A stretch of DNA of 64,000 bases from an uncultured Lachnospiraceae bacterium (GCA_947588845.1 CANQAR010000002.1:1-64000), one strand, 5' to 3'; positions 1-64,000 are shown, numbered from the stretch's first letter. Numbers and translations are program-made. The notes: a model not told the origin generated them from the sequence alone.

Positions 1-118
1 CCGCCACGAAACGGTTCAGCTTATGATCCTTGGCTTTGTATACGTCAGCCATTCCGCCGGAACCGATTCTGGAAATAATCTCATATCTATTTTGTATAAA
101 TACTCCGACCTTCAGCAT
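1..118 (-). CDS. prkC: Ser/Thr protein kinase PrkC, N-terminal fragment
   Basis: Only the first 39 codons lie in the window. The translation begins [19 protein letters not shown] and continues with [13 protein letters not shown], the glycine-rich ATP loop of bacterial Hanks-type kinases, where GGMA.VY is typical of PrkC/PknB. The ATG is at 116-118 with a GGAGG box six bases upstream. It sits 17 bp after the PP2C gene, the usual phosphatase-kinase pair of Firmicutes. PrkC is normally a membrane kinase with extracellular PASTA domains that senses muropeptides. That C-terminal part is outside the window, so PASTA domains cannot be confirmed. Confidence 0.85.
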
Positions 119-135
119 GATAATCCTCCATCATT

Positions 136-855
136 TCAGAACTCGGCAAGAACAACCGAAATATTATCCCTGCCCCCGTTTTTGTTCGCCTCATTTACCA
201 GCTTATTCGCCGCTTCTTTCAGCGAACTGCTCTTTCTGACAATACGCAGAATATCATAGTCCTCCACCATATTCGTCAGTCCGTCGGAACAAAGCAGAAT
301 TTTGTCTCCCCGTTCCAGCTTCACGTCAAAAAAATCTATTTTTACCGGAGCCCGCACTCCGATTGCTCTCGTGATCACATTCCGGTCCGGATGGCTGCGC
401 GCATCCTCCCGTCTCAGTTCTCCGACACGTATCATCTCTTCCACGAGGGAATGGTCCCTCGTGATCTGCTCAATTTCCCCGTCAATCAGATACAGCCTGC
501 TGTCTCCCACATTGGCAACGTACAGATATCCGTCGCATATGGCGGCGGCAACAACGGTCGTCCCCATCCCTTCCAGGCTGGCGTCCGTTTTTGCCTTTTT
601 GATCACTTCTTCATTTGCCGTATGTATCGCCTGGCCGAGCAGCGCCACCGGCCTCTCTTCCCTGGAATTCTCAATATACCGGATCATGGTCTCCACGGTA
701 TAGCGCGAAGCCAGATCCCCTGCGTTATGTCCCCCCATGCCGTCCGCCACAATCAGCAGACTGGCAAGCTTTCCAACCGGCCGGTCAGAGGCGAACACAT
801 AATCCTGGTTCATATCGCGCCTCTTTCCAATGTCGGTAATACTATACACATTCAT
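136..855 (-). CDS. prpC: PP2C-family protein serine/threonine phosphatase
   Basis: This is a 239-residue PP2C phosphatase, expected to reverse phosphorylation by the adjacent PrkC. Metal-binding and core motifs are present in order: DIGKRRDMNQD near the N terminus, VADGMGGHNAGD, VGDSRLYLI, LLCSDGLTNMV and GGRDNISVVL at the end. I chose the ATG at 855 (MNVYSITDIG) because it overlaps the rlmN stop as ATGA and has a GGAGGGG box upstream; the track's longer ORF adds 22 residues unlike the family. Gene order rlmN-prpC-prkC is conserved in Firmicutes. Confidence 0.93.
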   Translation of the reverse strand: MNVYSITDIGKRRDMNQDYVFASDRPVGKLASLLIVADGMGGHNAGDLASRYTVETMIRYIENSREERPVALLGQAIHTANEEVIKKAKTDASLEGMGTTVVAAAICDGYLYVANVGDSRLYLIDGEIEQITRDHSLVEEMIRVGELRREDARSHPDRNVITRAIGVRAPVKIDFFDVKLERGDKILLCSDGLTNMVEDYDILRIVRKSSSLKEAANKLVNEANKNGGRDNISVVLAEF

Positions 856-1919
856 AGTGCCGCATCCCCTCCTTCTGCATGCACTCCCGGTTCCATATAA
901 CTTCTCCTGAGCTGGCCGCATGCCCCGTTGATATCGCGGCCCATCTCTCTTCTAATAGTAACATTAATCCCATATTTTTCAAGCCTGTTTTTGAACGCCT
1001 GCACTTTCCGCGCCCGCGACTGCACATAGCTTCGCTCCTTTACCGGATTTACGGGGATCAGATTAACATGTCCCCCGAAACCGCCGAGCAGATCCGCCAG
1101 CAGATCCGCGTCGGTCAGGGAGTCGTTGACGCCTCCCACAAGACTGTATTCAAAAGTAACCCTGCGGCCTGTCCGCTGAAAATAATAACGGCAGGCGTCC
1201 AGCACATCTCTCAGCTCATACCGGAACGCAACCGGCATCAGTTCCTTTCGTTTTTCCTGCGTGGGCGCATGCAGCGACAGGGCGAGCGTAATCTGCAGCT
1301 TTTCGTCCGCGAGACGCCGGATATTCTCAACAATCCCGCAGGTAGAAACTGTGATGTTTCTCTGACTGATGCCAAGTCCCCGCTCATCCGTCAGGAGACG
1401 GATAAATTTCAGAAAATTATCATAATTATCCAATGGTTCCCCCGTCCCCATCGCCACCAGATGGGACACTCGTTCTCCGGTAATCTTCTGAATCTGGTAA
1501 ACCTGTCCAAGCATTTCTGACGCGAGCAGATTCCGGGAAAGCCCTCCGAGCGTGGACGCGCAGAAACGGCACCCCATACGGCAGCCCGCCTGCGTGGAGA
1601 TGCAGACAGAATTTCCGTGATGATAACGCATCAGCACGCTCTCAATCACATTGCCGTCCGACAGCCGGAACAGATATTTCTCCGTGCCGTCAATGGCGGA
1701 TTTCAAACGTCTGACCAGTTCCGGCAGCGCACACTGATATTCCTGATCAAGCCTGGCACGAAAAGAAACCGGGAGATTCGTCATCTCATCAAAACTCCCG
1801 GCAAGCTTCTGATGCAGCCACTGGTAAAGCTGCGCCGCGCGGAATCTTTTCTCCCCGAGCTTCTCTATTTCTGTCTGCAGACCGGCAAAATCCATGGACC
1901 GGATATCCTCTTTTTCCAT
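852..1919 (-). CDS. rlmN: 23S rRNA (adenine2503-C2)/tRNA A37 methyltransferase RlmN
   Basis: A radical-SAM methyltransferase of 355 residues, close to the usual family length, that makes C2-methyladenosine at A2503 of 23S rRNA and, in some species, A37 of tRNA. The 4Fe-4S motif CRMGCRFC is clear, as are the SAM-site GTGEPLDNYDN and the C-terminal DINGACGQLR holding the second conserved catalytic cysteine. The start at 1919 (MEKEDIRSMDF) is preferred over the ORF track start, whose extra 43 residues are low quality. It lies between rsmB and the PP2C gene in one apparent operon. Confidence 0.93.
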   Translation of the reverse strand: MEKEDIRSMDFAGLQTEIEKLGEKRFRAAQLYQWLHQKLAGSFDEMTNLPVSFRARLDQEYQCALPELVRRLKSAIDGTEKYLFRLSDGNVIESVLMRYHHGNSVCISTQAGCRMGCRFCASTLGGLSRNLLASEMLGQVYQIQKITGERVSHLVAMGTGEPLDNYDNFLKFIRLLTDERGLGISQRNITVSTCGIVENIRRLADEKLQITLALSLHAPTQEKRKELMPVAFRYELRDVLDACRYYFQRTGRRVTFEYSLVGGVNDSLTDADLLADLLGGFGGHVNLIPVNPVKERSYVQSRARKVQAFKNRLEKYGINVTIRREMGRDINGACGQLRRSYMEPGVHAEGGDAAL

Positions 1920-2044
1920 ATTGTACTCTCTCCCGATGATCATTTTTCGTCGCTGGTCACGGAGTGAACAGTGATCATTTTCCCCGCGGCGCTGCATCGA
2001 TTTCAAAACAGCGGATATTTTCTGCCGCGTACCACCTCCCGGAC

Positions 2045-3424
2045 TCATACCCCGTAGACAATTCCCGTGTCCTCAAGTCTGCGGAATCTTGCGATAAAAA
2101 ATCCATCCGACTGATGAATTCCCGGAAGAAGCTGAATATATCCTCCCTGCGTCGTCCGGGACCGAAGTTCCTCGCAGATATACGGATCGATGCTGTCAAG
2201 ACAGAAGGGATAATTTTCCAGAAACCATTTCACATTGTACTGATTCTCATCCGCGCCGATCGTACAGGTGCTGAAAATCAGCGTGCCGCCCGGCCGAACG
2301 TAATCCTGCACCGTATTCAGTATTCTGCGCTGCAGCCGTATGATATCCTGCTGTTTTTTCTCCGACATTTTGTACTTGATGTCCTGCTTTCTTCCAATCA
2401 CGCCAAGACCGGAACACGGAAGATCCGCAAGCACGATATCCGCCCTCTGATGTGACTCCGCATCCGGAATGGTTGCGTCCTTCACGACCGCGCGTATGTT
2501 GAGCGCTTCGCTTTCCTCAATCCTGCGCTGCATCCATCTCACTTTCATTTCCGATATATCCCGCGCCTCAACATAACCGCTGTCCATCAGTTTTTCAGAA
2601 AGATGCATGCTCTTTCCGCCGGGAGCCGCGCAGACATCAATGCAGTAATCCCCCCAGTTCGGGGCCGCAATCTCCGCGACAAGCATGGAACTGACATCCT
2701 GTATCGCTATCCACCCTTTTTTGAACGCTGAAACTGCGTTTATGTAGTTGTACCCTGAGATCTCCAGCGCATAGTCAAGGTACGGGTGCTGCCTGACCGT
2801 GATTCCCTGCTGTTCAAGTTCCCGGATGATTTCTTCTTTCGAGGCTTTTCCAAATCTGCAGCGCACCACCGTTTTCTTTTCCATGTGGGAATCTCTGCAG
2901 ATGCATTCCGTCGCCTCATAGCCAAACTGTTTCACCCATTTGTCGACCATCCAGACCGGAAACGAGTATTTTACAGAAAGAAAACGCAGCGGATCTCTCT
3001 TCTCATCCGGATACTGCACCTGGCTTAAGCGGCGCGCAACATTGCGCAGAACCGCATTGACAAACCCTTTCAGGTTGTAAAAGCCTCTGCGCTGCGCAAT
3101 CCTGACCGCTTCATTACAGGAGGCGGAATCCGGCACACTGTCCATATATTTCATCTGATACACCGACATACGCAGAAGATTCCGGATCAGAGGTTTCATA
3201 TTGTAGACAGGAACGTTGGAAAACTGCTCGATGATATAATCCAGCTGAAGCATATGTTCCAGCGTTCCTTCTGTCACGCGCGTGATAAACGCGCGGTCAC
3301 GTTTCTCAAGATACTGGTACTTTTCCAGTACAGCGCGCAGCACAACATGACTGTAGGCCTCTTCCTCCGTGATCTCGATCAGCGCATCCAGAATAATTTC
3401 CCTGAGATTCACCTGTCTAGTCAC
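2045..3424 (-). CDS. rsmB: 16S rRNA (cytosine967-C5)-methyltransferase RsmB
   Basis: The 459-residue protein has an N-terminal NusB-like RNA-binding domain (about residues 1-140) followed by a Rossmann methyltransferase domain. SAM-binding VCAAPGGKS, the PCSGLG motif IV cysteine and the FSTCTI catalytic cysteine motif are all present. It methylates C967 of 16S rRNA. The start overlaps the 3' end of the upstream zinc protease gene by 8 bp, so the two are probably translationally coupled. Length and architecture are normal for Sun/RsmB. Confidence 0.93.
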   Translation of the reverse strand: MTRQVNLREIILDALIEITEEEAYSHVVLRAVLEKYQYLEKRDRAFITRVTEGTLEHMLQLDYIIEQFSNVPVYNMKPLIRNLLRMSVYQMKYMDSVPDSASCNEAVRIAQRRGFYNLKGFVNAVLRNVARRLSQVQYPDEKRDPLRFLSVKYSFPVWMVDKWVKQFGYEATECICRDSHMEKKTVVRCRFGKASKEEIIRELEQQGITVRQHPYLDYALEISGYNYINAVSAFKKGWIAIQDVSSMLVAEIAAPNWGDYCIDVCAAPGGKSMHLSEKLMDSGYVEARDISEMKVRWMQRRIEESEALNIRAVVKDATIPDAESHQRADIVLADLPCSGLGVIGRKQDIKYKMSEKKQQDIIRLQRRILNTVQDYVRPGGTLIFSTCTIGADENQYNVKWFLENYPFCLDSIDPYICEELRSRTTQGGYIQLLPGIHQSDGFFIARFRRLEDTGIVYGV

Positions 3425-4160
3425 GTTTTCTTCCCCCCGCCAGAATGATCAGACGCAGAAGCTGCAGGATGGACGCGGCAAGCCCTGCCACATAGGTCAT
3501 CGCGGCAGCGCGCAGTACTTTCCTTCCTCCCGCCAGCTCCTGATCTCCCAGAATGTGTCCGTCCTCAAGCACCCGAAGCGCCCGTTTCGACGCGTTTAGT
3601 TCGACCGGAAGCGTCACAAGCTGAAAAAGCACCGCCAGAGAAAAGAGAAGAATCCCGAGCATCAGCAGCGGACGCATGGAAAAGATCAGTCCCATGAGAA
3701 AGATCGGCCATGAGATCGTCGAACCGAAGTTCGCCGCTGGTACCAGCGTACTGCGCAGAACCAGCGGAGCATAATGCACCTGATGCTGGATCGCATGTCC
3801 GCACTCATGGGCGGCAACACAGACGGCAGCCACGGAATTTGATCCGTAGGTACTGTCCGAGAGCCGGAGCGTTTTCGTTCTCGGATCATAGTGATCTGTC
3901 AGAGATCCGCTGATATGCTCAATCGCCACATCATAGATTCCGGCGGCATGCAGAACCCGCTGAGCCGCCGCCGCCCCGGTGAGTCCCGCCGCGCTTCTCA
4001 CCTTCGAATATCTGCCAAATGTATTTTTGACCATGGCAGAAGCCGCCAGAGAAAGAAGCAGACCCGCAAAGACCAGAAGCATGGTCGGATCAAACATATA
4101 ACCGTAACGGCCGTAGCCGTAGCCCCCATAACCGTAACCATAATAGGACAGTAAAAACAT
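3417..4160 (-). CDS. YugP-family membrane zinc metallopeptidase
   Basis: A 247-residue membrane protein. After a tyrosine/glycine-rich start (YGYGYGGYGYGRYGY) comes a membrane segment near residues 20-45. The zinc-protease signature AAHECGHAIQH (HExxH type) lies in the middle, followed by two or three hydrophobic segments. This matches the YugP/DUF family of membrane Zn peptidases, often found in clostridial operons beside rsmB and fmt. Substrates are not known. I placed the start at 4160 (MFLLSYYG) rather than 4202, since the family begins with a hydrophobic segment. Confidence 0.85.
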   Translation of the reverse strand: MFLLSYYGYGYGGYGYGRYGYMFDPTMLLVFAGLLLSLAASAMVKNTFGRYSKVRSAAGLTGAAAAQRVLHAAGIYDVAIEHISGSLTDHYDPRTKTLRLSDSTYGSNSVAAVCVAAHECGHAIQHQVHYAPLVLRSTLVPAANFGSTISWPIFLMGLIFSMRPLLMLGILLFSLAVLFQLVTLPVELNASKRALRVLEDGHILGDQELAGGRKVLRAAAMTYVAGLAASILQLLRLIILAGGRKRD

Positions 4161-4238
4161 AATATCACTCCTTATTGCATATCCTGCGAAAGCCCGCCGC
4201 AAGGCCTGAGCAGTCCACAGATTTTATTTTCTGATTTA

Positions 4239-5276
4239 TCAGACAGTTTCCAGCCGTTCGCCTGCCGTCATCGGATACCCGCGCAGAAACGCGTCGACCG
4301 GCATGCGTTTTTTCCCTTCCGGCTGAAGTTCAAGAACGGACAAAATGCCGTCTCCTGTCTGAATCTTCAGCGTCCTCTTCGTCACTTCCACGATCGTTCC
4401 GGGCAGGACAGACGAACCGGCGGCATGTTCTGATCTGCAAGAAAACGGTGTGCCGTCATCATTGTCCGCGTGATCCGGCCTGATTCCGGAAGATGTTTCA
4501 TCAGCCGCAGACGGCTGCACGGCAGCGGAATGAATTTTCAGTATCCGCCCGTTGTACCGTGTATACGCCCCCGGCCACGGATTCATTCCGCGGACAAGCC
4601 GCTCAATCTCGCAGGCGCTTCTGCTCCAGTCGATCTTTCCCTGTTCTTTTCTCAGCATCGACGCGTACATGGTCGGACTCTCGGCCGGCTGTTTTTCATA
4701 AACCGCCGTCCCGTCCCCAAGCGCATCCAGCGTCCGGAGCAGCAGATCCGCCCCCTCCCGCGCCAGCCGGTCAAACAGGCTTCCTCCCGTCTCCTTCGGA
4801 TCCAGCCGGACAACGGTCTTCATAATCATATCTCCCGTGTCAAGACCTTCGTCCATGCGCATCGTCGTGACGCCCGACTCCTCATCCCCGTTCAGAACCG
4901 CCCACTGGATCGGAGCGGCCCCGCGGTATCTCGGGAGCAGGGAAGCATGTACATTGATGCACCCGTACGGAGGAAGCTCCAGAATCCGCTTCGGGATCAG
5001 CTGGCCGAAGGCCACGACAATGATTGCGTCCGGCCGCAGTTCCTCCAGAATCCGCACGGATTCCTCCTCCCGGATGCGAAGCGGCTGGTAGACCGGAATC
5101 CCGGCGGATACCGCCGTCTCCTTGACCGGGGTCATCTGCAGCGCCTTTCCGCGCCCTTTTGGTTTGTCCGGCTGCGTGAATACGGCCTGCACCTGGTAGC
5201 GCGGAGAATCGATCAGCGCCTGCAGCGTCCCGACCGCAAAATCCGGCGTTCCCATAAACACAACATTTTTAATCAT
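4239..5276 (-). CDS. fmt: Methionyl-tRNA formyltransferase
   Basis: This enzyme formylates initiator Met-tRNA using 10-formyltetrahydrofolate. The N-terminal catalytic domain starts VVFMGTPDFAV and carries the signature INVHASLLPRYRGAAPIQWA. The C-terminal OB-like domain includes NPWPGAYT. The protein is 345 residues, slightly longer than average; the excess is a poorly conserved stretch around residues 250-290 (SSGIRPDHADNDDG), which looks like a lineage insertion. It overlaps def by 8 bp, the classical def-fmt pair that adds and later removes the formyl group. Confidence 0.95.
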   Translation of the reverse strand: MIKNVVFMGTPDFAVGTLQALIDSPRYQVQAVFTQPDKPKGRGKALQMTPVKETAVSAGIPVYQPLRIREEESVRILEELRPDAIIVVAFGQLIPKRILELPPYGCINVHASLLPRYRGAAPIQWAVLNGDEESGVTTMRMDEGLDTGDMIMKTVVRLDPKETGGSLFDRLAREGADLLLRTLDALGDGTAVYEKQPAESPTMYASMLRKEQGKIDWSRSACEIERLVRGMNPWPGAYTRYNGRILKIHSAAVQPSAADETSSGIRPDHADNDDGTPFSCRSEHAAGSSVLPGTIVEVTKRTLKIQTGDGILSVLELQPEGKKRMPVDAFLRGYPMTAGERLETV

Positions 5277-5748
5277 CCTCTTCTCCTTCCGCGGTCACGT
5301 CAAAGAGATCTCCCTCGACAAGATTTACGTACATATTGCCCTCCAGGTGGTCACACTCGTGACAGATGGCCCGCGCAAGCAGTTCCGTACCCTCAACCTC
5401 GAACTCTTCCATCTCTGTATTTTGTGCGCGCACTTTTACATAATTCGGACGCGTCACGATCCCGGCCTGTCCCGGCAGCGAGAGGCAGCCTTCCTGTCCG
5501 GTCTGCTCCCCGGAAGTCTCAAGAATCTCCGGATTGATCAGAATCACCGGTCCTTCTCCTATATCAATTACCACAATTCTCTTTAATATACCTACCTGCG
5601 GCGCGGCAAGTCCCACTCCGCCTGCATCGTACATCGTTTCAAGCATATCCTCGATCAGTGTCTTCGTCCGCGGTGTCATCTCCCTGACAGGACGGCACAC
5701 CTTTTCAAGTATGGCATCTCCCATAATCCGAATCTGACGCAGCGCCAT
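5269..5748 (-). CDS. def: Peptide deformylase
   Basis: A 159-residue metalloenzyme that removes the N-formyl group from nascent proteins. All three family motifs are present: GVGLAAPQVG (motif 1), EGCLSLPG (motif 2, cysteine metal ligand) and HECDHLEGN (motif 3, HExxH). A GGAGG box precedes the ATG. An acidic tail (AEGEEDD) overlaps the fmt start. It is part of the priA-def-fmt housekeeping operon. Confidence 0.96.
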   Translation of the reverse strand: MALRQIRIMGDAILEKVCRPVREMTPRTKTLIEDMLETMYDAGGVGLAAPQVGILKRIVVIDIGEGPVILINPEILETSGEQTGQEGCLSLPGQAGIVTRPNYVKVRAQNTEMEEFEVEGTELLARAICHECDHLEGNMYVNLVEGDLFDVTAEGEEDD

Positions 5749-5775
5749 AACAAATTCCTCCTTACTTTCCTGTTT

Positions 5776-8169
5776 TCAGTTCATCTCAAATTGTATCAGA
5801 ATTTTCTGATACCCTTCATTCATCTCAATATACTGTTCCATCTTATTTTTAAACGCGGTAAGCTTTTTTCCATCCGTCTGTTTTGCATAGATTACTTTCC
5901 GGTATACATCATTGATCCGGGCAACCGGCTCATCCGCCGGCCCGAGAACAGCCGTCTGGTAGCGGACCGACGCTCTGCGCGCAAACTCTCCCAGATATGA
6001 AACCGCCGTCTCCAGTTTCTCTTTATCCGCGCAGCTGCAGTGAATCGCGAGCATCCCCCCTACCGGCGGGTATCCTGACATTTTTCTGTACGCAATCTCT
6101 TTCTGGTAAAATGGTTCATATTTCTGCGCAGCGGCGCAGACGACCGCATAATGTTCCGGATCATAAGTCTGAATCACAACTTCCCCCGGCAGCGTTCCGC
6201 GGCCTGCCCGTCCCGCCGCCTGGGTCAGCAGCTGATAGGTCCGCTCCGCCGCCCGGAAATCACTGACATTCAGAGACAGGTCTGCCGCAAGTATTCCGAC
6301 AAGCGTCACGTCCGGAAAGTCATGTCCTTTGACAATCATCTGCGTTCCGATCAGAATATCCGCCTCTTTTCTGGAAAAAGCATGAAGAATCGCGGCATGC
6401 CCGTCTTTTCCCCGCGTCGTGTCCGCATCCATCCGCAGAATCCTCGCCTGCGGAAAAGCGCCTGAGACAATTTCCTCGATCTGTTGTGTTCCGGCCCCAA
6501 AGCCTCCGATATACCTGGAACCGCAGGCCGGACATTCCCGCACGCTCATCTGCCGGTATCCGCAGTAATGGCAGACCATCTGACCGTTTCTGTGCAGGGA
6601 AAGGGAGACATCGCAGTGAGGGCACTTTATCACATGACCGCATGCTCTGCACACAACAGAGCCGGAATACCCTCTGCGGTTCAGAAACAGCATCATCTGC
6701 TGATGCCTGGCAAGACATCTTTCCATCTTTTCACGGAGAAGGCGGCTTAAAATCGAACGGTTTCCCGCACGCAGCTCTTCCCTCAGATCCACCGTATAAA
6801 CCCGCGGAAGCTGTCCTCCCGCCGCCCTCACGGGAAGCCGAATCAAATGATACTCCCCCTGCTGTGCCCCATAATACGCCTCCAGTGACGGCGTCGCGGA
6901 ACCAAGCACCAGCTTGGCGCCTTCCAGAAATGCCCTCCTGGCCGCGGTCTCCCGCGCATGGTAGCGGGGAACGCTCTCGCTCCGGTAGGACGGTTCATGT
7001 TCTTCGTCGACAATGATAATTCCAAGATTTGGAAACGGCGTAAACAATGCGGAACGCGGTCCGATCATAATGTCAATATCCCCATTTCTCGCCCGTTCAA
7101 ACTGATCATACCGCTCATTCGGGGTAAGCCTTGAGTGCAGAATCGAAATCCTGTCCCCGAATCTCTTGTAAAACCGCATCACGTTCTGGTACGTCAGGGA
7201 GATCTCCGGAATCAGAAGAATCGCCTGTTCCCCGTGCGCCAGAGCATACGCGATCAGCTCCATGTAAACTTCGGTCTTACCGCTCCCTGTCACGCCATGA
7301 ATCAGATATTTCCCCGAAGGTTCCGTCTGCCAGCGGCCGCAGATTTCATCGACCGCCGACTGCTGTCCCTCATTCAGCGGCAGCGGCTGCCAGGATGTCT
7401 GGCTGTCCGGTTCCTGTCCCCCGGCGCATTCCTGCCCTCTTTCCGCAGCCGGAAACTTCCTCTTCCCGGCTCCGGCTTTCTGTCCGCTCTCCGCTGCCGT
7501 GCCTTTTCCACCCGCATCATCCCGCTCATGTAAAAAATCTGTCCCGTTCTCCTGTTCCTGCAAAAACAGTTCCCGGATCAGCTGGGGCGTACGGTAGACG
7601 TGCTCGCTCTCAAATTTCAGAATCCCCTTCTCTTCCATCGCACGGACCACGGACATGGTAATTTTCAGCGCTCCGCCCGCAATCTCCCACGGAAGAACCG
7701 GCTGATCGAGCAGCGCCTCAAGCAGCCGGACTCTGGCTTTCTGGTTTTTCTTTTTCAGACCGGCAAGTACTTCCAGAGCCTCCTCCCGTGACAGACAAAG
7801 CACAATCTTTTTCTTCTCCTTCGGCGCCGCTTTCTCACGCAGGGGAAGCACCGTGCGCAGCGCCTGCACTGTCGTGGAACCATAAAAATCCCGCATCCAC
7901 AAGGCCAGAGCGATCAGCTTCGTATCTCCCCCGACAAGATCGGTCACGAGACTGCTGATAAATTTCAGTTTTCCCTTTTCATAAGACGGCTGGTCCGTCA
8001 GCCGGAGCACATATCCCCGGATTCTGCGGTTTCCCTTCCCGAACGGAACCTCCACCACATTCCCCGGTTCCAGCTTACCGGCAAGTTCCTCCGGTATTCT
8101 GTACTGAAATACTTTGTCAAGCTCACTGTGTGAGATATCGACAATAATATCCGCATACTGTTCAGTCAA
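5776..8169 (-). CDS. priA: Primosomal replication restart helicase PriA
   Basis: A 797-residue superfamily 2 helicase for restarting stalled forks. The N-terminal DNA-binding domain is followed by a helicase core with Walker A GVTGSGKTEVY and the DEEHE box. Two zinc-binding clusters follow (CRACGHVIKCPHC, CHYCGY, CPACGS), then conserved C-terminal helicase motifs. A charged low-complexity insert (about residues 215-265, GGKGTAAESGQKAGAG) separates the DNA-binding and helicase domains. The start is a TTG two bases after the murE stop with a GGAAGG box, suggesting translational coupling to murE. Confidence 0.94.
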   Translation of the reverse strand: MTEQYADIIVDISHSELDKVFQYRIPEELAGKLEPGNVVEVPFGKGNRRIRGYVLRLTDQPSYEKGKLKFISSLVTDLVGGDTKLIALALWMRDFYGSTTVQALRTVLPLREKAAPKEKKKIVLCLSREEALEVLAGLKKKNQKARVRLLEALLDQPVLPWEIAGGALKITMSVVRAMEEKGILKFESEHVYRTPQLIRELFLQEQENGTDFLHERDDAGGKGTAAESGQKAGAGKRKFPAAERGQECAGGQEPDSQTSWQPLPLNEGQQSAVDEICGRWQTEPSGKYLIHGVTGSGKTEVYMELIAYALAHGEQAILLIPEISLTYQNVMRFYKRFGDRISILHSRLTPNERYDQFERARNGDIDIMIGPRSALFTPFPNLGIIIVDEEHEPSYRSESVPRYHARETAARRAFLEGAKLVLGSATPSLEAYYGAQQGEYHLIRLPVRAAGGQLPRVYTVDLREELRAGNRSILSRLLREKMERCLARHQQMMLFLNRRGYSGSVVCRACGHVIKCPHCDVSLSLHRNGQMVCHYCGYRQMSVRECPACGSRYIGGFGAGTQQIEEIVSGAFPQARILRMDADTTRGKDGHAAILHAFSRKEADILIGTQMIVKGHDFPDVTLVGILAADLSLNVSDFRAAERTYQLLTQAAGRAGRGTLPGEVVIQTYDPEHYAVVCAAAQKYEPFYQKEIAYRKMSGYPPVGGMLAIHCSCADKEKLETAVSYLGEFARRASVRYQTAVLGPADEPVARINDVYRKVIYAKQTDGKKLTAFKNKMEQYIEMNEGYQKILIQFEMN

Positions 8170-8171
8170 TT

Positions 8172-9647
8172 CTACCTTCCTTCCAGAATCTCCCGGATCA
8201 GCACTCTCTCATCCATCGGATACTTCTTTCCCCGGATTTCCTGATAATCCTCATGCCCTTTTCCGGCAAGCACAACAATGTCGCCCGGCTCGCCGTGATG
8301 AATCGTGTAGGCGATCGCTTCCTTTCGGTTCGTGATCGTCACATATTTTCCATCCGTTTTTTTGATGCCGGTCACGATGTCCGCGATGATATCCTCCGGT
8401 TCTTCAAAGCGCGGATTATCCGACGTGATCACGGTCAGATCCGCAAGTCTGCCGGAAACCTCTCCCATCTCGTACCGCCGCAGCTTTGAACGGTTGCCTC
8501 CGCAGCCGAACATGCAGACAAGACGATGCGGATGATATTCCCGCAGCGTCTCAAGCAGACTCTCAAGCGCCATCGCGTTGTGCGCATAATCGATCATCAG
8601 GGTAAATTCGTCCGACACCTTTACCATTTCCACACGGCCCTTGACCTGCGCCTTTTTCAGCGCCGCTTTGATATCCTCGACATCCACCTTGAAATGACGG
8701 CAGATCGCAATGGCCGTCAGAGAATTATATACACTGAATTTACCCGGAATGTCAATCTCCACATCAAAATTCATCTTTCCGGTCACTGTGTAGGCGATTC
8801 CGAGATACCCCGGACGGCTGACAAGCTGTGCATTTTCCGCGCGCAGATCAGCCCCCTCGGAAAATCCGAACGTCTCCACCTCGCATGTATGTCCTTCCAG
8901 TATCTGCTGCAGATGCGCGTCGTCCGCGTTCAGAATGCCGACCTTGCACTGCCGAAACAGCATGCTCTTGCAGGAAAGATAATGCTCAAAGCTCGTATGC
9001 TCTGCCGGTCCGATGTGATCCGGCTCGATATTCGTAAAGATACCCAGTTCGAACGGAATCCCTGCCGTGCGGTGGAGCATCAGCCCCTGCGAGGCAACTT
9101 CCATCACGACAATATCGCATCCTGCTTTGACCATACGGTCGAAGTATTCCTGAATCAGGATTGATTCCGGCGTTGTGTTGTCCGCATGAATATGTTCTTC
9201 CCCGATGATAATCTCGATTGTCCCGATCAGTCCCACTTTATATCCCGCCGATTCGAGAATCGACTTCACCATGTAAGTCGTCGTCGTCTTCCCCTTCGTT
9301 CCCGTGATGCCGATCACCTTGAGCTTTTCCGCCGGATATCCGTACCATGCCGCGGAGATCAGCGCCATCGCATAGCGGGAATCCTCGACAAGGATCACCG
9401 TCACATCATCCGGGATCTGCAGATCTTCCCGGTCTGTGACATCATCCTGCACGATCAAAACTTTTGCGCCGCGCGACACCACATCCGGAATATATTTATG
9501 ACCGTCTGTCACCGCGCCTTTAATACAGAAAAACAGGGAGCCGTCCGCCGCCCTGCGTGAATCATTCGCAATGCCCGTAACCTCCGCATCCAGAGAACCC
9601 TGCAGACACCGGTAAGTCAGCCGTTCCAGTAATTTTTCAAGTTTCAT
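8172..9647 (-). CDS. murE: UDP-MurNAc-L-Ala-D-Glu:meso-diaminopimelate ligase
   Basis: A 491-residue Mur ligase that adds the third amino acid to the peptidoglycan stem peptide in the cytoplasm. The ATP-binding loop GITGTKGKTTTTYM and the central-domain motif DNTTPES are clear. The specificity motif is DNPR, which in this family signals meso-diaminopimelate rather than lysine. The ATG has a GGAGGG box. It heads the operon murE-priA-def-fmt and has its own promoter at 9722-9750. Confidence 0.95.
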   Translation of the reverse strand: MKLEKLLERLTYRCLQGSLDAEVTGIANDSRRAADGSLFFCIKGAVTDGHKYIPDVVSRGAKVLIVQDDVTDREDLQIPDDVTVILVEDSRYAMALISAAWYGYPAEKLKVIGITGTKGKTTTTYMVKSILESAGYKVGLIGTIEIIIGEEHIHADNTTPESILIQEYFDRMVKAGCDIVVMEVASQGLMLHRTAGIPFELGIFTNIEPDHIGPAEHTSFEHYLSCKSMLFRQCKVGILNADDAHLQQILEGHTCEVETFGFSEGADLRAENAQLVSRPGYLGIAYTVTGKMNFDVEIDIPGKFSVYNSLTAIAICRHFKVDVEDIKAALKKAQVKGRVEMVKVSDEFTLMIDYAHNAMALESLLETLREYHPHRLVCMFGCGGNRSKLRRYEMGEVSGRLADLTVITSDNPRFEEPEDIIADIVTGIKKTDGKYVTITNRKEAIAYTIHHGEPGDIVVLAGKGHEDYQEIRGKKYPMDERVLIREILEGR

Positions 9648-9683
9648 ATAAATAAACCCTCCGTCTTGAGTTATCAGTTAAAA

Positions 9684-9704
9684 CCTTTTAATCCCAGCAT
9701 CATA
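9684..9704. repeat. Possible solo terminal repeat of the MITE-like element
   Basis: The 21 bp here differ at two positions from the end of the MITE-like element at 59.8 kb: on the minus strand it reads TATGATGCTGGGATTAAAAGG versus TATGATGCTGGGGTCAAAAGG. It lies in the probable murE 5' untranslated region. No internal element sequence was found beside it, so it may be a relic of excision or a chance match. Confidence 0.35.
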
Positions 9705-9721
9705 ATATGTAATACTACCAC

Positions 9722-9750
9722 AGTATAACACTCTCTGGAATTCTTCACAA
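9722..9750 (-). promoter_or_regulatory. Predicted sigma-A promoter of murE operon
   Basis: On the minus strand TTGTGA is separated by 17 bp from TATACT, a good vegetative promoter. It lies about 75 bp upstream of murE and directly beyond the transporter terminator, where a promoter is expected. Confidence 0.6.
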
Positions 9751-9768
9751 GAAAAAAAGCGAACAAAA

Positions 9769-9813
9769 GACCCGCAGGAGGGCCTTTTAGCGTTTTTATC
9801 CCTTCTGCGGGCC
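9769..9813 (-). terminator. Rho-independent terminator of the sugar transporter operon
   Basis: On the minus strand a 14 bp G+C-rich stem (GGCCCGCAGAAGGG pairing with CCCTCCTGCGGGTC, some G-U pairs) is followed by TTTTGTTCGCTTTTTTTC. It sits just after the mmsB stop codon. Confidence 0.85.
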
Positions 9814-9868
9814 TTTGTATGTACATTTTCCAGTCTGAAAATCCGTAAACTTTCAGTTTGCAAAGATA

Positions 9869-11044
9869 TCAGGACTTCTTTTTCTTCGTGGTGACATCGA
9901 GCACAACCGCGCCAAGCAGAACCGCGCCCTTGACCACCTTCTGGAGATCCGTGGACATACCGCACATGGACATACCGTTGTTCAGAACACCCATAACAAG
10001 AGCTCCGACCACGGCTCCGATGATTGTTCCAACGCCGCCGGATGCCGCAGCGCCGCCGATGTAGCAGGATGCGATCGCATCCATCTCAACGCCGTCGCCC
10101 ATCTTCGGGTTTGCGCCGCCCTGACGTGCGGAAAGGACGATACCTGCAATCGACGCGAGAAGACCCATATTCACGTATACCCAGAAGAACACCTGTCTCG
10201 TATTGATACCGGAAAGACTTGCCGCCTTGGCATTGCCGCCCATCGCGTAGATCTGCCGCCCGGCGACCGTCTTGCTCGTAATAAAGTGATAAATTCCAAC
10301 GATGATGGCCAGAACTACCAGCTGGATCGGGATACCGTTGTACATACCGAGTCTGCTGAAGAAGAACCACACAATCGCAAGGATGACGATATCCTTCACA
10401 ATCATCTGCCACGGAACGAGGTTCGCGAAGCCGTATTTATTATTCGTCCGGATCGTATTGAGTTCCATAAGAATCAGGCCGGCGGAAACCACCGCGGCGA
10501 CTGCGATACACACCAGATCAATGCTGCCCCCGCCAAACGGAATCTTGATCGTCGGAAGGAAACCGACGCCGATAAAGGAATAATCTGCCGGAAGCGGACC
10601 GACCGTCAGAGATTTCAGCAGCGTGTAGGTAAGGCCGCGGCCCATAAGCATCGTAGCCAGCGTCACAACGAACGGAGGGATATCAAGATAGGCGATAAAA
10701 ACACCTGCAAAGATACCAACTGCCAGACCGACGCCAACTGCTACCAGCCATGCAAGCGGTACAGCCCAGCCCTGCTCTACCACAAGCTTCGCGGCACAGG
10801 CTGCGCCAAGCGCTACAACAGAACCAACGCCCAGGTCGATGTAGCCGGTCAGTACGCAGAGCAGCATACCGGTCGCCAGAATGATGATGTAGCCATTCTG
10901 CATGATCAGGTTGTTAATGTTGGTAGGCGTTGCGTTGGATCCGTTTGTCAAAACATAAAAGATAATGAAAATAATGATCAACGCCGCAATCATACCAAAG
11001 GACTTAATGTCCAGACTGATGTATTTTTTCTTTGATTCTTCCAT
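9869..11044 (-). CDS. mmsB: Multiple-monosaccharide ABC transporter permease (MmsB/GguB type)
   Basis: A 391-residue integral membrane protein with about ten hydrophobic segments, of the ribose/xylose permease family. It forms the membrane channel for sugar import with the ATPase and binding protein encoded just upstream. Conserved family stretches include TGYIDLGVGSVVALG and LLASIAGIVLSAR. The start at 11044 (MEESKKKY) overlaps the mmsA stop as TAATG and has a GGAGAAG box. Order binding protein-ATPase-permease is that of chvE-gguA-gguB systems. The exact sugar (xylose, galactose, arabinose or glucose) cannot be read from sequence. Confidence 0.9.
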   Translation of the reverse strand: MEESKKKYISLDIKSFGMIAALIIIFIIFYVLTNGSNATPTNINNLIMQNGYIIILATGMLLCVLTGYIDLGVGSVVALGAACAAKLVVEQGWAVPLAWLVAVGVGLAVGIFAGVFIAYLDIPPFVVTLATMLMGRGLTYTLLKSLTVGPLPADYSFIGVGFLPTIKIPFGGGSIDLVCIAVAAVVSAGLILMELNTIRTNNKYGFANLVPWQMIVKDIVILAIVWFFFSRLGMYNGIPIQLVVLAIIVGIYHFITSKTVAGRQIYAMGGNAKAASLSGINTRQVFFWVYVNMGLLASIAGIVLSARQGGANPKMGDGVEMDAIASCYIGGAAASGGVGTIIGAVVGALVMGVLNNGMSMCGMSTDLQKVVKGAVLLGAVVLDVTTKKKKS

Positions 11045-12597
11045 TATTCTTCTCCTTTCCCGTTGCTGGCCATGATGCATTTCATGATATTCTCCTGACT
11101 CAGCTGGCTGCGGTCAAGCTCTCCCGCAATCCTGCCTTCATTGATGACGTAAGCCCGGTCACAGGTACCGATGATCTCCTGCATCTCCGAAGAAATCACA
11201 ATGATCGCCTTTCCTTCCCGCGCCATGTCGTTGATCGCGCAGTAGATCTCATATTTCGCGCCGACATCAATACCTCGCGTCGGCTCATCCAGAATCAGGA
11301 CATCCGGATGCGTCATCATCCATTTCGCAAGCACAACCTTCTGCTGATTTCCGCCTGAAAGCGAACCGACAACCTGATGGATCGACGTCGCCTTTACGTT
11401 GATCTTTTTCTTGTATTCCTCCGCATCCAGGTTCTCCTTGCGCTCATCGACGATCTGTCCTTTCGAGTAATACTCGCGCATGGCAGCCATGGTCATGTTC
11501 GTCTTGATATCGTCCATCAGCACCAGACCATACGTCTTACGGTCCTCAGATGTATAGGCAATCTTGTTCTCAATCGCGTCCTTTACTGTTTTTGTGCTGA
11601 CTTTCTTCCCGTGCATATAGACCTCACCGGAAATCTTCTGTCCGTAGGAATGACCGAACAGACTCATCGCAAACTCTGTACGGCCCGCACCCATCAGGCC
11701 CGCCAGACCGACAACCTCGCCGGCACGCACTTTTATGTTGATATCTTTGAGAATCTTCTTATCGGCAATCTCCGGATGATACGCGTTCCAGTTCTTTACC
11801 TCCATTACCACGTCGCCAATCGGACAGTTTTCACGGATCGGATAACGATTGTTCATCTCTCGGCCTACCATGCCTTTGATGATACGGTCTTCCGACCACT
11901 CGTCAATTCCTTTTTTCAGGGTCTCGATCGTCTTTCCGTCACGGATGATCGTGATCGAATCCGCCACATAACTGATCTCATTTAATTTGTGTGAAATGAT
12001 AATACAGGTAACTCCCGCTTTTTTCAGATCCAGCATAATTTCAAGAAGCTGCGCGGATTCCTCATCATTCAAAGCCGCCGTCGGCTCATCCAGAATCAGA
12101 AGCTCCACGTTCTTCGCCATTGCTTTCGCGATCTCGATCAGCTGCTGCTTTCCTACGCCGAGGGTATTGACCGGCGCGTTCAGGTTTTCATTTTCCAGGC
12201 CCACATGCGCCAGTGCTGTCTTCGCGCGTTCCCTGGTCTTCGTCCAGTCGATCACGCCGCGCATGGAAAGCTGCTCATTCCCCATGAACACATTCTCCGC
12301 GATGGAGAGATACGGACTGAGCGCCAGCTCCTGATGAATGATGACGATACCTTTATTCTCACTGTCCTTGATCCTGTGGAATTTGCAGGTCTCGCCCTTG
12401 TAAATGATATCTCCCTCGTAGGTACCGTGAGGATACACGCCGGAGAGAACATTCATCAGCGTAGACTTGCCTGCTCCGTTCTCCCCGCACAGCGCATGGA
12501 TCTCACCCTTTTCGACTTTAAGGTTGACGTCGTCGAGAGCCTTCACGCCCGAAAATGCCTTCGTGATGTGCTTCATTTCCAGAATAATTTCAGACAT
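11044..12597 (-). CDS. mmsA: Multiple-monosaccharide ABC transporter ATP-binding protein (MmsA/GguA type)
   Basis: A 517-residue protein with two fused ABC ATPase domains, as usual for the ribose/xylose transporter class. The first half has Walker A CGENGAGKST and Walker B LLILDEPTAAL; the second half has LSGGNQQKVVLAKW and VLILDEPTRGIDVG. As in related proteins, the second P-loop region is degenerate (GLMGAGRTEF). The ATG at 12597 is chosen because the GGAGGAG box is too close to the track's GTG at 12609. It powers uptake through MmsB. Confidence 0.92.
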   Translation of the reverse strand: MSEIILEMKHITKAFSGVKALDDVNLKVEKGEIHALCGENGAGKSTLMNVLSGVYPHGTYEGDIIYKGETCKFHRIKDSENKGIVIIHQELALSPYLSIAENVFMGNEQLSMRGVIDWTKTRERAKTALAHVGLENENLNAPVNTLGVGKQQLIEIAKAMAKNVELLILDEPTAALNDEESAQLLEIMLDLKKAGVTCIIISHKLNEISYVADSITIIRDGKTIETLKKGIDEWSEDRIIKGMVGREMNNRYPIRENCPIGDVVMEVKNWNAYHPEIADKKILKDINIKVRAGEVVGLAGLMGAGRTEFAMSLFGHSYGQKISGEVYMHGKKVSTKTVKDAIENKIAYTSEDRKTYGLVLMDDIKTNMTMAAMREYYSKGQIVDERKENLDAEEYKKKINVKATSIHQVVGSLSGGNQQKVVLAKWMMTHPDVLILDEPTRGIDVGAKYEIYCAINDMAREGKAIIVISSEMQEIIGTCDRAYVINEGRIAGELDRSQLSQENIMKCIMASNGKGEE

Positions 12598-12632
12598 GTC
12601 TTTTCTCACTCCTCCTGTCTTTCATAAATACA

Positions 12633-12654
12633 GGCGGCGGATTTTTCCGCCGCC
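12633..12654. promoter_or_regulatory. Stem-loop between binding-protein and ATPase genes
   Basis: A perfect 8 bp stem GGCGGCGG/CCGCCGCC with a six-base loop lies between the chvE-like gene and mmsA, without a long U tract after it. Such hairpins in sugar ABC operons commonly protect the upstream message or attenuate downstream transcription, giving excess binding protein. That role is inferred. Confidence 0.65.
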
Positions 12655-12699
12655 CGTTTACTGACTTTACAAATTGTACACTTTCAGGATACCCTGCAA

Positions 12700-13767
12700 T
12701 TATTTAAGCTGATCCTCTGTATAGTAGCCGCCGTCGATCAGGATCTCCTGATAGTTGGACTGATCAACCGCAACTGGTGTGCACATGTAGGTCGGAACCA
12801 CGATCGTGCCGTTGTCATACTGCTCGGTATCGTTAATCTCCGGCTCGGAACCCTGAAGAACCGCATCAACCATGGAAACGGCCTTCTCCGCAAGGAGACG
12901 TGTGTCCTTGTAGATGGACATGGTCTGTGTTCCCTCGATGATGTTCTTGGTAGCCATGACTTCTGCATCCTGACCTGTTACGAGCGGCCAGTTGTCAGCC
13001 GTGTAGCCTGCGCCCTGAAGAGCAGCCTTGATGCCGTATGCAAAGCCGTCGAATGCCGTGCAGGCGATATCAAGATCCTCGTCAGCATAGTTTGCCGTCA
13101 GGATATTCTCGCAGTTTGCCTGAGCGGTCTCCTGAGACCATCTGAGAATACAGGTATCCTCGAAGGATGTTCTGCCGGACTTGCAGACCAGCGTGCCGTC
13201 ATCCAGGTACTCCTGAAGGACTTCCATGATACCATTGTACAGGAAGAGCGCATTGTTGTCATCCGGAGAACCCATGAAGAACTCGATCGTGTAAGACTCG
13301 CCTGCCTCGCGCGCCGCGTCGAGATCCTTCGCCTCTTTGATGTAATTCGCGATAACGGTGCCGACACCCTTGTTATCGAAGGTTGCGTAGTAGGAAACAG
13401 CGTCTGTGTTCATCAGAAGACGGTCATACGCGATGATCGGAATCCCTGCCTCTTTTGCCTGCGCCTCTGCGTTTACAAGAACGCCTGAGTCGATCGCGGC
13501 GATAACCAGGCAGTCAACTCCCTTGCTCACATAGTTCTCAAGCTGAGAAACCTGCATAGCCGTATCATCCTCCGCGTACTGCAGCTCTACATTATAGCCC
13601 TTCTCCTCGAGCTGGGCCTTCATGTTCGCACCGTCGTTGATCCAGCGCTCGGAAGACTGCGTCGGCATCAGGATACCTACGGTCTCACCCTCTGCCATTA
13701 CCGGCATGCCGCTCATGGAAAGAACCATGGCTCCCGCAAGTGCCAGACCAAGTAATTTTTTGCTCAT
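12700..13767 (-). CDS. chvE: ChvE-like periplasmic-type sugar-binding protein
   Basis: A 355-residue substrate-binding protein of the type-I periplasmic fold, the sugar receptor of the transporter. The signal peptide MSKKLLGLALAGAMVLSMSG is followed by a likely cleavage near VMA/EGE; the mature protein begins VGILMPTQSSERW, typical of ChvE/multiple-monosaccharide receptors. Start 13767 has an AAGGAGGAAC box; the track ORF extends 56 residues too far upstream, through the promoter. Unusually for a Gram-positive receptor there is no lipobox cysteine after the signal peptide. A near-consensus promoter lies 145 bp upstream. Confidence 0.9.
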   Translation of the reverse strand: MSKKLLGLALAGAMVLSMSGMPVMAEGETVGILMPTQSSERWINDGANMKAQLEEKGYNVELQYAEDDTAMQVSQLENYVSKGVDCLVIAAIDSGVLVNAEAQAKEAGIPIIAYDRLLMNTDAVSYYATFDNKGVGTVIANYIKEAKDLDAAREAGESYTIEFFMGSPDDNNALFLYNGIMEVLQEYLDDGTLVCKSGRTSFEDTCILRWSQETAQANCENILTANYADEDLDIACTAFDGFAYGIKAALQGAGYTADNWPLVTGQDAEVMATKNIIEGTQTMSIYKDTRLLAEKAVSMVDAVLQGSEPEINDTEQYDNGTIVVPTYMCTPVAVDQSNYQEILIDGGYYTEDQLK

Positions 13768-13911
13768 TGTTTTGTTCCTCCTTCTTTTTTGTTTTGATAC
13801 TGTACAAAACCGTACAGCCTGACCGGGAGAAGCATTATGTACAAATTTACTCATATCCATTTGTGCAATCTGGATATTTTTGTCTGTAACCCTTGCTCCC
13901 ACCATGAACAT

Positions 13912-13940
13912 AGTATACAATTCAATCTGCTTCATGTCAA
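13912..13940 (-). promoter_or_regulatory. Near-consensus sigma-A promoter of the sugar transporter operon
   Basis: TTGACA, 17 bp, TATACT on the minus strand. It leaves a leader of roughly 140 bases before the binding-protein start. The rest of the 470 bp gap to gltD (13768-14239) is AT-rich and holds only this promoter and the gltD terminator; no operator palindrome was evident. Confidence 0.8.
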
Positions 13941-14172
13941 GTTATTTTCCTGATAAATTGGAATTTTACTAAATTATTTTAGTTTCTTTTATATGAAATT
14001 ATTCTAATTATATGCTGTTTTCCCTCAAATAACAAAAAGTCCTGCACCGATTCCATAAATCAAAAATCAAATCACAGCTGATATCATTCATTCTGAAGTT
14101 TAAGCGCATCCCCGCAAAACGCAGAGCAGACGCGGAACATAATCGACCTCCTGCGCACAAAACCTACGGATG

Positions 14173-14220
14173 CAAAACACCTCCGGAAAGGATCCGAAAA
14201 GCCCGCCCGGAGGTGTTTTT
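14173..14220 (-). terminator. Terminator downstream of gltD
   Basis: AAAACACCTCCGG and CCGGAGGTGTTTTT form an A/T-flanked G+C-rich stem. It lies 20 bp beyond the gltD stop codon. The symmetric A and T flanks would allow function in either direction. Confidence 0.8.
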
Positions 14221-14239
14221 ACATGCTTTGCAGCTAGTT

Positions 14240-15724
14240 TTATAAATTTGTATAACCCATCAGATACTCGTCGACCTCGCGCGCCGCCTCGCGGCCCTCG
14301 CGGATTGCCCAGACGACAAGAGACTGTCCTCTGTGCATGTCGCCCGCCGTGAACACCTTCGGAACGCTCGATGCGTAATGCCCCGGCTCCGTCGCCACGT
14401 TCGTGCGCGGGTTCAGCGCCACCTGGAACGCGTCGGTAATGTACTTCTGCGCTCCGAGGAAGCCCGCCGCGATCAGCACGAGATCCGCCTTGATCACTTC
14501 CTCGGTTCCCGGAATCGGAACCATCATCATGCGCCCTGTCTTCTCGTCCTTCTTGCTCTCAAGCTTTACGATCTTTGCCTTCGCGACCTCGCCGCGCTTG
14601 TTCGGAATGAATTCCTGCACGGTTGTCGTATAGATACGCGGATCGCTTCCGAACACGGCGATCGCCTCCTGCTGGCCGTAATCCGTCTTGCAGATGCGTG
14701 GCCACTGCGGCCATGGATTGTTTGCCGCACGGGTGTCCGGCGCTTTCGGCATCATCTCCAGCTGTGTCACGGACGCCGCACCGAGACGGATCGACGTTCC
14801 GACACAGTCATTGCCTGTGTCACCTCCGCCGATGACGATGACATGCTTCCCCTTGACCGGGATAAATTTCTTATCCTTGAATCCTGAATCAAGCAGACTC
14901 TTCGTCGTCGCCTTCAGGAAATCTACCGCGAAGTAAATTCCTTTTGCGTCGCGTCCCGGAACATTGATGTCACGCGGATTGGATGCGCCGCAGGCCAGCA
15001 CGACGGCGTCATACTCTTTCAGCAGATCCTCCGCCTTCACATTCTCCCCGACGTTGGCGTTTGTGATAAACTCGATGCCTTCCTCTTTCATCAGGTTCAG
15101 TCTGCGGTCGATGATTTTCTTGTCGAGCTTCATATTCGGAATGCCGTAACGGAGCAGCCCGCCGATCCGGTCATTGCGCTCATAGACGGTAACGCTGTGG
15201 CCGCGCTTGTTCAGCTGCATCGCCGTCGCCAGTCCGGACGGACCGCTGCCGACGACCGCCACTCTCTTGCCCGTGCGCACCTGCGGCGGACAAGGCTGCA
15301 CCATCCCCTCCGCAAACGCGTTCTCGATGATGACCCGCTCATTTGCCTTCGTCGCTACCGGCTCGCTGTCCAGATTGCAGGTACAGGCAGCCTCGCACAG
15401 CGCCGGGCAGACGCGTGAGGTAAATTCCGGGAAACAGTTTGTCTTCGTCAGACGTTTGTAGGCGCCTTCCCAGTTTCCGTGATACACCATGTCGTTCCAC
15501 TCCGGGCAGAGATTGTTCAGCGGACAGCCGGAAGCCATCCCGGCGATCATCACGCCTGCCTGACAGAAAGGAACTCCGCACTCCATACAGCGCGCACCCT
15601 GGATCTGCTGTTTCTCCTTTGCAAGCGGCGTATGAAACTCATTGAAATTTTTGATACGCTCCAGAGGTGCGGTCTCAATATCATTTTCTCTTTTATAATC
15701 TAAAAATCCTGTCGGTTTTCCCAC
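14240..15724 (-). CDS. gltD: Glutamate synthase [NADPH] small subunit
   Basis: A 494-residue flavoprotein that passes electrons from NADPH through FAD and 4Fe-4S clusters to the large subunit. N-terminal cysteine clusters CMECGVPFCQ and CPLNNLCPEW bind Fe-S; the FAD site VAVVGSGPSGLATAMQLNKR and the NADPH-site motif IGGGDTGNDC follow. A GTG start with AGGAGGTG box is used. It lies 16 bp after gltB in the same transcript. Normal length and complete motifs. Confidence 0.94.
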   Translation of the reverse strand: MGKPTGFLDYKRENDIETAPLERIKNFNEFHTPLAKEKQQIQGARCMECGVPFCQAGVMIAGMASGCPLNNLCPEWNDMVYHGNWEGAYKRLTKTNCFPEFTSRVCPALCEAACTCNLDSEPVATKANERVIIENAFAEGMVQPCPPQVRTGKRVAVVGSGPSGLATAMQLNKRGHSVTVYERNDRIGGLLRYGIPNMKLDKKIIDRRLNLMKEEGIEFITNANVGENVKAEDLLKEYDAVVLACGASNPRDINVPGRDAKGIYFAVDFLKATTKSLLDSGFKDKKFIPVKGKHVIVIGGGDTGNDCVGTSIRLGAASVTQLEMMPKAPDTRAANNPWPQWPRICKTDYGQQEAIAVFGSDPRIYTTTVQEFIPNKRGEVAKAKIVKLESKKDEKTGRMMMVPIPGTEEVIKADLVLIAAGFLGAQKYITDAFQVALNPRTNVATEPGHYASSVPKVFTAGDMHRGQSLVVWAIREGREAAREVDEYLMGYTNL

Positions 15725-15740
15725 GATTCACACCTCCTGT

Positions 15741-18700
15741 TTATTCATCCTGATCCGCGTTGTTGACCAGATAAAATGCCTCGATCTGAGCCTGCTCGCT
15801 TGAGAGGCCCTTCTCCTCCATCTGCACGATCGCCATCTGCATCTGTTTGTATTCATGCGGAATAATCTTCTTGAATTTCGGCAGATATTTTCCAAAATTC
15901 TCAAGCACTTTCTTGCCCTTCTCAGAGTTCGTGCAGGTCACATGCTCGCTGATCAGTTCTTTCAGTTCCTGAACATCATACTTTGATGTGATCTTCTCGA
16001 TGGAAACCATGTTCTTGTTAACCTTCGTGTACAGGTCGCTGTTCTCATCGAGCACGTAAGCGATTCCGCCGCTCATGCCGGCCGCAAAGTTCTTGCCTAC
16101 CTGACCGAGAATGACCGCGCAGCCGCCCGTCATGTACTCGCAGCCGTGATCTCCGACGCCCTCAACAACAGCAGTTGCACCGGAATTACGCACGCAGAAG
16201 CGCTCGCCGGCCACACCGTTGATAAAAGCCTTGCCGCTCGTCGCGCCATAAAGCGCAACGTTTCCTATAATAATGTTCTCATCTTTCGCAAATTTGACGC
16301 CGGTCGGCGGATAAACAATCAGCTTGCCGCCGGAAAGTCCTTTTCCAAAATAATCGTTGCTGTCGCCAACCAGTTCAAGCGTAAGTCCTTTCGGGATGAA
16401 TGCTCCGAAGCTCTGGCCGCCTGCGCCGTGGCATTTGACTGTAAAGGTATCTTCTTCGAGGCCTTCCGGATACTTCCGGGTAATCTCGGAACCGAAAATC
16501 GTGCCAAGCGCGCGGTCCGTGTTGGAGACATCAATCTCAATGCTCTTCTTCTGGCCACTCTCAAGCGCATCTCCGAGCTTCTCCAGCAGAATCTTCTCAT
16601 CGATCGTCTTCTCAAGGCCGAAATCAAATACCTGCTCCGGATCAAAAGTAACCTTTTCTCCCTTGCCCGCGTACGGATTTTCGAGGATATTCGTGAGATC
16701 AATCGAAGCGCCGCGCTTGTTTGTCAGCTCTTTCTTCTTCACCAGAAGATCGCTTCTTCCGACCATCTCATCGAGCGTGCGGAAACCGAGCTTCGCCATA
16801 TGTTCCCGCAGATCTTCCGCGATAAAGCGCATGAAGTTGATGACGTACTCCGGTTTGCCGCGGAAGCGTTTGCGCAGCTCCGGATTCTGTGTCGCCACGC
16901 CGACCGGACACGTATCGAGGTTGCAGACCCTCATCATGACGCAGCCCATCGTGACAAGAGGCCCTGTCGCAAAGCCGAACTCCTCCGCGCCGAGCAGCGC
17001 CGCAATCGCCACATCACGGCCGCTCATTAGCTTGCCGTCCGTCTCGATCCGGACTTTATTTCTCAGACCGTTCATAAGCAGAGTCTGGTGCGTCTCCGCA
17101 AGACCAAGCTCCCACGGAAGTCCCGCCTGGTGGATGGAGCTTCTCGGAGCCGCTCCCGTACCTCCGTCATAGCCGGAAATCAGGATGACCTGCGCGCCCG
17201 CTTTCGCAACACCGGCCGCGACCGTTCCGACACCGGCTTCAGAGACAAGCTTGACGGAAATGTCCGCCTGACGGTTCGCGTTCTTCAGATCGTAGATCAG
17301 CTGCGCCAGATCCTCAATCGAGTAGATGTCATGGTGCGGCGGCGGAGAAATCAGGCTGACGCCCGGTGTGGAGTGCCTTGTCTTTGCGATCCACGGATAC
17401 ACTTTCCTGCCCGGCAGATGTCCGCCCTCGCCCGGTTTCGCGCCCTGCGCCATCTTGATCTGAATCTCGCGTGCGCTCACAAGGTATCTGGAAGTTACGC
17501 CGAAACGTCCTGACGCAACCTGCTTGATTGCGGAGCAACGGTTTTTCCCATCCGGACCGATAACAAGACGATCAAGACTCTCGCCGCCCTCACCGGTGTT
17601 CGACTTGCCGTGCAGCGTATTCATCGCGATTGCCAGCGTCTCGTGCGCTTCCTGCGAGATCGAACCGTAGGACATGGCTCCTGTCTTAAACCTTCTGACG
17701 ATGGAATCCACGCTCTCGACTTCCTCAAGCGGCACGCCGTGTTCCGGATATTTGAAATCCATCGTACTGCGGATGTATCCGGATTCTTCCTTATTTACAA
17801 GCTCAGTATATTCCTTAAACAGTTTATAGTTGCCTGTTCTCGTCGCTTCCTGAAGCATATGGATCGTCTGCGGATTGTAACGGTGATGCTCGCCGGCGCT
17901 CCTCGACTTATGCCATCCCATGCTGTCGAGCGTCAGGTCTTCCTTGAGTCCCAGCGGATCAAACGCCTTCGTGTGGCGCGCTTCCACATCGTCCTCAATG
18001 TCCTTCATTGTGATGCCGCCGATCCGGCTCACGGTATCCGTAAAGTATTTGTCAATTACCTCCTTGCTGATTCCGATCGCCTCAAAGATCATCGAACCCT
18101 GATACGACTGGATCGTGGAGATACCCATCTTCGACGCGATTTTCACGATTCCGTCGATGACTGCCTTGTTGTAATCGTCGACTGCCGCGTAGTAATCCTT
18201 ATCCAGCATACCGCTGTCCACCATGCCTTTGATCGCGTCAAGCGCAAGGTACGGGTTGATCGCGCTCGCGCCGTAGCCGAGCAGCGTCGCAAAATGATGC
18301 ACTTCTCTCGGCTCGCCGGATTCAAGGATCAGGGCCAGCGAAGTCCTCTTTTTCGTCTTGACCAGGTGCTGATGCACCGCCGAGATCGCCAGAAGCGACG
18401 GGATCGGCATCATGAATTCATCCACGCCCTTATCGGTCAGGACAAGAATATTCGCTCCGTTCTTGTAAGCGCGGTCCACCTCGAGGAACAGATGATCGAT
18501 CGCTTTCTCAATGCTTGTATTTTTATAATAAAGAATCGGGACCTCGGCAACCTTGAAGCCTTTCACCTTCATCTTTTTGATCTTAAGCATATCGGTGTTC
18601 GTCAGGATCGGGTTCTCGACCTTGAGCACCTGACAGTTCTCCGGCTGCTCCTCAAGCAGATTGCCGTCCTCGCCGATGTAAACGGTTTTCGAAGTAACGA

Positions 18701-20309
18701 CCTTCTCGCGGATCGCGTCGATCGGCGGGTTTGTGACCTGCGCGAACAGCTGCTTGAAGTAGTTAAACAATGGCTGATGCTTGCTGGAGAGCACTGCGAG
18801 CGGGATATCAATACCCATCGCGCTAATTCCCTCTCCTCCGTTTAACGCCATGTTGTAGATGGATGTTCTGTAATCTTCGAAGCTGTAGCCGAACGTCTTC
18901 ATCAGGCGCATCCTCTGCTCCTCAGAGTATGTCTCCGTGCGCATATTCGGAATCTTCAGATCCTTCAGCTTCACAAGATACTGGTCGAGCCATTCACCGT
19001 ACGGCTGGCGGGACGCGTATTTCGTCTTGAGCTCCTCATCATCGATGACTCTTCCTTCCACCGTATCGACCAGAAGCATCTTGCCCGGATGCAGACGCTC
19101 CTTCTGCACGATCTTTGTCGGATCGATGTCGAGCACACCGACCTCGGAAGACAGAATCAGATAACCGTCGTCTGTCACATAATATCTCGACGGACGCAGA
19201 CCGTTGCGGTCAAGCACAGCGCCGATGATATCTCCGTCCGTAAACACGATTGATGCCGGACCGTCCCACGGTTCCATCATTGTCGCATAGTACTGATAAA
19301 AATCCTTCTTCTTCTTGGACATCACATCGTTGTTCGCCCACGGCTCCGGAATCGCGATCATAACCGCAAGCGGCAGATCCATTCCGCTCATCATCAGGAA
19401 TTCCAGCGTATTGTCAAGCATCGCGGAGTCCGATCCCATCGCGTTGATGACCGGAAGGACCTTTGGCAGATCATCCTTGAAATACTTGGAGTTCATCGTC
19501 TCCTCACGGCCTCGCATCTTGTCCGCATTGCCGCGGATCGTGTTGATCTCGCCGTTATGTACGATCAGGCGGTACGGATGCGCCCTCTCCCAGCTGGGAT
19601 TCGTGTTTGTGCTGAACCTGGAATGAACCACCGCAATCGCGGAATCATAGTCCGGGCTCTGCAGGTCCGTAAAGAACGTCCGAAGCTGTCCCACAAGGAA
19701 CATGCCCTTGTAAATAATCGTCCTGCTCGACATGGAAACCACATAAGTCGTGTCGTTCGACTGCTCAAAACTTCTTCTTGCCACATACAGTCTGCGGTCA
19801 AACGGAAGGCCCTTCTCCACATCCGCCGGCCTTTCAATGAATGCCTGCTCGATACACGGCATTTTCTCAAGCGCTTTATGTCCAAGCACTTCCGGGACAG
19901 TCGGCACCTTCCTCCAGCCGAGGAATTTCAGATTCTCTTTCTTTACGATGCTCTCAAACATCTTCTTCGCCTGATTCCTCTTGAGGACATCCTGTGGGAA
20001 GAAAAAGACGCCGATCCCGTAATCTCTCTCTGAACCTAAAAAGATGCCAAGGTTCTTACAGGTTTTGGAGAAGAAGTTGTGTGAAATCTGTAACATGATT
20101 CCAACTCCGTCACCTGTTTTTCCCTCGGCATCTTTGCCTGCTCTGTGCTCTAAATTTTCAACAATGCTTAATGCGTTTTCTACTGTCTGGTGCGTCTTGA
20201 CTCCTTTGATATTGACGACTGCTCCGATTCCGCAGTTGTCATGCTCAAATTCCGGCCGGTAAAGACCGGGGGCGTCTCCTGCACGTACAGACTCTCTGTT
20301 TATATCCAT
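15741..20309 (-). CDS. gltB: Glutamate synthase large subunit
   Basis: A 1522-residue enzyme that converts glutamine plus 2-oxoglutarate to two glutamates. A short propeptide (about 25 residues) precedes the class-II amidotransferase nucleophile in DNCGIGAVVN. The central and FMN synthase domains follow; the 3Fe-4S cluster motif CNLDTCPVGVATQ is present, then the C-terminal beta-helix domain (GGQSFGAF, GGCAVILGQVGKNF). Length is normal for the ammonia-assimilating form. A promoter-like sequence lies about 60 bp upstream. Confidence 0.95.
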   Translation of the reverse strand: MDINRESVRAGDAPGLYRPEFEHDNCGIGAVVNIKGVKTHQTVENALSIVENLEHRAGKDAEGKTGDGVGIMLQISHNFFSKTCKNLGIFLGSERDYGIGVFFFPQDVLKRNQAKKMFESIVKKENLKFLGWRKVPTVPEVLGHKALEKMPCIEQAFIERPADVEKGLPFDRRLYVARRSFEQSNDTTYVVSMSSRTIIYKGMFLVGQLRTFFTDLQSPDYDSAIAVVHSRFSTNTNPSWERAHPYRLIVHNGEINTIRGNADKMRGREETMNSKYFKDDLPKVLPVINAMGSDSAMLDNTLEFLMMSGMDLPLAVMIAIPEPWANNDVMSKKKKDFYQYYATMMEPWDGPASIVFTDGDIIGAVLDRNGLRPSRYYVTDDGYLILSSEVGVLDIDPTKIVQKERLHPGKMLLVDTVEGRVIDDEELKTKYASRQPYGEWLDQYLVKLKDLKIPNMRTETYSEEQRMRLMKTFGYSFEDYRTSIYNMALNGGEGISAMGIDIPLAVLSSKHQPLFNYFKQLFAQVTNPPIDAIREKVVTSKTVYIGEDGNLLEEQPENCQVLKVENPILTNTDMLKIKKMKVKGFKVAEVPILYYKNTSIEKAIDHLFLEVDRAYKNGANILVLTDKGVDEFMMPIPSLLAISAVHQHLVKTKKRTSLALILESGEPREVHHFATLLGYGASAINPYLALDAIKGMVDSGMLDKDYYAAVDDYNKAVIDGIVKIASKMGISTIQSYQGSMIFEAIGISKEVIDKYFTDTVSRIGGITMKDIEDDVEARHTKAFDPLGLKEDLTLDSMGWHKSRSAGEHHRYNPQTIHMLQEATRTGNYKLFKEYTELVNKEESGYIRSTMDFKYPEHGVPLEEVESVDSIVRRFKTGAMSYGSISQEAHETLAIAMNTLHGKSNTGEGGESLDRLVIGPDGKNRCSAIKQVASGRFGVTSRYLVSAREIQIKMAQGAKPGEGGHLPGRKVYPWIAKTRHSTPGVSLISPPPHHDIYSIEDLAQLIYDLKNANRQADISVKLVSEAGVGTVAAGVAKAGAQVILISGYDGGTGAAPRSSIHQAGLPWELGLAETHQTLLMNGLRNKVRIETDGKLMSGRDVAIAALLGAEEFGFATGPLVTMGCVMMRVCNLDTCPVGVATQNPELRKRFRGKPEYVINFMRFIAEDLREHMAKLGFRTLDEMVGRSDLLVKKKELTNKRGASIDLTNILENPYAGKGEKVTFDPEQVFDFGLEKTIDEKILLEKLGDALESGQKKSIEIDVSNTDRALGTIFGSEITRKYPEGLEEDTFTVKCHGAGGQSFGAFIPKGLTLELVGDSNDYFGKGLSGGKLIVYPPTGVKFAKDENIIIGNVALYGATSGKAFINGVAGERFCVRNSGATAVVEGVGDHGCEYMTGGCAVILGQVGKNFAAGMSGGIAYVLDENSDLYTKVNKNMVSIEKITSKYDVQELKELISEHVTCTNSEKGKKVLENFGKYLPKFKKIIPHEYKQMQMAIVQMEEKGLSSEQAQIEAFYLVNNADQDE

Positions 20310-20366
20310 ACGTCATTCCTCCCGTATTTAATTTCCGTGGGCAATTGGTTTCCCAAATCGCTATAC

Positions 20367-20395
20367 ACTATACACCCATTTTTCCAATCTGTAAA
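20367..20395 (-). promoter_or_regulatory. Predicted promoter of gltBD
   Basis: TTTACA, 17 bp, TATAGT on the minus strand, about 60 bp before the gltB ATG. The rest of the 365 bp gap (20310-20674) is AT-rich up to about 20560 and then holds a hairpin repeat. Confidence 0.55.
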
Positions 20396-20568
20396 TAACA
20401 AATTTTTCTGTAATTTTCTGATAATTCGTTTTTTAATTTTTTATTTGATTATTATCAGATTATTTAGCAGAAAAACTCTAAATTATTTCCATAAACCGCA
20501 CAATTCAGAAGGATATCCCCCGTTTTTTGGATAAAATTTGACCAAATTTTTCTTAAGCGCACACCCCT

Positions 20569-20683
20569 GGGCTTTCACAGTAAACTCCCATGCCCGCGTT
20601 GCGGGCAACACCATGAGCGAAAGCCGATGACTCCGTGCTTTCAGCACTCTCGTCATCGCCGCCGTCCAGGGCTTTCACAGTAA
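20569..20683. repeat. Structured intergenic repeat, family C, copy 1
   Basis: Two copies of GGGCTTTCACAGTAA lie exactly 100 bp apart and bracket two stem-loops: GCCCGCGTTGCGGGC and a long one with nested arms CGATGAC/GTCATCG and GTGC/GCAC. The second direct repeat overlaps the stop codon of the CPBP gene. A related sequence with different but still paired stems occurs at 45.6 kb on the other strand. Confidence 0.7.
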
Positions 20684-21358
20684 CCAGTTGACCGCAACCG
20701 CTGTCAGATTGCATCCCATATGAAACAAAAGCGGATAACGGAATTTTCCGCTCTTCTCATAGAGTAGCGTAAGTGTAACTGCCATGGGAAAGGCGAATAC
20801 CATCTGGATCACATTTCCATGATAGACGGCAAACAACAGCGATGACAAAATAACCGACTGTCCGGCGGACAGCAGTTCCCTCATCCTGCGGTACAGCAGT
20901 CCCCGGAAAATCAATTCTTCTGTCAGCGGCACAAACACTCCCATCGAAAAAATCTGGATCAAAAGCCTGCCGGAAAGAAGCGCTTCCTGCGCGGCATTGG
21001 AAAAATGCTGCTGAATTTTAAAAAAAGTCAGCAGTCCGCTCCATTCAAGATTCAGCAGTCCGCCTGCCGCAAAACAAAGTACGCAGTTCAAAATACAGCG
21101 TATGTTTAAATCTCCTGCCTTTTCCTCAACTGTAGTTCCATCCGTTTTCCTTCTGCTGTCATTCCTGTCCCTGCACGGCCATTTCCTTTTTTTCTCATCA
21201 TTTCGATACATATACAGCGCGGCTGGCAGCACAAGGACAGAAGAAAGAAGCACACGCGAGGAAGAATCCAGGACGCTTCCAGACAGCGCGGCGACAAGTT
21301 CTGTCACAAAAAAATGAAGAAATACCGGACCTGTCACTCTAATAAACCAGTTTCCCAT
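20675..21358 (-). CDS. CPBP-family intramembrane metalloprotease
   Basis: A 227-residue protein with several hydrophobic segments and the CAAX-protease/Abi signature: EELIFRGLLYRR (EExxxR), a histidine in YHGN and a C-terminal HMGCN. The family includes prenyl-protein proteases, bacteriocin self-immunity proteins and spore or stress membrane proteins; the substrate here is unknown. A charged loop (about residues 55-80) interrupts the N-terminal half. ATG at 21358 follows a GTG, with an AGGAGG box. It is separated from the upstream kinase locus by a terminator, so is probably transcribed on its own. Confidence 0.82.
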   Translation of the reverse strand: MGNWFIRVTGPVFLHFFVTELVAALSGSVLDSSSRVLLSSVLVLPAALYMYRNDEKKRKWPCRDRNDSRRKTDGTTVEEKAGDLNIRCILNCVLCFAAGGLLNLEWSGLLTFFKIQQHFSNAAQEALLSGRLLIQIFSMGVFVPLTEELIFRGLLYRRMRELLSAGQSVILSSLLFAVYHGNVIQMVFAFPMAVTLTLLYEKSGKFRYPLLFHMGCNLTAVAVNWLL

Positions 21359-21437
21359 CACACAGCCTCCTAAATGTATTTCAATCCATACCGGCAGTTT
21401 AACCGAAAACAGTCACAGCTCAAACATGCCAAAGCTC

Positions 21438-21481
21438 TGCGCGGCCGGCAGCTGTTTTCCGTGCCTGGGCCTGTGCATAAA
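21438..21481. repeat. Dispersed palindromic repeat, family D, copy 3 (partial)
   Basis: TGCGCGGCC...GGGCCTGTGCA forms an imperfect palindrome around CAGCTGTTTTCC. It matches the right-hand half of the element at 48.3 kb, and like that copy it lies immediately downstream of a terminator of a minus-strand gene. Confidence 0.6.
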
Positions 21482-21527
21482 ACCGCTGCCGCCAGCTTCC
21501 TTTTGAACAGAAACCAGCAACAGCGGT
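21482..21527 (-). terminator. Terminator after the kinase/giant-protein operon
   Basis: ACCGCTG and CAGCGGT pair across a 32-base interval, with T-rich flanks on both sides (TTTTATGC on the minus strand, CTTTTTC on the plus strand). It follows the stop of the 379-residue protein gene by about 48 bp. Confidence 0.6.
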
Positions 21528-21574
21528 CTTTTTCACGCATGAAAATTCAGGTTCTGTGGTCGACCGTAATGACT

Positions 21575-22714
21575 TCAGCTGATCACCGGAAGATCCAGAT
21601 CCTCTACTTTCCATGTGCCATCCGCATAGGACATGACAAATGTCCCCGTAGAATTTCCGGTATCAGATACCGACTCAACTGTCTCAACCGGCGTTCCGTC
21701 TTCATTCACCTGATCCTCTGACTGCGTCGTCACATCCTTTTTCAGACGGTAATGATAGGAAAGCTTCATCTCCAGCCGGATCGCTCCATCTTCACCGGAA
21801 TAATCCGGCTCACCAAATTCTGCGGCAAACGCAGATACCGCCATACTTACAAACGTACTTCCCTCTGCATTGAACTTATTTCCCTGCTTCCGCACAAAAT
21901 TTTCCGCTTTCTTCCGGCATGCTTCCAGAGATTCGTCTACCGCATTCGTCTGACTTTTCACAGAAGCGGAGAACAGTTTTTTCAAAACAGAAACTCCAAG
22001 TTCCTTACACTCTCCCTCAGCTGAATCTTTTAATTCCATCGAGGTGCTGTAGTCGAGCGGTCCGGCAGAAGAGTCAAACGTCGTATTTACAGACTCCAGA
22101 ACAGGATGCCGGATAGTCAGACTCATGTTGTCGGGAAGAAGCCTCGGGATCACATAAACCTCAGATGCCGGATTATCTCCCTGTGTAATCCATGCTTCCT
22201 CCGCCTTTACGGAATCCAGATACACTGTGGCTCCGGAAGGTACCGTGATTTTAAAATCCCGGATCAGGCAATGATCTCCCATCACTTTCCATATATCAAA
22301 TATTCCAAACCTCCGGCCAGACTGCTTTTTCAGCGTAAAATCCTCCTCTGCCTTCAGTTCATCTGCCGCATCATAAAATTTTACATGAAAATCCGTATAT
22401 TCATTTCCGTTGTTGTCTCTTCGTTTCTCAAGCTCTTTCAGATCGTAAGAAGCATAAATACTGTACTTCTTTCCTTCTGCAGCATCGAAAAATTCATCCT
22501 CTGTAAGCGCAATCCCCTCCGAATTATCCAGCAAAGACCATGCCCGCTCCCTGTCATTCTCAAGAAGCAGCGTCAGATAGCGGTTGATCGTATAATCCGC
22601 CCTGCTCTGCCTCTGCCCCTGATATGCCGCGGCTCCTCCGGCAGCTACTGCCAGAATAAACAGCAGGATCAGACTTTTTATAAGAATTCTCGTCAGTACT
22701 TTTTTATCTGCCAT
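21575..22714 (-). CDS. Membrane-anchored extracytoplasmic protein of unknown function
   Basis: A 379-residue protein not recognised with certainty. Residues 8-30 (LIKSLILLFILAVAAGGAAAY) form one membrane anchor with a positively charged cytoplasmic start, so the rest should be outside. The region TINRYLTLLLENDRERAWSL resembles NTF2-like or TcaA/YvbJ-type stress-associated folds, and a later PSGATVYLDS stretch resembles the beta-rich domain found in such proteins. This is a weak resemblance only. It is 15 bp downstream of the YARHG gene and ends the operon headed by the Ser/Thr kinase, suggesting a role in the same envelope process. Confidence 0.75.
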   Translation of the reverse strand: MADKKVLTRILIKSLILLFILAVAAGGAAAYQGQRQSRADYTINRYLTLLLENDRERAWSLLDNSEGIALTEDEFFDAAEGKKYSIYASYDLKELEKRRDNNGNEYTDFHVKFYDAADELKAEEDFTLKKQSGRRFGIFDIWKVMGDHCLIRDFKITVPSGATVYLDSVKAEEAWITQGDNPASEVYVIPRLLPDNMSLTIRHPVLESVNTTFDSSAGPLDYSTSMELKDSAEGECKELGVSVLKKLFSASVKSQTNAVDESLEACRKKAENFVRKQGNKFNAEGSTFVSMAVSAFAAEFGEPDYSGEDGAIRLEMKLSYHYRLKKDVTTQSEDQVNEDGTPVETVESVSDTGNSTGTFVMSYADGTWKVEDLDLPVIS

Positions 22715-22729
22715 GTCCGTCTCCCTCCT

Positions 22730-23809
22730 TTAATATCCGCCAAGCTGGGCTTCATAGTCCATAATCACCTGCAGATTTGCCGCTTCATAATCATTAAGGT
22801 AGTCGAACATATTCGCATCAAACTCCTCCGGAGCATAGGTCGGCACATACCAAGACTTCTGGCTGAAATAATCCATAAGATCCTGAGAATTAAACATCCG
22901 TCCATGCAGCGCAAATATCTCATTGCGGATCAGTCTGAGCTGATCCAGATCATAATTATAGAGCTCGCTTACATCAATATAATGGCTGCTGATTCCCGGA
23001 AGAATCACATCGGACGGTGTCTCTGCAGGATTGTCACTTCCGCTGCCACCGGAACCATCATCCCCGTTCCAGTCCCCTCCGGAACCGTCGTCTCCATTCC
23101 AGTCCTCCCCGGAACCGTCATCTCCATTCCAGTCCCCTCCGGAACCGTCGTCTCCGTTCCAGTCACTTCCGGAACCGTCATCTCCATTCCAGTCCTCCCC
23201 GGAGCCGTCATCTCCGCTCCAGTCCTCCCCGGAACCATCGTCTCCGCTCCAGTCCTCTCCGGAACCATCATCCCAGCTTTCTCCGGAATCCTCGTAATAA
23301 TAGTCTCCATTTCCCGGATCATATATCTCAATCGGCTGACTGGAACCGCTTCCGTCATCATAATAATCTCCGCCTTCGCTCCAGTCATCCGAACTGCCGT
23401 CGTCATACCACTGGCCGCTGCCGTCGCTTCCTCCCTCAGAGCCCTCTCCTGTATATCCGCTGCTCCCCTCAATATACAGTTCTTCCTCTCCTGTTTCACT
23501 TTCAGTCTCAGGCTTTACCGTCTCTGCCTGAGGCGGCTCGCTCTCCACACCATTGACCACAGACCCGTTTGCCGTAACAGTAAACGGGTCCGTCTCAAAG
23601 GAAGAACGCGCCGGACTTTCAGGCTCAATTGTTCCCACCACGGTATCTTCGCTCTGCTGCTCTTCTACGTTGCTGCCCCGCTGGATACCTGGCATCATAT
23701 CTGACATCAGCACATTCGAAGTGGCAAAAGATGCTCCCCCTGCCAGAACGCAGCCGATAATAAATCCACTGTTTCTTTTTACAAAGTTTGTTTTCTTTTT
23801 CGTTCGCAT
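22730..23809 (-). CDS. Membrane-anchored YARHG-domain protein with Gly/Asp/Ser/Trp repeats
   Basis: A 359-residue protein with a basic N terminus and one membrane segment (FIIGCVLAGGASFATSNVLM). An acidic linker follows, then a 10-residue tandem repeat of the type DGSGEDWNGD (about 7.5 copies). The C terminus holds a YARHG domain (LRLIRNEIFALHGRMF...FSQKSWY), a module found in extracellular bacterial proteins, probably near peptidoglycan. Start ATG has an AAGGGGTG box. It lies between the giant repeat protein and the 379-residue protein in the kinase operon. Function is unknown; cell-wall association is inferred. Confidence 0.82.
   Translation of the reverse strand: MRTKKKTNFVKRNSGFIIGCVLAGGASFATSNVLMSDMMPGIQRGSNVEEQQSEDTVVGTIEPESPARSSFETDPFTVTANGSVVNGVESEPPQAETVKPETESETGEEELYIEGSSGYTGEGSEGGSDGSGQWYDDGSSDDWSEGGDYYDDGSGSSQPIEIYDPGNGDYYYEDSGESWDDGSGEDWSGDDGSGEDWSGDDGSGEDWNGDDGSGSDWNGDDGSGGDWNGDDGSGEDWNGDDGSGGDWNGDDGSGGSGSDNPAETPSDVILPGISSHYIDVSELYNYDLDQLRLIRNEIFALHGRMFNSQDLMDYFSQKSWYVPTYAPEEFDANMFDYLNDYEAANLQVIMDYEAQLGGY
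23049..23272. repeat. 30-bp tandem repeat inside the YARHG gene
   Basis: About 7.5 units of 30 bp, e.g. CCGGAACCGTCGTCTCCATT plus ten bases, vary mainly at third codon positions. They encode the DGSGEDWNGD repeats. In-frame units mean copy number could change without a frameshift. Confidence 0.9.
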
Positions 23810-23861
23810 TGCTTATTTTCACCCCTTTATGGGGCATAATAACACAATTGTCGAAAAAAGT

Positions 23862-26800
23862 CTATCCTTTCCTTTTTATTCCTGAAATTCCACAGTAGGC
23901 CAGAACCGACAGCAGGAAGAGGATTCCAGCCAGCAGCACAACCGTCCCATATTCTGTCTTTGACACTGGTCCAAAGTCCAAAAACAGTCTTTCCGATGTC
24001 CTTTTTTCTGTTTTCTCCCCGTCTGTTTTTTGACTGATTGTCCCAATTTCATATTCCGGAATATCCTGTTCGCTCATATGTGCCGACAGATAAAAAGGCA
24101 TCTCCCTGCTGTGATACGTATTCCCACAGGCATCTTCCAGATAAACCTGCAGCGTCTGCCATTCGTTTTTTTCCTTTACTGCCAGATCTACCACACCGTC
24201 TGTCTCCTCCAGTTCCGCGGCCGACAGTTCTTTCCACACTTCTCCATCCCTGTAAATTTCCATTGTCTTCAGACAGATATTATCTTCGGCATGAACCCTC
24301 ACATTCATTTTTTCTGCCTTGTAAACTCCCTGATCCTCAATTCCGGAAATCACGCAGGACGGCGGCGTTCTGTCCACGGCAAATGTCATTTTTTTCTGCT
24401 GCACACCTGTATCGCTGCTGTTGTTCGCTTTATCCCTGGAAGTGAGCAGCAGTTCATAGACTCCTTCTCCGTCAAAAACATCCTTGCTGATTTTATACTG
24501 ATACTGCTTCCAGGAATCTTCCCGGCCTTCCAGCGCCACCTGGTAATCCTCGCCTTTCACAAGCTCATGCAGTACCCCGTCTCTTCTGCAGAAAATTTTT
24601 GATTCACCGACATAATCTATGTTTGTCTCACTGATCAGCACGTCAAATGGTTCCTTCACGTAATATTTCTGCAGTTTTTCTCTCGTTTCCTCATCCAGAT
24701 CATAAACGGAGCCGCATCTGTTCACCGAAAATTTCATGTTCTTTTCTGAAATATTTCCCGCAATATCCTGCGCCCGAACAGTCAGCAGGTAAATATCATC
24801 GTATTTCCGCTCTTTGGGAAAATCTTCAAACATGACAACTGCTTTTTTATTTCCCTCCTTTTTCTTCAAAGGTTCCATCACAATTCCATTGTTAAGACCA
24901 ACAAGCCGAACCTGAAGTGACCCCTCCTGATATCTCTTGTCGCTGCAGCGTACTTTAACAACTACGTCTCCGGAGTTTGCAGTCTGATCCTGAATTCCTT
25001 CCACAGACAGTTCCGGCATCGTCCGGTCGACACACAAAACCTCACTTTTGCTGACATTTACATTTCCGACACGGTCCTCTGTTCTTGCATACACGCGATA
25101 AAATCCTTCTTTATCCAGATCAATTTTATCCAGATTTCCGCATTTAACCCATGCGTCGGCATCCTGTGACATTCCTGCATCCTTCCCGTTTTTATTACAC
25201 GGCACGATCTGATAGGAAGTCTGCCTCAGGCCACTCTGCGCATCAGGCGGAGCAGTGATCGATATACTCCCTGTCTGTGAAAAAACCTGGTTTCCTGACC
25301 GGTTCCCGTCAACTTCAATCTTCGCAGCAGGCACTTCTCCGTCCACATAGTAGGTTTCGTAGATTCCCGGAGATTCCGAAAGAACACTCCCGGTTGTATC
25401 CACCTGCTTCAGATTGAAATGAAATACTCCGTCCCCGCTCAGAACTGTTTTCCTGCTCCCCTGATTATAAGTCTCTCCGACCGGAGCGGCAGTTAGCCCG
25501 CTGCCTTTACGGACCCATAGTCTGTCCTTTATATCACGATACCAGGCTCCCGCATCCCCACGGATCTCATAATCCTGCCCTCGCAGCACCTGTTTTTCCT
25601 TTTCGGCGTCATTTTCCTGCTCATCCTCCGACACTTTGACCCATGGGATCTGTACTTCCGTCTGCAGTCCTGCTTCCGCTTTTATCTGAGGTTCTGTCTC
25701 CGGTTTCATCTGCAGTTCTGTCTCCGGCTCTGTCTCAGGTTTCATCTGCGGCTCTGTTTTTTGTTCTGTCTGCAATTCAATCTCTTTCTGTTTTTGAGAA
25801 TGGGAACCTGTCTTCTGAGAAATTTCTTCTTTTTGAGAATCTTTTTCTTTTTGCCGCGTTTCTTCTTTCCGGGACTCATTCTCTTTTGAATAGTCATCTT
25901 CCTCCGGCCAGGTCTCTTCGGGCGTCGGAATCTTTTGCACGGATTCCTCCCCGGTTATACTTTCTGATTCAGATTCAGTCTCCTTTTTCTTTTCCGGCTG
26001 ATCTTCACATCTTCCTGACTGGCTTTCGGACATTTCTGTTTCCTCTTCAAATTCGCCTGAAAGGCTTTCAGGTTCTCCTTCCCAGACTTCAAACTCTTCC
26101 ATCTTATCATCTGCTTCCTCTGTATTTTCCGGATCAGGCGGAACATCATCCGTCAGTTCCGGATCAATCTCAGCCTGATCTTCAGGATTTATCACCTCAT
26201 TTTCTTCCTCCTGTTTTTCCATTTCATTCCCTGTTTCCAACTCTGGCGCGGCTTCGGTTCCCGTACTCTGTCTGACTTCCGGTTTGATCCCGGTTTCCGG
26301 CTGGTCCTCCGCTTCCGTTTCAAACTCTGGCTGAATCTCAGTTTCCGGCTGACTCTCCGATTCCGTTTCAAACTCGGTCTGAATTTCGGTCTCTAGTTCA
26401 TTTCCAGATTCTGGCTGCTGCTCTGATTCTGATTGAATTTCCGTTTCCGGTTCACCTTCCGCTTTTGATTCAGTCTCGGACTCTAACTCGGTCTGGATTT
26501 CCATTTCTGGATCATTTCCTGGCTCTGTTTGAATCCCAACTTCCGATTCAGTTTCGTTTTCCTCAGCCTGCTCTGTTTCCGGTTCATTCCCAAGTTCCGC
26601 TTGCAATTCTGATTCTGACTGAATTTCGGTTTCCGGTTCGCCTTCCGCTTTTGATTCGGTTTCGGACTCCAACTCGGTCTGAATTTCTGGCTCGGACTCA
26701 TTCCCAAATTCTGTTTGCGGTTCTGATTCTGACTGAATTTCCGTTTCCAATTCGCTTTCCGCTTTTAATTCAGTCTCGGACTCCGATTCGGTCTGGATTT

Positions 26801-29201
26801 CCGTTTCCGGATCTTTCCCGGGCTCTGGCTGAATCTCGGTTTCCGACTGACTCTCCGCTTCCGTTTCAAACTCGGACTGAATTTCTGACTCGGACTCATT
26901 CCCAAATTCTGTTTGCGGTTCTGATTCTGACTGAATTTCCGTTTCCAATTCGCTTTCCGCTTTTGATTCGGTCTCGGACTCCGATTCGGTCTGGATTTCC
27001 GTTTCCGGATCTTTCCCGGGCTCTGGCTGAATCTCGGTTTCCGACTGACTCTCCGATTCCGTTTCAAACTCGGACTGAATTTCTGGCTCTGGCTCATTTC
27101 CAAGTTCCGTTTGCAGTTCTGATTCTGGCTGAATTTCAGTTTCCGATTCGCTTTCCGCTTTTGATTCGGTCTCAGACTCCGACTCGGTCTGAATTTCCGT
27201 TTCCGGTTCACCTTCCGCTTTTGATTCGATCTCAGACTCCGACTCGGTCTGAATTTCTGTTTCCGGATCATTCCCTAGCTCTGTCTGAATCTCGGGTTCT
27301 GGCTGTCTCTCCAATTCCAATTCAGTCTCAGACTCCGATTCGGTCTGGATCTCGGATTCCGACTGACTCTCCAGTTCCGATTCCGTCTCGGTCTGAATTT
27401 CTGGCTCTGGCTCATTTCCAGATTCTGGCTGCTGCTCTGATTCTGACTGAATTTCGGTTCCCGGATGACTTTCCTCTTTCGATTCAGTCTCAGACTCCAA
27501 CTCGGTCTGGATTTCCGTTTCCGGATCTTTCCCTGGCTCTGGCTGAATCTCGGTTTCCGACTGACTCTCCAGTTCCGATTCAATCTCGGTCTGAATTTCT
27601 GGCTCTGGCTCATTTCCAAGTTCCGTTTGCAGTTCTGATTCTGGCTGAATTTCCGTCTCTGATTCATCCTCTGTTCCTGTCGGTACTTCGGTTTCCGGAT
27701 GGCTTTCTTCTTTCAATCCAGTCTCGGACTCCGATTCCGATTTGGTCTGGGTTTCCGTTTCCGGATCATTCCCTGACTCTGGCTGAATCTCGGCTTCCGG
27801 ATGAATCTCCACTTCTGTTTCAGTCCCTGACTCCGGTTCCTCTTTTGATTCAAATCCTGGCTCTGATTCGGACTGTAATCCCGTTTCCAGATCTTTCCCC
27901 GGCTCTGACTGAATCTCGGCTTCCAGCTGGCTCTCCAATTCCGATTCAGTCTCGGACTCCGGTTCCAATTCGGTCTGGATTTCCGTTTCCAAATCATTCC
28001 CTGACTCAGTTTGAATCTCAGTTTCCAACTGGCTCTCCTCTTCCGTTTCAAACTCGGACTGAATTTCTAGCTCTGGCTCATTTCCGGATTCTGGCTGAAT
28101 CTCAGTTTCCGGATGGCTCTCCGTTTCTGATTCAGTCTCGGACTGAATTTCTGGCTCGGACTCATTCCCAAATTCTGTTTGAGGTTCTGATTGAATTTCA
28201 GTTTCCGGTTCGCCTTCCGCTTTTGATTCGGTCTCAGACTCCGACTCGGTCTGGAATTCCGGCTCTGGCTCATCTCCAGTTTCTGACTTAGACTCTGATT
28301 CTGTCCGAGCTTCGGTTTCCGGCTGGTCCTCCAGTTTCAATTCAGTTTCGTTTTCCTCACTCTGCTCTGTTTCCGTTTGAATCCCGGTTTCCGACTGGAC
28401 TTCCGATTTCTCACCTGTCTCCGGTTCCTCTTTTGATTCAGATCCTGGCTCTGATTCGGACTGTAGTTCCGTCTCCAATTCATCCCCTGATTCTGGCTGA
28501 ATTTCCGCCTCCGGTTCATTCTCCGCTCCTAGCTGAGCTTCAGTTTCCGGATGGCTTTCTCCGTTCGGCTCGGTCTTGGACTCCGGTTCTGATTCATTCT
28601 CGAACTGAATTTCCGTCTCTGACTCGGTTCCGGACTCTGTTTGCCATTCTGTCTGAACTTCGGTCTCCATCTGGTTTTCCACTTTTGATTCGGTTTCGGA
28701 CTCTGGCTCCGATTCAGTCTGGATTTCCGGTTCCGGATCTTTCCCGGGTTCTGGCTGAATTTCAGTTTCCGGCTGACTCTCCGCTTCCGTTTCAAACTCA
28801 GATCGAATTTCTGGTTCTGGCTGGATCTCAGTTTCCGGCTGATTTCCTGTCTCCGGCACTATCTGATCTTCCGCTTCCGGCGCAGCTTTCCATTCTGTCT
28901 CTGGTTCCGTACAAATCTCTGTTTCCGGCAGATCTTCTGGCTCCATGTTTTGGATTTCGGATTCTTCCGGAACTTTCGGACCCGATTTCATCCGCCGCTT
29001 CTTTCCGGACTGATTTTTTTCTACCTGTTTATCCATGCTCATCGCACTGCTTTTTCTCATGGGATTCGGAATCTCATAAAACAGCAGCACTGCGATCAGC
29101 ACCATCGCCGTGACAGCTTCCCATCGTACTTTACGGGCGGAAACCTTTCTGCCCAATCTTTTTAACCGGGTATTTCCGTCTTCTTTTTCTTTTTTAGTCA
29201 T
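23862..29201 (-). CDS. Giant Glu/Thr/Ser-rich surface repeat protein with Ig-like domains
   Basis: A 1779-residue protein, not a recognised named gene. A short basic cytoplasmic start is followed by a membrane segment (AVTAMVLIAVLLFYEI). About 1050 residues then consist of degenerate acidic repeats such as ETEIQTESESETESKAE, with almost no hydrophobics and no cysteines. The C-terminal ~600 residues contain two or three Ig/Big-like beta domains (phrases like VDRTMPELSVEGI and VDRTPPSCVISGI), and a final membrane helix (GTVVLLAGILFLLSVLAYC) with a basic tail. Both ends should therefore be cytoplasmic, with an external loop of about 1700 residues. Start 29201 has a GAGGAGG box and overlaps the kinase stop by 8 bp. 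It could be a cell-envelope stalk or a sensor partner of the kinase. Confidence 0.85.
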   Translation of the reverse strand: MTKKEKEDGNTRLKRLGRKVSARKVRWEAVTAMVLIAVLLFYEIPNPMRKSSAMSMDKQVEKNQSGKKRRMKSGPKVPEESEIQNMEPEDLPETEICTEPETEWKAAPEAEDQIVPETGNQPETEIQPEPEIRSEFETEAESQPETEIQPEPGKDPEPEIQTESEPESETESKVENQMETEVQTEWQTESGTESETEIQFENESEPESKTEPNGESHPETEAQLGAENEPEAEIQPESGDELETELQSESEPGSESKEEPETGEKSEVQSETGIQTETEQSEENETELKLEDQPETEARTESESKSETGDEPEPEFQTESESETESKAEGEPETEIQSEPQTEFGNESEPEIQSETESETESHPETEIQPESGNEPELEIQSEFETEEESQLETEIQTESGNDLETEIQTELEPESETESELESQLEAEIQSEPGKDLETGLQSESEPGFESKEEPESGTETEVEIHPEAEIQPESGNDPETETQTKSESESETGLKEESHPETEVPTGTEDESETEIQPESELQTELGNEPEPEIQTEIESELESQSETEIQPEPGKDPETEIQTELESETESKEESHPGTEIQSESEQQPESGNEPEPEIQTETESELESQSESEIQTESESETELELERQPEPEIQTELGNDPETEIQTESESEIESKAEGEPETEIQTESESETESKAESESETEIQPESELQTELGNEPEPEIQSEFETESESQSETEIQPEPGKDPETEIQTESESETESKAESELETEIQSESEPQTEFGNESESEIQSEFETEAESQSETEIQPEPGKDPETEIQTESESETELKAESELETEIQSESEPQTEFGNESEPEIQTELESETESKAEGEPETEIQSESELQAELGNEPETEQAEENETESEVGIQTEPGNDPEMEIQTELESETESKAEGEPETEIQSESEQQPESGNELETEIQTEFETESESQPETEIQPEFETEAEDQPETGIKPEVRQSTGTEAAPELETGNEMEKQEEENEVINPEDQAEIDPELTDDVPPDPENTEEADDKMEEFEVWEGEPESLSGEFEEETEMSESQSGRCEDQPEKKKETESESESITGEESVQKIPTPEETWPEEDDYSKENESRKEETRQKEKDSQKEEISQKTGSHSQKQKEIELQTEQKTEPQMKPETEPETELQMKPETEPQIKAEAGLQTEVQIPWVKVSEDEQENDAEKEKQVLRGQDYEIRGDAGAWYRDIKDRLWVRKGSGLTAAPVGETYNQGSRKTVLSGDGVFHFNLKQVDTTGSVLSESPGIYETYYVDGEVPAAKIEVDGNRSGNQVFSQTGSISITAPPDAQSGLRQTSYQIVPCNKNGKDAGMSQDADAWVKCGNLDKIDLDKEGFYRVYARTEDRVGNVNVSKSEVLCVDRTMPELSVEGIQDQTANSGDVVVKVRCSDKRYQEGSLQVRLVGLNNGIVMEPLKKKEGNKKAVVMFEDFPKERKYDDIYLLTVRAQDIAGNISEKNMKFSVNRCGSVYDLDEETREKLQKYYVKEPFDVLISETNIDYVGESKIFCRRDGVLHELVKGEDYQVALEGREDSWKQYQYKISKDVFDGEGVYELLLTSRDKANNSSDTGVQQKKMTFAVDRTPPSCVISGIEDQGVYKAEKMNVRVHAEDNICLKTMEIYRDGEVWKELSAAELEETDGVVDLAVKEKNEWQTLQVYLEDACGNTYHSREMPFYLSAHMSEQDIPEYEIGTISQKTDGEKTEKRTSERLFLDFGPVSKTEYGTVVLLAGILFLLSVLAYCGISGIKRKG
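25690..28930. repeat. Degenerate acidic-codon repeat array in the giant gene
   Basis: Roughly 3.2 kb made of variable-length, near-identical blocks built on GAA/GAG, ACC/ACT and TCN codons (minus strand). Longer duplicated blocks occur, for example two near-copies around 26.75-27.06 kb, indicating expansion by recombination or slippage. The array also opens long false ORFs in other frames. Confidence 0.85.
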
Positions 29202-30960
29202 TTTTCGCCTCCTCAAATGCTCTCTCCACCGCTTCTGCAGCTTCTTCGCATCGTTCGGGAAAAAATTCCTGTCCTCCTTCCTCCATAATCTCCTTAACGG
29301 CCGCCCGCATCTCCTTTCTTTTTATCCCGGCTTCCCGCAGTCTGGCCGCTTCAAATATCAGCAGGTTCAATCTTTCCTCCATCAGATTTTTCCGGACAAT
29401 CTCCACCTCCTCTCCCTGCACTGTTTCTGTTTTTATCTGATACAGCTGCGACAGATCTTTCCAGTAAATCGCTGAATCCGCCGCTTCTTCCCCTGTGATA
29501 TCCTGTTTTCCAAGTTTCTCATAGTAACTTCCAATTCTCTCATATACTTCTGCCTCTCTTACCCAGCCAGCCTGTTCTTCTCCAGGATCTGCACAATGTA
29601 CAGCTTTCGCAAACCATCCGGATGCTGCCGCACGGCCTCCGCTTCCTTCATAAAAATACCAGTAGGCAATTCCCAGATCATAGGCGAGTTTTCCAAATTC
29701 CCCGGATGTTCTTTCAATTTGTTCAAACACGCGTTCCCCATTCAAAGGGAGCGCGGCATCCATCATTTCCTGCAGAACCTGCTCTTCTTCCAGAGAAAAA
29801 ACATAATCCGCATTTATTCTCTCCACAAGCTTCTGATAAGGAAGAATCTCTCCCGGGCAGAGCACAGCTGCCTGCCTGTACAGCAGGGCCGCCTGCGCAA
29901 ACCCCGCAAGCTCTGCCTGATCAATCAGTTTTTCATACTCCTGCCTGTGACTTCCTTCGCCGGCCGTCGTCTCTCCCGCCTCTCTCCATGCCAGGGTCAG
30001 CACACCTGCAAGCAGCAGGACCGCGATTCCCATCTGACTGCAGGAGCGCTCAAATTCTCTCTGCTTTTTTATCCTGAGAAGTTTTTTTCTAACTGCCGCT
30101 GCGCTGTCGGGACGTTTCTCCTGTTTTTCCTCCAGACATTCCAGCAACAGCTTCCGCACACGGTTTTTCCATCCAAAATTCTGCCATAAATGCCGAAAAT
30201 AACTGCCTTTCTGTGATATCCGATTGTCTCTGTCCGGCCGATCCCGCTGTTTCCCATACTTTCTCCCGGTCAGAAGAAAAAACATGGTTGCCCCAAAACT
30301 GTACAGATCCGTTCGTTCGTCAGCCTTTCCCTGCCGGTCAAACTGTTCCGGAGCCGCATATCCAGGCGTTCCAAAACAGCCCTGCATCTGATTTCCATCT
30401 GCTCTGACAGGCATGGCCGCCCCCAGATCCAGAAGAGTGAGGCTCCCATTGGAATGAATGAGAATATTGGATGGCTTTACATCCAGATGCAGCATCGGCA
30501 TACGGTCTGTGTGAAGATACTCCAGCGTCTCCAGAAGCTGCTCGGCAACACGAAAGAAAAACTGTTCATTTACTCCGGCCGGACTCACATATTCCGACAG
30601 CGGTTTTCCTTCCACATATTCCATCACAAGACAGATAACTCCGTCTTCCTGAAAAACATCGATGATCCGCGGCAGAGAGTCATGATGCACGCGTTTCAGC
30701 ATACTCAGCTCATGTATGCTTCTCTTCTCCAGATTTTGTCTGGAAACTTTGACTGCGCGGACCGCATCCGTCAAAATATGTTTTGTAAGATATACAGTCC
30801 CCTCTCCGCCTCTCCCCAGTTCACGGATTATTCTGTATTTTCCTGCTAATAAATCACCCGATCTCAGCTCTTCTGCCCCCTTTCGCAAAATCCCCGGTTC
30901 TGGTACTGCGTTGTTGTCAGCTGACAATACAATGCTTTGCGGTGCACCAGTATCCTGCAT
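29194..30960 (-). CDS. Transmembrane Hanks-type Ser/Thr protein kinase with TPR-like external domain
   Basis: A 588-residue protein. Residues 40-300 form a kinase: glycine loop GRGGEGTVY (49-57), ATP lysine K71, catalytic loop HLDVKPSN (catalytic D160), metal motif DLG (178-180, DFG variant) and a TPGYAAPEQF activation segment. A membrane helix follows at about 308-325 (MGIAVLLLAGVLTLAW). The last 260 residues are helical and TPR-like, and should lie outside. No PASTA domain is present, so this is not PrkC. It heads the operon with the giant repeat protein, YARHG protein and 379-residue protein, under a strong promoter. It may phosphorylate a cytoplasmic tail of these partners; that is inference. 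Confidence 0.9.
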   Translation of the reverse strand: MQDTGAPQSIVLSADNNAVPEPGILRKGAEELRSGDLLAGKYRIIRELGRGGEGTVYLTKHILTDAVRAVKVSRQNLEKRSIHELSMLKRVHHDSLPRIIDVFQEDGVICLVMEYVEGKPLSEYVSPAGVNEQFFFRVAEQLLETLEYLHTDRMPMLHLDVKPSNILIHSNGSLTLLDLGAAMPVRADGNQMQGCFGTPGYAAPEQFDRQGKADERTDLYSFGATMFFLLTGRKYGKQRDRPDRDNRISQKGSYFRHLWQNFGWKNRVRKLLLECLEEKQEKRPDSAAAVRKKLLRIKKQREFERSCSQMGIAVLLLAGVLTLAWREAGETTAGEGSHRQEYEKLIDQAELAGFAQAALLYRQAAVLCPGEILPYQKLVERINADYVFSLEEEQVLQEMMDAALPLNGERVFEQIERTSGEFGKLAYDLGIAYWYFYEGSGGRAAASGWFAKAVHCADPGEEQAGWVREAEVYERIGSYYEKLGKQDITGEEAADSAIYWKDLSQLYQIKTETVQGEEVEIVRKNLMEERLNLLIFEAARLREAGIKRKEMRAAVKEIMEEGGQEFFPERCEEAAEAVERAFEEAKND

Positions 30961-31119
30961 ACCTGCCCTTTAAAACTCCGTTCTGTGTGAATATTTGTCA
31001 GATCAGAATGCCTGAGTCAAAACTACTTTGCCTCTTATAATGCATTAACCGAATTGTGTGAAGATATACTCAGAAAATAAGAATTTTATAAATTGAATTT
31101 TAAAAATATCTATACAGCT

Positions 31120-31147
31120 ATTATACAGATTTCTTTGTCCATGTCAA
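31120..31147 (-). promoter_or_regulatory. Near-consensus sigma-A promoter of the kinase operon
   Basis: TTGACA, 16 bp, TATAAT on the minus strand, with an AT-rich upstream region. The leader to the kinase ATG is about 150 bases. The 547 bp gap 30961-31507 holds this promoter, one family-A repeat and two hairpins, and no gene. Confidence 0.8.
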
Positions 31148-31271
31148 GTATTATTTTTTACTAATGCTATTTGCTTTTTATATCATAGGAAATCCGACGG
31201 AATTTTCCATGCAGAGAGTTCTGAGCACAAGTGGCGCTCGTTCCCCGCGCCGAATTTGCGCCGCTCAGGCG

Positions 31272-31437
31272 GCATTTTTCCGCTTCAAATTCGTGCGCGT
31301 CTCCACTCCGTTCCGGTCGGCGCTGGACGAATGTCCACTGGACATTCAGCGCCCCCGGAGGGTTTATAGCAAACGGCAAATATTTTTGTCGTTTGCTATA
31401 GAACCGACCGGAACGGAGTAGAGAGCACAAGAATTCG
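31272..31437. repeat. Dispersed hairpin repeat, family A, copy 1
   Basis: An element of about 150 bp with terminal inverted repeats (ACTCCGTTCCGGTCGG at the left, its complement CCGACCGGAACGGAGT at the right). Inside are the hairpins GAATGTCC-act-GGACATTC and TATAGCAAACG...CGTTTGCTATA. A second copy is at 55.5 kb. It looks like a non-autonomous mobile or structured element; no coding sequence is evident. Confidence 0.8.
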
Positions 31438-31490
31438 GGTCTGCTGACGCAGACCCGAATCCCGCACGCAAAACTCGCAAGCGAGTTTTG
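31433..31490 (-). terminator. Tandem stem-loops after the amidase gene
   Basis: Two perfect hairpins lie next to each other: ATTCGGGTCTGC/GCAGACCCGAAT (12 bp) and CAAAACTCGC/GCGAGTTTTG (10 bp). They begin 18 bp past the amidase stop. The U tract on the minus strand is short, so they may stabilise the 3' end rather than terminate efficiently. Confidence 0.55.
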
Positions 31491-31507
31491 AATATTTTTT
31501 ACTTTTA

Positions 31508-33481
31508 TCACGGAATCAGATTTTCATACACGATCCGGGAGATTTCCCGGATCTTTTCTTTTCCGGATTCCTCATCGCTCAGATCTTCTCCCAGTACACA
31601 CAAAACCCAGGCTTTTCCGTCTGCTTCTATCACCGCCGCGTCATTCTCCACACAGCTGCCGTCCTCTCCGGAAAACTCTCCCGCCTGGTTTGATACCTGC
31701 GCGCCTGTATCCGCGATTCCCTGCGGAATCTTATCTCTGTACGCCTGATTCTTCAGATACGCAAACATTTTGGCCGACGCCTCCTGCCCGACACAGGTTC
31801 CCTGGTAAATATCCGCAAGAAGTTTCCGGCAGTCGTAAGCCGTTGTCAGATTCTCTCCGGACGAAGCTTCCCCGGAAAATCCGCTCTTCATCACAGTTCC
31901 CGTGTAACCGTTCTCTTCACAGAACTGGTTTACAACGGCCATACCGTTCTGCTCGTCTCCCTGTCCGAGCCGGGTCAGAAGCTCCTGCGAGGCAGCCTGA
32001 TCCCCTTCGACGATCATTTTCGTGATTTTTTCTTTCAGTTCTCCTTCGTACGCCTCATTGAAAAAAATATGCCGTTCCTCCGTCTCCGGATAACAGATGC
32101 GGTCGTAGATTGCCGCCATCAGAAACAGTTTAACCACACCTTCCGCCGACATCTGCGCTTCTTCGTTGATGCCTGTTACAGCATGCGTATTCAGATCCTC
32201 CAGACTGACCGCCCACATTTCACTGCCTTCCGCCTCTGATGCAGAGAGAATCTCCTTCCGGATTTGCTCCATACCGTCGTTCTCACCCGTCTGCTGCTCT
32301 TGCTGCTCTGCCGCAGTCTGTACGGTTTTCATTCCTTTTTCCGTAAAATACCGGTCAATGCCGTCTGCAATTCCCGCGGCCATCTCCGTCTGCACTGCCG
32401 TATCCGCCATGCGCAGATCATCCGACTGATTGGTCATAAATCCCATTTCCAGAATCATAACCGGAATCTGGCTCCAGTTTATCCCGGTCATATCATCATA
32501 ATACTGAACCCCAAGACTTCCAAAAGACGTTCTGCCGCAGTAAGCATCAAGAATACACTGGCCCAGCAGATAAGAATCCTCCGCAAGATAAGATACATAA
32601 GGGTTGTCCGGGGAAGGAACCATTGCAAGCGCTCCCTGCACGCCTTCGTTGTCAGAACCATTCGCGTGAATACGGACATAAATATCTCCGCCTTCCTCCC
32701 ACGCCATGGTTGCTCTTTCCATATTACTGATCGCCGTGTCATTGTTCTCTCTCGTCAGAATGACTCTGTATCCGCGCGCTTCCAGTTCATCACGCAGCAG
32801 CATGGAAATTTCAAGATTCAGTTCATATTCCGGTTTCCCGCTGTACCTCCCCATGGTTCCGGTAGATGCTTTTGCTTTCATCTCCGTGGAACCGGGACCG
32901 AGCGGTTCCAGATCACTCATATTGACCCAGCTGCCCTGATGTCCCGGGTCAATCGCAACTGTCAGCCTGTTATCCTCCGTCTGCAGCTCGCTGACCGGCC
33001 CTTCTGTTTCCTGTACCTGCGCTTCTCCGGCTGTCTCTTCCTCTTGTGCCTGGGTTTCCCCGGCTGGTTCTCCCGACTCCTGTGCCTGCGTTTCTCCGGC
33101 CGTCTCTTCCTCCTGCGCTTGGGTTTCCCCAGCCGTCTTTTCTTCCTGTGCCTGGGTTTCCCCGGCTGGCTCTCCCGACTCCTGTGCCTGCGCTTCTCCG
33201 GCCGTCTCTTCTTCCTGTGCCTGCGTTTTCCCTGTCTTGCCGGCATTCCCTTCTTTGATCTTGTTTATCCCGCTGATCTCCCTGATCTCATTGATTTTAG
33301 TCTCACTGATTTCTCTGGTCTTCGTCTCTTCTGTCTCATTCGCGGTTCCCTGACTCCAACTTCGCCCGGAAACCGTCCGACCGCTCATCACCACAATATA
33401 CAGCAAAACAGACAGTATGACGACCGCAGCTGCCGCAAATATCCCAACTGTTTTTAATCCCTTCTGGTTCCTGAAGCTCAT
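31508..33481 (-). CDS. N-acetylmuramoyl-L-alanine amidase fused to a degenerate beta-lactamase-like domain
   Basis: A 657-residue membrane-anchored protein. A membrane helix (residues 11-32) is followed by a repetitive linker (about 85-160, units like AGETQAQEEET). Residues 172-385 are an Amidase_3 zinc amidase: H181 in DPGHQG, the EYELNLE glutamate, H272 in RIHANG and catalytic E345 in LEMGFM. It should cleave the MurNAc-L-Ala bond. Residues 405-657 resemble class A beta-lactamase-like serine hydrolases, but the three motifs read GVVK (for SxxK), GDQ (for SDN) and QAG (for KTG), so the domain is probably inactive and may bind cell wall. AAGGGGG box precedes the ATG. It is last in an operon with FN3, HAD and HD genes. 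Confidence 0.88.
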   Translation of the reverse strand: MSFRNQKGLKTVGIFAAAAVVILSVLLYIVVMSGRTVSGRSWSQGTANETEETKTREISETKINEIREISGINKIKEGNAGKTGKTQAQEEETAGEAQAQESGEPAGETQAQEEKTAGETQAQEEETAGETQAQESGEPAGETQAQEEETAGEAQVQETEGPVSELQTEDNRLTVAIDPGHQGSWVNMSDLEPLGPGSTEMKAKASTGTMGRYSGKPEYELNLEISMLLRDELEARGYRVILTRENNDTAISNMERATMAWEEGGDIYVRIHANGSDNEGVQGALAMVPSPDNPYVSYLAEDSYLLGQCILDAYCGRTSFGSLGVQYYDDMTGINWSQIPVMILEMGFMTNQSDDLRMADTAVQTEMAAGIADGIDRYFTEKGMKTVQTAAEQQEQQTGENDGMEQIRKEILSASEAEGSEMWAVSLEDLNTHAVTGINEEAQMSAEGVVKLFLMAAIYDRICYPETEERHIFFNEAYEGELKEKITKMIVEGDQAASQELLTRLGQGDEQNGMAVVNQFCEENGYTGTVMKSGFSGEASSGENLTTAYDCRKLLADIYQGTCVGQEASAKMFAYLKNQAYRDKIPQGIADTGAQVSNQAGEFSGEDGSCVENDAAVIEADGKAWVLCVLGEDLSDEESGKEKIREISRIVYENLIP

Positions 33482-33494
33482 TTTATCCCCCTTT

Positions 33495-34085
33495 TTATGG
33501 CTGGTATTCTTCCATCATCCGCGCAATCGGCTCCTCGCAGGTGCGCATCGCAAGAATCGTTTTCTCCATCAGTTCTTCAAGCGTCCATCCCAGACGCTCC
33601 GCCCCTGTCTTTATCACATCGCGCGAGCATCCCGCCGCAAAACGCTTATCCTTAAATTTCTTCTTGAGGCTGGATACCTCCATATCCGATACGCTTTTTG
33701 ACGGACGCATCTTCGCCGCGGCCCCGACCAGCCCGGTCAGTTCATCCGCCGCAAACAGAACTTTTTCCATCTCATGCACCGGCTCCACATCGCAGCAGAT
33801 CCCGTAGCCATGACTGCAGACCGAGTGGATCAGTTCTTCACTCGCCCCGCCTTCACGGAGCAGTTCCGGCGCTTTCACGCAATGCTGTTCCGGATACAGT
33901 TCAAAATCAATATCGTGCAGAAGTCCCACAATCTCCCAGTATTCCCGGTCCTCCTCATAGCCCAGTTCCTTCGCAAACCATCCCATCACGGCCTCCACCG
34001 TCAGCGCATGCTGAATATGAAACGGTTCGCTGTTAAATTTCCTCAGAAGCGCATACGCTTCTTCTCTTGTAAGATTGCTTTTCAT
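33495..34085 (-). CDS. HD-domain hydrolase
   Basis: A 196-residue HD-superfamily protein. The motif GLLHDIDFE gives the metal-binding HD pair, with an upstream histidine in FHIQHALTVE and a later histidine in CSHGYG. Such proteins are metal-dependent phosphohydrolases of uncertain substrate (nucleotides or similar). The start at 34085 (MKSNLTREE) has a GGAGT box; the track's longer ORF reads through the intergenic region. It lies between the HAD phosphatase and the amidase genes, spaced by 34 and 13 bp. Confidence 0.85.
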   Translation of the reverse strand: MKSNLTREEAYALLRKFNSEPFHIQHALTVEAVMGWFAKELGYEEDREYWEIVGLLHDIDFELYPEQHCVKAPELLREGGASEELIHSVCSHGYGICCDVEPVHEMEKVLFAADELTGLVGAAAKMRPSKSVSDMEVSSLKKKFKDKRFAAGCSRDVIKTGAERLGWTLEELMEKTILAMRTCEEPIARMMEEYQP

Positions 34086-34119
34086 ACTTGTAACTCCTTT
34101 CCTTTCATTCCTGGTACTG

Positions 34120-34884
34120 TCAGCCGGAATGTTTCCTGAGCATTCCGGTCCCATACTGTTTTTTGTTCCTGTCCGCTTTGTGGCCTGCAAAATCTTCCAC
34201 TCTCTCTGATCTTTGAAAATTTGTATTCTTAATTCTGCGCTCCAGTTCCTCTGCGTCCGCCGCAAACACTTTCGCTCCCTGCCTGCGCAGAAATTCTTCC
34301 TCCCGAAATCCCCAGGTCACCAGAATGCATTCTATTCCGGCATTCCCGGCCGTTTGGATATCAACGTCAGAATCTCCGACGTACACGGCGTTTTCGAGCG
34401 ATGCCCCCATAATCGAGAGCGCTTTCATCAGCATGTCGGGGGCCGGTTTTTTCGCCGTCCCGCTGCTCTCCCCAACCGCCGCGTCGATCAGTCCCGGAAA
34501 ATACGTCTCACTCAGCTTTGTCACCGCAAAATCTGCTTTGTTCGAGACAATTGCCGTACCGTACCCGTCTTCCTTCAGTTTTTGCAGCAGCGCCGGAATC
34601 CCCGGATAAGGTTTCGTCTGATCCATACAGTGCTCATTATAATACATGCGGAATTCCCGATACGCCTCATCAAACCGCGGATCCTCCGCCCCGCCGGGCA
34701 GAATGCGGGAAATCAGTTTCGCAATCCCGTTTCCTACAAAGCTCTGTATCTCACTGCGGGAACGCTCCGGCAGTCCAAAAAACCGCAGCACATGATTCGC
34801 GCTCGCGGTGAGATCGTCGATTGTATCGAGCAATGTTCCATCCAGATCAAAAATCACCGTTCTGCAGCTTCTCATTGTTTTCAT
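34120..34884 (-). CDS. HAD-family phosphatase, phosphoglycolate phosphatase-like
   Basis: A 254-residue HAD hydrolase with motif I FDLDGTLLDT, motif III lysine in KKPAPDML and motif IV VGDSDVDIQTA. The helical cap after motif I fits the Gph/PpaX subgroup. The last ~35 residues (from KNTNFQRSE) extend beyond the fold and look unstructured. The ATG overlaps the stop of the FN3 gene as ATGA, showing tight coupling. The substrate is not determinable from sequence. Confidence 0.85.
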   Translation of the reverse strand: MKTMRSCRTVIFDLDGTLLDTIDDLTASANHVLRFFGLPERSRSEIQSFVGNGIAKLISRILPGGAEDPRFDEAYREFRMYYNEHCMDQTKPYPGIPALLQKLKEDGYGTAIVSNKADFAVTKLSETYFPGLIDAAVGESSGTAKKPAPDMLMKALSIMGASLENAVYVGDSDVDIQTAGNAGIECILVTWGFREEEFLRRQGAKVFAADAEELERRIKNTNFQRSERVEDFAGHKADRNKKQYGTGMLRKHSG

Positions 34885-35825
34885 GAAAAATACCCCGTAT
34901 CATTATTTTTTGTGTTTTTATAAAAATACCGGCCGCCGCTCAGAATCTGCTTCCCGACCTTCTTTTTTGCTGTTACATATACGTAATAAGTGGTCTCATC
35001 CGTTATCTTTTTCCCTCCGAACTGTGAAATCACAGCAGTATTCCCGAATTTATCCTCAGTGCTTACTTTTAGATAACCGTCTGTGCTTCCGAAAGATACA
35101 AATACATCATATCCGTCCGCGTTTTTTACACGCTCCCACTGTATCGTAAGTCTGTCCCCCAGGACTCTGGCCGTCAGAATATGCGGCTGTGCAAAAAGAC
35201 AGCACGGCGCTGACCAGTCCCCGTAAATTTCTTCTCCGTCGACGACGATACAGGCCCGCACGGAAATCGTACAGATCTTTGACGCGGCCACCCGGTTGAT
35301 TCTTACCGTTCCGACATTATTTCCTGCCTTTCCCGCGGCAATTTTCCGTCCTTTTCCGTTTCTGACAATATACTCATAGCTGTCCGCACCGTCTATTTTG
35401 TCCCATCCGACACTGCAGCTTTCGGCCCGGTCATACCAGCCGGTCTGCCTGACATTCTGCACCTTGCCTGGAAGTGTCCTTGCCGCTGCCGTATAACCGG
35501 CAAGCTTTGTCCGCACAGCGCCGGATCTGTCCCTGTACTCATAATCCACCCGGACGTAACTGCTGCTTCCATTCGGAAGTCCCCGGATCTTTATTTTCAT
35601 CACAGAATCATCCACTGCCGCGTACAGACTGCTGTCGGCATTACATGTTCCGACATAAATCAGATAACGCAGGGCATCTTCTCTCAGATTCCAGCGGACT
35701 GTAACCGAATGCGCGGACGCTTTAATCTGTTCAAGTCCTGCAGCCTGACAGTTTTTTCCGGCAAACGAGAAAACGGCCGTCATAAGAAAGAAGGCCGCAA
35801 GAAATCGTTTCAGATATTTTTTCAT
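34881..35825 (-). CDS. Secreted protein with fibronectin type III-like repeats
   Basis: A 314-residue exported protein. The signal peptide MKKYLKRFLAAFFLMTAVFSF ends near CQA/AGL. The mature part contains three beta-sandwich modules of about 95 residues resembling FN3 domains (phrases such as VTVRWNLREDALRYLIYV, SVGWDKIDGADSYEYIV, LTIQWERVKNADGYDVFV). No catalytic domain or sortase motif is seen, so it may be an adhesion or wall-binding protein. ATG 35825 is preferred because the GGAGGG box is too close to the ATG at 35831. It begins the operon ending with the amidase. Confidence 0.8.
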   Translation of the reverse strand: MKKYLKRFLAAFFLMTAVFSFAGKNCQAAGLEQIKASAHSVTVRWNLREDALRYLIYVGTCNADSSLYAAVDDSVMKIKIRGLPNGSSSYVRVDYEYRDRSGAVRTKLAGYTAAARTLPGKVQNVRQTGWYDRAESCSVGWDKIDGADSYEYIVRNGKGRKIAAGKAGNNVGTVRINRVAASKICTISVRACIVVDGEEIYGDWSAPCCLFAQPHILTARVLGDRLTIQWERVKNADGYDVFVSFGSTDGYLKVSTEDKFGNTAVISQFGGKKITDETTYYVYVTAKKKVGKQILSGGRYFYKNTKNNDTGYFS

Positions 35826-35947
35826 TTTCATCCCTCCGATCAGCCGCTGCAGAAAACCACACACTTACAGCTTCTGCAGACCAGCTTTGCACTTCACAGT
35901 CCGCTCTTCTTTTTTGCCGACTCCGGCAGTCCTGACATGTCATCCTT

Positions 35948-36001
35948 TTTCGCGCAAAGGCAGACTGACAGACAAAACCTGCAGCCTGTCTTTGCACGAA
36001 A
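35948..36001. promoter_or_regulatory. Long stem-loop downstream of the antiporter operon
   Basis: Arms TTTCGCGCAAAGGCAGACTG and CAGCCTGTCTTTGCACGAAA pair over 20 bp with three differences, two of which are wobble pairs. It lies 20 bp past the last antiporter gene. No U tract follows on either strand, so a message-stabilising role is more likely than termination. Confidence 0.6.
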
Positions 36002-36020
36002 ACCCGGTTTCCCCTGTGCT

Positions 36021-38129
36021 TTACAGCCAGATAATATAGATCAGCGTAATACAGAATCCGATGCAGACCAGCATCAGACCAAAGGAAAGACTTCTCCCAA
36101 TGATCATGTTTTTCTCCCGGATTCCAAAGCGCAGCATGGCAAGTGTATGTCGGTAATCCGTATGAACCGGAGCGCTGCGCCTCCAGGTGCGGTTCAGAAG
36201 ATCCCGGAAGAAATTCATCACCGTACCGGCTGCCTTCGTCGCCACCGTACCTTCCGGCAGTTCATGCGGCAGAGGACTGTCGCGATAGATCGTCTTCCTG
36301 AGCGCAACGACACAGAGGTCGAGCAGCGAATCGAGAATCCTGCACGGGATCGCAGCAACGAAAGGCAGAATCTTTAAAAGCAGCGGACGGTAGATCAGAT
36401 TCTCAAGATCAAGCCATGCCGGCCACGCGTTGACGTAAACGTACTCTCCCTTTTCATTCTTTTTCATCAGGCTTGCCCATATCACGATCAGATAGACCAG
36501 AATACCGATCACAATCGATATCAGCGCGCCGGACAGATTTTCCCGGCTGAAGTAGGCCACTTGATGTCCCGCTTCCTCAAGATGCATCAGTCCCTGTCCG
36601 AGATGAGCCGCTCTGTCCATGATCTGGTGCGGGAAAAGTCCCCAGACCAGAAGCACAAGCGCGCTGCCCGCGAGCGCAAACGTGCTCTCCGGATTCATGT
36701 AACGCTTCATCCTGTCATATTTTTCCTGCAGGGCTGCATCCGTATTTTTCTCGATAAAGACTGCTTTGAACAGTTTTGTCATATATGCGATCGTCAGGCC
36801 GCCACTTACGAGGAAGATAATTTCCACCAGCTTGAATATCCCTGACGAGGAGTACTCGATAATACTCTCATGCAGCAGCGTCTTGCTGACGTATCCGCCA
36901 AAGAACGGAATTCCGCCGATGGCAAGCGCCCCAACAAGAAAGATCAGCTTCAGGAGCGGCTTTTTCCTCCCGAAACCGCGGATCTTGTTCAGATCAAGCT
37001 CATGCGTATTCATGAAGATGACGCCTGCCGCCATGAACAGCACCAGCTTGATCAGCGAATGATTGACCATATGCAGCAGCGTTCCGTGAACCGCAAGCGC
37101 ATTCTCTTCGCCCAGAAGCCCCTGCATTCCGACGCCGACCAGAATAAATCCGATCTGCGACATGGACGAACACGCCAGCGCGTGCTTTATGTTGATGGAA
37201 AAGACGGCAAGCAGCGCGCCTCCGAACATCGTCAGGACGCCGATTCCAAGAATCAGAGAGCCCCACGCCTTGTCATGCAGGAACAGATTGCAGCTCACAA
37301 TCAGCGTGCCGAAGATACCGGTCTTTGTCAGAATACCGGACAGCAGCGCCGAAGCCGGAGCCGGAGCCACCGGATGCGCTTTCGGCAGCCAGATATGGAG
37401 CGGAAACGCGCCCGCCTTCGCTCCGAATCCGAACAGCAGACACGCGCCTGCCGCATACAGCAGTTTTCTTCCGCTCTCATATGCCGCGGACGAAGAGGAT
37501 GCAGCCAGTTTTGTGCCGTAATCTGAGACTGCCGCGAGCAGTTTCGAGATCTCAAGCGTCCCGAATACGTGATAGATCAGGAAAATTCCCATCAGCATCA
37601 CAAGTCCGCCGATGACCGCCACCGCGAGGTAGGTCGCCGCCGCGCGCAGAGAAGGCTCATCCTCCTCCTGCGCCACCCAGACGTAGGAGGTAAACGACAT
37701 AATCTCAAAGAAAATAAACATTGTATAGAGATCCGCCGACAGGAACACGCCCATTGTCGCGCCGAACGTCAGCAGGAGAAACAGGTAAAAACGGTTCCTG
37801 TTGGCATGATGCGTAAAATATTCCCGTGAGAGAATCGTTGTCATCATCCACATCAGAGAAGCCACCGTCCCGTAAATCAGACGGAACCCGTCCAGTGTAA
37901 AGGACAGACCAAAACCGCAGATTCCGGCGATATGGCAGCCGGCGATCGTTTCGGCGGGATCGCTGCCTCCATACAGCACAAACAGCGCAGCCATAAAGAG
38001 AAATTCGCTCACCGTCACAAAATCAGCGATGTAATCCCTGATCTTCTCATTTTTCAGGCCCGCGAACCAGCCATACAGGCCTCCCAGGAACGGGTAGAAT
38101 ACAAGTATCGCAAGAATTATTCCGATCAT
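36021..38129 (-). CDS. Mrp/complex I-like proton-conducting subunit (fourth NuoL/M/N paralogue, 702 aa)
   Basis: A large membrane protein of the NuoL/MrpA/MrpD family. Charged channel residues expected of the family are present: Glu in IFFEIMSFTS (TM5), Lys in GFGAKAGAFPLHIWLP (TM7), Lys in GILTKTGIFG (TM8) and Lys in GGYVSKTLLHES (TM12). About 200 residues follow the core, including further helices and an amphipathic stretch, like the lateral-helix extension of NuoL-type proteins. It is the last of ten genes in the antiporter operon, 16 bp from the previous gene. It presumably moves H+ or Na+; which ion cannot be told. Confidence 0.85.
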   Translation of the reverse strand: MIGIILAILVFYPFLGGLYGWFAGLKNEKIRDYIADFVTVSEFLFMAALFVLYGGSDPAETIAGCHIAGICGFGLSFTLDGFRLIYGTVASLMWMMTTILSREYFTHHANRNRFYLFLLLTFGATMGVFLSADLYTMFIFFEIMSFTSYVWVAQEEDEPSLRAAATYLAVAVIGGLVMLMGIFLIYHVFGTLEISKLLAAVSDYGTKLAASSSSAAYESGRKLLYAAGACLLFGFGAKAGAFPLHIWLPKAHPVAPAPASALLSGILTKTGIFGTLIVSCNLFLHDKAWGSLILGIGVLTMFGGALLAVFSINIKHALACSSMSQIGFILVGVGMQGLLGEENALAVHGTLLHMVNHSLIKLVLFMAAGVIFMNTHELDLNKIRGFGRKKPLLKLIFLVGALAIGGIPFFGGYVSKTLLHESIIEYSSSGIFKLVEIIFLVSGGLTIAYMTKLFKAVFIEKNTDAALQEKYDRMKRYMNPESTFALAGSALVLLVWGLFPHQIMDRAAHLGQGLMHLEEAGHQVAYFSRENLSGALISIVIGILVYLIVIWASLMKKNEKGEYVYVNAWPAWLDLENLIYRPLLLKILPFVAAIPCRILDSLLDLCVVALRKTIYRDSPLPHELPEGTVATKAAGTVMNFFRDLLNRTWRRSAPVHTDYRHTLAMLRFGIREKNMIIGRSLSFGLMLVCIGFCITLIYIIWL

Positions 38130-38145
38130 CCCCTGTTCCCCCTTT

Positions 38146-39618
38146 CTACATCACTGAGCTGATCTGCTCCAGCATATCGGTAAACCATCCGGAGCAGACG
38201 CCGAAATAAATAATCGCTATCGTGAACACCGTAAGCGGCAGAATCATCATCCAGTTCGGATCTTCCACATCCGAAATCGTGGAAAAATCAAAATCCTTTC
38301 CTGGAAAGAACGCACGCACCACAATCGTCATCATATAGATCGCCGTGAGAAGCGCCGAAACCAGAAGCGCGGCAATTCCAAGGTAAGCCGCTCCTGTTCC
38401 CGCGTCAAGCGCCGCTTTCACAAGATTCCACTTGCTGACAAAACCCGCAAGGCCGGGAACACCCATCAGAGCCAGACCAGATATGGTGAAGACCACGAAT
38501 ACCTTCGGCATTCTGTATCCGAAACCGTTCAGCTGATGGACATACTCGCGCCCCGTTTTGTAAATGACAGCGCCCACGCAGAAGAAAGCCGAGATCTTGA
38601 TAAACGCGTGGAATACCATGTGGCTCATCGCGCCCGCAAGTCCCAGCGGCGACATCAGCACGACTCCAAACAACACATAGGAGAGGTTGCTGACCGTGGA
38701 CCACGCAAGCCTGCGCTTCATATGCGTCTCCTTTACCGCGCGGCTGCAGCCGTAGACGATCGTAATGATGACCGCGGCCATCACAACGCCCTGTGCCCAT
38801 GTTCCGCGCAGGAAATCCGCGCCGAAGCTGTAATAAGTCACACGCATGGCCGCGAACGCACCCGCCTTCACGACCGCCACCGCGTGAAGCAGGGCCGTAA
38901 CCGGTGTCGGGGCGACGCCGGCCTTCGGCAGCCAGGAACAGAACGGCCAGATCGCCGTCTTGATCGAGAAGCCGAAAAAGCACATCACATAAGTAAACAG
39001 GATCATGTTTCTGTGATCCCCGATTTTCGCAAAATCCAGAACGCCGCCAGGCACAAAGTTCGAGGTTGTCCCGTAGATCAGGACAAACGCCAGGCCGATA
39101 AAGCCGAATGCCGCTCCTCCAAGCATGTAATAGACGTACGTACGGCCCGCGAGGATCGCTTCTCTCGTCAGCGTATGGATCACCAGAGGCAGCGTCACAA
39201 TGCTGAGCGCTTCGTAGAAACAGTACATCGTCACAATGTCCTCCGCAAGCGCGATGCCGAGCGTGATGCCGTAAGTCATTGTGTAAAACATGAAGAAATA
39301 TTTCTCATGTCCTTCGTGTTTCATGTACTCAAACGAGTACAGCGTCGCCAGAGGCCAGAGAAACGCGACCAGTCCCGCGAACACGGAGCCAAGTCCGTCG
39401 AGCTTAAAACTGAGCGACAGATTTCCCGCAAACCGAAACAGGACAAACTCCTCCTGCGGCTGGTTAAATAAAGTCACAAACATCAGAATCGTCACAAGAA
39501 GCACGGCCGCCTCGATATAAACCATCATCCAGAGTCTGTTTTTAAACGGGATGAAAGGAATCAGCGCGCCTGCCAGAACCGGCAGCAATACGACTACTGC
39601 CAAAATAGCTGCATTCAT
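38146..39618 (-). CDS. Mrp/complex I-like proton-conducting subunit (third paralogue, 490 aa)
   Basis: A 490-residue member of the NuoL/M/N-MrpA/D family with about 14 hydrophobic segments. Key residues are kept: Glu in CFYEALSIVT, Lys in GFSIKTAIWPFCSWLP, Lys in VAVVKAGAFA and Lys in GFVSKWNLVKA. The usual PLHxWLP motif reads PFCSWLP, an unusual substitution of the motif's His by Cys-Ser in this copy. It is tightly spaced (15-16 bp) with its neighbours. Confidence 0.85.
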   Translation of the reverse strand: MNAAILAVVVLLPVLAGALIPFIPFKNRLWMMVYIEAAVLLVTILMFVTLFNQPQEEFVLFRFAGNLSLSFKLDGLGSVFAGLVAFLWPLATLYSFEYMKHEGHEKYFFMFYTMTYGITLGIALAEDIVTMYCFYEALSIVTLPLVIHTLTREAILAGRTYVYYMLGGAAFGFIGLAFVLIYGTTSNFVPGGVLDFAKIGDHRNMILFTYVMCFFGFSIKTAIWPFCSWLPKAGVAPTPVTALLHAVAVVKAGAFAAMRVTYYSFGADFLRGTWAQGVVMAAVIITIVYGCSRAVKETHMKRRLAWSTVSNLSYVLFGVVLMSPLGLAGAMSHMVFHAFIKISAFFCVGAVIYKTGREYVHQLNGFGYRMPKVFVVFTISGLALMGVPGLAGFVSKWNLVKAALDAGTGAAYLGIAALLVSALLTAIYMMTIVVRAFFPGKDFDFSTISDVEDPNWMMILPLTVFTIAIIYFGVCSGWFTDMLEQISSVM

Positions 39619-39633
39619 TTCCTCTCCTCCTCT

Positions 39634-41133
39634 CTAAAATACAAGATCCGCGATCCTGCTGATAAAGCCGATCAGCGGATTCGGAATAACGCCGGGCAGC
39701 ACGGCAATCGCAGTAAGAAACAAAACCGGGTACAGCATTCCCTTCGGCGCGTCGTCCTTTGGCACGGACGGGTAATCTTTCCCGGGGAAGAATCCCTTCA
39801 TCGTAACGGGAAGAAGATAACCGGCCGTGAGAAGCGCGCTTACAAGAAGTATGACCGGACCGAGCCATCCGAAGACTCCGACATTCGCCTCAAGAGCTCC
39901 CTGCGCCAGATACCACTTGCTGATAAAGCCGCTTGTCGGAGGAATTCCGATCAGGGCAAGGGACGCAAAAGTAAAACACCACAGCGTTCCCGGCATCTGC
40001 TTTCCGATTCCGTCCAGTTCATCCACTCTCGTCTTATTGCATTTGACGATAAAGACTCCGGCCACGAGGAACAGTGTACACTTGATAAACATATGAAATA
40101 CCGTGTGCAGCATCGCTCCCTCGAAAGCGGTCGGGCTCAAAAGCGAGAGGCCGAACAGGATGTAGGACACCTGGCTGACCGTCGAGTAGGCAAGCCTTTT
40201 CTTGAAGACAGGCTCGCGGAATGCCAGCAGAGATCCCATAAAGACCGTGAGCAGCGTAAGCGTCATCCATGCGGTCTGTACCCAGCTTCCACGCAGGAAA
40301 TCCGCGCCGGCGACATAGTAGACGACGCGAAGCACAGCGAGGACGCCGGCCTTCGCGATCACGCCGGAGAGCACCGCGGACGCCGGGGACGGAGCCACCG
40401 GATGCGCGGTCGGAAGCCACGCGTGCAGCGGAAACATACCGGCTTTCGCGCCAAAACCGATCAAAGCCGCGAAAACGGCAATCAGAAGAATCGTGCCGTT
40501 CTGCGCGGCAAGCTCCGGATTCAGCGTCCCGCCCGCGGTAAAGGTGAGCGTGTCGCAGTTCTGATACAGGAAAAAGAGCGCAAACAGTCCGAGATATGCG
40601 CCGCACATCGAGTAAAACAGATATTTCAGGGAAGCCATGATCGCCTCCCGCGAACCGTTGTGCAGCACAAGCGGAGCGGACGTAACCGTCATCAGCTCAT
40701 AAAACAGATACATCGTCACAAGATTTCCGGAAAACGCGAGCGCGATCAGCACGCCGAACACGATCAGATAGAAAGCGAAGAACTGCTTCTCTTTCCCTTC
40801 ATGCGGCATGTAGGTGAACGCGTAAATACCGACTGCCGTCCAAGCAATGCAGAAGATCGCCGCAAACAGCCTGCCGGCTCCGTCAATCTGAAAATAAACC
40901 GGAATTCCTTTCACAATCTCAAACAGCGCGAGGCTTCCTTTTCCCGCCCACACCAGAGCCAGCGTGAAAACCGTCGTCGCGATGAGGGTAAAAAACACAA
41001 GGATGTGCAGCCTTTTCAGTTCCTCTTCGGACGGCCCGGACGCGTCTTTTCTCCGGTCAAATGCCAGCGAGATGAGCAGGCAGGCGCCCACGATCACGGG
41101 AAGGCATACCGGCAGCAAAATCCAACTATTCAT
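39634..41133 (-). CDS. Mrp/complex I-like proton-conducting subunit (second paralogue, 499 aa)
   Basis: A 499-residue NuoL/M/N-MrpA/D family membrane protein. Residues expected for ion translocation are present: Glu in LFYELMTVTSAP, Lys in GFGAKAGMFPLHAWLP, Lys in GVIAKAGVLAV and Lys in GFISKWYLAQG. It differs clearly in sequence from the other three paralogues, which argues for old divergence rather than a recent tandem duplication. It lies 12 bp after the preceding gene. Confidence 0.85.
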   Translation of the reverse strand: MNSWILLPVCLPVIVGACLLISLAFDRRKDASGPSEEELKRLHILVFFTLIATTVFTLALVWAGKGSLALFEIVKGIPVYFQIDGAGRLFAAIFCIAWTAVGIYAFTYMPHEGKEKQFFAFYLIVFGVLIALAFSGNLVTMYLFYELMTVTSAPLVLHNGSREAIMASLKYLFYSMCGAYLGLFALFFLYQNCDTLTFTAGGTLNPELAAQNGTILLIAVFAALIGFGAKAGMFPLHAWLPTAHPVAPSPASAVLSGVIAKAGVLAVLRVVYYVAGADFLRGSWVQTAWMTLTLLTVFMGSLLAFREPVFKKRLAYSTVSQVSYILFGLSLLSPTAFEGAMLHTVFHMFIKCTLFLVAGVFIVKCNKTRVDELDGIGKQMPGTLWCFTFASLALIGIPPTSGFISKWYLAQGALEANVGVFGWLGPVILLVSALLTAGYLLPVTMKGFFPGKDYPSVPKDDAPKGMLYPVLFLTAIAVLPGVIPNPLIGFISRIADLVF

Positions 41134-41145
41134 TCTTCTCTCCTC

Positions 41146-42648
41146 CTATGCAAACATCCCGAGTCCCTGCTCGATCATTCTCACAATCGGGGCCGAACCA
41201 AGTCCCAAGATCAGGTTCAAAGCGACGAGACACAGCATGGCGGCTGATTTTGTCCTGTTCTCTGTCATATGGATCTCCCGGAAGCCTTCTCTGCCCGCAG
41301 TCCGTTCCGGCGTGTACAGGCGGATTACCGTCTTCATAAAGTAAACGGCATTCAGAACCGTACTGACAGCAAGCGCGATCAGAGCCGGGAACATTTTCCA
41401 TCCATCTCCAATTGCCGCCTGCGCGAACAGCAGTTTCGAGATAAAGCCTGACAGAGCCGGGAAGCCGACCATCGAGAGACTTCCGACCGTAAACGCAATG
41501 CCGGCCAGTTTGTTGCGGTACCCCGCTCCCGTCAGATCAAAGAAATCCGTGCTGTCGTTCGAAGAGTCCGTGATCCCTGACGCAGAAAGAAACAGCAGAG
41601 ATTTCGTCGCCGCATGGGACAGAACATGGAAAATACTGGCCATAATACCGGCCTCCGTCGCAAGGCCGAAGCCCATATAGATATAACCGATCTGCGCCAC
41701 CGAAGAATAGGCGACCATCCGGCGGATGTTATTCTCGCGGATCGCACTGATTGATCCCATGATCATGCCCAGGATGCCGAAAATAAACAGAATATTGACG
41801 ACTTTGCTGTCCTGGATCACGTCAAACCCGATCACGCGGTAGAAAATCTTGATCAGCAGGAATATATAACCCTTGGACACCAGCGAAGAAAGAATCGCGG
41901 CCGACGATACCGTGGAATATCCATAGGCGTCGGGCAGCCATGCATGGAACGGAAACAGCGCGCTCTTGATCGCGAGACCGACCGACATCAGTCCCACCGC
42001 CACGAGAAGCGGAACACGGTACTGCCCTGTCCGGTGGATGATCTCCACCTGTTCTTTTATATTGCTCATCAGCAGATGCCCCGTCACATCGTAGAGATAG
42101 CAGATGCCGAGAAGCAGCATACCGGAGCCCAGAAGACTCATGATCATGTAGCGCGTCGCGGCCTCGATCGTCCGCCCGTTCTGTTTGATCATGATCAGAC
42201 CGCAGGCCGAGATCGTATTGATTTCCACGAACACGTAGGCCGTGAACAGGTCGTTCGTGTAGATCAGCGCGAGCAGCGAACAGAGCAGAAGATTGATCAT
42301 GATATAATAGAGATTCTTTTTTTCATCCTCAATTTCCGCCGCCTGCTCCTGATATCCTCCGATCACGCACAGCAGCATGACCACACAGAAAAACAGCGCC
42401 ATCCCTGCCTCAAGCACGCCGATGCGGATCTCATTGCCCCACGGCGCCGGGAAATGTCCCATCATATAGACATAGCTCTCACCTGTCCCGAGAACAAACA
42501 GGAATACCATAAGCGACATCGCCGCCACCAGCGACATCATGGCCAGATTCAGCCTTTTCGCCTTCTTTCCTCCCATGATCGAGGACAGAGAACCTGAGAA
42601 CAATGACACAATGATGGAAATAAAAGGAAGATTCTGTACAAACTGCAT
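41146..42648 (-). CDS. mnhD: MrpD-like antiporter subunit (first NuoN/MrpD paralogue, 500 aa)
   Basis: A 500-residue membrane protein closest in layout to MrpD/MbhH. Charged residues are in place: Glu in YVFVEINTISA, Lys in GLAIKSALFPFHAWLPDAYG, Lys in SSLVSKGYIFLL and Lys in GFISKLLFAQA. The ATG overlaps the mnhC stop as TGATG. Following directly after MrpC as in mrp and mbh operons, it is the best candidate for the standard D subunit; the next three genes are extra relatives. Confidence 0.88.
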   Translation of the reverse strand: MQFVQNLPFISIIVSLFSGSLSSIMGGKKAKRLNLAMMSLVAAMSLMVFLFVLGTGESYVYMMGHFPAPWGNEIRIGVLEAGMALFFCVVMLLCVIGGYQEQAAEIEDEKKNLYYIMINLLLCSLLALIYTNDLFTAYVFVEINTISACGLIMIKQNGRTIEAATRYMIMSLLGSGMLLLGICYLYDVTGHLLMSNIKEQVEIIHRTGQYRVPLLVAVGLMSVGLAIKSALFPFHAWLPDAYGYSTVSSAAILSSLVSKGYIFLLIKIFYRVIGFDVIQDSKVVNILFIFGILGMIMGSISAIRENNIRRMVAYSSVAQIGYIYMGFGLATEAGIMASIFHVLSHAATKSLLFLSASGITDSSNDSTDFFDLTGAGYRNKLAGIAFTVGSLSMVGFPALSGFISKLLFAQAAIGDGWKMFPALIALAVSTVLNAVYFMKTVIRLYTPERTAGREGFREIHMTENRTKSAAMLCLVALNLILGLGSAPIVRMIEQGLGMFA

Positions 42649-43025
42649 CACAGGCCCTCCTTCTTAAGCATGGTCGAGATCTCATCGAGATTCAGTGTGT
42701 GGAACCTGCGGTACAGGCGGATTGTGAGCGACAGCATCAGGGCGCTCACCGACACGGAAACCACGATGCCCGTCAGGACAAGACCCGCCGGGATCGGATT
42801 GATATACGCTTCCACACTCTGGACGCCATCCGTGACAATCGGAGCGGAGCGGCCGACAATATAACCCTTCAGTGCCAGAAACAGATACATCGCCGTATCC
42901 ATGATATTGAGGCCGATGATCTTCTTGATCAGGTTTTTCTGCAGAAGGAGGTTGGAAAAGCCGATCGCGAACAGAATCATCGACACAGCCTCCGGATAAT
43001 TGTGCATCAGATTTGATAAATCCAT
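42648..43025 (-). CDS. mnhC: MrpC/NuoK-like antiporter subunit
   Basis: A 125-residue protein with three transmembrane segments in NuoK arrangement, including the conserved stretch KIIGLNIMDTAMYLF and a final helix VLTGIVVSVSVSALMLSLTIRLYRR. It corresponds to MrpC/MnhC/MbhG, which joins the D subunit in the membrane domain. It sits between the MrpB fusion gene and the first MrpD-like gene, the standard order. Confidence 0.9.
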   Translation of the reverse strand: MDLSNLMHNYPEAVSMILFAIGFSNLLLQKNLIKKIIGLNIMDTAMYLFLALKGYIVGRSAPIVTDGVQSVEAYINPIPAGLVLTGIVVSVSVSALMLSLTIRLYRRFHTLNLDEISTMLKKEGL

Positions 43026-43026
43026 A

Positions 43027-43992
43027 TCAGAATCCTCCTTTCCGGAACATCACATAGAATGTATACATCGTGCCGGCGACGACAATGCCGACACAGATAT
43101 TAAGAATCAGGATCAGGCCGCTGCTTAAGATCGCACCCGGCGTTCCAAGCGGAATGATGCTCTCAATATGGTTCGCACCCGTAAAGAAGGAGTAGCTCTT
43201 CGCAAGGCAATAGCAGCCGAGAGCGCCAAAGCACATCCATTTGTAGGTTTTCGCCGTAAAGAAGCGCTCCGTTTTCTCGAAGCCGAACGCATTCAGATAC
43301 AGGATCAGGCCCGCGCCTATGATAGCTCCGCCCGAGAAACCTCCGCCCGGTCCCAGATGACCTCCGAGAATCACATAGATTCCAAAAATCATGATCGGAG
43401 GAACCACGATCTTCGCGACCGTCTGCAGAATCACGTCATTCTCCGGCTCATGCGCGCTGTCGCTTGCTTCCTCTTCCTGAAGTTTTTTCTTGTTGCCATC
43501 AAGACGCAGCAGGATCAGCACCGCGCAGGTCGCGATAAAAAGCACGTGAGACTCGCCCAGCGTATCAAACGCACGGTAATCCAGAATCATGCCCGTGACA
43601 ATGTTGACAGCGCCCGTTTCCTGAAGCCCGTTCTCTATGTAGCGCTGCGGCACTTCATTGTTTGCCGGATTCCCGGCATCTCCAAGAGGAGGAAGATAGG
43701 AGACCGCCACGAGAAACAGGCTCACCATACAGATACAGAACAGAACGCTGACGACCCGGTACAGTGTCTGGAAAGGCCCTGTCTTCCGGTTCCGTTCCAG
43801 ATTGTAGATCTGGTCCAGCATTTTCTGTTTTTCCTTCTCTCTTTTTTTCTTTACTTTTTTGGATTCCGTAAACGGTTCCTGCGGCTTCATCTCCACCTGA
43901 TCCAGGAACAGATCCTTCTCTCCCGTAAACCACTGATGAAGTCGGAAGGAACGCGTTTTCCGATATGATTCTTCACTGATCTTCCGGCTCAT
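43027..43992 (-). CDS. mnhB: MbhE-MrpB fusion antiporter subunit
   Basis: A 321-residue protein. A highly charged cytoplasmic N-terminal region of about 75 residues (ESKKVKKKREKEKQ) comes first. Then an MbhE-like domain, equivalent to the last part of MrpA (LPPLGDAGNPANNEVP, AFDTLGESHVLF), and finally an MrpB domain with the hallmark LGGHLGPGGGFSGGAI. In canonical mrp operons the first part belongs to MrpA and in mbh operons it is a separate gene. ATG 43992 has an AGGAGGAAGGAG box; the gene overlaps the previous one by 20 bp. Confidence 0.87.
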   Translation of the reverse strand: MSRKISEESYRKTRSFRLHQWFTGEKDLFLDQVEMKPQEPFTESKKVKKKREKEKQKMLDQIYNLERNRKTGPFQTLYRVVSVLFCICMVSLFLVAVSYLPPLGDAGNPANNEVPQRYIENGLQETGAVNIVTGMILDYRAFDTLGESHVLFIATCAVLILLRLDGNKKKLQEEEASDSAHEPENDVILQTVAKIVVPPIMIFGIYVILGGHLGPGGGFSGGAIIGAGLILYLNAFGFEKTERFFTAKTYKWMCFGALGCYCLAKSYSFFTGANHIESIIPLGTPGAILSSGLILILNICVGIVVAGTMYTFYVMFRKGGF

Positions 43993-44278
43993 TTTCTCCT
44001 TCCTCCTTTTCTTCTTCCTGTTTTTTTCCGCCGTCGTCCATCTCAATCATCGCGTGAATCTTTTTCAGAGTAATGAAAAAGAGAACCGAAGTCACACCCG
44101 CTCCGACCGCGGCTTCCGTGATCGCCAGATCCGGAGACTCCAGAAGCAGCCAGATGACCGACATGACCAGACTGTACGACATAAAGATCGCAATCGCGTT
44201 CAGCAGGTTTCTTGAAACACTGACCGCGATTGCGCACACGACCAGAAATCCAAGAAGAATATACATAAAAATCTGCAC
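43973..44278 (-). CDS. MbhD-like (DUF4040) antiporter subunit
   Basis: A 101-residue protein equivalent to the MrpA C-terminal DUF4040/MbhD region, here a stand-alone gene. The signature SPDLAITEAAVGAGVTSVLF with its conserved acidic residues is clear. Three helices are followed by an acidic tail (EEEKEEGENEPEDQ) that overlaps the start of the next gene. This splitting matches the hydrogenase-linked Mbh layout more than Mrp. Confidence 0.88.
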   Translation of the reverse strand: MQIFMYILLGFLVVCAIAVSVSRNLLNAIAIFMSYSLVMSVIWLLLESPDLAITEAAVGAGVTSVLFFITLKKIHAMIEMDDGGKKQEEEKEEGENEPEDQ

Positions 44279-44281
44279 AGC

Positions 44282-44683
44282 CTAATCCTCCTTTCCTTTC
44301 TCTGCCTTTACGCTCTCCTGTTCTTTTTCGGCGGCCAGTTCGGCTTCCAGCTCGGACAGCTTCCGGATGCGGTAATGCTTCTCTCTCTCTTCATCCGTCG
44401 TAACCTCAAGACGAGCGATCAGATGGGAAGATACCGGAGAAGAAAACCACAGGAACAAAATGACGAAAAACAATTTCAGCGAAATAAAATTAAATCCATT
44501 CATCAGAATCAGACCCACAATGGAAAATCCGATGCCGAGCGTGTCGCCCATCGCCGCCGCGTGCATCCGGTTCAGCACATATTTAAAGCGAAACACGCCG
44601 ACCATCTCGATCGCAAAGATCGCGAGTCCGAACAGCAGAAGGAACGCTCCGGCCAGAAATCTGATCCATTCAATCACCGCCAT
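44282..44683 (-). CDS. mnhG: MrpG/MnhG antiporter subunit
   Basis: A 133-residue membrane protein with three hydrophobic segments, containing GVFRFKYVLNRMHAAAMGDTLG, the typical MnhG/PhaG stretch. The C terminus is a charged cytoplasmic tail. ATG 44683 has a GGAGG box nine bases upstream and overlaps mnhF by 14 bp; the track ORF start ten codons earlier lacks a suitable site. Confidence 0.9.
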   Translation of the reverse strand: MAVIEWIRFLAGAFLLLFGLAIFAIEMVGVFRFKYVLNRMHAAAMGDTLGIGFSIVGLILMNGFNFISLKLFFVILFLWFSSPVSSHLIARLEVTTDEEREKHYRIRKLSELEAELAAEKEQESVKAEKGKED

Positions 44684-45002
44684 GTTTCTGTTCCTCCTTT
44701 TCCTTGTTTGCAAGATAAACTCCCATGTAAACCCGCGTCAGCACGATCACGGCCAGGAAGCTGAGCAGCGCGTAGATCAGGCAGATATCCGCCAGATATC
44801 CTTCCTGCTGAAGAAGCGCCAGAATCGCGATCATGACCATGATCATCGTCCCCATCATATTGATCGCGACGATCCGGTCCGCAATCCTCGGACCGACCAC
44901 CGCCCGGACCAGGCAGAGCACAACCATCAGCGCCAGAAAGATCAAAGCGCCTGTGAACAGCCCATAATACGCCTGTTCCAGCATTGTTATTCCACTATTC
45001 AT
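44670..45002 (-). CDS. mnhF: MrpF/MnhF antiporter subunit
   Basis: A 110-residue membrane protein with three helices. The conserved family stretch VVGPRIADRIVAINMMGTM identifies MrpF. It overlaps mnhE by 8 bp and mnhG by 14 bp, showing coupled translation in the E-F-G order of mrp operons. Confidence 0.9.
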   Translation of the reverse strand: MNSGITMLEQAYYGLFTGALIFLALMVVLCLVRAVVGPRIADRIVAINMMGTMIMVMIAILALLQQEGYLADICLIYALLSFLAVIVLTRVYMGVYLANKEKEEQKHGGD

Positions 45003-45486
45003 ACACGTTTCCCTCCTCTGTCACAGTGCCCTCTTCCAGACCGGAGATCCGGTCCACAAAGACTGAGCGGTCAATCCCCTCTGCAAGGCTTCCATCCAGA
45101 CAATGCACCACGTACTCATCCTCCTCAAGCGATACCGTGATCGTTCCCGGAGTCAGCGTGATCGCGTTCGCAAGCAGTGTGCGGCATGTCGGCGTTTTCA
45201 AGTCAGAGCGGAACATTACAAGCGCCGGCTCAATCTCTTCCCGCTCGGAGATGATCATATGCATCACGGCAAAATTCGCCTTGACGATCTCCTTTACTAG
45301 AATCACCGCATAGCACAGGAATTTCCACGCCTTCACAAACATCGTCCGTTCCTTCGCAAGACTGTGATCCATAAATCTGCAGGTAAATGCAAACATGACC
45401 GCCGCGACGACAAGACCGATCAGACAGATCTCAAGTGTGATATTTCCGTTGAAAATAATCCACAAGATGAAATACAGCAAAAACAA
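44995..45486 (-). CDS. mnhE: MrpE/MnhE antiporter subunit
   Basis: A 163-residue protein starting the antiporter operon. Two N-terminal hydrophobic segments are followed by the family hallmark ANAITLTPGTITVSLEED and a soluble C-terminal domain. The start codon is TTG at 45484-45486 with an AAGGTGAG box; an in-frame TGA lies three codons upstream, so no earlier start is possible. A short ORF of seven codons ends two bases before the TTG. Confidence 0.88.
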   Translation of the reverse strand: MFLLYFILWIIFNGNITLEICLIGLVVAAVMFAFTCRFMDHSLAKERTMFVKAWKFLCYAVILVKEIVKANFAVMHMIISEREEIEPALVMFRSDLKTPTCRTLLANAITLTPGTITVSLEEDEYVVHCLDGSLAEGIDRSVFVDRISGLEEGTVTEEGNVYE

Positions 45487-45533
45487 GTCAGCTCACCTTC
45501 TTTCCTTTCATAACTTATACAAAAACCTCCTAA

Positions 45534-45562
45534 ATTTTACACCCATTTAAAATATTCGTCCA
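45534..45562 (-). promoter_or_regulatory. Predicted promoter of the antiporter operon
   Basis: TGGACG, 17 bp, TAAAAT on the minus strand, placing the transcription start about 40 bases before the mnhE TTG. Two mismatches in the -35 and one in the -10 make it moderate. Confidence 0.5.
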
Positions 45563-45594
45563 GTCCCGATAATTAAACTGAATTTCTTTTTAGC

Positions 45595-45771
45595 GAGAAA
45601 GCCCCGGACGGCGGCCATCGGCGGGCATGCTCGGCATGCACCGGCGAATGGACATCGGACGGGCAAGACGGTATGAGCAATACAGTGACACGAACAAATG
45701 TGAGTGGCATGAATTGCGAATATCGGCGGCGATTGCGAAAGCTGCGAAGCAGCGGAGCAATCGGCTTTCAT
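45595..45771. repeat. Structured intergenic repeat, family C, copy 2
   Basis: On the minus strand it reads GAAAGCCGATTGCTCCG, then hairpin arms GCTGC/GCAGC, GCAATCGCCGCCG, and ends CCGCCGTCCGGGGCTTTC. This matches the 20.6 kb copy, with different stem bases that still pair. A further palindrome GCATGCTCGGCATGC lies in the extra central segment. The short ORFs over it have no family resemblance. Confidence 0.68.
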
Positions 45772-45785
45772 TCATTGTGGTACCG

Positions 45786-46646
45786 TCATCTCACAACATT
45801 GCGCAGAACTCCGATCTTCTCAATCTCGCACTCCACCACATCGCCGCTCTTTAAAAACCGGGGCGGATCAAATCCCATACCCACGCCGGAAGGAGTCCCT
45901 GTGGCGATGATCGTCCCCGGAAGCAGCGTCATGCCCGAGGACAGCTCCTCGATGATCTCCGCGATGCCGGTGATCAGCAGATCCGTGGTGGAATCCTGCC
46001 GGAGCTCTCCGTTGACGCGGGCCTTAATTGACAGCGCCGGAGGAAACGCAATCTCATCCGCCGTCGTGATGCATGGGCCGATCGGCGTAAATCCGTCGAG
46101 CCCCTTGCCAAAATACCACTGTTTATGAGTTGTCTGAAGCACTCTGGCCGACACGTCGTTCAGCACCGTGTAGCCGAAAATATAGTTCGCCGCATCCGCC
46201 GCAGAGACATTGCGGGCTGTTTTTCCAATGATTACCGCCAGCTCCGCTTCATAGTCCAAGCGCTGTACCAGGCCGGGATGACTCTCAATAAAGCCCTCCG
46301 GCGCCACCGCTTCCGTCACCCGCTTGGAAAAATAGATGGGAATCGGTTTTTCTTTCGAAAAAGCTTCTTTGTCATAGCCAGCCGCCTCCTTCGCATGCGC
46401 GCGGTAATTGATGCCCAGGCAGATGACATCCTGACGCGGACGGGGAATCGGGGCCAGCAGCCTGACCGAACGCAGAGAAACCGCGTTTTCTTTCTCTGCT
46501 CTTCTGACCGCGGCGGTCAGTTCCTCCCAGGGCATCTCAATAACCGTCTGCATATCCGGATATGGCAGAGAATATACTCCCGCCCCGTCTGCCGACAGCA
46601 CACCAATTCTTTCCTCATTACTTTCCATATATGTAATCAGTCTCAT
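45786..46646 (-). CDS. Fumarylacetoacetate hydrolase-family protein
   Basis: A 286-residue FAH-superfamily enzyme, acting on C-C bonds of oxo acids. The C-terminal catalytic domain begins DVICLGINYRAHAKE, with metal-binding acidic residues in YEAELAVIIG and the conserved GYTVLNDVSAR; a short N-terminal domain precedes. The exact substrate (acylpyruvate, oxaloacetate or an aromatic breakdown product) cannot be assigned. ATG 46646 has a GGAG box. It appears to be a single-gene unit. Confidence 0.87.
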   Translation of the reverse strand: MRLITYMESNEERIGVLSADGAGVYSLPYPDMQTVIEMPWEELTAAVRRAEKENAVSLRSVRLLAPIPRPRQDVICLGINYRAHAKEAAGYDKEAFSKEKPIPIYFSKRVTEAVAPEGFIESHPGLVQRLDYEAELAVIIGKTARNVSAADAANYIFGYTVLNDVSARVLQTTHKQWYFGKGLDGFTPIGPCITTADEIAFPPALSIKARVNGELRQDSTTDLLITGIAEIIEELSSGMTLLPGTIIATGTPSGVGMGFDPPRFLKSGDVVECEIEKIGVLRNVVR

Positions 46647-46715
46647 AATTCTTCTCCTATGTCTTTCAATTTTCAAGATCCATCCGCAAATTTTTCAGTC
46701 TTCATTTCGTTTCGA

Positions 46716-46748
46716 TTAACGTACCAAAAGTTTCATACAATGCAATCG
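46716..46748 (-). other. Possible duplicated remnant of the lysC 3' end
   Basis: On the minus strand GCATTGTATGAAACTTTTGG followed by TACGTTAA resembles the true end of lysC (GCGCTGTATGAGGCGCTGGC then ACGTTAA), some 35 bp beyond the real stop. It could encode IALYETFGT, like an aspartokinase tail. It may be a remnant of an older or recombined C terminus. Confidence 0.4.
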
Positions 46749-46781
46749 AACCGCGCCCTGCCCCGAGCGGCTATGTCCATC

Positions 46782-48104
46782 TTAACGTGCCAGCGCCTCA
46801 TACAGCGCCCGGATTGCCGTCTCAAAATCCTGGTTGCTGACGCCGATCGTGCAGTTAATCTCATTGGAGCCCATGTCGATCATCTTGATATTGACTCCCG
46901 CATCGCCAAGCGCGGTAAAAAAGCGGGCCGCAATGCCGCAGACCGAACGCATGCCTTTCCCGACCACCGTCACAAGCGCCATGTCCTCATCGATCTCGAT
47001 CTTGTCCGGCCGCAGATGGCGGTGCAGAGAATCCATAATGTTCTCCTGTTTCGCAAGGAACTCATCGCGGGGAAGTATCACGCTGATTGTATCGATCCCG
47101 GACGGCAGATGCTCACAGACGATTCCGTTTTCCTCGAATGCCTCAAGCAGCCGCTTGCAGAAGCCGACCTCCGCGTTCATCCGGTTCTTGGCGATACTGA
47201 TACCTGTAAAATTTTTCTTTCCGGCAATTCCGGTTACCGGAACCGTATCTTCCGGCAGAATACTGCGGCAGATCACGGTGCCGCTCTGCTCCGGATGATT
47301 TGTATTGCGGATATGGATCGAAATCCCCTCGCGGCGCACCGGGTAAACCGCTTCTTCATGCAGCACGGTCGCCCCACGGTAGGAAAGTTCCCTCAGTTCT
47401 CCGAACGTCATGACGTCGATCTTCTTCGGGTTATCCACAATTCCCGGATCCGCAAGCAGGAACCCCGGCACATCCGTCCAGTTCTCATAGAGATCCGCTC
47501 TGACCGCGCGGGCCACGACAGCCCCCGTCACATCGGAACCGCCGCGCGAGAACGTGTGAATATTTCCCGCGTCATCCGACCCGTAAAATCCTGGAATAAC
47601 GGCCCGCTCCACCTTCTTCAGCCGGTCTCCCAGAAAGAAATTCGTCCTCTCATCCTCAAAATTTCCGTTCCTGTCGAAACGGATTCCTCCGGCAGCATCC
47701 ACAAATTCATAGCCAAGCCATGCGGCAAGCAAAATCCCGTTCAGGTATTCTCCTCTCGACGCCGCATACTCCGCGCCGGCATGCTCCAGAAAGGCCCTCT
47801 CAATCAGATCAAATTCCCTGTCAAGCGACAGTTCCAGTCCAAGATCATCGATGATTTCCTGATACCTGCCGCGGATTTTATTCAGAATTCTCCTGTAGCG
47901 TCCTCCGCTGCTCGCCTCTTCATAGCACCGGTACAGAAGATCTGTCACCTTCTCGTCGCCGCTATCTCTTTTGCCGGGCGCAGACGGCACAATGTAGCGC
48001 CTTGCCGGATCTGCGTTCACAATCTCCTTTACCTTGCGGAACTGCGCGGCATCCGCAAGCGAACTTCCTCCGAATTTTGCAACCTTAATCTTCTGGTCTG
48101 CCAT
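46782..48104 (-). CDS. lysC: Aspartate kinase
   Basis: A 440-residue monofunctional aspartokinase, first step toward lysine, diaminopimelate, methionine and threonine. The kinase domain starts VAKFGGSSLADAAQF and contains FSRGGSDVTGA. Two C-terminal ACT domains follow (around DTISVILPRDEF and ALVTVVGKGMRSV), which normally bind inhibitory amino acids. Start 48104 (MADQKIKV) is preferred to the longer track ORF. No lysine riboswitch is seen upstream; the leader is short. Confidence 0.92.
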   Translation of the reverse strand: MADQKIKVAKFGGSSLADAAQFRKVKEIVNADPARRYIVPSAPGKRDSGDEKVTDLLYRCYEEASSGGRYRRILNKIRGRYQEIIDDLGLELSLDREFDLIERAFLEHAGAEYAASRGEYLNGILLAAWLGYEFVDAAGGIRFDRNGNFEDERTNFFLGDRLKKVERAVIPGFYGSDDAGNIHTFSRGGSDVTGAVVARAVRADLYENWTDVPGFLLADPGIVDNPKKIDVMTFGELRELSYRGATVLHEEAVYPVRREGISIHIRNTNHPEQSGTVICRSILPEDTVPVTGIAGKKNFTGISIAKNRMNAEVGFCKRLLEAFEENGIVCEHLPSGIDTISVILPRDEFLAKQENIMDSLHRHLRPDKIEIDEDMALVTVVGKGMRSVCGIAARFFTALGDAGVNIKMIDMGSNEINCTIGVSNQDFETAIRALYEALAR

Positions 48105-48177
48105 ACCTTCCTCCCCAATCGTTTTTTCGCCGCAATTTTCCTTTCCCTTTCTCAGCGGACTTTCAACATCGATTGCT

Positions 48178-48206
48178 ATCATATCATTCCAGAGTATTAA
48201 TGTCCA
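48178..48206 (-). promoter_or_regulatory. Predicted promoter of lysC
   Basis: TGGACA, 17 bp, TATGAT on the minus strand, about 75 bp before the lysC ATG. The 325 bp gap 48105-48429 holds this, a family-D repeat and the aldehyde dehydrogenase terminator. Confidence 0.6.
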
Positions 48207-48250
48207 GCATCCGACGGAGGCTTTTTGTGTCACAGGGAAAAATTTGTAAA

Positions 48251-48342
48251 TCGAGCAGGAGGCGGCTTTTCCTCCTGCTCGCCCGCGCGGCCCGGGTGCT
48301 GCATCAGCAGCTGGTTTCCTTGCCCGGGCCTGCGCATAAAAA
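48251..48342. repeat. Dispersed palindromic repeat, family D, copy 1
   Basis: Two stem-loops in tandem: GAGCAGGAGG...CCTCCTGCTC, then GCGCGGCCCGGG...CCCGGGCCTGCGC with CAGCAGCTGG inside. The first stem recurs at 62.9 kb and the second at 21.4 kb. Extent is judged from these partial matches. Confidence 0.65.
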
Positions 48343-48371
48343 CAGACCGCACAGATTTCTCTGAAACGGCC
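48336..48371 (-). terminator. Terminator after the aldehyde dehydrogenase gene
   Basis: On the minus strand GGCCG...CAGA-GAAA-TCTG...CGGTC forms a stem with a GAAA loop, followed by TGTTTTTATG. It lies about 60 bp past the stop codon. Confidence 0.6.
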
Positions 48372-48429
48372 CGCTTTTTTTATGGTTTTTCCCGCAGTGC
48401 GGGGTCATCCTCCTATCCGGTACAGCTGT

Positions 48430-49800
48430 CTACCGGAGAAACATACGCAGAAGCGCCCGCTTCCACCAGGTGTACGGCTGATAGCGGATCGGAAGATCGA
48501 TCCAGTTGTACTTCTTCACGATACTTCTGCGATGACAGAACAGTTCAAAGCTGTCTTTTCCGTGATAACTCCCCATCCCGCTGTTTCCGACGCCTCCGAA
48601 TCCCATCGCGGAGGTGGCAAGATGAATGATCGTATCATTGACGCAGCCGCCGCCGAAGCTGCAGGAATTCAGAATCTTCCGCTCCGTGCTCCGGCTGTTT
48701 GTGAACAGATACAAAGCCAGCGGCTTTTCATGCCGGTTCACGTAGGTGATCACTTCCGAAATCTCATGGAAAGTCATAACTGGAAGAATCGGTCCGAAAA
48801 TCTCCTCTTTCATAATCGGAGAGGACGGAGTAATCCCTTCCAGCACGGTCGGCGCAATCTGAAGCGTCTCCTCTCTCGTCTCTCCTCCGATCCTGACGGT
48901 CTCCTTATCCATCAGTGCAAGCAGCCTTTTAAAATGCTTTTCATTCACAATCCTGCCATAATCTGGATTATCCAGCGGATTTTTCCCAAACTGCCTGCGG
49001 ATACATTTTTCGATCTCCGCAAGCAACGTCTCCTTCACATCTTCCTGCACAAACAGATAATCCGGAGCAACACAGGTCTGACCCAGATTCAAGTACTTTC
49101 CAAAAACAATCCGGCTGGCCGCCCGCCTCAGATTCGCCGTCCGGTCCACGATACACGGACTCTTTCCGCCGAGTTCCAGACAGACGGGCGTCAGATTTTT
49201 TGACGCCTGCTCCATCACCAGTTTTCCAACCCTGACGCTTCCCGTGAAAAAGATAAAATCAAATCTCTGCGCCAGAAGGCTTGTGTTTTCCGCCCTTCCT
49301 CCCTCAACAACGGCGACAAAATGCGGGGCGAAGCATTCCTTCATAAGCTTTGCCACCACATGCGAAGTTGCCGGAGCATAGGCGCTCGGCTTGATCACCA
49401 CGCAGTTTCCCGCGGCAATCGCTCCGATCGCTGGTTCCACCGACAGCATAAACGGATAATTCCACGGCGACATCACAAGCACGACGCCGTAAGGCTCCGG
49501 GGAAGTAAAGCTCTTCGCGTGAAACTGCGCGAGCGGCGTCCTCACGCGTTTTTCTCCGGCCAGCCGCCTCAGATTCCGGATCATCCAGGACAGCTCGCTG
49601 AGCACCATTCCAGTCTCGCACATATACCCCTCGACCGGCGATTTCCCCAGATCCTGTTTCAGCGCCTCGTGAATCTCATCTTCATACTTCAAAATTGCTC
49701 TCTTCAACGTCTGCAGGGCCCCGATCCTCCATTTCACGGACCGGGTTTTTCCCTTGGCAAACCATTCTCTTTGTTCCTTTACTATTCTCTCAGTCTCCAT
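48430..49800 (-). CDS. Aldehyde dehydrogenase (class 3-like)
   Basis: A 456-residue NAD(P)-dependent aldehyde dehydrogenase. The NAD-site glycine motif FTGSVRVGKLV, the catalytic glutamate in LELGGKSP and the nucleophile cysteine in GQTCVAPDY are present, as is the MSPWNYPF motif. Length fits class 3/AldH-YwdH enzymes, which have a shorter C terminus. It lies 24 bp after the alcohol dehydrogenase gene, and the pair could interconvert an alcohol, its aldehyde and an acid. The last residues (WWKRALLRMF) form an amphipathic basic tail, possibly membrane-associated. Confidence 0.92.
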   Translation of the reverse strand: METERIVKEQREWFAKGKTRSVKWRIGALQTLKRAILKYEDEIHEALKQDLGKSPVEGYMCETGMVLSELSWMIRNLRRLAGEKRVRTPLAQFHAKSFTSPEPYGVVLVMSPWNYPFMLSVEPAIGAIAAGNCVVIKPSAYAPATSHVVAKLMKECFAPHFVAVVEGGRAENTSLLAQRFDFIFFTGSVRVGKLVMEQASKNLTPVCLELGGKSPCIVDRTANLRRAASRIVFGKYLNLGQTCVAPDYLFVQEDVKETLLAEIEKCIRRQFGKNPLDNPDYGRIVNEKHFKRLLALMDKETVRIGGETREETLQIAPTVLEGITPSSPIMKEEIFGPILPVMTFHEISEVITYVNRHEKPLALYLFTNSRSTERKILNSCSFGGGCVNDTIIHLATSAMGFGGVGNSGMGSYHGKDSFELFCHRRSIVKKYNWIDLPIRYQPYTWWKRALLRMFLR

Positions 49801-49824
49801 CAACCTGTCATTCCTTCCCGGCCT

Positions 49825-51003
49825 TTATTCGTAACATTTCTCCAGAATCTTCATAACCGCCTCAAATGTAACCTCACGCGGATTCACAATGCAGGCTCCG
49901 TCGTTCAGCGCCGTCCTGGCCACCTGCGGAAACAGCGCCGGATCGGCCCCTGCCTCTTTAAGTGTCTGCGGAAGGCCGGTCAGCTCATGCAGCTTCCTTC
50001 TCAGCTTTATCACTTCCCGGATCGCCTGATCCGCCCTTTTCCCCGGTTCCGTCGCCTGATAGACTTCAGGCCCTGCCAGATACAGCAGCAGTTCACTGTA
50101 CGTATCATGGCAGACTTTCCGGTTGAAAATCATCCCGGCGGGAAGCAGGATATTCATCGCGTCGCCATGCGGGATATGACAGACGCCGCCGAGTGCATGC
50201 CCAACCGCATGGACAACTCCGACCATGCTGTTGCCAAAAGCGGCTCCCGCCAGATAACTTGCATTCGCCAGCGCCATTCTGATTTCTTTCGAGCGGCCAT
50301 GGCGCACCGCTTTCACGAGATTATCCCGCACCAGTGTGACCGCGGCCGCGGCGTAGGCATCGCTGACCGGATTTTTCTGCATGCAGCTGTAGGCTTCAAT
50401 CGCGTGACAGAGCGTATCCATCCCGGTGGAAGCCGTGATTCTTGGCGGAAGCGTCATTGTCATTCTCGGATCAAGCATCGCCACGTCCGGCATAATATGC
50501 TGCGAGATATATTCCATTTTGATATGGAGAGCCGGATTCTTTATGACGGCAACCGGCGTCGCCTCACTGCCTGTGCCCGCCGTTGTCGGCAGCGCCACAA
50601 ACGGAACATGTTTTCCTTTCGGCAGACACTCGCAGCCCATCAGTTCCAGAAGATCGTCCGCGTCCTGACTGATCAGCAGCCGAACCCCTTTCGCCGTATC
50701 AAGCACGCTTCCGCCGCCGACCGCAACCAGACCGTCGCAGCCAAATTCGCGATATTCTTTCGCAATCTGATTCACTACATCGACGCTGCTGTCTCTCGGA
50801 ATATCCGTAAAAATACGCCCTGTCTGAACCGCGTGCAGGACGTCAAGCACGATCCCCAGTGTTCCGATTTTCTCAAGCACGCTGTCACTGAGTACCATCG
50901 GGTGGAGCACACCCAGTATCTCAAGTTCATATTCCAGATTATCAACCGCTCCTTTTCCGGAACAGAGCTTGGTGGGATTCGTAAATTCAAAATATGATGC
51001 CAT
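49825..51003 (-). CDS. Iron-containing alcohol dehydrogenase
   Basis: A 392-residue group III alcohol dehydrogenase. NAD-binding GGGSVLDTAKG is followed by metal-ligand motifs in HAIEAYSCMQKNPVSDAYA and HAVGHALGGVCHIPHGDA. The start at 51003 (MASYFEF) removes a 45-residue artefact in the track ORF and has a GAGG box. It is in the MarR-SCP2-ADH-ALDH unit, so is likely controlled by that regulator. Substrate chain length is unknown. Confidence 0.92.
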   Translation of the reverse strand: MASYFEFTNPTKLCSGKGAVDNLEYELEILGVLHPMVLSDSVLEKIGTLGIVLDVLHAVQTGRIFTDIPRDSSVDVVNQIAKEYREFGCDGLVAVGGGSVLDTAKGVRLLISQDADDLLELMGCECLPKGKHVPFVALPTTAGTGSEATPVAVIKNPALHIKMEYISQHIMPDVAMLDPRMTMTLPPRITASTGMDTLCHAIEAYSCMQKNPVSDAYAAAAVTLVRDNLVKAVRHGRSKEIRMALANASYLAGAAFGNSMVGVVHAVGHALGGVCHIPHGDAMNILLPAGMIFNRKVCHDTYSELLLYLAGPEVYQATEPGKRADQAIREVIKLRRKLHELTGLPQTLKEAGADPALFPQVARTALNDGACIVNPREVTFEAVMKILEKCYE

Positions 51004-51106
51004 TCGTTTTATCCTCGCTTTTTGATCGTTTCTCTTATTTTTTGTCTTCGCGGACAGACAAAGCTCCCTCTGCAGGCAGCGCACATCAGATCTGCCGCAA
51101 AAATGT

Positions 51107-51592
51107 TCAGTTTCCGTTTTCCAGCAGGGCAAGCGCATAGACCTGAATCGCCGGAATCTGCTTTCCGGGCAGCTCCTTTAAGATCCTCCTGGACATAAAT
51201 GCCGGAAACAGGTAGCCTTCCAGATATTCGACGCAGCGCACAAAGCTCATGGTCTGGAAAATATCCCCCTCGAGGAAGAACAGATGAGCCGCGTAGGCGT
51301 CCGCCACGCTCTTCTGCCCGCTCAGCACCTGGAACGCGCCCTCGACCGACTTAAACCGCATCGTGATATCCGCTTTCTGCGCCCGCTTCAGTTTCACAAT
51401 TCCGTGCGTTTTGTCATGCCGAACCGCAAGCGCCGCGCCGCCGGGACCGCAGACCAGTTTCAGCGTCAGATCTTTTGCCCATCCTTCGATCTCCTGGCGT
51501 ATGCGGCTGTCCTCACGGTACAGTACGCGAAAGCTGCGGTACAGCACTTCCAGCACAACTTTGTTCACCTGATTCATAAATTCCCGTTTCAT
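51107..51592 (-). CDS. SCP2-like sterol/lipid-binding domain protein
   Basis: A 161-residue protein with limited recognisable features. The segment ADITMRFKSVEGAFQVLSGQKSVADAY resembles the SCP2 lipid-transfer fold (substrate pocket plus helix), after an N-terminal helical region. No signal peptide or membrane segment is seen. ATG overlaps the MarR stop as ATGA with an AGGAGG box. Together with alcohol and aldehyde dehydrogenases it suggests handling of a hydrophobic, long-chain substrate; this is inference. Confidence 0.65.
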   Translation of the reverse strand: MKREFMNQVNKVVLEVLYRSFRVLYREDSRIRQEIEGWAKDLTLKLVCGPGGAALAVRHDKTHGIVKLKRAQKADITMRFKSVEGAFQVLSGQKSVADAYAAHLFFLEGDIFQTMSFVRCVEYLEGYLFPAFMSRRILKELPGKQIPAIQVYALALLENGN

Positions 51593-52236
51593 TCCTGTTT
51601 CCTCCTGCCTCTTTTCCTTCCTTTTCCCCTGTTTCCCTCTGTTTTTTCCATATCCCCTGTTTTCCCGCCGGAAGCTTTTGGACCGTTGTTCCCTTCCGTT
51701 TTTCCGGTCTGATTCTCTTCTCCGCTCCCGTCTGTCTCTCCAGTCTCCTCCTGCCCGCTTTTTGGAAACCGCTCTTTTGTTCTTGCTTCTTCCTCCATCA
51801 TCTGTCCAAAGCAGACCGTCACTTCCTTCAGCATTCGGACAAGACTGCGTATCTTGTCCTCTCCCAGCCTCTCGATCAGTCCGTCCGGAAGCCGCAGAAT
51901 CTCCTGATGCGCCTTTTCATATACCTGTGTCCCCCGCTCCGTGAGTCTGATATGTATGTTCCTCTTGTCCGTGCTGGATCTCTCCCGGCTGATCAGTCCA
52001 TCCCCTTCCAGATGATTCAGAATCACATTCATCTGCGGCTTCAGAATCCGCAGTCTGCCGCACAGATCTGTCGCCGTAAGGGGAGCGCCTTCTTTTCGTT
52101 CCTGACGATAGAGAAGGTTGCAGACCATTGACTCATTGAACGTCATCGCGGACACCAGCCGTTCATTGATAATGGACAACGATACCGCAAGCCATCCTTC
52201 CAGAAGCTCCTCGCTCAAAAATTCCCTCTCTGTCAT
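51589..52236 (-). CDS. MarR-family transcriptional regulator
   Basis: A 215-residue winged-helix regulator. The DNA-binding core includes LTATDLCGRLRILKPQMNVILNHLEGDGLI and the wing STDKRNIHIRLTERG. About 60 residues beyond the normal family length form a Gly/Glu/Lys-rich tail ending KGRKRGRRKQE, likely disordered and possibly adding non-specific DNA contacts. The start 52236 (MTEREFL) has a GGGAGGAA box. It heads the operon for SCP2-like, alcohol and aldehyde dehydrogenase genes and probably represses itself. Confidence 0.88.
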   Translation of the reverse strand: MTEREFLSEELLEGWLAVSLSIINERLVSAMTFNESMVCNLLYRQERKEGAPLTATDLCGRLRILKPQMNVILNHLEGDGLISRERSSTDKRNIHIRLTERGTQVYEKAHQEILRLPDGLIERLGEDKIRSLVRMLKEVTVCFGQMMEEEARTKERFPKSGQEETGETDGSGEENQTGKTEGNNGPKASGGKTGDMEKTEGNRGKGRKRGRRKQE

Positions 52237-52336
52237 TTTGGCATTCCTCCCGTTTATAATGCAACACTTTATTCCTGCGTGGGCAATAAGCGTCACATAT
52301 CCGCACGTGTCTGGCGGTACCTGATTTCCTTAACAT

Positions 52337-52365
52337 TTTATAGGTCCCGCAAGGTTGTTTGTCAA
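52337..52365 (-). promoter_or_regulatory. Near-consensus promoter of the marR operon
   Basis: TTGACA, 17 bp, TATAAA on the minus strand, about 100 bp before the marR start. The -35 box lies directly next to the T tract of the spoVAE terminator. No clear operator palindrome could be picked out. Confidence 0.75.
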
Positions 52366-52375
52366 GAAAAAATTA

Positions 52376-52405
52376 CAGCTCCTGTCTTAAATATGACCGG
52401 AGCTG
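52376..52405 (-). terminator. Terminator of spoVAE
   Basis: CAGCTCC and GGAGCTG pair, followed on the minus strand by TAATTTTTTC. It lies about 50 bp beyond the spoVAE stop. Confidence 0.8.
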
Positions 52406-52456
52406 CACAAAATACTTCTGTTTCACTATCCTTTTGGCTGATTTATCTTCTTTTCC

Positions 52457-52813
52457 CTACTTTTTCATTCTGGGCTCAAATACCCTGCTCGCAAGATAGG
52501 AAAAAATAAGAGCCGCACTGATCCCGACCGCACTCGCCTTAAATCCTCCCGCAAACAGACCCAGCAGTCCTTCCGAGTCCACGGCTTCCTTCACGCCTTT
52601 CCAAAGAACGTTCCCGAATCCGAGCAGAGGCACGGACGCTCCCGCCCCCGCAAATTCAGTCAGCGGCCCGTACAGGCCAAGCGCCCCAAGCACCGCCCCC
52701 GAACAGACGAGGATCACCATGACGCGCCCCGGAAGCAGCGTCGTCTTCTCCAGCAGAATCTGAACAAGCGCACAGATCAGGCCGCCCACCCAGAAAGCAT
52801 TGATATAGTCCAT
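52457..52813 (-). CDS. spoVAE: Stage V sporulation protein AE
   Basis: A 118-residue membrane protein with three or four hydrophobic segments, matching SpoVAE (INAFWVGGLICALVQILLEKT, GFGNVLWKGVKEAVDSEGLLGLF). SpoVA proteins build the inner-membrane channel that loads dipicolinic acid into the spore and releases it in germination. The track ORF begins inside spoVAD; I place the ATG at 52813, 19 bp after spoVAD. It indicates a spore former. Confidence 0.93.
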   Translation of the reverse strand: MDYINAFWVGGLICALVQILLEKTTLLPGRVMVILVCSGAVLGALGLYGPLTEFAGAGASVPLLGFGNVLWKGVKEAVDSEGLLGLFAGGFKASAVGISAALIFSYLASRVFEPRMKK

Positions 52814-52832
52814 ATGGAAAACTCCTTTCGTT

Positions 52833-53849
52833 TCAGCAATGCTCCAGCACAACCCCATGCGCGATCCCAGGAATCGTCTGCCCTTCGTTAAAGCTGACCT
52901 TCGAGAGCAAAGCTCCCGTCGGTACGAACAGCACGCGCTTCCAGATTCCCTGGCAAAGCTTTGGAAGCACCAGCGCCGCCAGCACAACCGCGCTGCAGCC
53001 GCAGCCGCTTCCTCCGGCGTGCGTATCCTGTTTTTCGCGGTCATAAATCTCAATCCCACAGTCCATATGCTGCTCTGAAATATCAAAACCTTTCTCTTTC
53101 AGCAGGTCGGTCAGGATCGTCTGCCCGACATAGCCGAGATCCCCCGTGATGATTCTGTCATAATCCTGCGGCTGGCGGTTAAAATCCATCATATTCTGGT
53201 AAATTGTGTCGCAGGCCGCCGGAGCCATGCAGGCCCCCATGTTCATATTATCGCGTACACCCATATCGACAATCTTTCCAGGCGTCACCCCGGTGACCCG
53301 CACATGACCTCCCCTGGCAGCAAGAATAAAAGCTCCGCTTCCGGTAACCGTCCAGGTAGCCGAAAGGGGCCGCTGATTCCCATATCCCAGAGGAAATCGA
53401 AATTCTTTCTCGGCGCTGCCGAAATGACTGGAAGTCAGCGCCGCCGTATGGTCCGCATAGCCCGCGGCGACCGCCATCGCCGCAAGCGTCAGCGATTCCC
53501 CGCAGGTCGAACACGCCCCATAAAGGCCAAACATGGGAACGCCTGCCTCCTCATTTCCAAAAAACGTCGCGGTCAGCTGTGCCAGCAGATCTCCCCCGTA
53601 CAGATACCGAATCTGCCAGAGAGAAAGTCCGGCTTTTCTGACCGCTGTCTGCAGCGCTTCCTTCTGCATCGTGCTCTCCGCCTTTTCCCAGGTATCTTCC
53701 CCGAATTCTGCCTCCGGAGCGATCAGGTCAAACGCTTCACCGAGCGGTCCTTCTCCCTCCTTTGGTCCTGCGACCGACGCGCTGCCGATGATATGAGGCG
53801 CTTCGTGAAATTCGACACTTTGTTTTCCTCTCATCTGACTGACTGCCAT
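52833..53849 (-). CDS. spoVAD: Stage V sporulation protein AD
   Basis: A 338-residue soluble thiolase-fold protein that binds dipicolinic acid. Typical stretches are FGLYGACSTCGESLTLAAM, with the cysteine at the former thiolase active site, and GSGAFILAA. The start at 53849 (MAVSQMRG) has an AGGAGGG box. The usual partner spoVAC is not upstream: a MITE half copy and a GNAT gene occupy that place. Confidence 0.94.
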   Translation of the reverse strand: MAVSQMRGKQSVEFHEAPHIIGSASVAGPKEGEGPLGEAFDLIAPEAEFGEDTWEKAESTMQKEALQTAVRKAGLSLWQIRYLYGGDLLAQLTATFFGNEEAGVPMFGLYGACSTCGESLTLAAMAVAAGYADHTAALTSSHFGSAEKEFRFPLGYGNQRPLSATWTVTGSGAFILAARGGHVRVTGVTPGKIVDMGVRDNMNMGACMAPAACDTIYQNMMDFNRQPQDYDRIITGDLGYVGQTILTDLLKEKGFDISEQHMDCGIEIYDREKQDTHAGGSGCGCSAVVLAALVLPKLCQGIWKRVLFVPTGALLSKVSFNEGQTIPGIAHGVVLEHC

Positions 53850-53887
53850 AACATCCCTCCTGATCATCTGTTACTGTTATTCAGGAT

Positions 53888-53916
53888 TATTGTTTCCATG
53901 CAGTCTTTTTTTATGC
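53888..53916 (-). promoter_or_regulatory. Candidate forespore (sigma-F/G-like) promoter of spoVAD
   Basis: On the minus strand GCATA is followed after 14 bp by GGAAACAATA. Both halves match the sigma-F consensus (GYWTA, GGNRANANTW), but the spacing is two bases short of usual. Confidence 0.3.
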
Positions 53917-53937
53917 GCAGGAGATCAGCTGCTGGTG

Positions 53938-54048
53938 CAGCATTTTTCTCCCTTGAAAAATGGCCCCTTTTCGGTGTTTTTGGGGTCTCAGTGTCATGCT
54001 TTTCCATGTGAACAATGGAACGCATGACCTTTCGACCCTGGCATCATA
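53938..54048. mobile_element. MITE-like element, family B, half copy
   Basis: This matches the right half of the full element at 59.8 kb over about 105 bp, from the hairpin around GAAAAATGG to the terminal repeat CCTTTCGACCCTGGCATCATA. The other end is absent. Its end overlaps the GNAT stop codon. Confidence 0.8.
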
Positions 54049-54592
54049 CAATCAGCTGATAATTTACGATATCCAGCAGTTTCCCGAATTTGCGTCCCAC
54101 TTCCCGCATCGTTCCGCAGCAGGTAAACCCAAACTTCTCATGCAGATAAATACTGGCCACATTGTCGCTTGTGATGACGGAGATCACCGTGTGGATATCG
54201 CTGCGGCTCCTCGCATCGTCGAGAATCGCCTGCATCAGTTTCCTGGCAATCCCGCGTCCGCGGTACGCACGGTCCACATAAAGCGAAAGCTCCACCGTCT
54301 CATGATATGCTTCAAGCAGCCGATACGGGGACAGGCTGGCATACCCCACCGCTCTGCCGTCCGCCACGGCCGCGAGCAGCGGATGGTTGCCGCAGTTGTG
54401 CGCGCCAAGCCATGCCAGCCTATCCTCCAGAGACTTCGGATGAATATCAAAAATAACGGTCGAGTGCTCAATTTCATAGTTGTAAATGTCCCGCAGGTAC
54501 GGGATGTCCGCTTCCTGCGCCGGGCGAATCGCAAGCACATCGGCAGAATCTGTCGGCTGACAGCTTTTTCCTGTAAATGATTCCCTGTACAT
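54044..54592 (-). CDS. GNAT-family N-acetyltransferase (phosphinothricin acetyltransferase-like)
   Basis: A 182-residue acetyltransferase. The acetyl-CoA motif RGRGIARKLMQAIL and following NVASIYLHEKFGF are characteristic; the opening IRPAQEADIPYLRDIYNYEIEHSTVIFD resembles the PAT/Bar subgroup that acetylates amino groups of small molecules. The actual substrate is unknown. Its TGA stop lies inside the terminal repeat of the neighbouring MITE-like element, so the last residues may have been altered by that insertion. Confidence 0.85.
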   Translation of the reverse strand: MYRESFTGKSCQPTDSADVLAIRPAQEADIPYLRDIYNYEIEHSTVIFDIHPKSLEDRLAWLGAHNCGNHPLLAAVADGRAVGYASLSPYRLLEAYHETVELSLYVDRAYRGRGIARKLMQAILDDARSRSDIHTVISVITSDNVASIYLHEKFGFTCCGTMREVGRKFGKLLDIVNYQLIV

Positions 54593-54739
54593 TCCAAATA
54601 TACTTCCTTATTTCATTTTTCTGTCATACGGCACTTCTCTTGATACACATTCCGGTTTTTCAATTCTGCTCCCCCATGTTTCTCACAGTGCCTTCCCATT
54701 TATGGATTTCGTCCCATTTCGGATTCTGTTTTGCCTCTC

Positions 54740-55468
54740 TCACGCTTCCTGCACAGCATTTTCACACTCCCCAATCTTCGCTTCGATTCTCGCCTTTACC
54801 ATGGCGGCGATTTCCGTCGTCTTCATTTTCTGATATTCTTCATACAAAATCGGTTCAAGAAAGTGTACCTGTACTTTCTGACGCGCAATGGAACTCGTAT
54901 CAAACGCTTTGTAGGAATCGATCAGAGCGACCGGAACAATCGGACATTTTGCCTTTGTCGCGGCCTTAAAACTTCCTCCTTTAAATTCCTGAAGCTGATT
55001 TCCGTTTTTACTCCTCGTTCCTTCCGCAAAAATCAGATAATTTCTTCCCTGCTTTACTTCTTCCGCCATCTGCAGGATAATCTTCATTCCCTGACGCGGA
55101 TCTTCACGGTCGATCGCCAGCGCCCCGAAGCACGCAATCACCTGTTTCACAAAGAAGATATTGCTCAGCTCTTTTTTAAACACAACCGAAAACGGACGCT
55201 CCATCACCTTCAGAATCGCCAGCACATCAAACATCCCCTGGTGATTCGGATACATGATAAATCCGTCTTTCTCCGGAAGCCGGTCCATCCCGTGCCCCTC
55301 AATCGTCACACGTCCGCCCGCAATTGCCCTGTTGTCAATCTTTTTCAGATGACCGAATTTCTGCTGCTCTGTATACCGTTCCGGATGCGCCGCCATACGG
55401 CACAGCCAGAACATGCCGTACGGCACATACCAGAGATTCATTAATACCATAAAAATAATACGTTTCAT
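54740..55468 (-). CDS. plsC: 1-acyl-sn-glycerol-3-phosphate acyltransferase
   Basis: A 242-residue membrane-associated acyltransferase for phosphatidic acid synthesis. The catalytic HxxxxD appears as NHQGMFD, and the second motif as FAEGTRSKNG. A hydrophobic N-terminal segment (IIFMVLMNLWYVPYGMFWL) anchors it. GGAGAGG precedes the ATG. Upstream is a family-A repeat and the glycerol-1-phosphate dehydrogenase gene. Confidence 0.9.
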   Translation of the reverse strand: MKRIIFMVLMNLWYVPYGMFWLCRMAAHPERYTEQQKFGHLKKIDNRAIAGGRVTIEGHGMDRLPEKDGFIMYPNHQGMFDVLAILKVMERPFSVVFKKELSNIFFVKQVIACFGALAIDREDPRQGMKIILQMAEEVKQGRNYLIFAEGTRSKNGNQLQEFKGGSFKAATKAKCPIVPVALIDSYKAFDTSSIARQKVQVHFLEPILYEEYQKMKTTEIAAMVKARIEAKIGECENAVQEA

Positions 55469-55504
55469 TTATCTGCCCTCTCCATTCAAACACCATTCTG
55501 TTTT

Positions 55505-55663
55505 GCATTTCCGCTTCAAATTCGTGCGCATCTCCACTCCGTTCCGGTCGGTTCTAAACGAGTGCCACCGGCACTCAGAACCGGCGCCGGACGAATGTCC
55601 GCTGGACATTCAGCCCCCCGGAGGGTTTATAGCAAACGGCAAATATTTTTGTCGTTTGCTATA
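55505..55663. repeat. Dispersed hairpin repeat, family A, copy 2
   Basis: It shares GCTTCAAATTCGTGCGC, ACTCCGTTCCGGTCGG, GGACATTCAGC and TATAGCAAACGGCAAATATT with the 31.3 kb copy. It has one extra hairpin module (GAGTGCCACCGGCACTC) and lacks the right terminal repeat, ending at the araM stop codon. Confidence 0.82.
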
Positions 55664-55665
55664 AA

Positions 55666-56931
55666 TCAATACAGACTCCCCGGAAAAGAGAAGTTCTTCG
55701 CCAGCCGCAGCAGCGTCAGTCTCCTCCGGACATACGGACAGAGCCGCAGCGTCAGATCCTTTTTGTCCGCGGACATCCCCAGATCTTCCATGCGTGTCAC
55801 ACAGCCGGCATCGGCAAGCAGACGGCGCATTCTGCCGCTCTCCGGCAGGGCCGCAAGCTCCTGCGCGATCAGCGGCAGCTTTGATTCAAGATCCGCAAGA
55901 TCAAGTCCTTCCATCAGGTTCGGATCGTTCTCTTCAAGAGCGTCCTGGTATTTCCCTTTCGCCCCAAACGTCTCCTGCAGCAGTTCCGTCTCATAGGCGC
56001 GTCCGTCCACAACTTTGCAGGTTCCTTTCTCAATCGCTTTTCGGATTTTCTCATAATATTCCAGGCAGAGAATCAGGCCGACTGACACCTTCTCGCCATG
56101 CAGCGCGTCTATATAATCGTTTATAATCTCCATCTCCCAGAGATGCGAGACATGATGCTCCGCACCGGAAGCCGGCCGGGAATTCCCGATCATCTGCATC
56201 GCAAGACCGGACAGAATCAGCGCGTACATCAGCTTCTCCATACACGCCGGATTTCCGTCTCTGATCTGATCCAGCACGCTTTCCACCTCACGCACCGCCT
56301 CAAACTCCAGACGGCTGACGGTCTCACAGTAATATTCCCCCGTCACAATATGGCTTATTTTCCAGTCCAGCAGAGAAGTATATTTCCCCATCAGGTCTGA
56401 AATACCGGACGCTGTCAGCCGGAACGGCGCCTTTGCAAAAATATCCGTGTCCGCAAGCACATACATCGGCGCCACTGCTGTGAGCGTCTTCTTCATTCCA
56501 TGCCAGGTCATTGCGGCGACTGTCGACACAAATCCATCCACGCTGGCAGCTGTCGGCACGGAAATAAAATTCAGCCCCCTCGTATATGCCACGTAGCGTG
56601 TCAGATCATGAATCGTTCCGGAACCGACCGCAACCAGCACATCCGCCTCACCGTCAAGACATTTCTGCACCTTCTCCACATAACTGTCGTTTGCGTGGAT
56701 ATCACTGCCCGTCACCTCAAGAACCTCCAGCGCCGCAAAATAATCCTTCATGCTCTCCAGCGCCGCCTTCTTTGTGTTCGCGTCACAGACGATCACCGGG
56801 TGTTTATAGTCTCTCAGTAATTTTCCAAGCCTGCTCACTGCCCCCGGCTCGATCCAGACACCTTTCACTGTAATTTTATGTTCATGACCGCACGCACACG
56901 GCCTGGTAAAACGATGCAACTCTACATTCAT
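55666..56931 (-). CDS. araM: sn-Glycerol-1-phosphate dehydrogenase
   Basis: A 421-residue member of the iron-alcohol/glycerol dehydrogenase family resembling AraM/EgsA, which reduces dihydroxyacetone phosphate to glycerol-1-phosphate. NAD-binding VAVGSGTIHDLTRYVAY, the PTAASVDGFVS motif and metal ligands in GAEHHVSHLWEM are present. An N-terminal CACGHEH adds a local cysteine/histidine cluster usual in this subgroup. GGAGG box before the ATG. In Bacillus the product feeds heptaprenylglyceryl lipid; the prenyl transferase is not in this window. Confidence 0.87.
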   Translation of the reverse strand: MNVELHRFTRPCACGHEHKITVKGVWIEPGAVSRLGKLLRDYKHPVIVCDANTKKAALESMKDYFAALEVLEVTGSDIHANDSYVEKVQKCLDGEADVLVAVGSGTIHDLTRYVAYTRGLNFISVPTAASVDGFVSTVAAMTWHGMKKTLTAVAPMYVLADTDIFAKAPFRLTASGISDLMGKYTSLLDWKISHIVTGEYYCETVSRLEFEAVREVESVLDQIRDGNPACMEKLMYALILSGLAMQMIGNSRPASGAEHHVSHLWEMEIINDYIDALHGEKVSVGLILCLEYYEKIRKAIEKGTCKVVDGRAYETELLQETFGAKGKYQDALEENDPNLMEGLDLADLESKLPLIAQELAALPESGRMRRLLADAGCVTRMEDLGMSADKKDLTLRLCPYVRRRLTLLRLAKNFSFPGSLY

Positions 56932-57102
56932 AATAACTTTCCTCCAGTAATTCAGTCCGATCAGTCTTCCTGCATTCCGGCACCGTCACTTTTCGCGTCC
57001 GCTTCCCCGATGCCTGTCCGCTTCTGAAATTTCCTGCTTCCCTTTCCTGCCGCACATTTCGTCCCCTACCTGACAACACAGACGCTGAGACATTTTCATC
57101 TT

Positions 57103-57738
57103 TTAGCACGGTTCCAGAACATCGGCAAGTTCTTCAAACGTCCTGATCACAGCGGCCGCTCCTTCGGTATTTCCAAATCCATAGGCCGCAAACACAAACG
57201 GAACACCTGCTTCCTCTGAAGCCTCAAAATCTCCCTGCGTGTCCCCCACATAGACCGGCCGTTCGAAACAGTTTCTTCCGACCAGAAGTTTTATATTATC
57301 CGCTTTGTTCCTTCCGGTATTACCATAACACTCGAAATCCCGGACGTACGGCGCAAGCCCTGTCTTTCTCAAAAACAGTTCGATATAGCCTGCCTGACAG
57401 TTGCTCACAATGCAGACGGCATATTTTTCAGACAGCTTTTTTACCGTCCGGACCACTCCCGGATAACAGAGGTCGCTTTCATCTTCCTCCAGTCCCTGCT
57501 CTTCATATTCACAGCAGGTATCCATGATACGATACCGTATCTCCTCGTCTGTCTGCGGCAAAAGCAGATCGGCGATTACTTTCATGGTCTTTCCAAAAAG
57601 CTGTTTCAGCATATCTGCAGTCACAGTCATATCCGTACAGCCTCCCTCACGTACCGCGCGTGTCCAGGCTTTCGCCACAACAGGCGTGGAATCCCAGAGC
57701 GTGCCGTCTACATCCAGAATAATACTGTCTGTTCTCAT
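57103..57738 (-). CDS. HAD-family phosphatase
   Basis: A 211-residue HAD hydrolase with motif I LDVDGTLWDST, motif II IVSNCQAGY, a lysine in GRNKADNIKLL and motif IV YVGDTQGDFEAS. The W after DGTL and the helical cap place it near phosphoglycolate phosphatase-like enzymes. GGGAG box before the ATG. It is divergent from larC, with a 337 bp gap that holds a possible promoter, an unexplained block and a MITE half copy. Confidence 0.87.
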   Translation of the reverse strand: MRTDSIILDVDGTLWDSTPVVAKAWTRAVREGGCTDMTVTADMLKQLFGKTMKVIADLLLPQTDEEIRYRIMDTCCEYEEQGLEEDESDLCYPGVVRTVKKLSEKYAVCIVSNCQAGYIELFLRKTGLAPYVRDFECYGNTGRNKADNIKLLVGRNCFERPVYVGDTQGDFEASEEAGVPFVFAAYGFGNTEGAAAVIRTFEELADVLEPC

Positions 57739-57830
57739 AAATTATTTTCTCCCTTATCATCTTTTGTCAAATATTACTGCCCCATTATAGGGGTATTTTA
57801 CGTAATTTTCAAGTCCGGTCTGCGCGCCGC

Positions 57831-57859
57831 TTGCGCGCTTTTTCCCTCTGTGCTATACT
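57831..57859 (+). promoter_or_regulatory. Possible promoter of larC
   Basis: TTGCGC, 17 bp, TATACT on the plus strand. The -10 is good, the -35 moderate. It would leave a leader of about 210 bases that includes a MITE half copy. Confidence 0.4.
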
Positions 57860-57960
57860 TTTTCTGTTATCTGCCGCAGTTTAGGACCTGCCTGATTGAA
57901 TCCCGCCGCTGATACGAGTTTGTCACCCATCGCTCAAAGAGGCGACCTGGTATAATCTGC

Positions 57961-58050
57961 ATTTGAGGTGTTTCAAAATTGCGGAAGCACGAAATGCGAA
58001 GCAATTCGTGGCATCATGGGGGCAAAATACCTTTTGACCCCAACATCATA
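57961..58050. mobile_element. MITE-like element, family B, half copy upstream of larC
   Basis: About 88 bp match the left half of the full element at 59.8 kb in inverted orientation: ATTTGAGGTGTTTC, GAAATGCG, GCAATTCGTGGCATCATGGG and the end CCTTTTGACCCCAACATCATA. The other half is missing. The element ends 25 bp before the larC ATG, so it supplies part of the leader. Confidence 0.82.
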
Positions 58051-58075
58051 ATTTTAAAAGACAGGGGATAATTAA

Positions 58076-59725
58076 ATGAATCAGAAGATACTGTATCTCG
58101 AATGTAACTCCGGAATCAGCGGAGATATGACAGTCGGAGCTCTGCTGGATCTTGGAGCCGACCGGAAAGTGCTTGAAGAGGGGCTCGCCAGTCTGCCGCT
58201 TACCGGTTATACAATCCGGATTACCGACGTATTTAAATCCGGCCTGCGCGCCTGCGATTTTAACGTAATCCTCGATCAGGACAACCACGATCATGACATG
58301 GAATATCTGCACGGCAGCGGGCATACACACGGGCATCACCAGGAGGACTCCGGGCATGTCCATCTCCACACAGAAACCAGCCATGTATTCCGTCATGAAA
58401 GTTCCGGAACCGCTCATCTTCACACGGAAGCTGAACAGCTGCCTCTGCATGAGGTTTCGGCAACCGCACACCTTCACACAGAAACCAGCCACGTGTTCCG
58501 CCATGATAGTTCTGGAACCGCTCATTTTCACACGGAAGCCGAACACCCGCTCCCTCATGAAGTTCCGGAACCTGCAGTCCACCTCCATACAGAAGAAACT
58601 CCTCATAAACACCACCATGACGCCCGCAATCTGCACGATATTCTGCATATCCTGGAACATGGAAATCTGACGAAAGGAGCATTCTTTCTCGCCTCCCGCA
58701 TTTTCACGATCCTGGCGGAAGCAGAAGCTCATGTACACGGAAAATCCATTGAGGAAGTTCACTTCCACGAAGTCGGAGCCGTCGATTCGATCGTGGACAT
58801 CGCCGCTGCCGCTATCTGTATCGACAACCTGAATCCGGACCTGACCGTCATATCCACTCTGACAGACGGCACCGGCATGATCCGCTGCCAGCACGGGCTG
58901 ATCCCGGTGCCCGTCCCCGCCGTATCAGCCATTGTCTCCGCTCACGGCCTGCCCTTGCGCATACGACCGATCGAGGGAGAACTGGTGACTCCGACCGGGG
59001 CCGCCATCGCCGCCGCCCTTCACACGGGCGCCGCTCTCCCGGAGGAATTCCGCATTGTGCGCGTCGGGCTCGGAGCAGGGAAACGCGACTATGCCACTAC
59101 CGGAGTTCTGCGGGCAATGCTGCTGGAAGCGGAAAGTTCTCAGAATCTCCAGCCTTGCAGCCCGGAGACTTTGCAGTTCAGTCAGCATGCAGACTTTGAC
59201 ACGTCAGCAGATACTTCCCGGCACGATCCTCTGTCCGGGAACTCTGTTCCAGGTCAGCCTGCCAAATCCGGCAGTCCAGAACCTCCGATCCTGAAACTGG
59301 AGACAAATATCGACGACTGTACCGGGGAGGCGCTCGCCTTCACCCTTGACCGCCTGATGGAAGCCGGTGCGCTCGACGTCTATTATACGCCGATCTATAT
59401 GAAGAAAAACAGGCCCGCCTGGATGCTCACAGTGCTCTGCCCTCCCACAAAACGCCGGGAGATGGAATCCATCATTTTCCAGAACACGACGACGATCGGC
59501 ATCCGTATGATTGAAATGAACCGCACCCGCCTGGAGCGCCGGATTATCTCCCTGGAAACGCCCTGGGGACCGGCAGATGTGAAATGCTGCCATTTTGATG
59601 GGGAACCCCGGTATTATCCGGAAAACGACAGTGTTGCCCGCCTTGCGAAACAGGAAAACAAAGGCTTCGGCGATATGTACCGCATGATACAGGAATGCGC
59701 TGCAAAGCAGAACACAGTTCCCTGA
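58076..59725 (+). CDS. larC: Nickel pincer cofactor biosynthesis protein LarC with expanded His-rich region
   Basis: A 549-residue protein, the nickel insertase that completes the nickel-pincer nucleotide cofactor of lactate racemase-type enzymes. The N-terminal LECNSGISGDMTVGALLDLGAD and HFHEVGAVDSIVDI stretches, and the C-terminal ETNIDDCTGE domain, are family hallmarks. Between residues about 65 and 190 is a very histidine-rich insert with a 36-residue repeat (AHLHTETSHVFRH). Both halves form one ORF, unlike the split, frameshifted larC1/larC2 of Lactobacillus. No larA, larB or larE lies nearby. Confidence 0.93.
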   Translation: MNQKILYLECNSGISGDMTVGALLDLGADRKVLEEGLASLPLTGYTIRITDVFKSGLRACDFNVILDQDNHDHDMEYLHGSGHTHGHHQEDSGHVHLHTETSHVFRHESSGTAHLHTEAEQLPLHEVSATAHLHTETSHVFRHDSSGTAHFHTEAEHPLPHEVPEPAVHLHTEETPHKHHHDARNLHDILHILEHGNLTKGAFFLASRIFTILAEAEAHVHGKSIEEVHFHEVGAVDSIVDIAAAAICIDNLNPDLTVISTLTDGTGMIRCQHGLIPVPVPAVSAIVSAHGLPLRIRPIEGELVTPTGAAIAAALHTGAALPEEFRIVRVGLGAGKRDYATTGVLRAMLLEAESSQNLQPCSPETLQFSQHADFDTSADTSRHDPLSGNSVPGQPAKSGSPEPPILKLETNIDDCTGEALAFTLDRLMEAGALDVYYTPIYMKKNRPAWMLTVLCPPTKRREMESIIFQNTTTIGIRMIEMNRTRLERRIISLETPWGPADVKCCHFDGEPRYYPENDSVARLAKQENKGFGDMYRMIQECAAKQNTVP

Positions 59726-59770
59726 TATATGCTTCGCAAAGGTTCTGAACGTACAGCACTTTATCCGTAA

Positions 59771-59969
59771 TATGATGCTGGGGTCAAAAGGGATTTTGCC
59801 CCCATGATGCCACGAATTGCTCCGCATTTCATGCTCACGCAATTCTGAAACACCTCAAATCCGCACATTTTTCCATGAAAAATGGCTCCTTTTCGGTGTT
59901 TTTGGGGTCTCAGTGTCATGCTTTTCCATGTGAACATGGAACGCATGACCTTTCGACCCTGGCATCATA
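59771..59969. mobile_element. MITE-like element, family B, full copy
   Basis: About 199 bp bounded by imperfect terminal inverted repeats TATGATGCTGGGGTCAAAAGG and its partner CCTTTCGACCCTGGCATCATA. TA at each end is compatible with a TA target duplication, as for IS630/Tc1-like MITEs. No transposase is encoded. The 364 bp gap between larC and the next gene (59726-60089) holds this element and nothing else recognisable. Confidence 0.82.
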
Positions 59970-60089
59970 ATATTACAGATAAATTTGCCGGAACACAAAA
60001 CGAGGGCCGTCGGAAAATGTCTGGCAGGGCTTGTTACAAATCCGTTATTCCTCTTCCCGACAGCCCCGTTTATGGAAATTCACTGTTAT

Positions 60090-60680
60090 TTAACCCAACG
60101 TTTCCAGAATACACTGCCACTCCCGCACCAGTCTTTCCAGAGAGTAAGACGCGTTCGCCGGACTGGTCGACGGAAGACCGACAGCCTCAGCCCCATACCT
60201 GTCCCTTTGATATTTTTCAAACAGCCGTTTCGCTGTTCCTCCATTCGTATAAATCCGCTGAATGGGGCTGCTGTCCAGAATCAGGCTCAGATCCGTCACC
60301 TTCGCATTTCGGATACTGCTGTCACTCGACCCGATAATCTCGCAGGAATCGATCACATCCCACAGGGCAATATGGTTTCCGCGCAGAAATGCCTTCTTTT
60401 CCTCCACACTCAGAGGAAGAGGCTCTTTCAGCAGTTCCGCAAGAACCTTCCAGAAACGGTTCTGCGGATGGCCGTAATAAAACTGCTGTTCCCGTGACTT
60501 GACCGAAGGGAAACTCCCAAGGATCAAAATTCGGCTGTTCTCGTCATAAAACGGCGGGAACTCATGTGTCAATTGCTGATATACGCCCTGTTTTCCGGTT
60601 TTCCGGAAGTTCCTGGCTGGCTGCCTCACGGACTTTTCAGTTTTTTGAATCCTTTCCTCTTTTGTGTCTGTCTGTTTCAT
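60090..60680 (-). CDS. DNA-deoxyinosine glycosylase (uracil-DNA glycosylase superfamily)
   Basis: A 196-residue enzyme of the hypoxanthine-DNA glycosylase family. The motif ILILGSFPSVKSREQQFYYGHPQNRFW holds the active-site region and LPSTSPANA the second conserved motif. It should remove deaminated adenine (hypoxanthine) from DNA. An N-terminal extension of about 35 charged residues precedes the fold. GGAGAG box before the ATG. It appears as a single gene unit. Confidence 0.88.
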   Translation of the reverse strand: MKQTDTKEERIQKTEKSVRQPARNFRKTGKQGVYQQLTHEFPPFYDENSRILILGSFPSVKSREQQFYYGHPQNRFWKVLAELLKEPLPLSVEEKKAFLRGNHIALWDVIDSCEIIGSSDSSIRNAKVTDLSLILDSSPIQRIYTNGGTAKRLFEKYQRDRYGAEAVGLPSTSPANASYSLERLVREWQCILETLG

Positions 60681-60717
60681 TTTGGCTCTCCTGATCCCCT
60701 GTAAATATCTTCATGAA

Positions 60718-62577
60718 CTACTCTGCTTTAATTTTTACCTTTTTGCCCGAAAATGCAATTCCAAATTTCAGTATATTTCTTATTCCTTCTTCCCGCATTT
60801 CAGAATTATACTCTCTATCTTTAATCTGTGTCAGTGCTTCTTCAGCCAATGTCTCCAGTGCGTCTGCATCCAGGCCTTTCTTCCATTTTAATTCCATGAT
60901 AATTCCTGGATACTTACTCTCTCTGGGAATCAGGCTGATATCATACCTTCCGTCCCCGGATTCTCGATTCGATTTGATCTTATAGTGATTATCCATCAAA
61001 GAAACCAGACCAAGCGTAAGTCCATGGTAAAAACCCTCTGCACCGGCATCATAAAAACTGACAGACTTATTCATATACTCTGCAACCGCTTTCTGAAGCC
61101 TTTTAAAATCATTTGCATAAAGGCTTTCCGCAATCTTATTTGCCGTGGTTTTTGTAATGGCCCCAATCTGAAGCAAATGTGATAACACTTCATTCTTATA
61201 AACTACCGCAATCTCTTTATTTGGAATAGAAACCTCACATAAATATGTGCCATCTGCCTGAAGCTCCTTCTTCAGCGTTTTCAGATATCCTGCCACCAGC
61301 AGAAGGCTGTAGATATTAGCCGGATCTTCCGTCAGGGATCTGTATACCACATTCTGGTCAATTCTCACAATAACCTGCTCTCCCTGTAATAAAGCATATA
61401 ACTTTTCTGTAATATCCTCCGCAGCAGCCTTCAAGACATTTTCAAGCACTTCATTCTTTCCTGTATTCACCCAGTATGCCTGCGGAATACATCCCTTCGA
61501 AATATAGCTGATTACAGACCAGGGATTGTAGATTTCCGTACTTCCAAACAGATAACCGTCATACCATTCTCTAAGCTCTGCCTCTTTGTCCATCATTTCA
61601 TAATATTCCAGCATCTCATGGACTTCCTGACAGGTAAATCCAAAGTAGCTGTCGTATTCTTCATCCATCACAGAATTTACAGTCAGATTATTAAGACCGC
61701 TGAAGATGCTCTCCTGAGCTATACGCAGAACTCCGGTAAGAAAACCATAGGAAAGATTCTTATTATCTTTAAAAGCTCCTGAGAAAAAATTTCTCATAAA
61801 GCTGATGATTTCATCATAAAAATCCTTCGAATACCCTTCCTGAATCGGCGTATCATACTCATCGATAATAATGACCGGAGCCCTTCCATAATGTTTCGCC
61901 AGCATTCTGGACAAATTCTCCAAAGAAGATGTAAGCTCCACTTCATCTGCGTTCCCGGCCAGAATTTTTGCAAAATATTCTTTCTCATGGTCTGCCAGCC
62001 CATCGCTTTTCTGTAATTCCAGATGTCTTCCAAACTCGGCCTGCAGCAGTCCCTTAAACTTATCAATCGTTTCTTTCCAGGAATCGAATTTCACATCTTT
62101 AAAGGACAGAAAAATAACCGGATACTTTCCTTGATGGGAGCGATATTCACTGCCGCATTTCCAGATAGCTTTATCCCGAAAATACTTACTTGTGTCTTCT
62201 TCTGATATTTCAAAGAAAACTCTGAGCATATCCATATTCAAAGTTTTTCCAAATCTTCTCGGTCTTGTAAACAGCGATACCAGTGGCCTCCGTTCCAGAA
62301 AATCCTTAATAAGCAGCGTCTTATCGACATAGTAATACTCTGACTGTGCACGGGCATAATCAGAAATGCCAATTGGAAGAGGCTTTATTCCTTTTGTATT
62401 TTTCTTACCATATCTTCCGGATGAAGAGCGACCATCTGCCGGCTTTTTTGCCTCATCAGGAATCTGCCAGTTTTTACCATTCTTAACTGCGCCGGGAATT
62501 TTTCCGGATCTGCAGAATGCGGTAACTGTACGTTCCGTAACATTCCATATCGCTGCCATTTCCCTGCTGGTCTTCAT
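60718..62577 (-). CDS. HTH-AAA-ATPase-like protein with C-terminal PD-(D/E)XK nuclease-like domain
   Basis: A 619-residue protein. Residues 1-50 resemble an excisionase-type helix-turn-helix (MAAIWNVTERTVTAFCRSGKIP). Next is an AAA-ATPase-like domain (YVDKTLLIKDFLERR, Walker A-like RPRRFGKTLN, Walker B VIIIDEYDTPI). The C terminus carries a PDDEXK_9-type motif, with D in YDISLIP and ExK in GIIMELKWKK. This AAA/PDDEXK family is abundant in gut anaerobes, but its role is not settled. The start is uncertain; ATG 62577 has a GGGAG box, with alternatives at 62586 and 62643. It is divergent from spoIIID. Confidence 0.82.
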   Translation of the reverse strand: MKTSREMAAIWNVTERTVTAFCRSGKIPGAVKNGKNWQIPDEAKKPADGRSSSGRYGKKNTKGIKPLPIGISDYARAQSEYYYVDKTLLIKDFLERRPLVSLFTRPRRFGKTLNMDMLRVFFEISEEDTSKYFRDKAIWKCGSEYRSHQGKYPVIFLSFKDVKFDSWKETIDKFKGLLQAEFGRHLELQKSDGLADHEKEYFAKILAGNADEVELTSSLENLSRMLAKHYGRAPVIIIDEYDTPIQEGYSKDFYDEIISFMRNFFSGAFKDNKNLSYGFLTGVLRIAQESIFSGLNNLTVNSVMDEEYDSYFGFTCQEVHEMLEYYEMMDKEAELREWYDGYLFGSTEIYNPWSVISYISKGCIPQAYWVNTGKNEVLENVLKAAAEDITEKLYALLQGEQVIVRIDQNVVYRSLTEDPANIYSLLLVAGYLKTLKKELQADGTYLCEVSIPNKEIAVVYKNEVLSHLLQIGAITKTTANKIAESLYANDFKRLQKAVAEYMNKSVSFYDAGAEGFYHGLTLGLVSLMDNHYKIKSNRESGDGRYDISLIPRESKYPGIIMELKWKKGLDADALETLAEEALTQIKDREYNSEMREEGIRNILKFGIAFSGKKVKIKAE

Positions 62578-62674
62578 CTCGCTCATCTCCCATCCATTAC
62601 CCGACCTTCCCTGATTCATAACCTTTCCGACCTCTGCATACACTGTAAAAACAGGCTTCCCGGGGGATTTTTCC

Positions 62675-62932
62675 TTGAAGGATTACATAGAAGAGCGGGT
62701 ACTTAACATAGCAAACTATATCATTGACAACGGCACCACCGTGCGCGACGCCGCAAAAAAATTCGGAATCAGCAAAAGTACGGTACACAAAGACGTGACG
62801 GAACGTCTCGGCCAGCTCAACCCTTCTCTCGCTGCCGAGACGCGCAAAGTACTCGACGTAAACAAAAAGGAACGGCATATCCGCGGCGGACTCGCGACGC
62901 GGGAGAAATATCTGCATCAGCATTCCTGCTAA
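62675..62932 (+). CDS. spoIIID: Sporulation transcriptional regulator SpoIIID
   Basis: An 85-residue DNA-binding protein acting in the mother cell during sporulation. The helix-turn-helix TVRDAAKKFGISKSTVHKDV and the C-terminal basic HIRGGLATREKY are hallmarks. The start is a TTG with a GGGGGA box at about 62662. It is one of only two plus-strand genes and is complete. Confidence 0.95.
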   Translation: MKDYIEERVLNIANYIIDNGTTVRDAAKKFGISKSTVHKDVTERLGQLNPSLAAETRKVLDVNKKERHIRGGLATREKYLHQHSC

Positions 62933-62936
62933 ACGA

Positions 62937-62979
62937 TCGAGCAGGAGGATGTTTTCCTCCTGCTCTCCGCGCGACCCGG
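62937..62979. repeat. Dispersed palindromic repeat, family D, copy 2 (partial)
   Basis: The stem GAGCAGGAGG...CCTCCTGCTC and following CGCGCGACCCGG match the 48.25 kb element, with a different loop. It lies between the convergent spoIIID and nudC genes and could end both transcripts, but no U tract follows on either strand. Confidence 0.6.
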
Positions 62980-63020
62980 ATAAACCAAAGTCAGCACCCC
63001 ACGGCAGAAACCTGCTCTGC

Positions 63021-63854
63021 TCACAGACCTCCGTCCTTAAATACCTGCATCATCTCCCGCGTCAGGCTTATTCCATCATTCTCGGGAATTTCATCCCTGG
63101 TGCACCATCTTGCAAGAGAGAGCTCATGATCGTCAAGATGGACCGTATCATCCCCGTCAAGCTCGGCAAAGAATCCAAACAGCAGCGTATCCGTGAAAGA
63201 CCAGGGCTGACTCTTGTAGTACTTCAGATTTTTTACTTTAAGGCCGGTCTCCTCCATCACTTCCCGGTGCACCGTTTCCTCAATCGTCTCCCCGATCTCG
63301 GCAAACCCGGCGATCAGTGCGTACCGCTTGAAATCACGGTCCGCATATTTCGTCAGAAGCAGCCTGTCTCCATGCATCACCCCGACAATCACAGCTGGAC
63401 AGATCTTCGGATATTCCGTCTGACCGCACGCAGGACATTTCATCATCCGCTCTTTTTCATCGTGAACCATCGGCTTTCCACATGCAGGACAAAAACGCCG
63501 CGCATGGTACCATCCCCAGAGCTGATAGCCCGTCACTCCGGCGAATGCAGCCTCTGCAGGACCATTCTGCCTCAGTCCGGATATCTTCATCCATTCTGCC
63601 CCCGGAAATTTTTCCTCCAAAAGATCCTGTACCAGGTAATAATTTATCCCATCGACTGCAAACAGGTACGTATACGCGCCGGCTTCCTCCGGCTGTGCCT
63701 TTTCAACCTCTTCATAGGTCAAAAATGAAAGACCATTTTCCTGTTTTCTCAAAAAAATCTCATTTTTCCGATAGCAAAGCATACGGCTGTCCTTTTGTGG
63801 GACAGTCGGCCGGTATTCATTGCGATATCTTCCTGTACCAATATCCTGAATCAT
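63021..63854 (-). CDS. nudC: NAD+ diphosphatase / RNA deNADding enzyme NudC
   Basis: A 277-residue Nudix hydrolase. A four-cysteine zinc ribbon (FCPACGKPM, KCPACGQ) precedes the Nudix box GFAEIGETIEETVHREVMEETG, and the NADH-specific SQPW motif follows as SQPWSF. It cleaves NAD(H) to NMN and AMP and can remove NAD caps from RNA. AAGGGAAG box before the ATG. The remaining 146 bp to the window edge hold nothing recognisable. Confidence 0.93.
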   Translation of the reverse strand: MIQDIGTGRYRNEYRPTVPQKDSRMLCYRKNEIFLRKQENGLSFLTYEEVEKAQPEEAGAYTYLFAVDGINYYLVQDLLEEKFPGAEWMKISGLRQNGPAEAAFAGVTGYQLWGWYHARRFCPACGKPMVHDEKERMMKCPACGQTEYPKICPAVIVGVMHGDRLLLTKYADRDFKRYALIAGFAEIGETIEETVHREVMEETGLKVKNLKYYKSQPWSFTDTLLFGFFAELDGDDTVHLDDHELSLARWCTRDEIPENDGISLTREMMQVFKDGGL

Positions 63855-64000
63855 AACAAATTCTTCCCTTCAAGTTTCCTGTTATTTTTTACATAAAACT
63901 TACTGCGCCGAATTTCTTCCGCAAATTCATGTATGTTCTTCGGAATGTTTGTGCCCGGAAGGCATACTTTTGTTTTCCGCCGCTGCTAATTCCATGTAAA

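Follow-up and report, generated by a model that had tools for sequence, protein, structure and literature searches.

A ten-gene Mbh-type Mrp operon with four antiporter-like subunits, predicted to encode a stand-alone cation/proton antiporter in Lachnospiraceae

Whether each antiporter-like subunit (APLS, of the MrpA-N/MrpD/NuoL/M/N type) moves one proton per cycle in complex I and Mrp remains a matter of debate, one that quinone chemistry complicates in the case of complex I. For the two-APLS Mrp, a mechanism with one proton per APLS per cation cycle (2 H+ : 1 Na+) has been proposed, in which coupling runs through Lys-TM12/Glu-TM5 contacts and the unit is explicitly extendable to more APLS (PMC7419157). 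Group 3 Mrp systems have no canonical full-length mrpA, sometimes carry mrpD in multiple copies and are irregular in gene order (PMC8415708, PMC5703873), and the stand-alone Group 3 Mrp of P. furiosus, with one D subunit, uses Na+ as coupling ion (PMC8415708). For complex I with an additional NuoM, four APLS in a row, the last of them NuoL-like, have been described (Chadwick et al. 2018, cited in PMC7419157).

The window analyzed here is a 64,000-nucleotide stretch of DNA from an uncultured Lachnospiraceae bacterium, located on a 151-kb contig of a 5.06-Mb genome that is 97% complete. On its minus strand, ten tightly spaced or overlapping genes (36021-45486) follow the order E-F-G-MbhD-(MbhE+B)-C-D1-D2-D3-D4 (Table 1). 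Gene calls and Pfam profiles thereby confirmed the order given in an earlier note on this DNA, as well as its statement that the MrpA C-terminal parts are split as in hydrogenase-linked Mbh modules; the small subunits are of the Mbh type. D1 to D4 are four Proton_antipo_M (PF00361) proteins with E values of 1e-49 to 1e-56. All Mrp parts, A (N and C) and B to G, are represented in the cluster, MrpA being distributed over three pieces (MbhD, MbhE and D4). The closest solved relatives of the MrpC-like subunit are 6u8y_G and 6cfw_G, and that of D1 is the MBX subunit 6u8y_H. NCBIfam gave matches to many Mrp, NADH-dehydrogenase and hydrogenase-4 models, all below cut-off, and therefore no curated equivalog covers the ten proteins. 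Upstream, the operon is flanked by an FAA-hydrolase-family gene, and downstream by one that has no Pfam match. Promoter-like sites were no commoner than in shuffled sequence.

Table 1. Genes of the four-APLS operon, with positions in the window.
Product	Length (aa)	Position	Strand	Profile match	Remark
MrpE/MbhA subunit	163	44995..45486	-	PF01899 MNHE 7e-31	
MrpF/MbhB subunit	110	44670..45002	-	PF04066 (MrpF_PhaF) 8e-14	
MrpG/MbhC subunit	143	44282..44713	-	PF03334 (PhaG_MnhG_YufB) 3e-21	
MbhD (MrpA C-terminal part 1)	101	43973..44278	-	PF13244 3e-20	aligned to 6cfw_D
MbhE + MrpB fusion	339	43027..44046	-	PF20501 + PF04039 (MnhB)	
MrpC/MbhG/NuoK-like subunit	125	42648..43025	-	PF00420 (Oxidored_q2) 1e-19	
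APLS D1 (MrpD/MbhH/NuoN-like)	501	41146..42651	-	PF00361 1e-56	D1 clade
APLS D2 (middle type)	499	39634..41133	-	PF00361 9e-56	
APLS D3 (middle type, D2 duplicate)	490	38146..39618	-	PF00361 4e-49	D3 clade 100/100
APLS D4 (MrpA-N/NuoL type)	702	36021..38129	-	PF00361 9e-54	

Since the start used by most relatives corresponds to the ATG at 43992, the fusion gene probably begins here rather than at the TTG at 44046 farther upstream. The N-terminus of the fusion (43700-44046) has a hydrophilic extension of about 90 residues with a conserved W..GE.D motif, which is common to the Lachnospiraceae-type MbhE+B fusions and could possibly be a cytosolic docking or regulatory part. Elsewhere in the window lie an N-acetylmuramoyl-L-alanine amidase plus beta-lactamase-like domain protein with a long repetitive N-terminal linker of the AGETQAQEE type (31508-33481), and a 1784-residue protein without Pfam match (23862-29216), whose neighbors are a serine/threonine protein kinase gene (29194-30960) and a YARHG-domain protein (22730-23809).

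The operon is not a chance arrangement, because 66 of 80 related loci have four full-length APLS in the same order. These Lachnospiraceae-type loci were found by scanning genome contigs (about 80 with the ten-gene order and varied flanks) and include Eisenbergiella porci, Schaedlerella arabinosiphila, Hungatella hathewayi WAL-18680 and Fusibacillus kribbianus; the remaining loci that were checked run off their contigs. A few loci that appeared to hold three APLS were rejected as such: in L083, L089, L098 and L107 the sequence ends about 220 bases or less from D3, and in L101 D2 is present as an intact frame. Within complete Lachnospiraceae loci the row length is constantly four. By searching 196 genomes of the same order for the full MbhE+B fusion protein, we found it in 25, from three families, and the surrounding regions in 17 of these 25 showed the identical block except where a contig end cuts it.

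An AlphaFold2 model of D4, built from 36 window and locus sequences, reached a mean pLDDT of 88.8, and its best structural matches, which cover most of its length, are Bacillus pseudofirmus MrpA (TM-score 0.72 by query) and NuoL chains. The predicted C-terminus carries TM15, long (lateral) helices and a final anchor helix, like NuoL/MrpA, so that on the model the row reads as three MrpD-type subunits (D1-D3) and one of the MrpA-N type (D4). The earlier note had counted four paralogues, and four are indeed present, but D4 is modeled as an MrpA-N/NuoL-type subunit with a lateral helix rather than a fourth equal MrpD. Lengthening of this helix has reportedly been seen in complex I with an extra NuoM. 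Here, the residues following the TM12 Lys in the last APLS number 234-254 with three APLS, 250-370 with four and 283-286 with five; these lengths show no clean trend, and the idea of a D4 lateral helix that grows with the number of APLS was therefore rejected.

All four APLS of the window possess the TM5 Glu and the TM7, TM8 and TM12 Lys previously assigned to them: E143, K229, K260 and K406 in D1; E146, K230, K261 and K406 in D2; E136, K220, K251 and K396 in D3; and E142, K238, K269 and K416 in D4. Across about 90 loci, this Glu/Lys/Lys/Lys set is conserved in D1, D2 and D4 wherever it can be read. In D3, the TM8 Lys is replaced by Asn or Thr in 12 of 89 readable sequences, with the Glu, the TM7 Lys and the TM12 Lys retained, and because of this loss D3 may be partly degenerate in those loci.

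In a careful tree of the APLS, D2 and D3 are sister clades, and the group to which they belong (100/99) also takes in the lone middle subunits from Peptoclostridium, Haloterrigena and L058. In the bacterial three-APLS operons concerned, the first subunit groups with D1 and the last with D4; the haloarchaeal first subunit is placed less securely. The deep placement of D1-D4 among E. coli NuoL/M/N and HyfB/D/F is blurred by long branches. The tree indicates that the operon descends from an older three-APLS stand-alone operon, the middle subunit of which was duplicated into D2 and D3.

To judge from the trees, row length changed several times independently, other families reaching five APLS, because duplicates other than the D2/D3 pair are found. 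In a wider tree, the two middle-type subunits of L184 and L185 fail to match D2 and D3; L178 has D4-type copies; and in the families f19 and f23, one or two additional subunits arose by duplication of the D1 type, which brings the row to four (L055) or five (L052, L053) APLS. Since the single middle subunit of f19 and f23 groups with D2, D3 was probably lost there. The five-APLS operons L052 (1069-9626) and L053 (1435-9496) are stand-alone, consist of D1, two D1-type duplicates, D2 and D4, and have full catalytic residues. In L178 (1-13637), three of the five APLS are near-identical D4-type copies, one of them before mrpE; a Cache-domain protein is embedded in the cluster and NuoG/molybdopterin-type genes lie upstream. 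Single-APLS clusters also occur in the same order (L060-L068), and L063 shows three tandem Mrp-like clusters with one APLS each, in which no redox genes were recognised.

Taken together, we consider it probable that the operon encodes one complex: an electrogenic antiporter that stands alone, exchanges H+ for a monovalent cation (most likely Na+) and belongs to the Mrp/CPA3 superfamily, with the Mbh-type ("Group 3") layout. In the single linear assembly that we infer, the cation path and the site at which cation and H+ movement are coupled would be built from the small subunits (E, F, G, MbhD, MbhE-B and C), and D1-D2-D3-D4 would be a row of four proton-conducting APLS, with the NuoL/MrpA-N-like D4 last and its lateral helix tying the row together. 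Because the chain mechanism assigns one proton to each APLS and all four have the needed residues, about 4 H+ per Na+ would be predicted. With that many protons per cation, a modest proton-motive force could support a large sodium gradient, and the antiporter could sustain its Na+ gradient where proton-motive force is low, or exchange the ions that Rnf pumps. A broader idea, which we put forward as a speculation that may well prove wrong, is that APLS number works as a gear of about 1 H+ per cation per unit, lengthened repeatedly and independently into clusters of one, three, four and five units and tuned to the weak proton-motive force available to gut fermenters, and often to Rnf.

The ratio might also still be 2:1, or vary, if the additional APLS (D3 above all) contribute mainly structure, buffering or regulation, and we give this a tentative place beside the four-proton prediction. 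The Asn or Thr at the D3 TM8 position and the lack of relation between lateral-helix length and APLS number are in keeping with it, as is the fact that the stoichiometry of Mrp itself has not been firmly measured (PMC7419157). Against it stand the full catalytic set throughout D1, D2 and most D3 as well as D4, and a row length that was repeatedly changed and then fixed within Lachnospiraceae. Redox-free antiporters with three, four and five APLS and the same catalytic residues offer a way to decide, since their H+/Na+ ratios can test the one-proton-per-APLS rule.

A role as functional partner of Rnf through a common Na+ gradient, possibly with contact, also has some claim, without being what we expect. 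Under it, the ion pumped by Rnf would be exchanged for the ion needed by ATP synthase or solute transporters, which is compatible with a stand-alone antiporter and supplies it with a partner. In L190 (11844-17529), a complete rnfC-D-G-E-A-B set lies about 110 bp directly upstream of a three-APLS operon; in L177 (1856-7813) the rnf genes stop 28 bp upstream of one, and in L187 (12169-17251) they are upstream with moaC in between, the three loci representing three Bacillota families. In addition, Rnf (PF03116) occurs in all 25 operon-bearing genomes and in 133 of the 171 others of the order (Fisher p = 0.005, uncorrected for kinship). However, the host rnf genes (rnfD) are on a contig other than that of the operon, none of the ten-gene loci examined adjoins rnf, and the linkage is confined to three-APLS cousins from other families. 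Redox genes next to the operon in relatives were named in the earlier note as grounds for refutation; these cousins provide them only in a weak sense, Rnf being a separate complex and not a homologous redox arm. Another three-APLS operon with a fused MbhE+B (L174, 3268-15533) is divergent from nuoE/nuoF/nuoG-like genes resembling those of an electron-bifurcating hydrogenase.

The choice of ion was considered from the cation path defined for Mrp, which comprises E706a, D792a, E796a, D29f, D35f, P86g, P114e, H131e and the MrpC His (PMC7419157). MbhD E55 is equivalent to MbhD E69 and MrpA E706, with Glu retained in 93 of 93 sequences; D161 and E165 of the fusion correspond to MrpA D792 and E796 (both retained in 98/98), and D43 of the C subunit to MbhG D37 (Asp in 97/97). 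The equivalents of P114e and H131e are retained in 90-91 of 91 MrpE sequences and that of P86g in 92 of 92 MrpG sequences. In MrpF, D42 takes the place of D29f, and N48 stands at the D35f site, which is described as invariable (PMC7419157). Asn occupies this site in 91/91 sequences, and the haloarchaeal operon and the cousins with three or five APLS have it too; in the redox-linked L059, as in Mrp, MBH and MBX, the residue is Asp. In the C subunit, the MrpC His pair is replaced by Thr/Tyr, Y47 being Tyr or Phe in 96 of 97 sequences. We regard the MrpF Asn and the C-subunit Tyr/Phe as sequence signatures of the family, and because these two positions are altered, ion affinity or ion choice may differ from that of Mrp. 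The same alterations, together with the ability of Mrp and Pha complexes to use K+ (PMC5703873, PMC7419157), would fit K+ or another cation as the main substrate, which nevertheless seems unlikely to us, as most cation-path carboxylates are conserved and the P. furiosus relative uses Na+ (PMC8415708). The ATP-synthase c-subunit, from which the ion type could be read, was not found in the host genome; this is probably an assembly gap, because the F1 alpha/beta genes sit close to a contig end.

The earlier note had reported no hydrogenase or redox genes at the operon and left open whether it is a stand-alone antiporter or serves as membrane arm to an oxidoreductase whose genes lie elsewhere. The first point was borne out, and the search for orphan MbhJ-N or Nuo-like subunits found no partner redox subunit: whole-genome searches of the 97%-complete assembly returned no NiFe-hydrogenase large subunit, no Oxidored_q6/NuoB/MbhJ and no NuoH (MbhM), as well as no DabA (PF10070), the partner in the DAB CO2-hydration pump. 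The same redox-gene and DabA searches obtained matches in control genomes, and the four PF00361 proteins of the operon are the only ones in the host genome. Because the genome is 97% complete, the absence of a redox gene carries a small residual doubt. No MBH or complex I genes adjoin the ten-gene block in the flanks of the approximately 80 loci, in which the sole redox-like match is a short ferredoxin-like one in L140; such genes would have been revealed by this search, as shown by the recovery of L059 and L181, two Mbh-type clusters that are truly redox-linked and carry homologues of NuoB, NuoH and the large subunit. Of the 25 genomes of the order that carry the operon, 4 have an Oxidored_q6 gene, in none of them at the operon. 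For all the Mbh-type split of the small subunits and the occurrence of L059 and L181 in the same phylum, a membrane arm of an MBH/complex-I-like oxidoreductase is thus highly improbable, being contradicted by the genome searches, by the 21 of 25 genomes without Oxidored_q6 and by the presence of the MrpA-N-type D4, the part that a hydrogenase module replaces in MBH (PMC7419157). The absence of a redox partner in the genome or beside the relatives' blocks speaks for the stand-alone antiporter with more APLS than canonical Mrp.

Lachnospiraceae, a large gut family, thus commonly carry a big bioenergetic complex that automated naming would label an ordinary Mrp or "hydrogenase" subunit. In the largely open-access literature searched, we found no description of a four- or five-APLS stand-alone Mrp and no paper on an Mrp antiporter in Lachnospiraceae. 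The contrast with the two-pump canonical Mrp drawn in the earlier note is right, but multi-D clusters without canonical MrpA are already classed as Group 3 (PMC8415708, PMC5703873), and the operon has the features of that group, with the MrpA-N homologue persisting as D4. Compared with the Group 1 Mrp of Bacillus/Anoxybacillus (PDB 7qru, 6z16), it has homologues of all seven subunits, the same APLS residues and a D4 fold similar to MrpA-N; however, Group 1 has a single mrpA, the seven genes ABCDEFG and two APLS, whereas here ten genes encode four APLS and an MrpA in three separate pieces, and MrpF D35 and the C-subunit His are changed to N and Thr/Tyr. The P. furiosus Mrp (mrpEFGBB'CD) likewise begins with E-F-G, has split or fused MbhD-MbhE-MrpB pieces and stands alone without a separate full-length mrpA (PMC8415708), but it has one MrpD and no MrpA-N-type subunit, in contrast to three and one here. 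P. furiosus MBH and MBS/MBX (PDB 6cfw, 6u8y) share the MbhA-H-type small subunits and the same split, with one and two APLS, respectively, instead of four; the redox module of MBH, Ech, MBS and complex I is missing from the operon, the whole genome and the flanks of the relatives. Complex I with an extra NuoM, as cited in PMC7419157, has the same four-APLS row ending in a NuoL-like subunit but is a redox-driven pump, while the Lachnospiraceae operon has no redox arm. Three-APLS stand-alone operons, which are common in Bacillota and also found in one haloarchaeon (e.g., the plasmids of Peptoclostridium acidaminophilum, L071, and Haloterrigena turkmenica, L155), share the small-subunit order, the MrpF Asn signature and D1-Dmid-D4 orthologues, and differ in having one middle subunit in place of D2 and D3 and, in most cases, unfused MbhE and MrpB.
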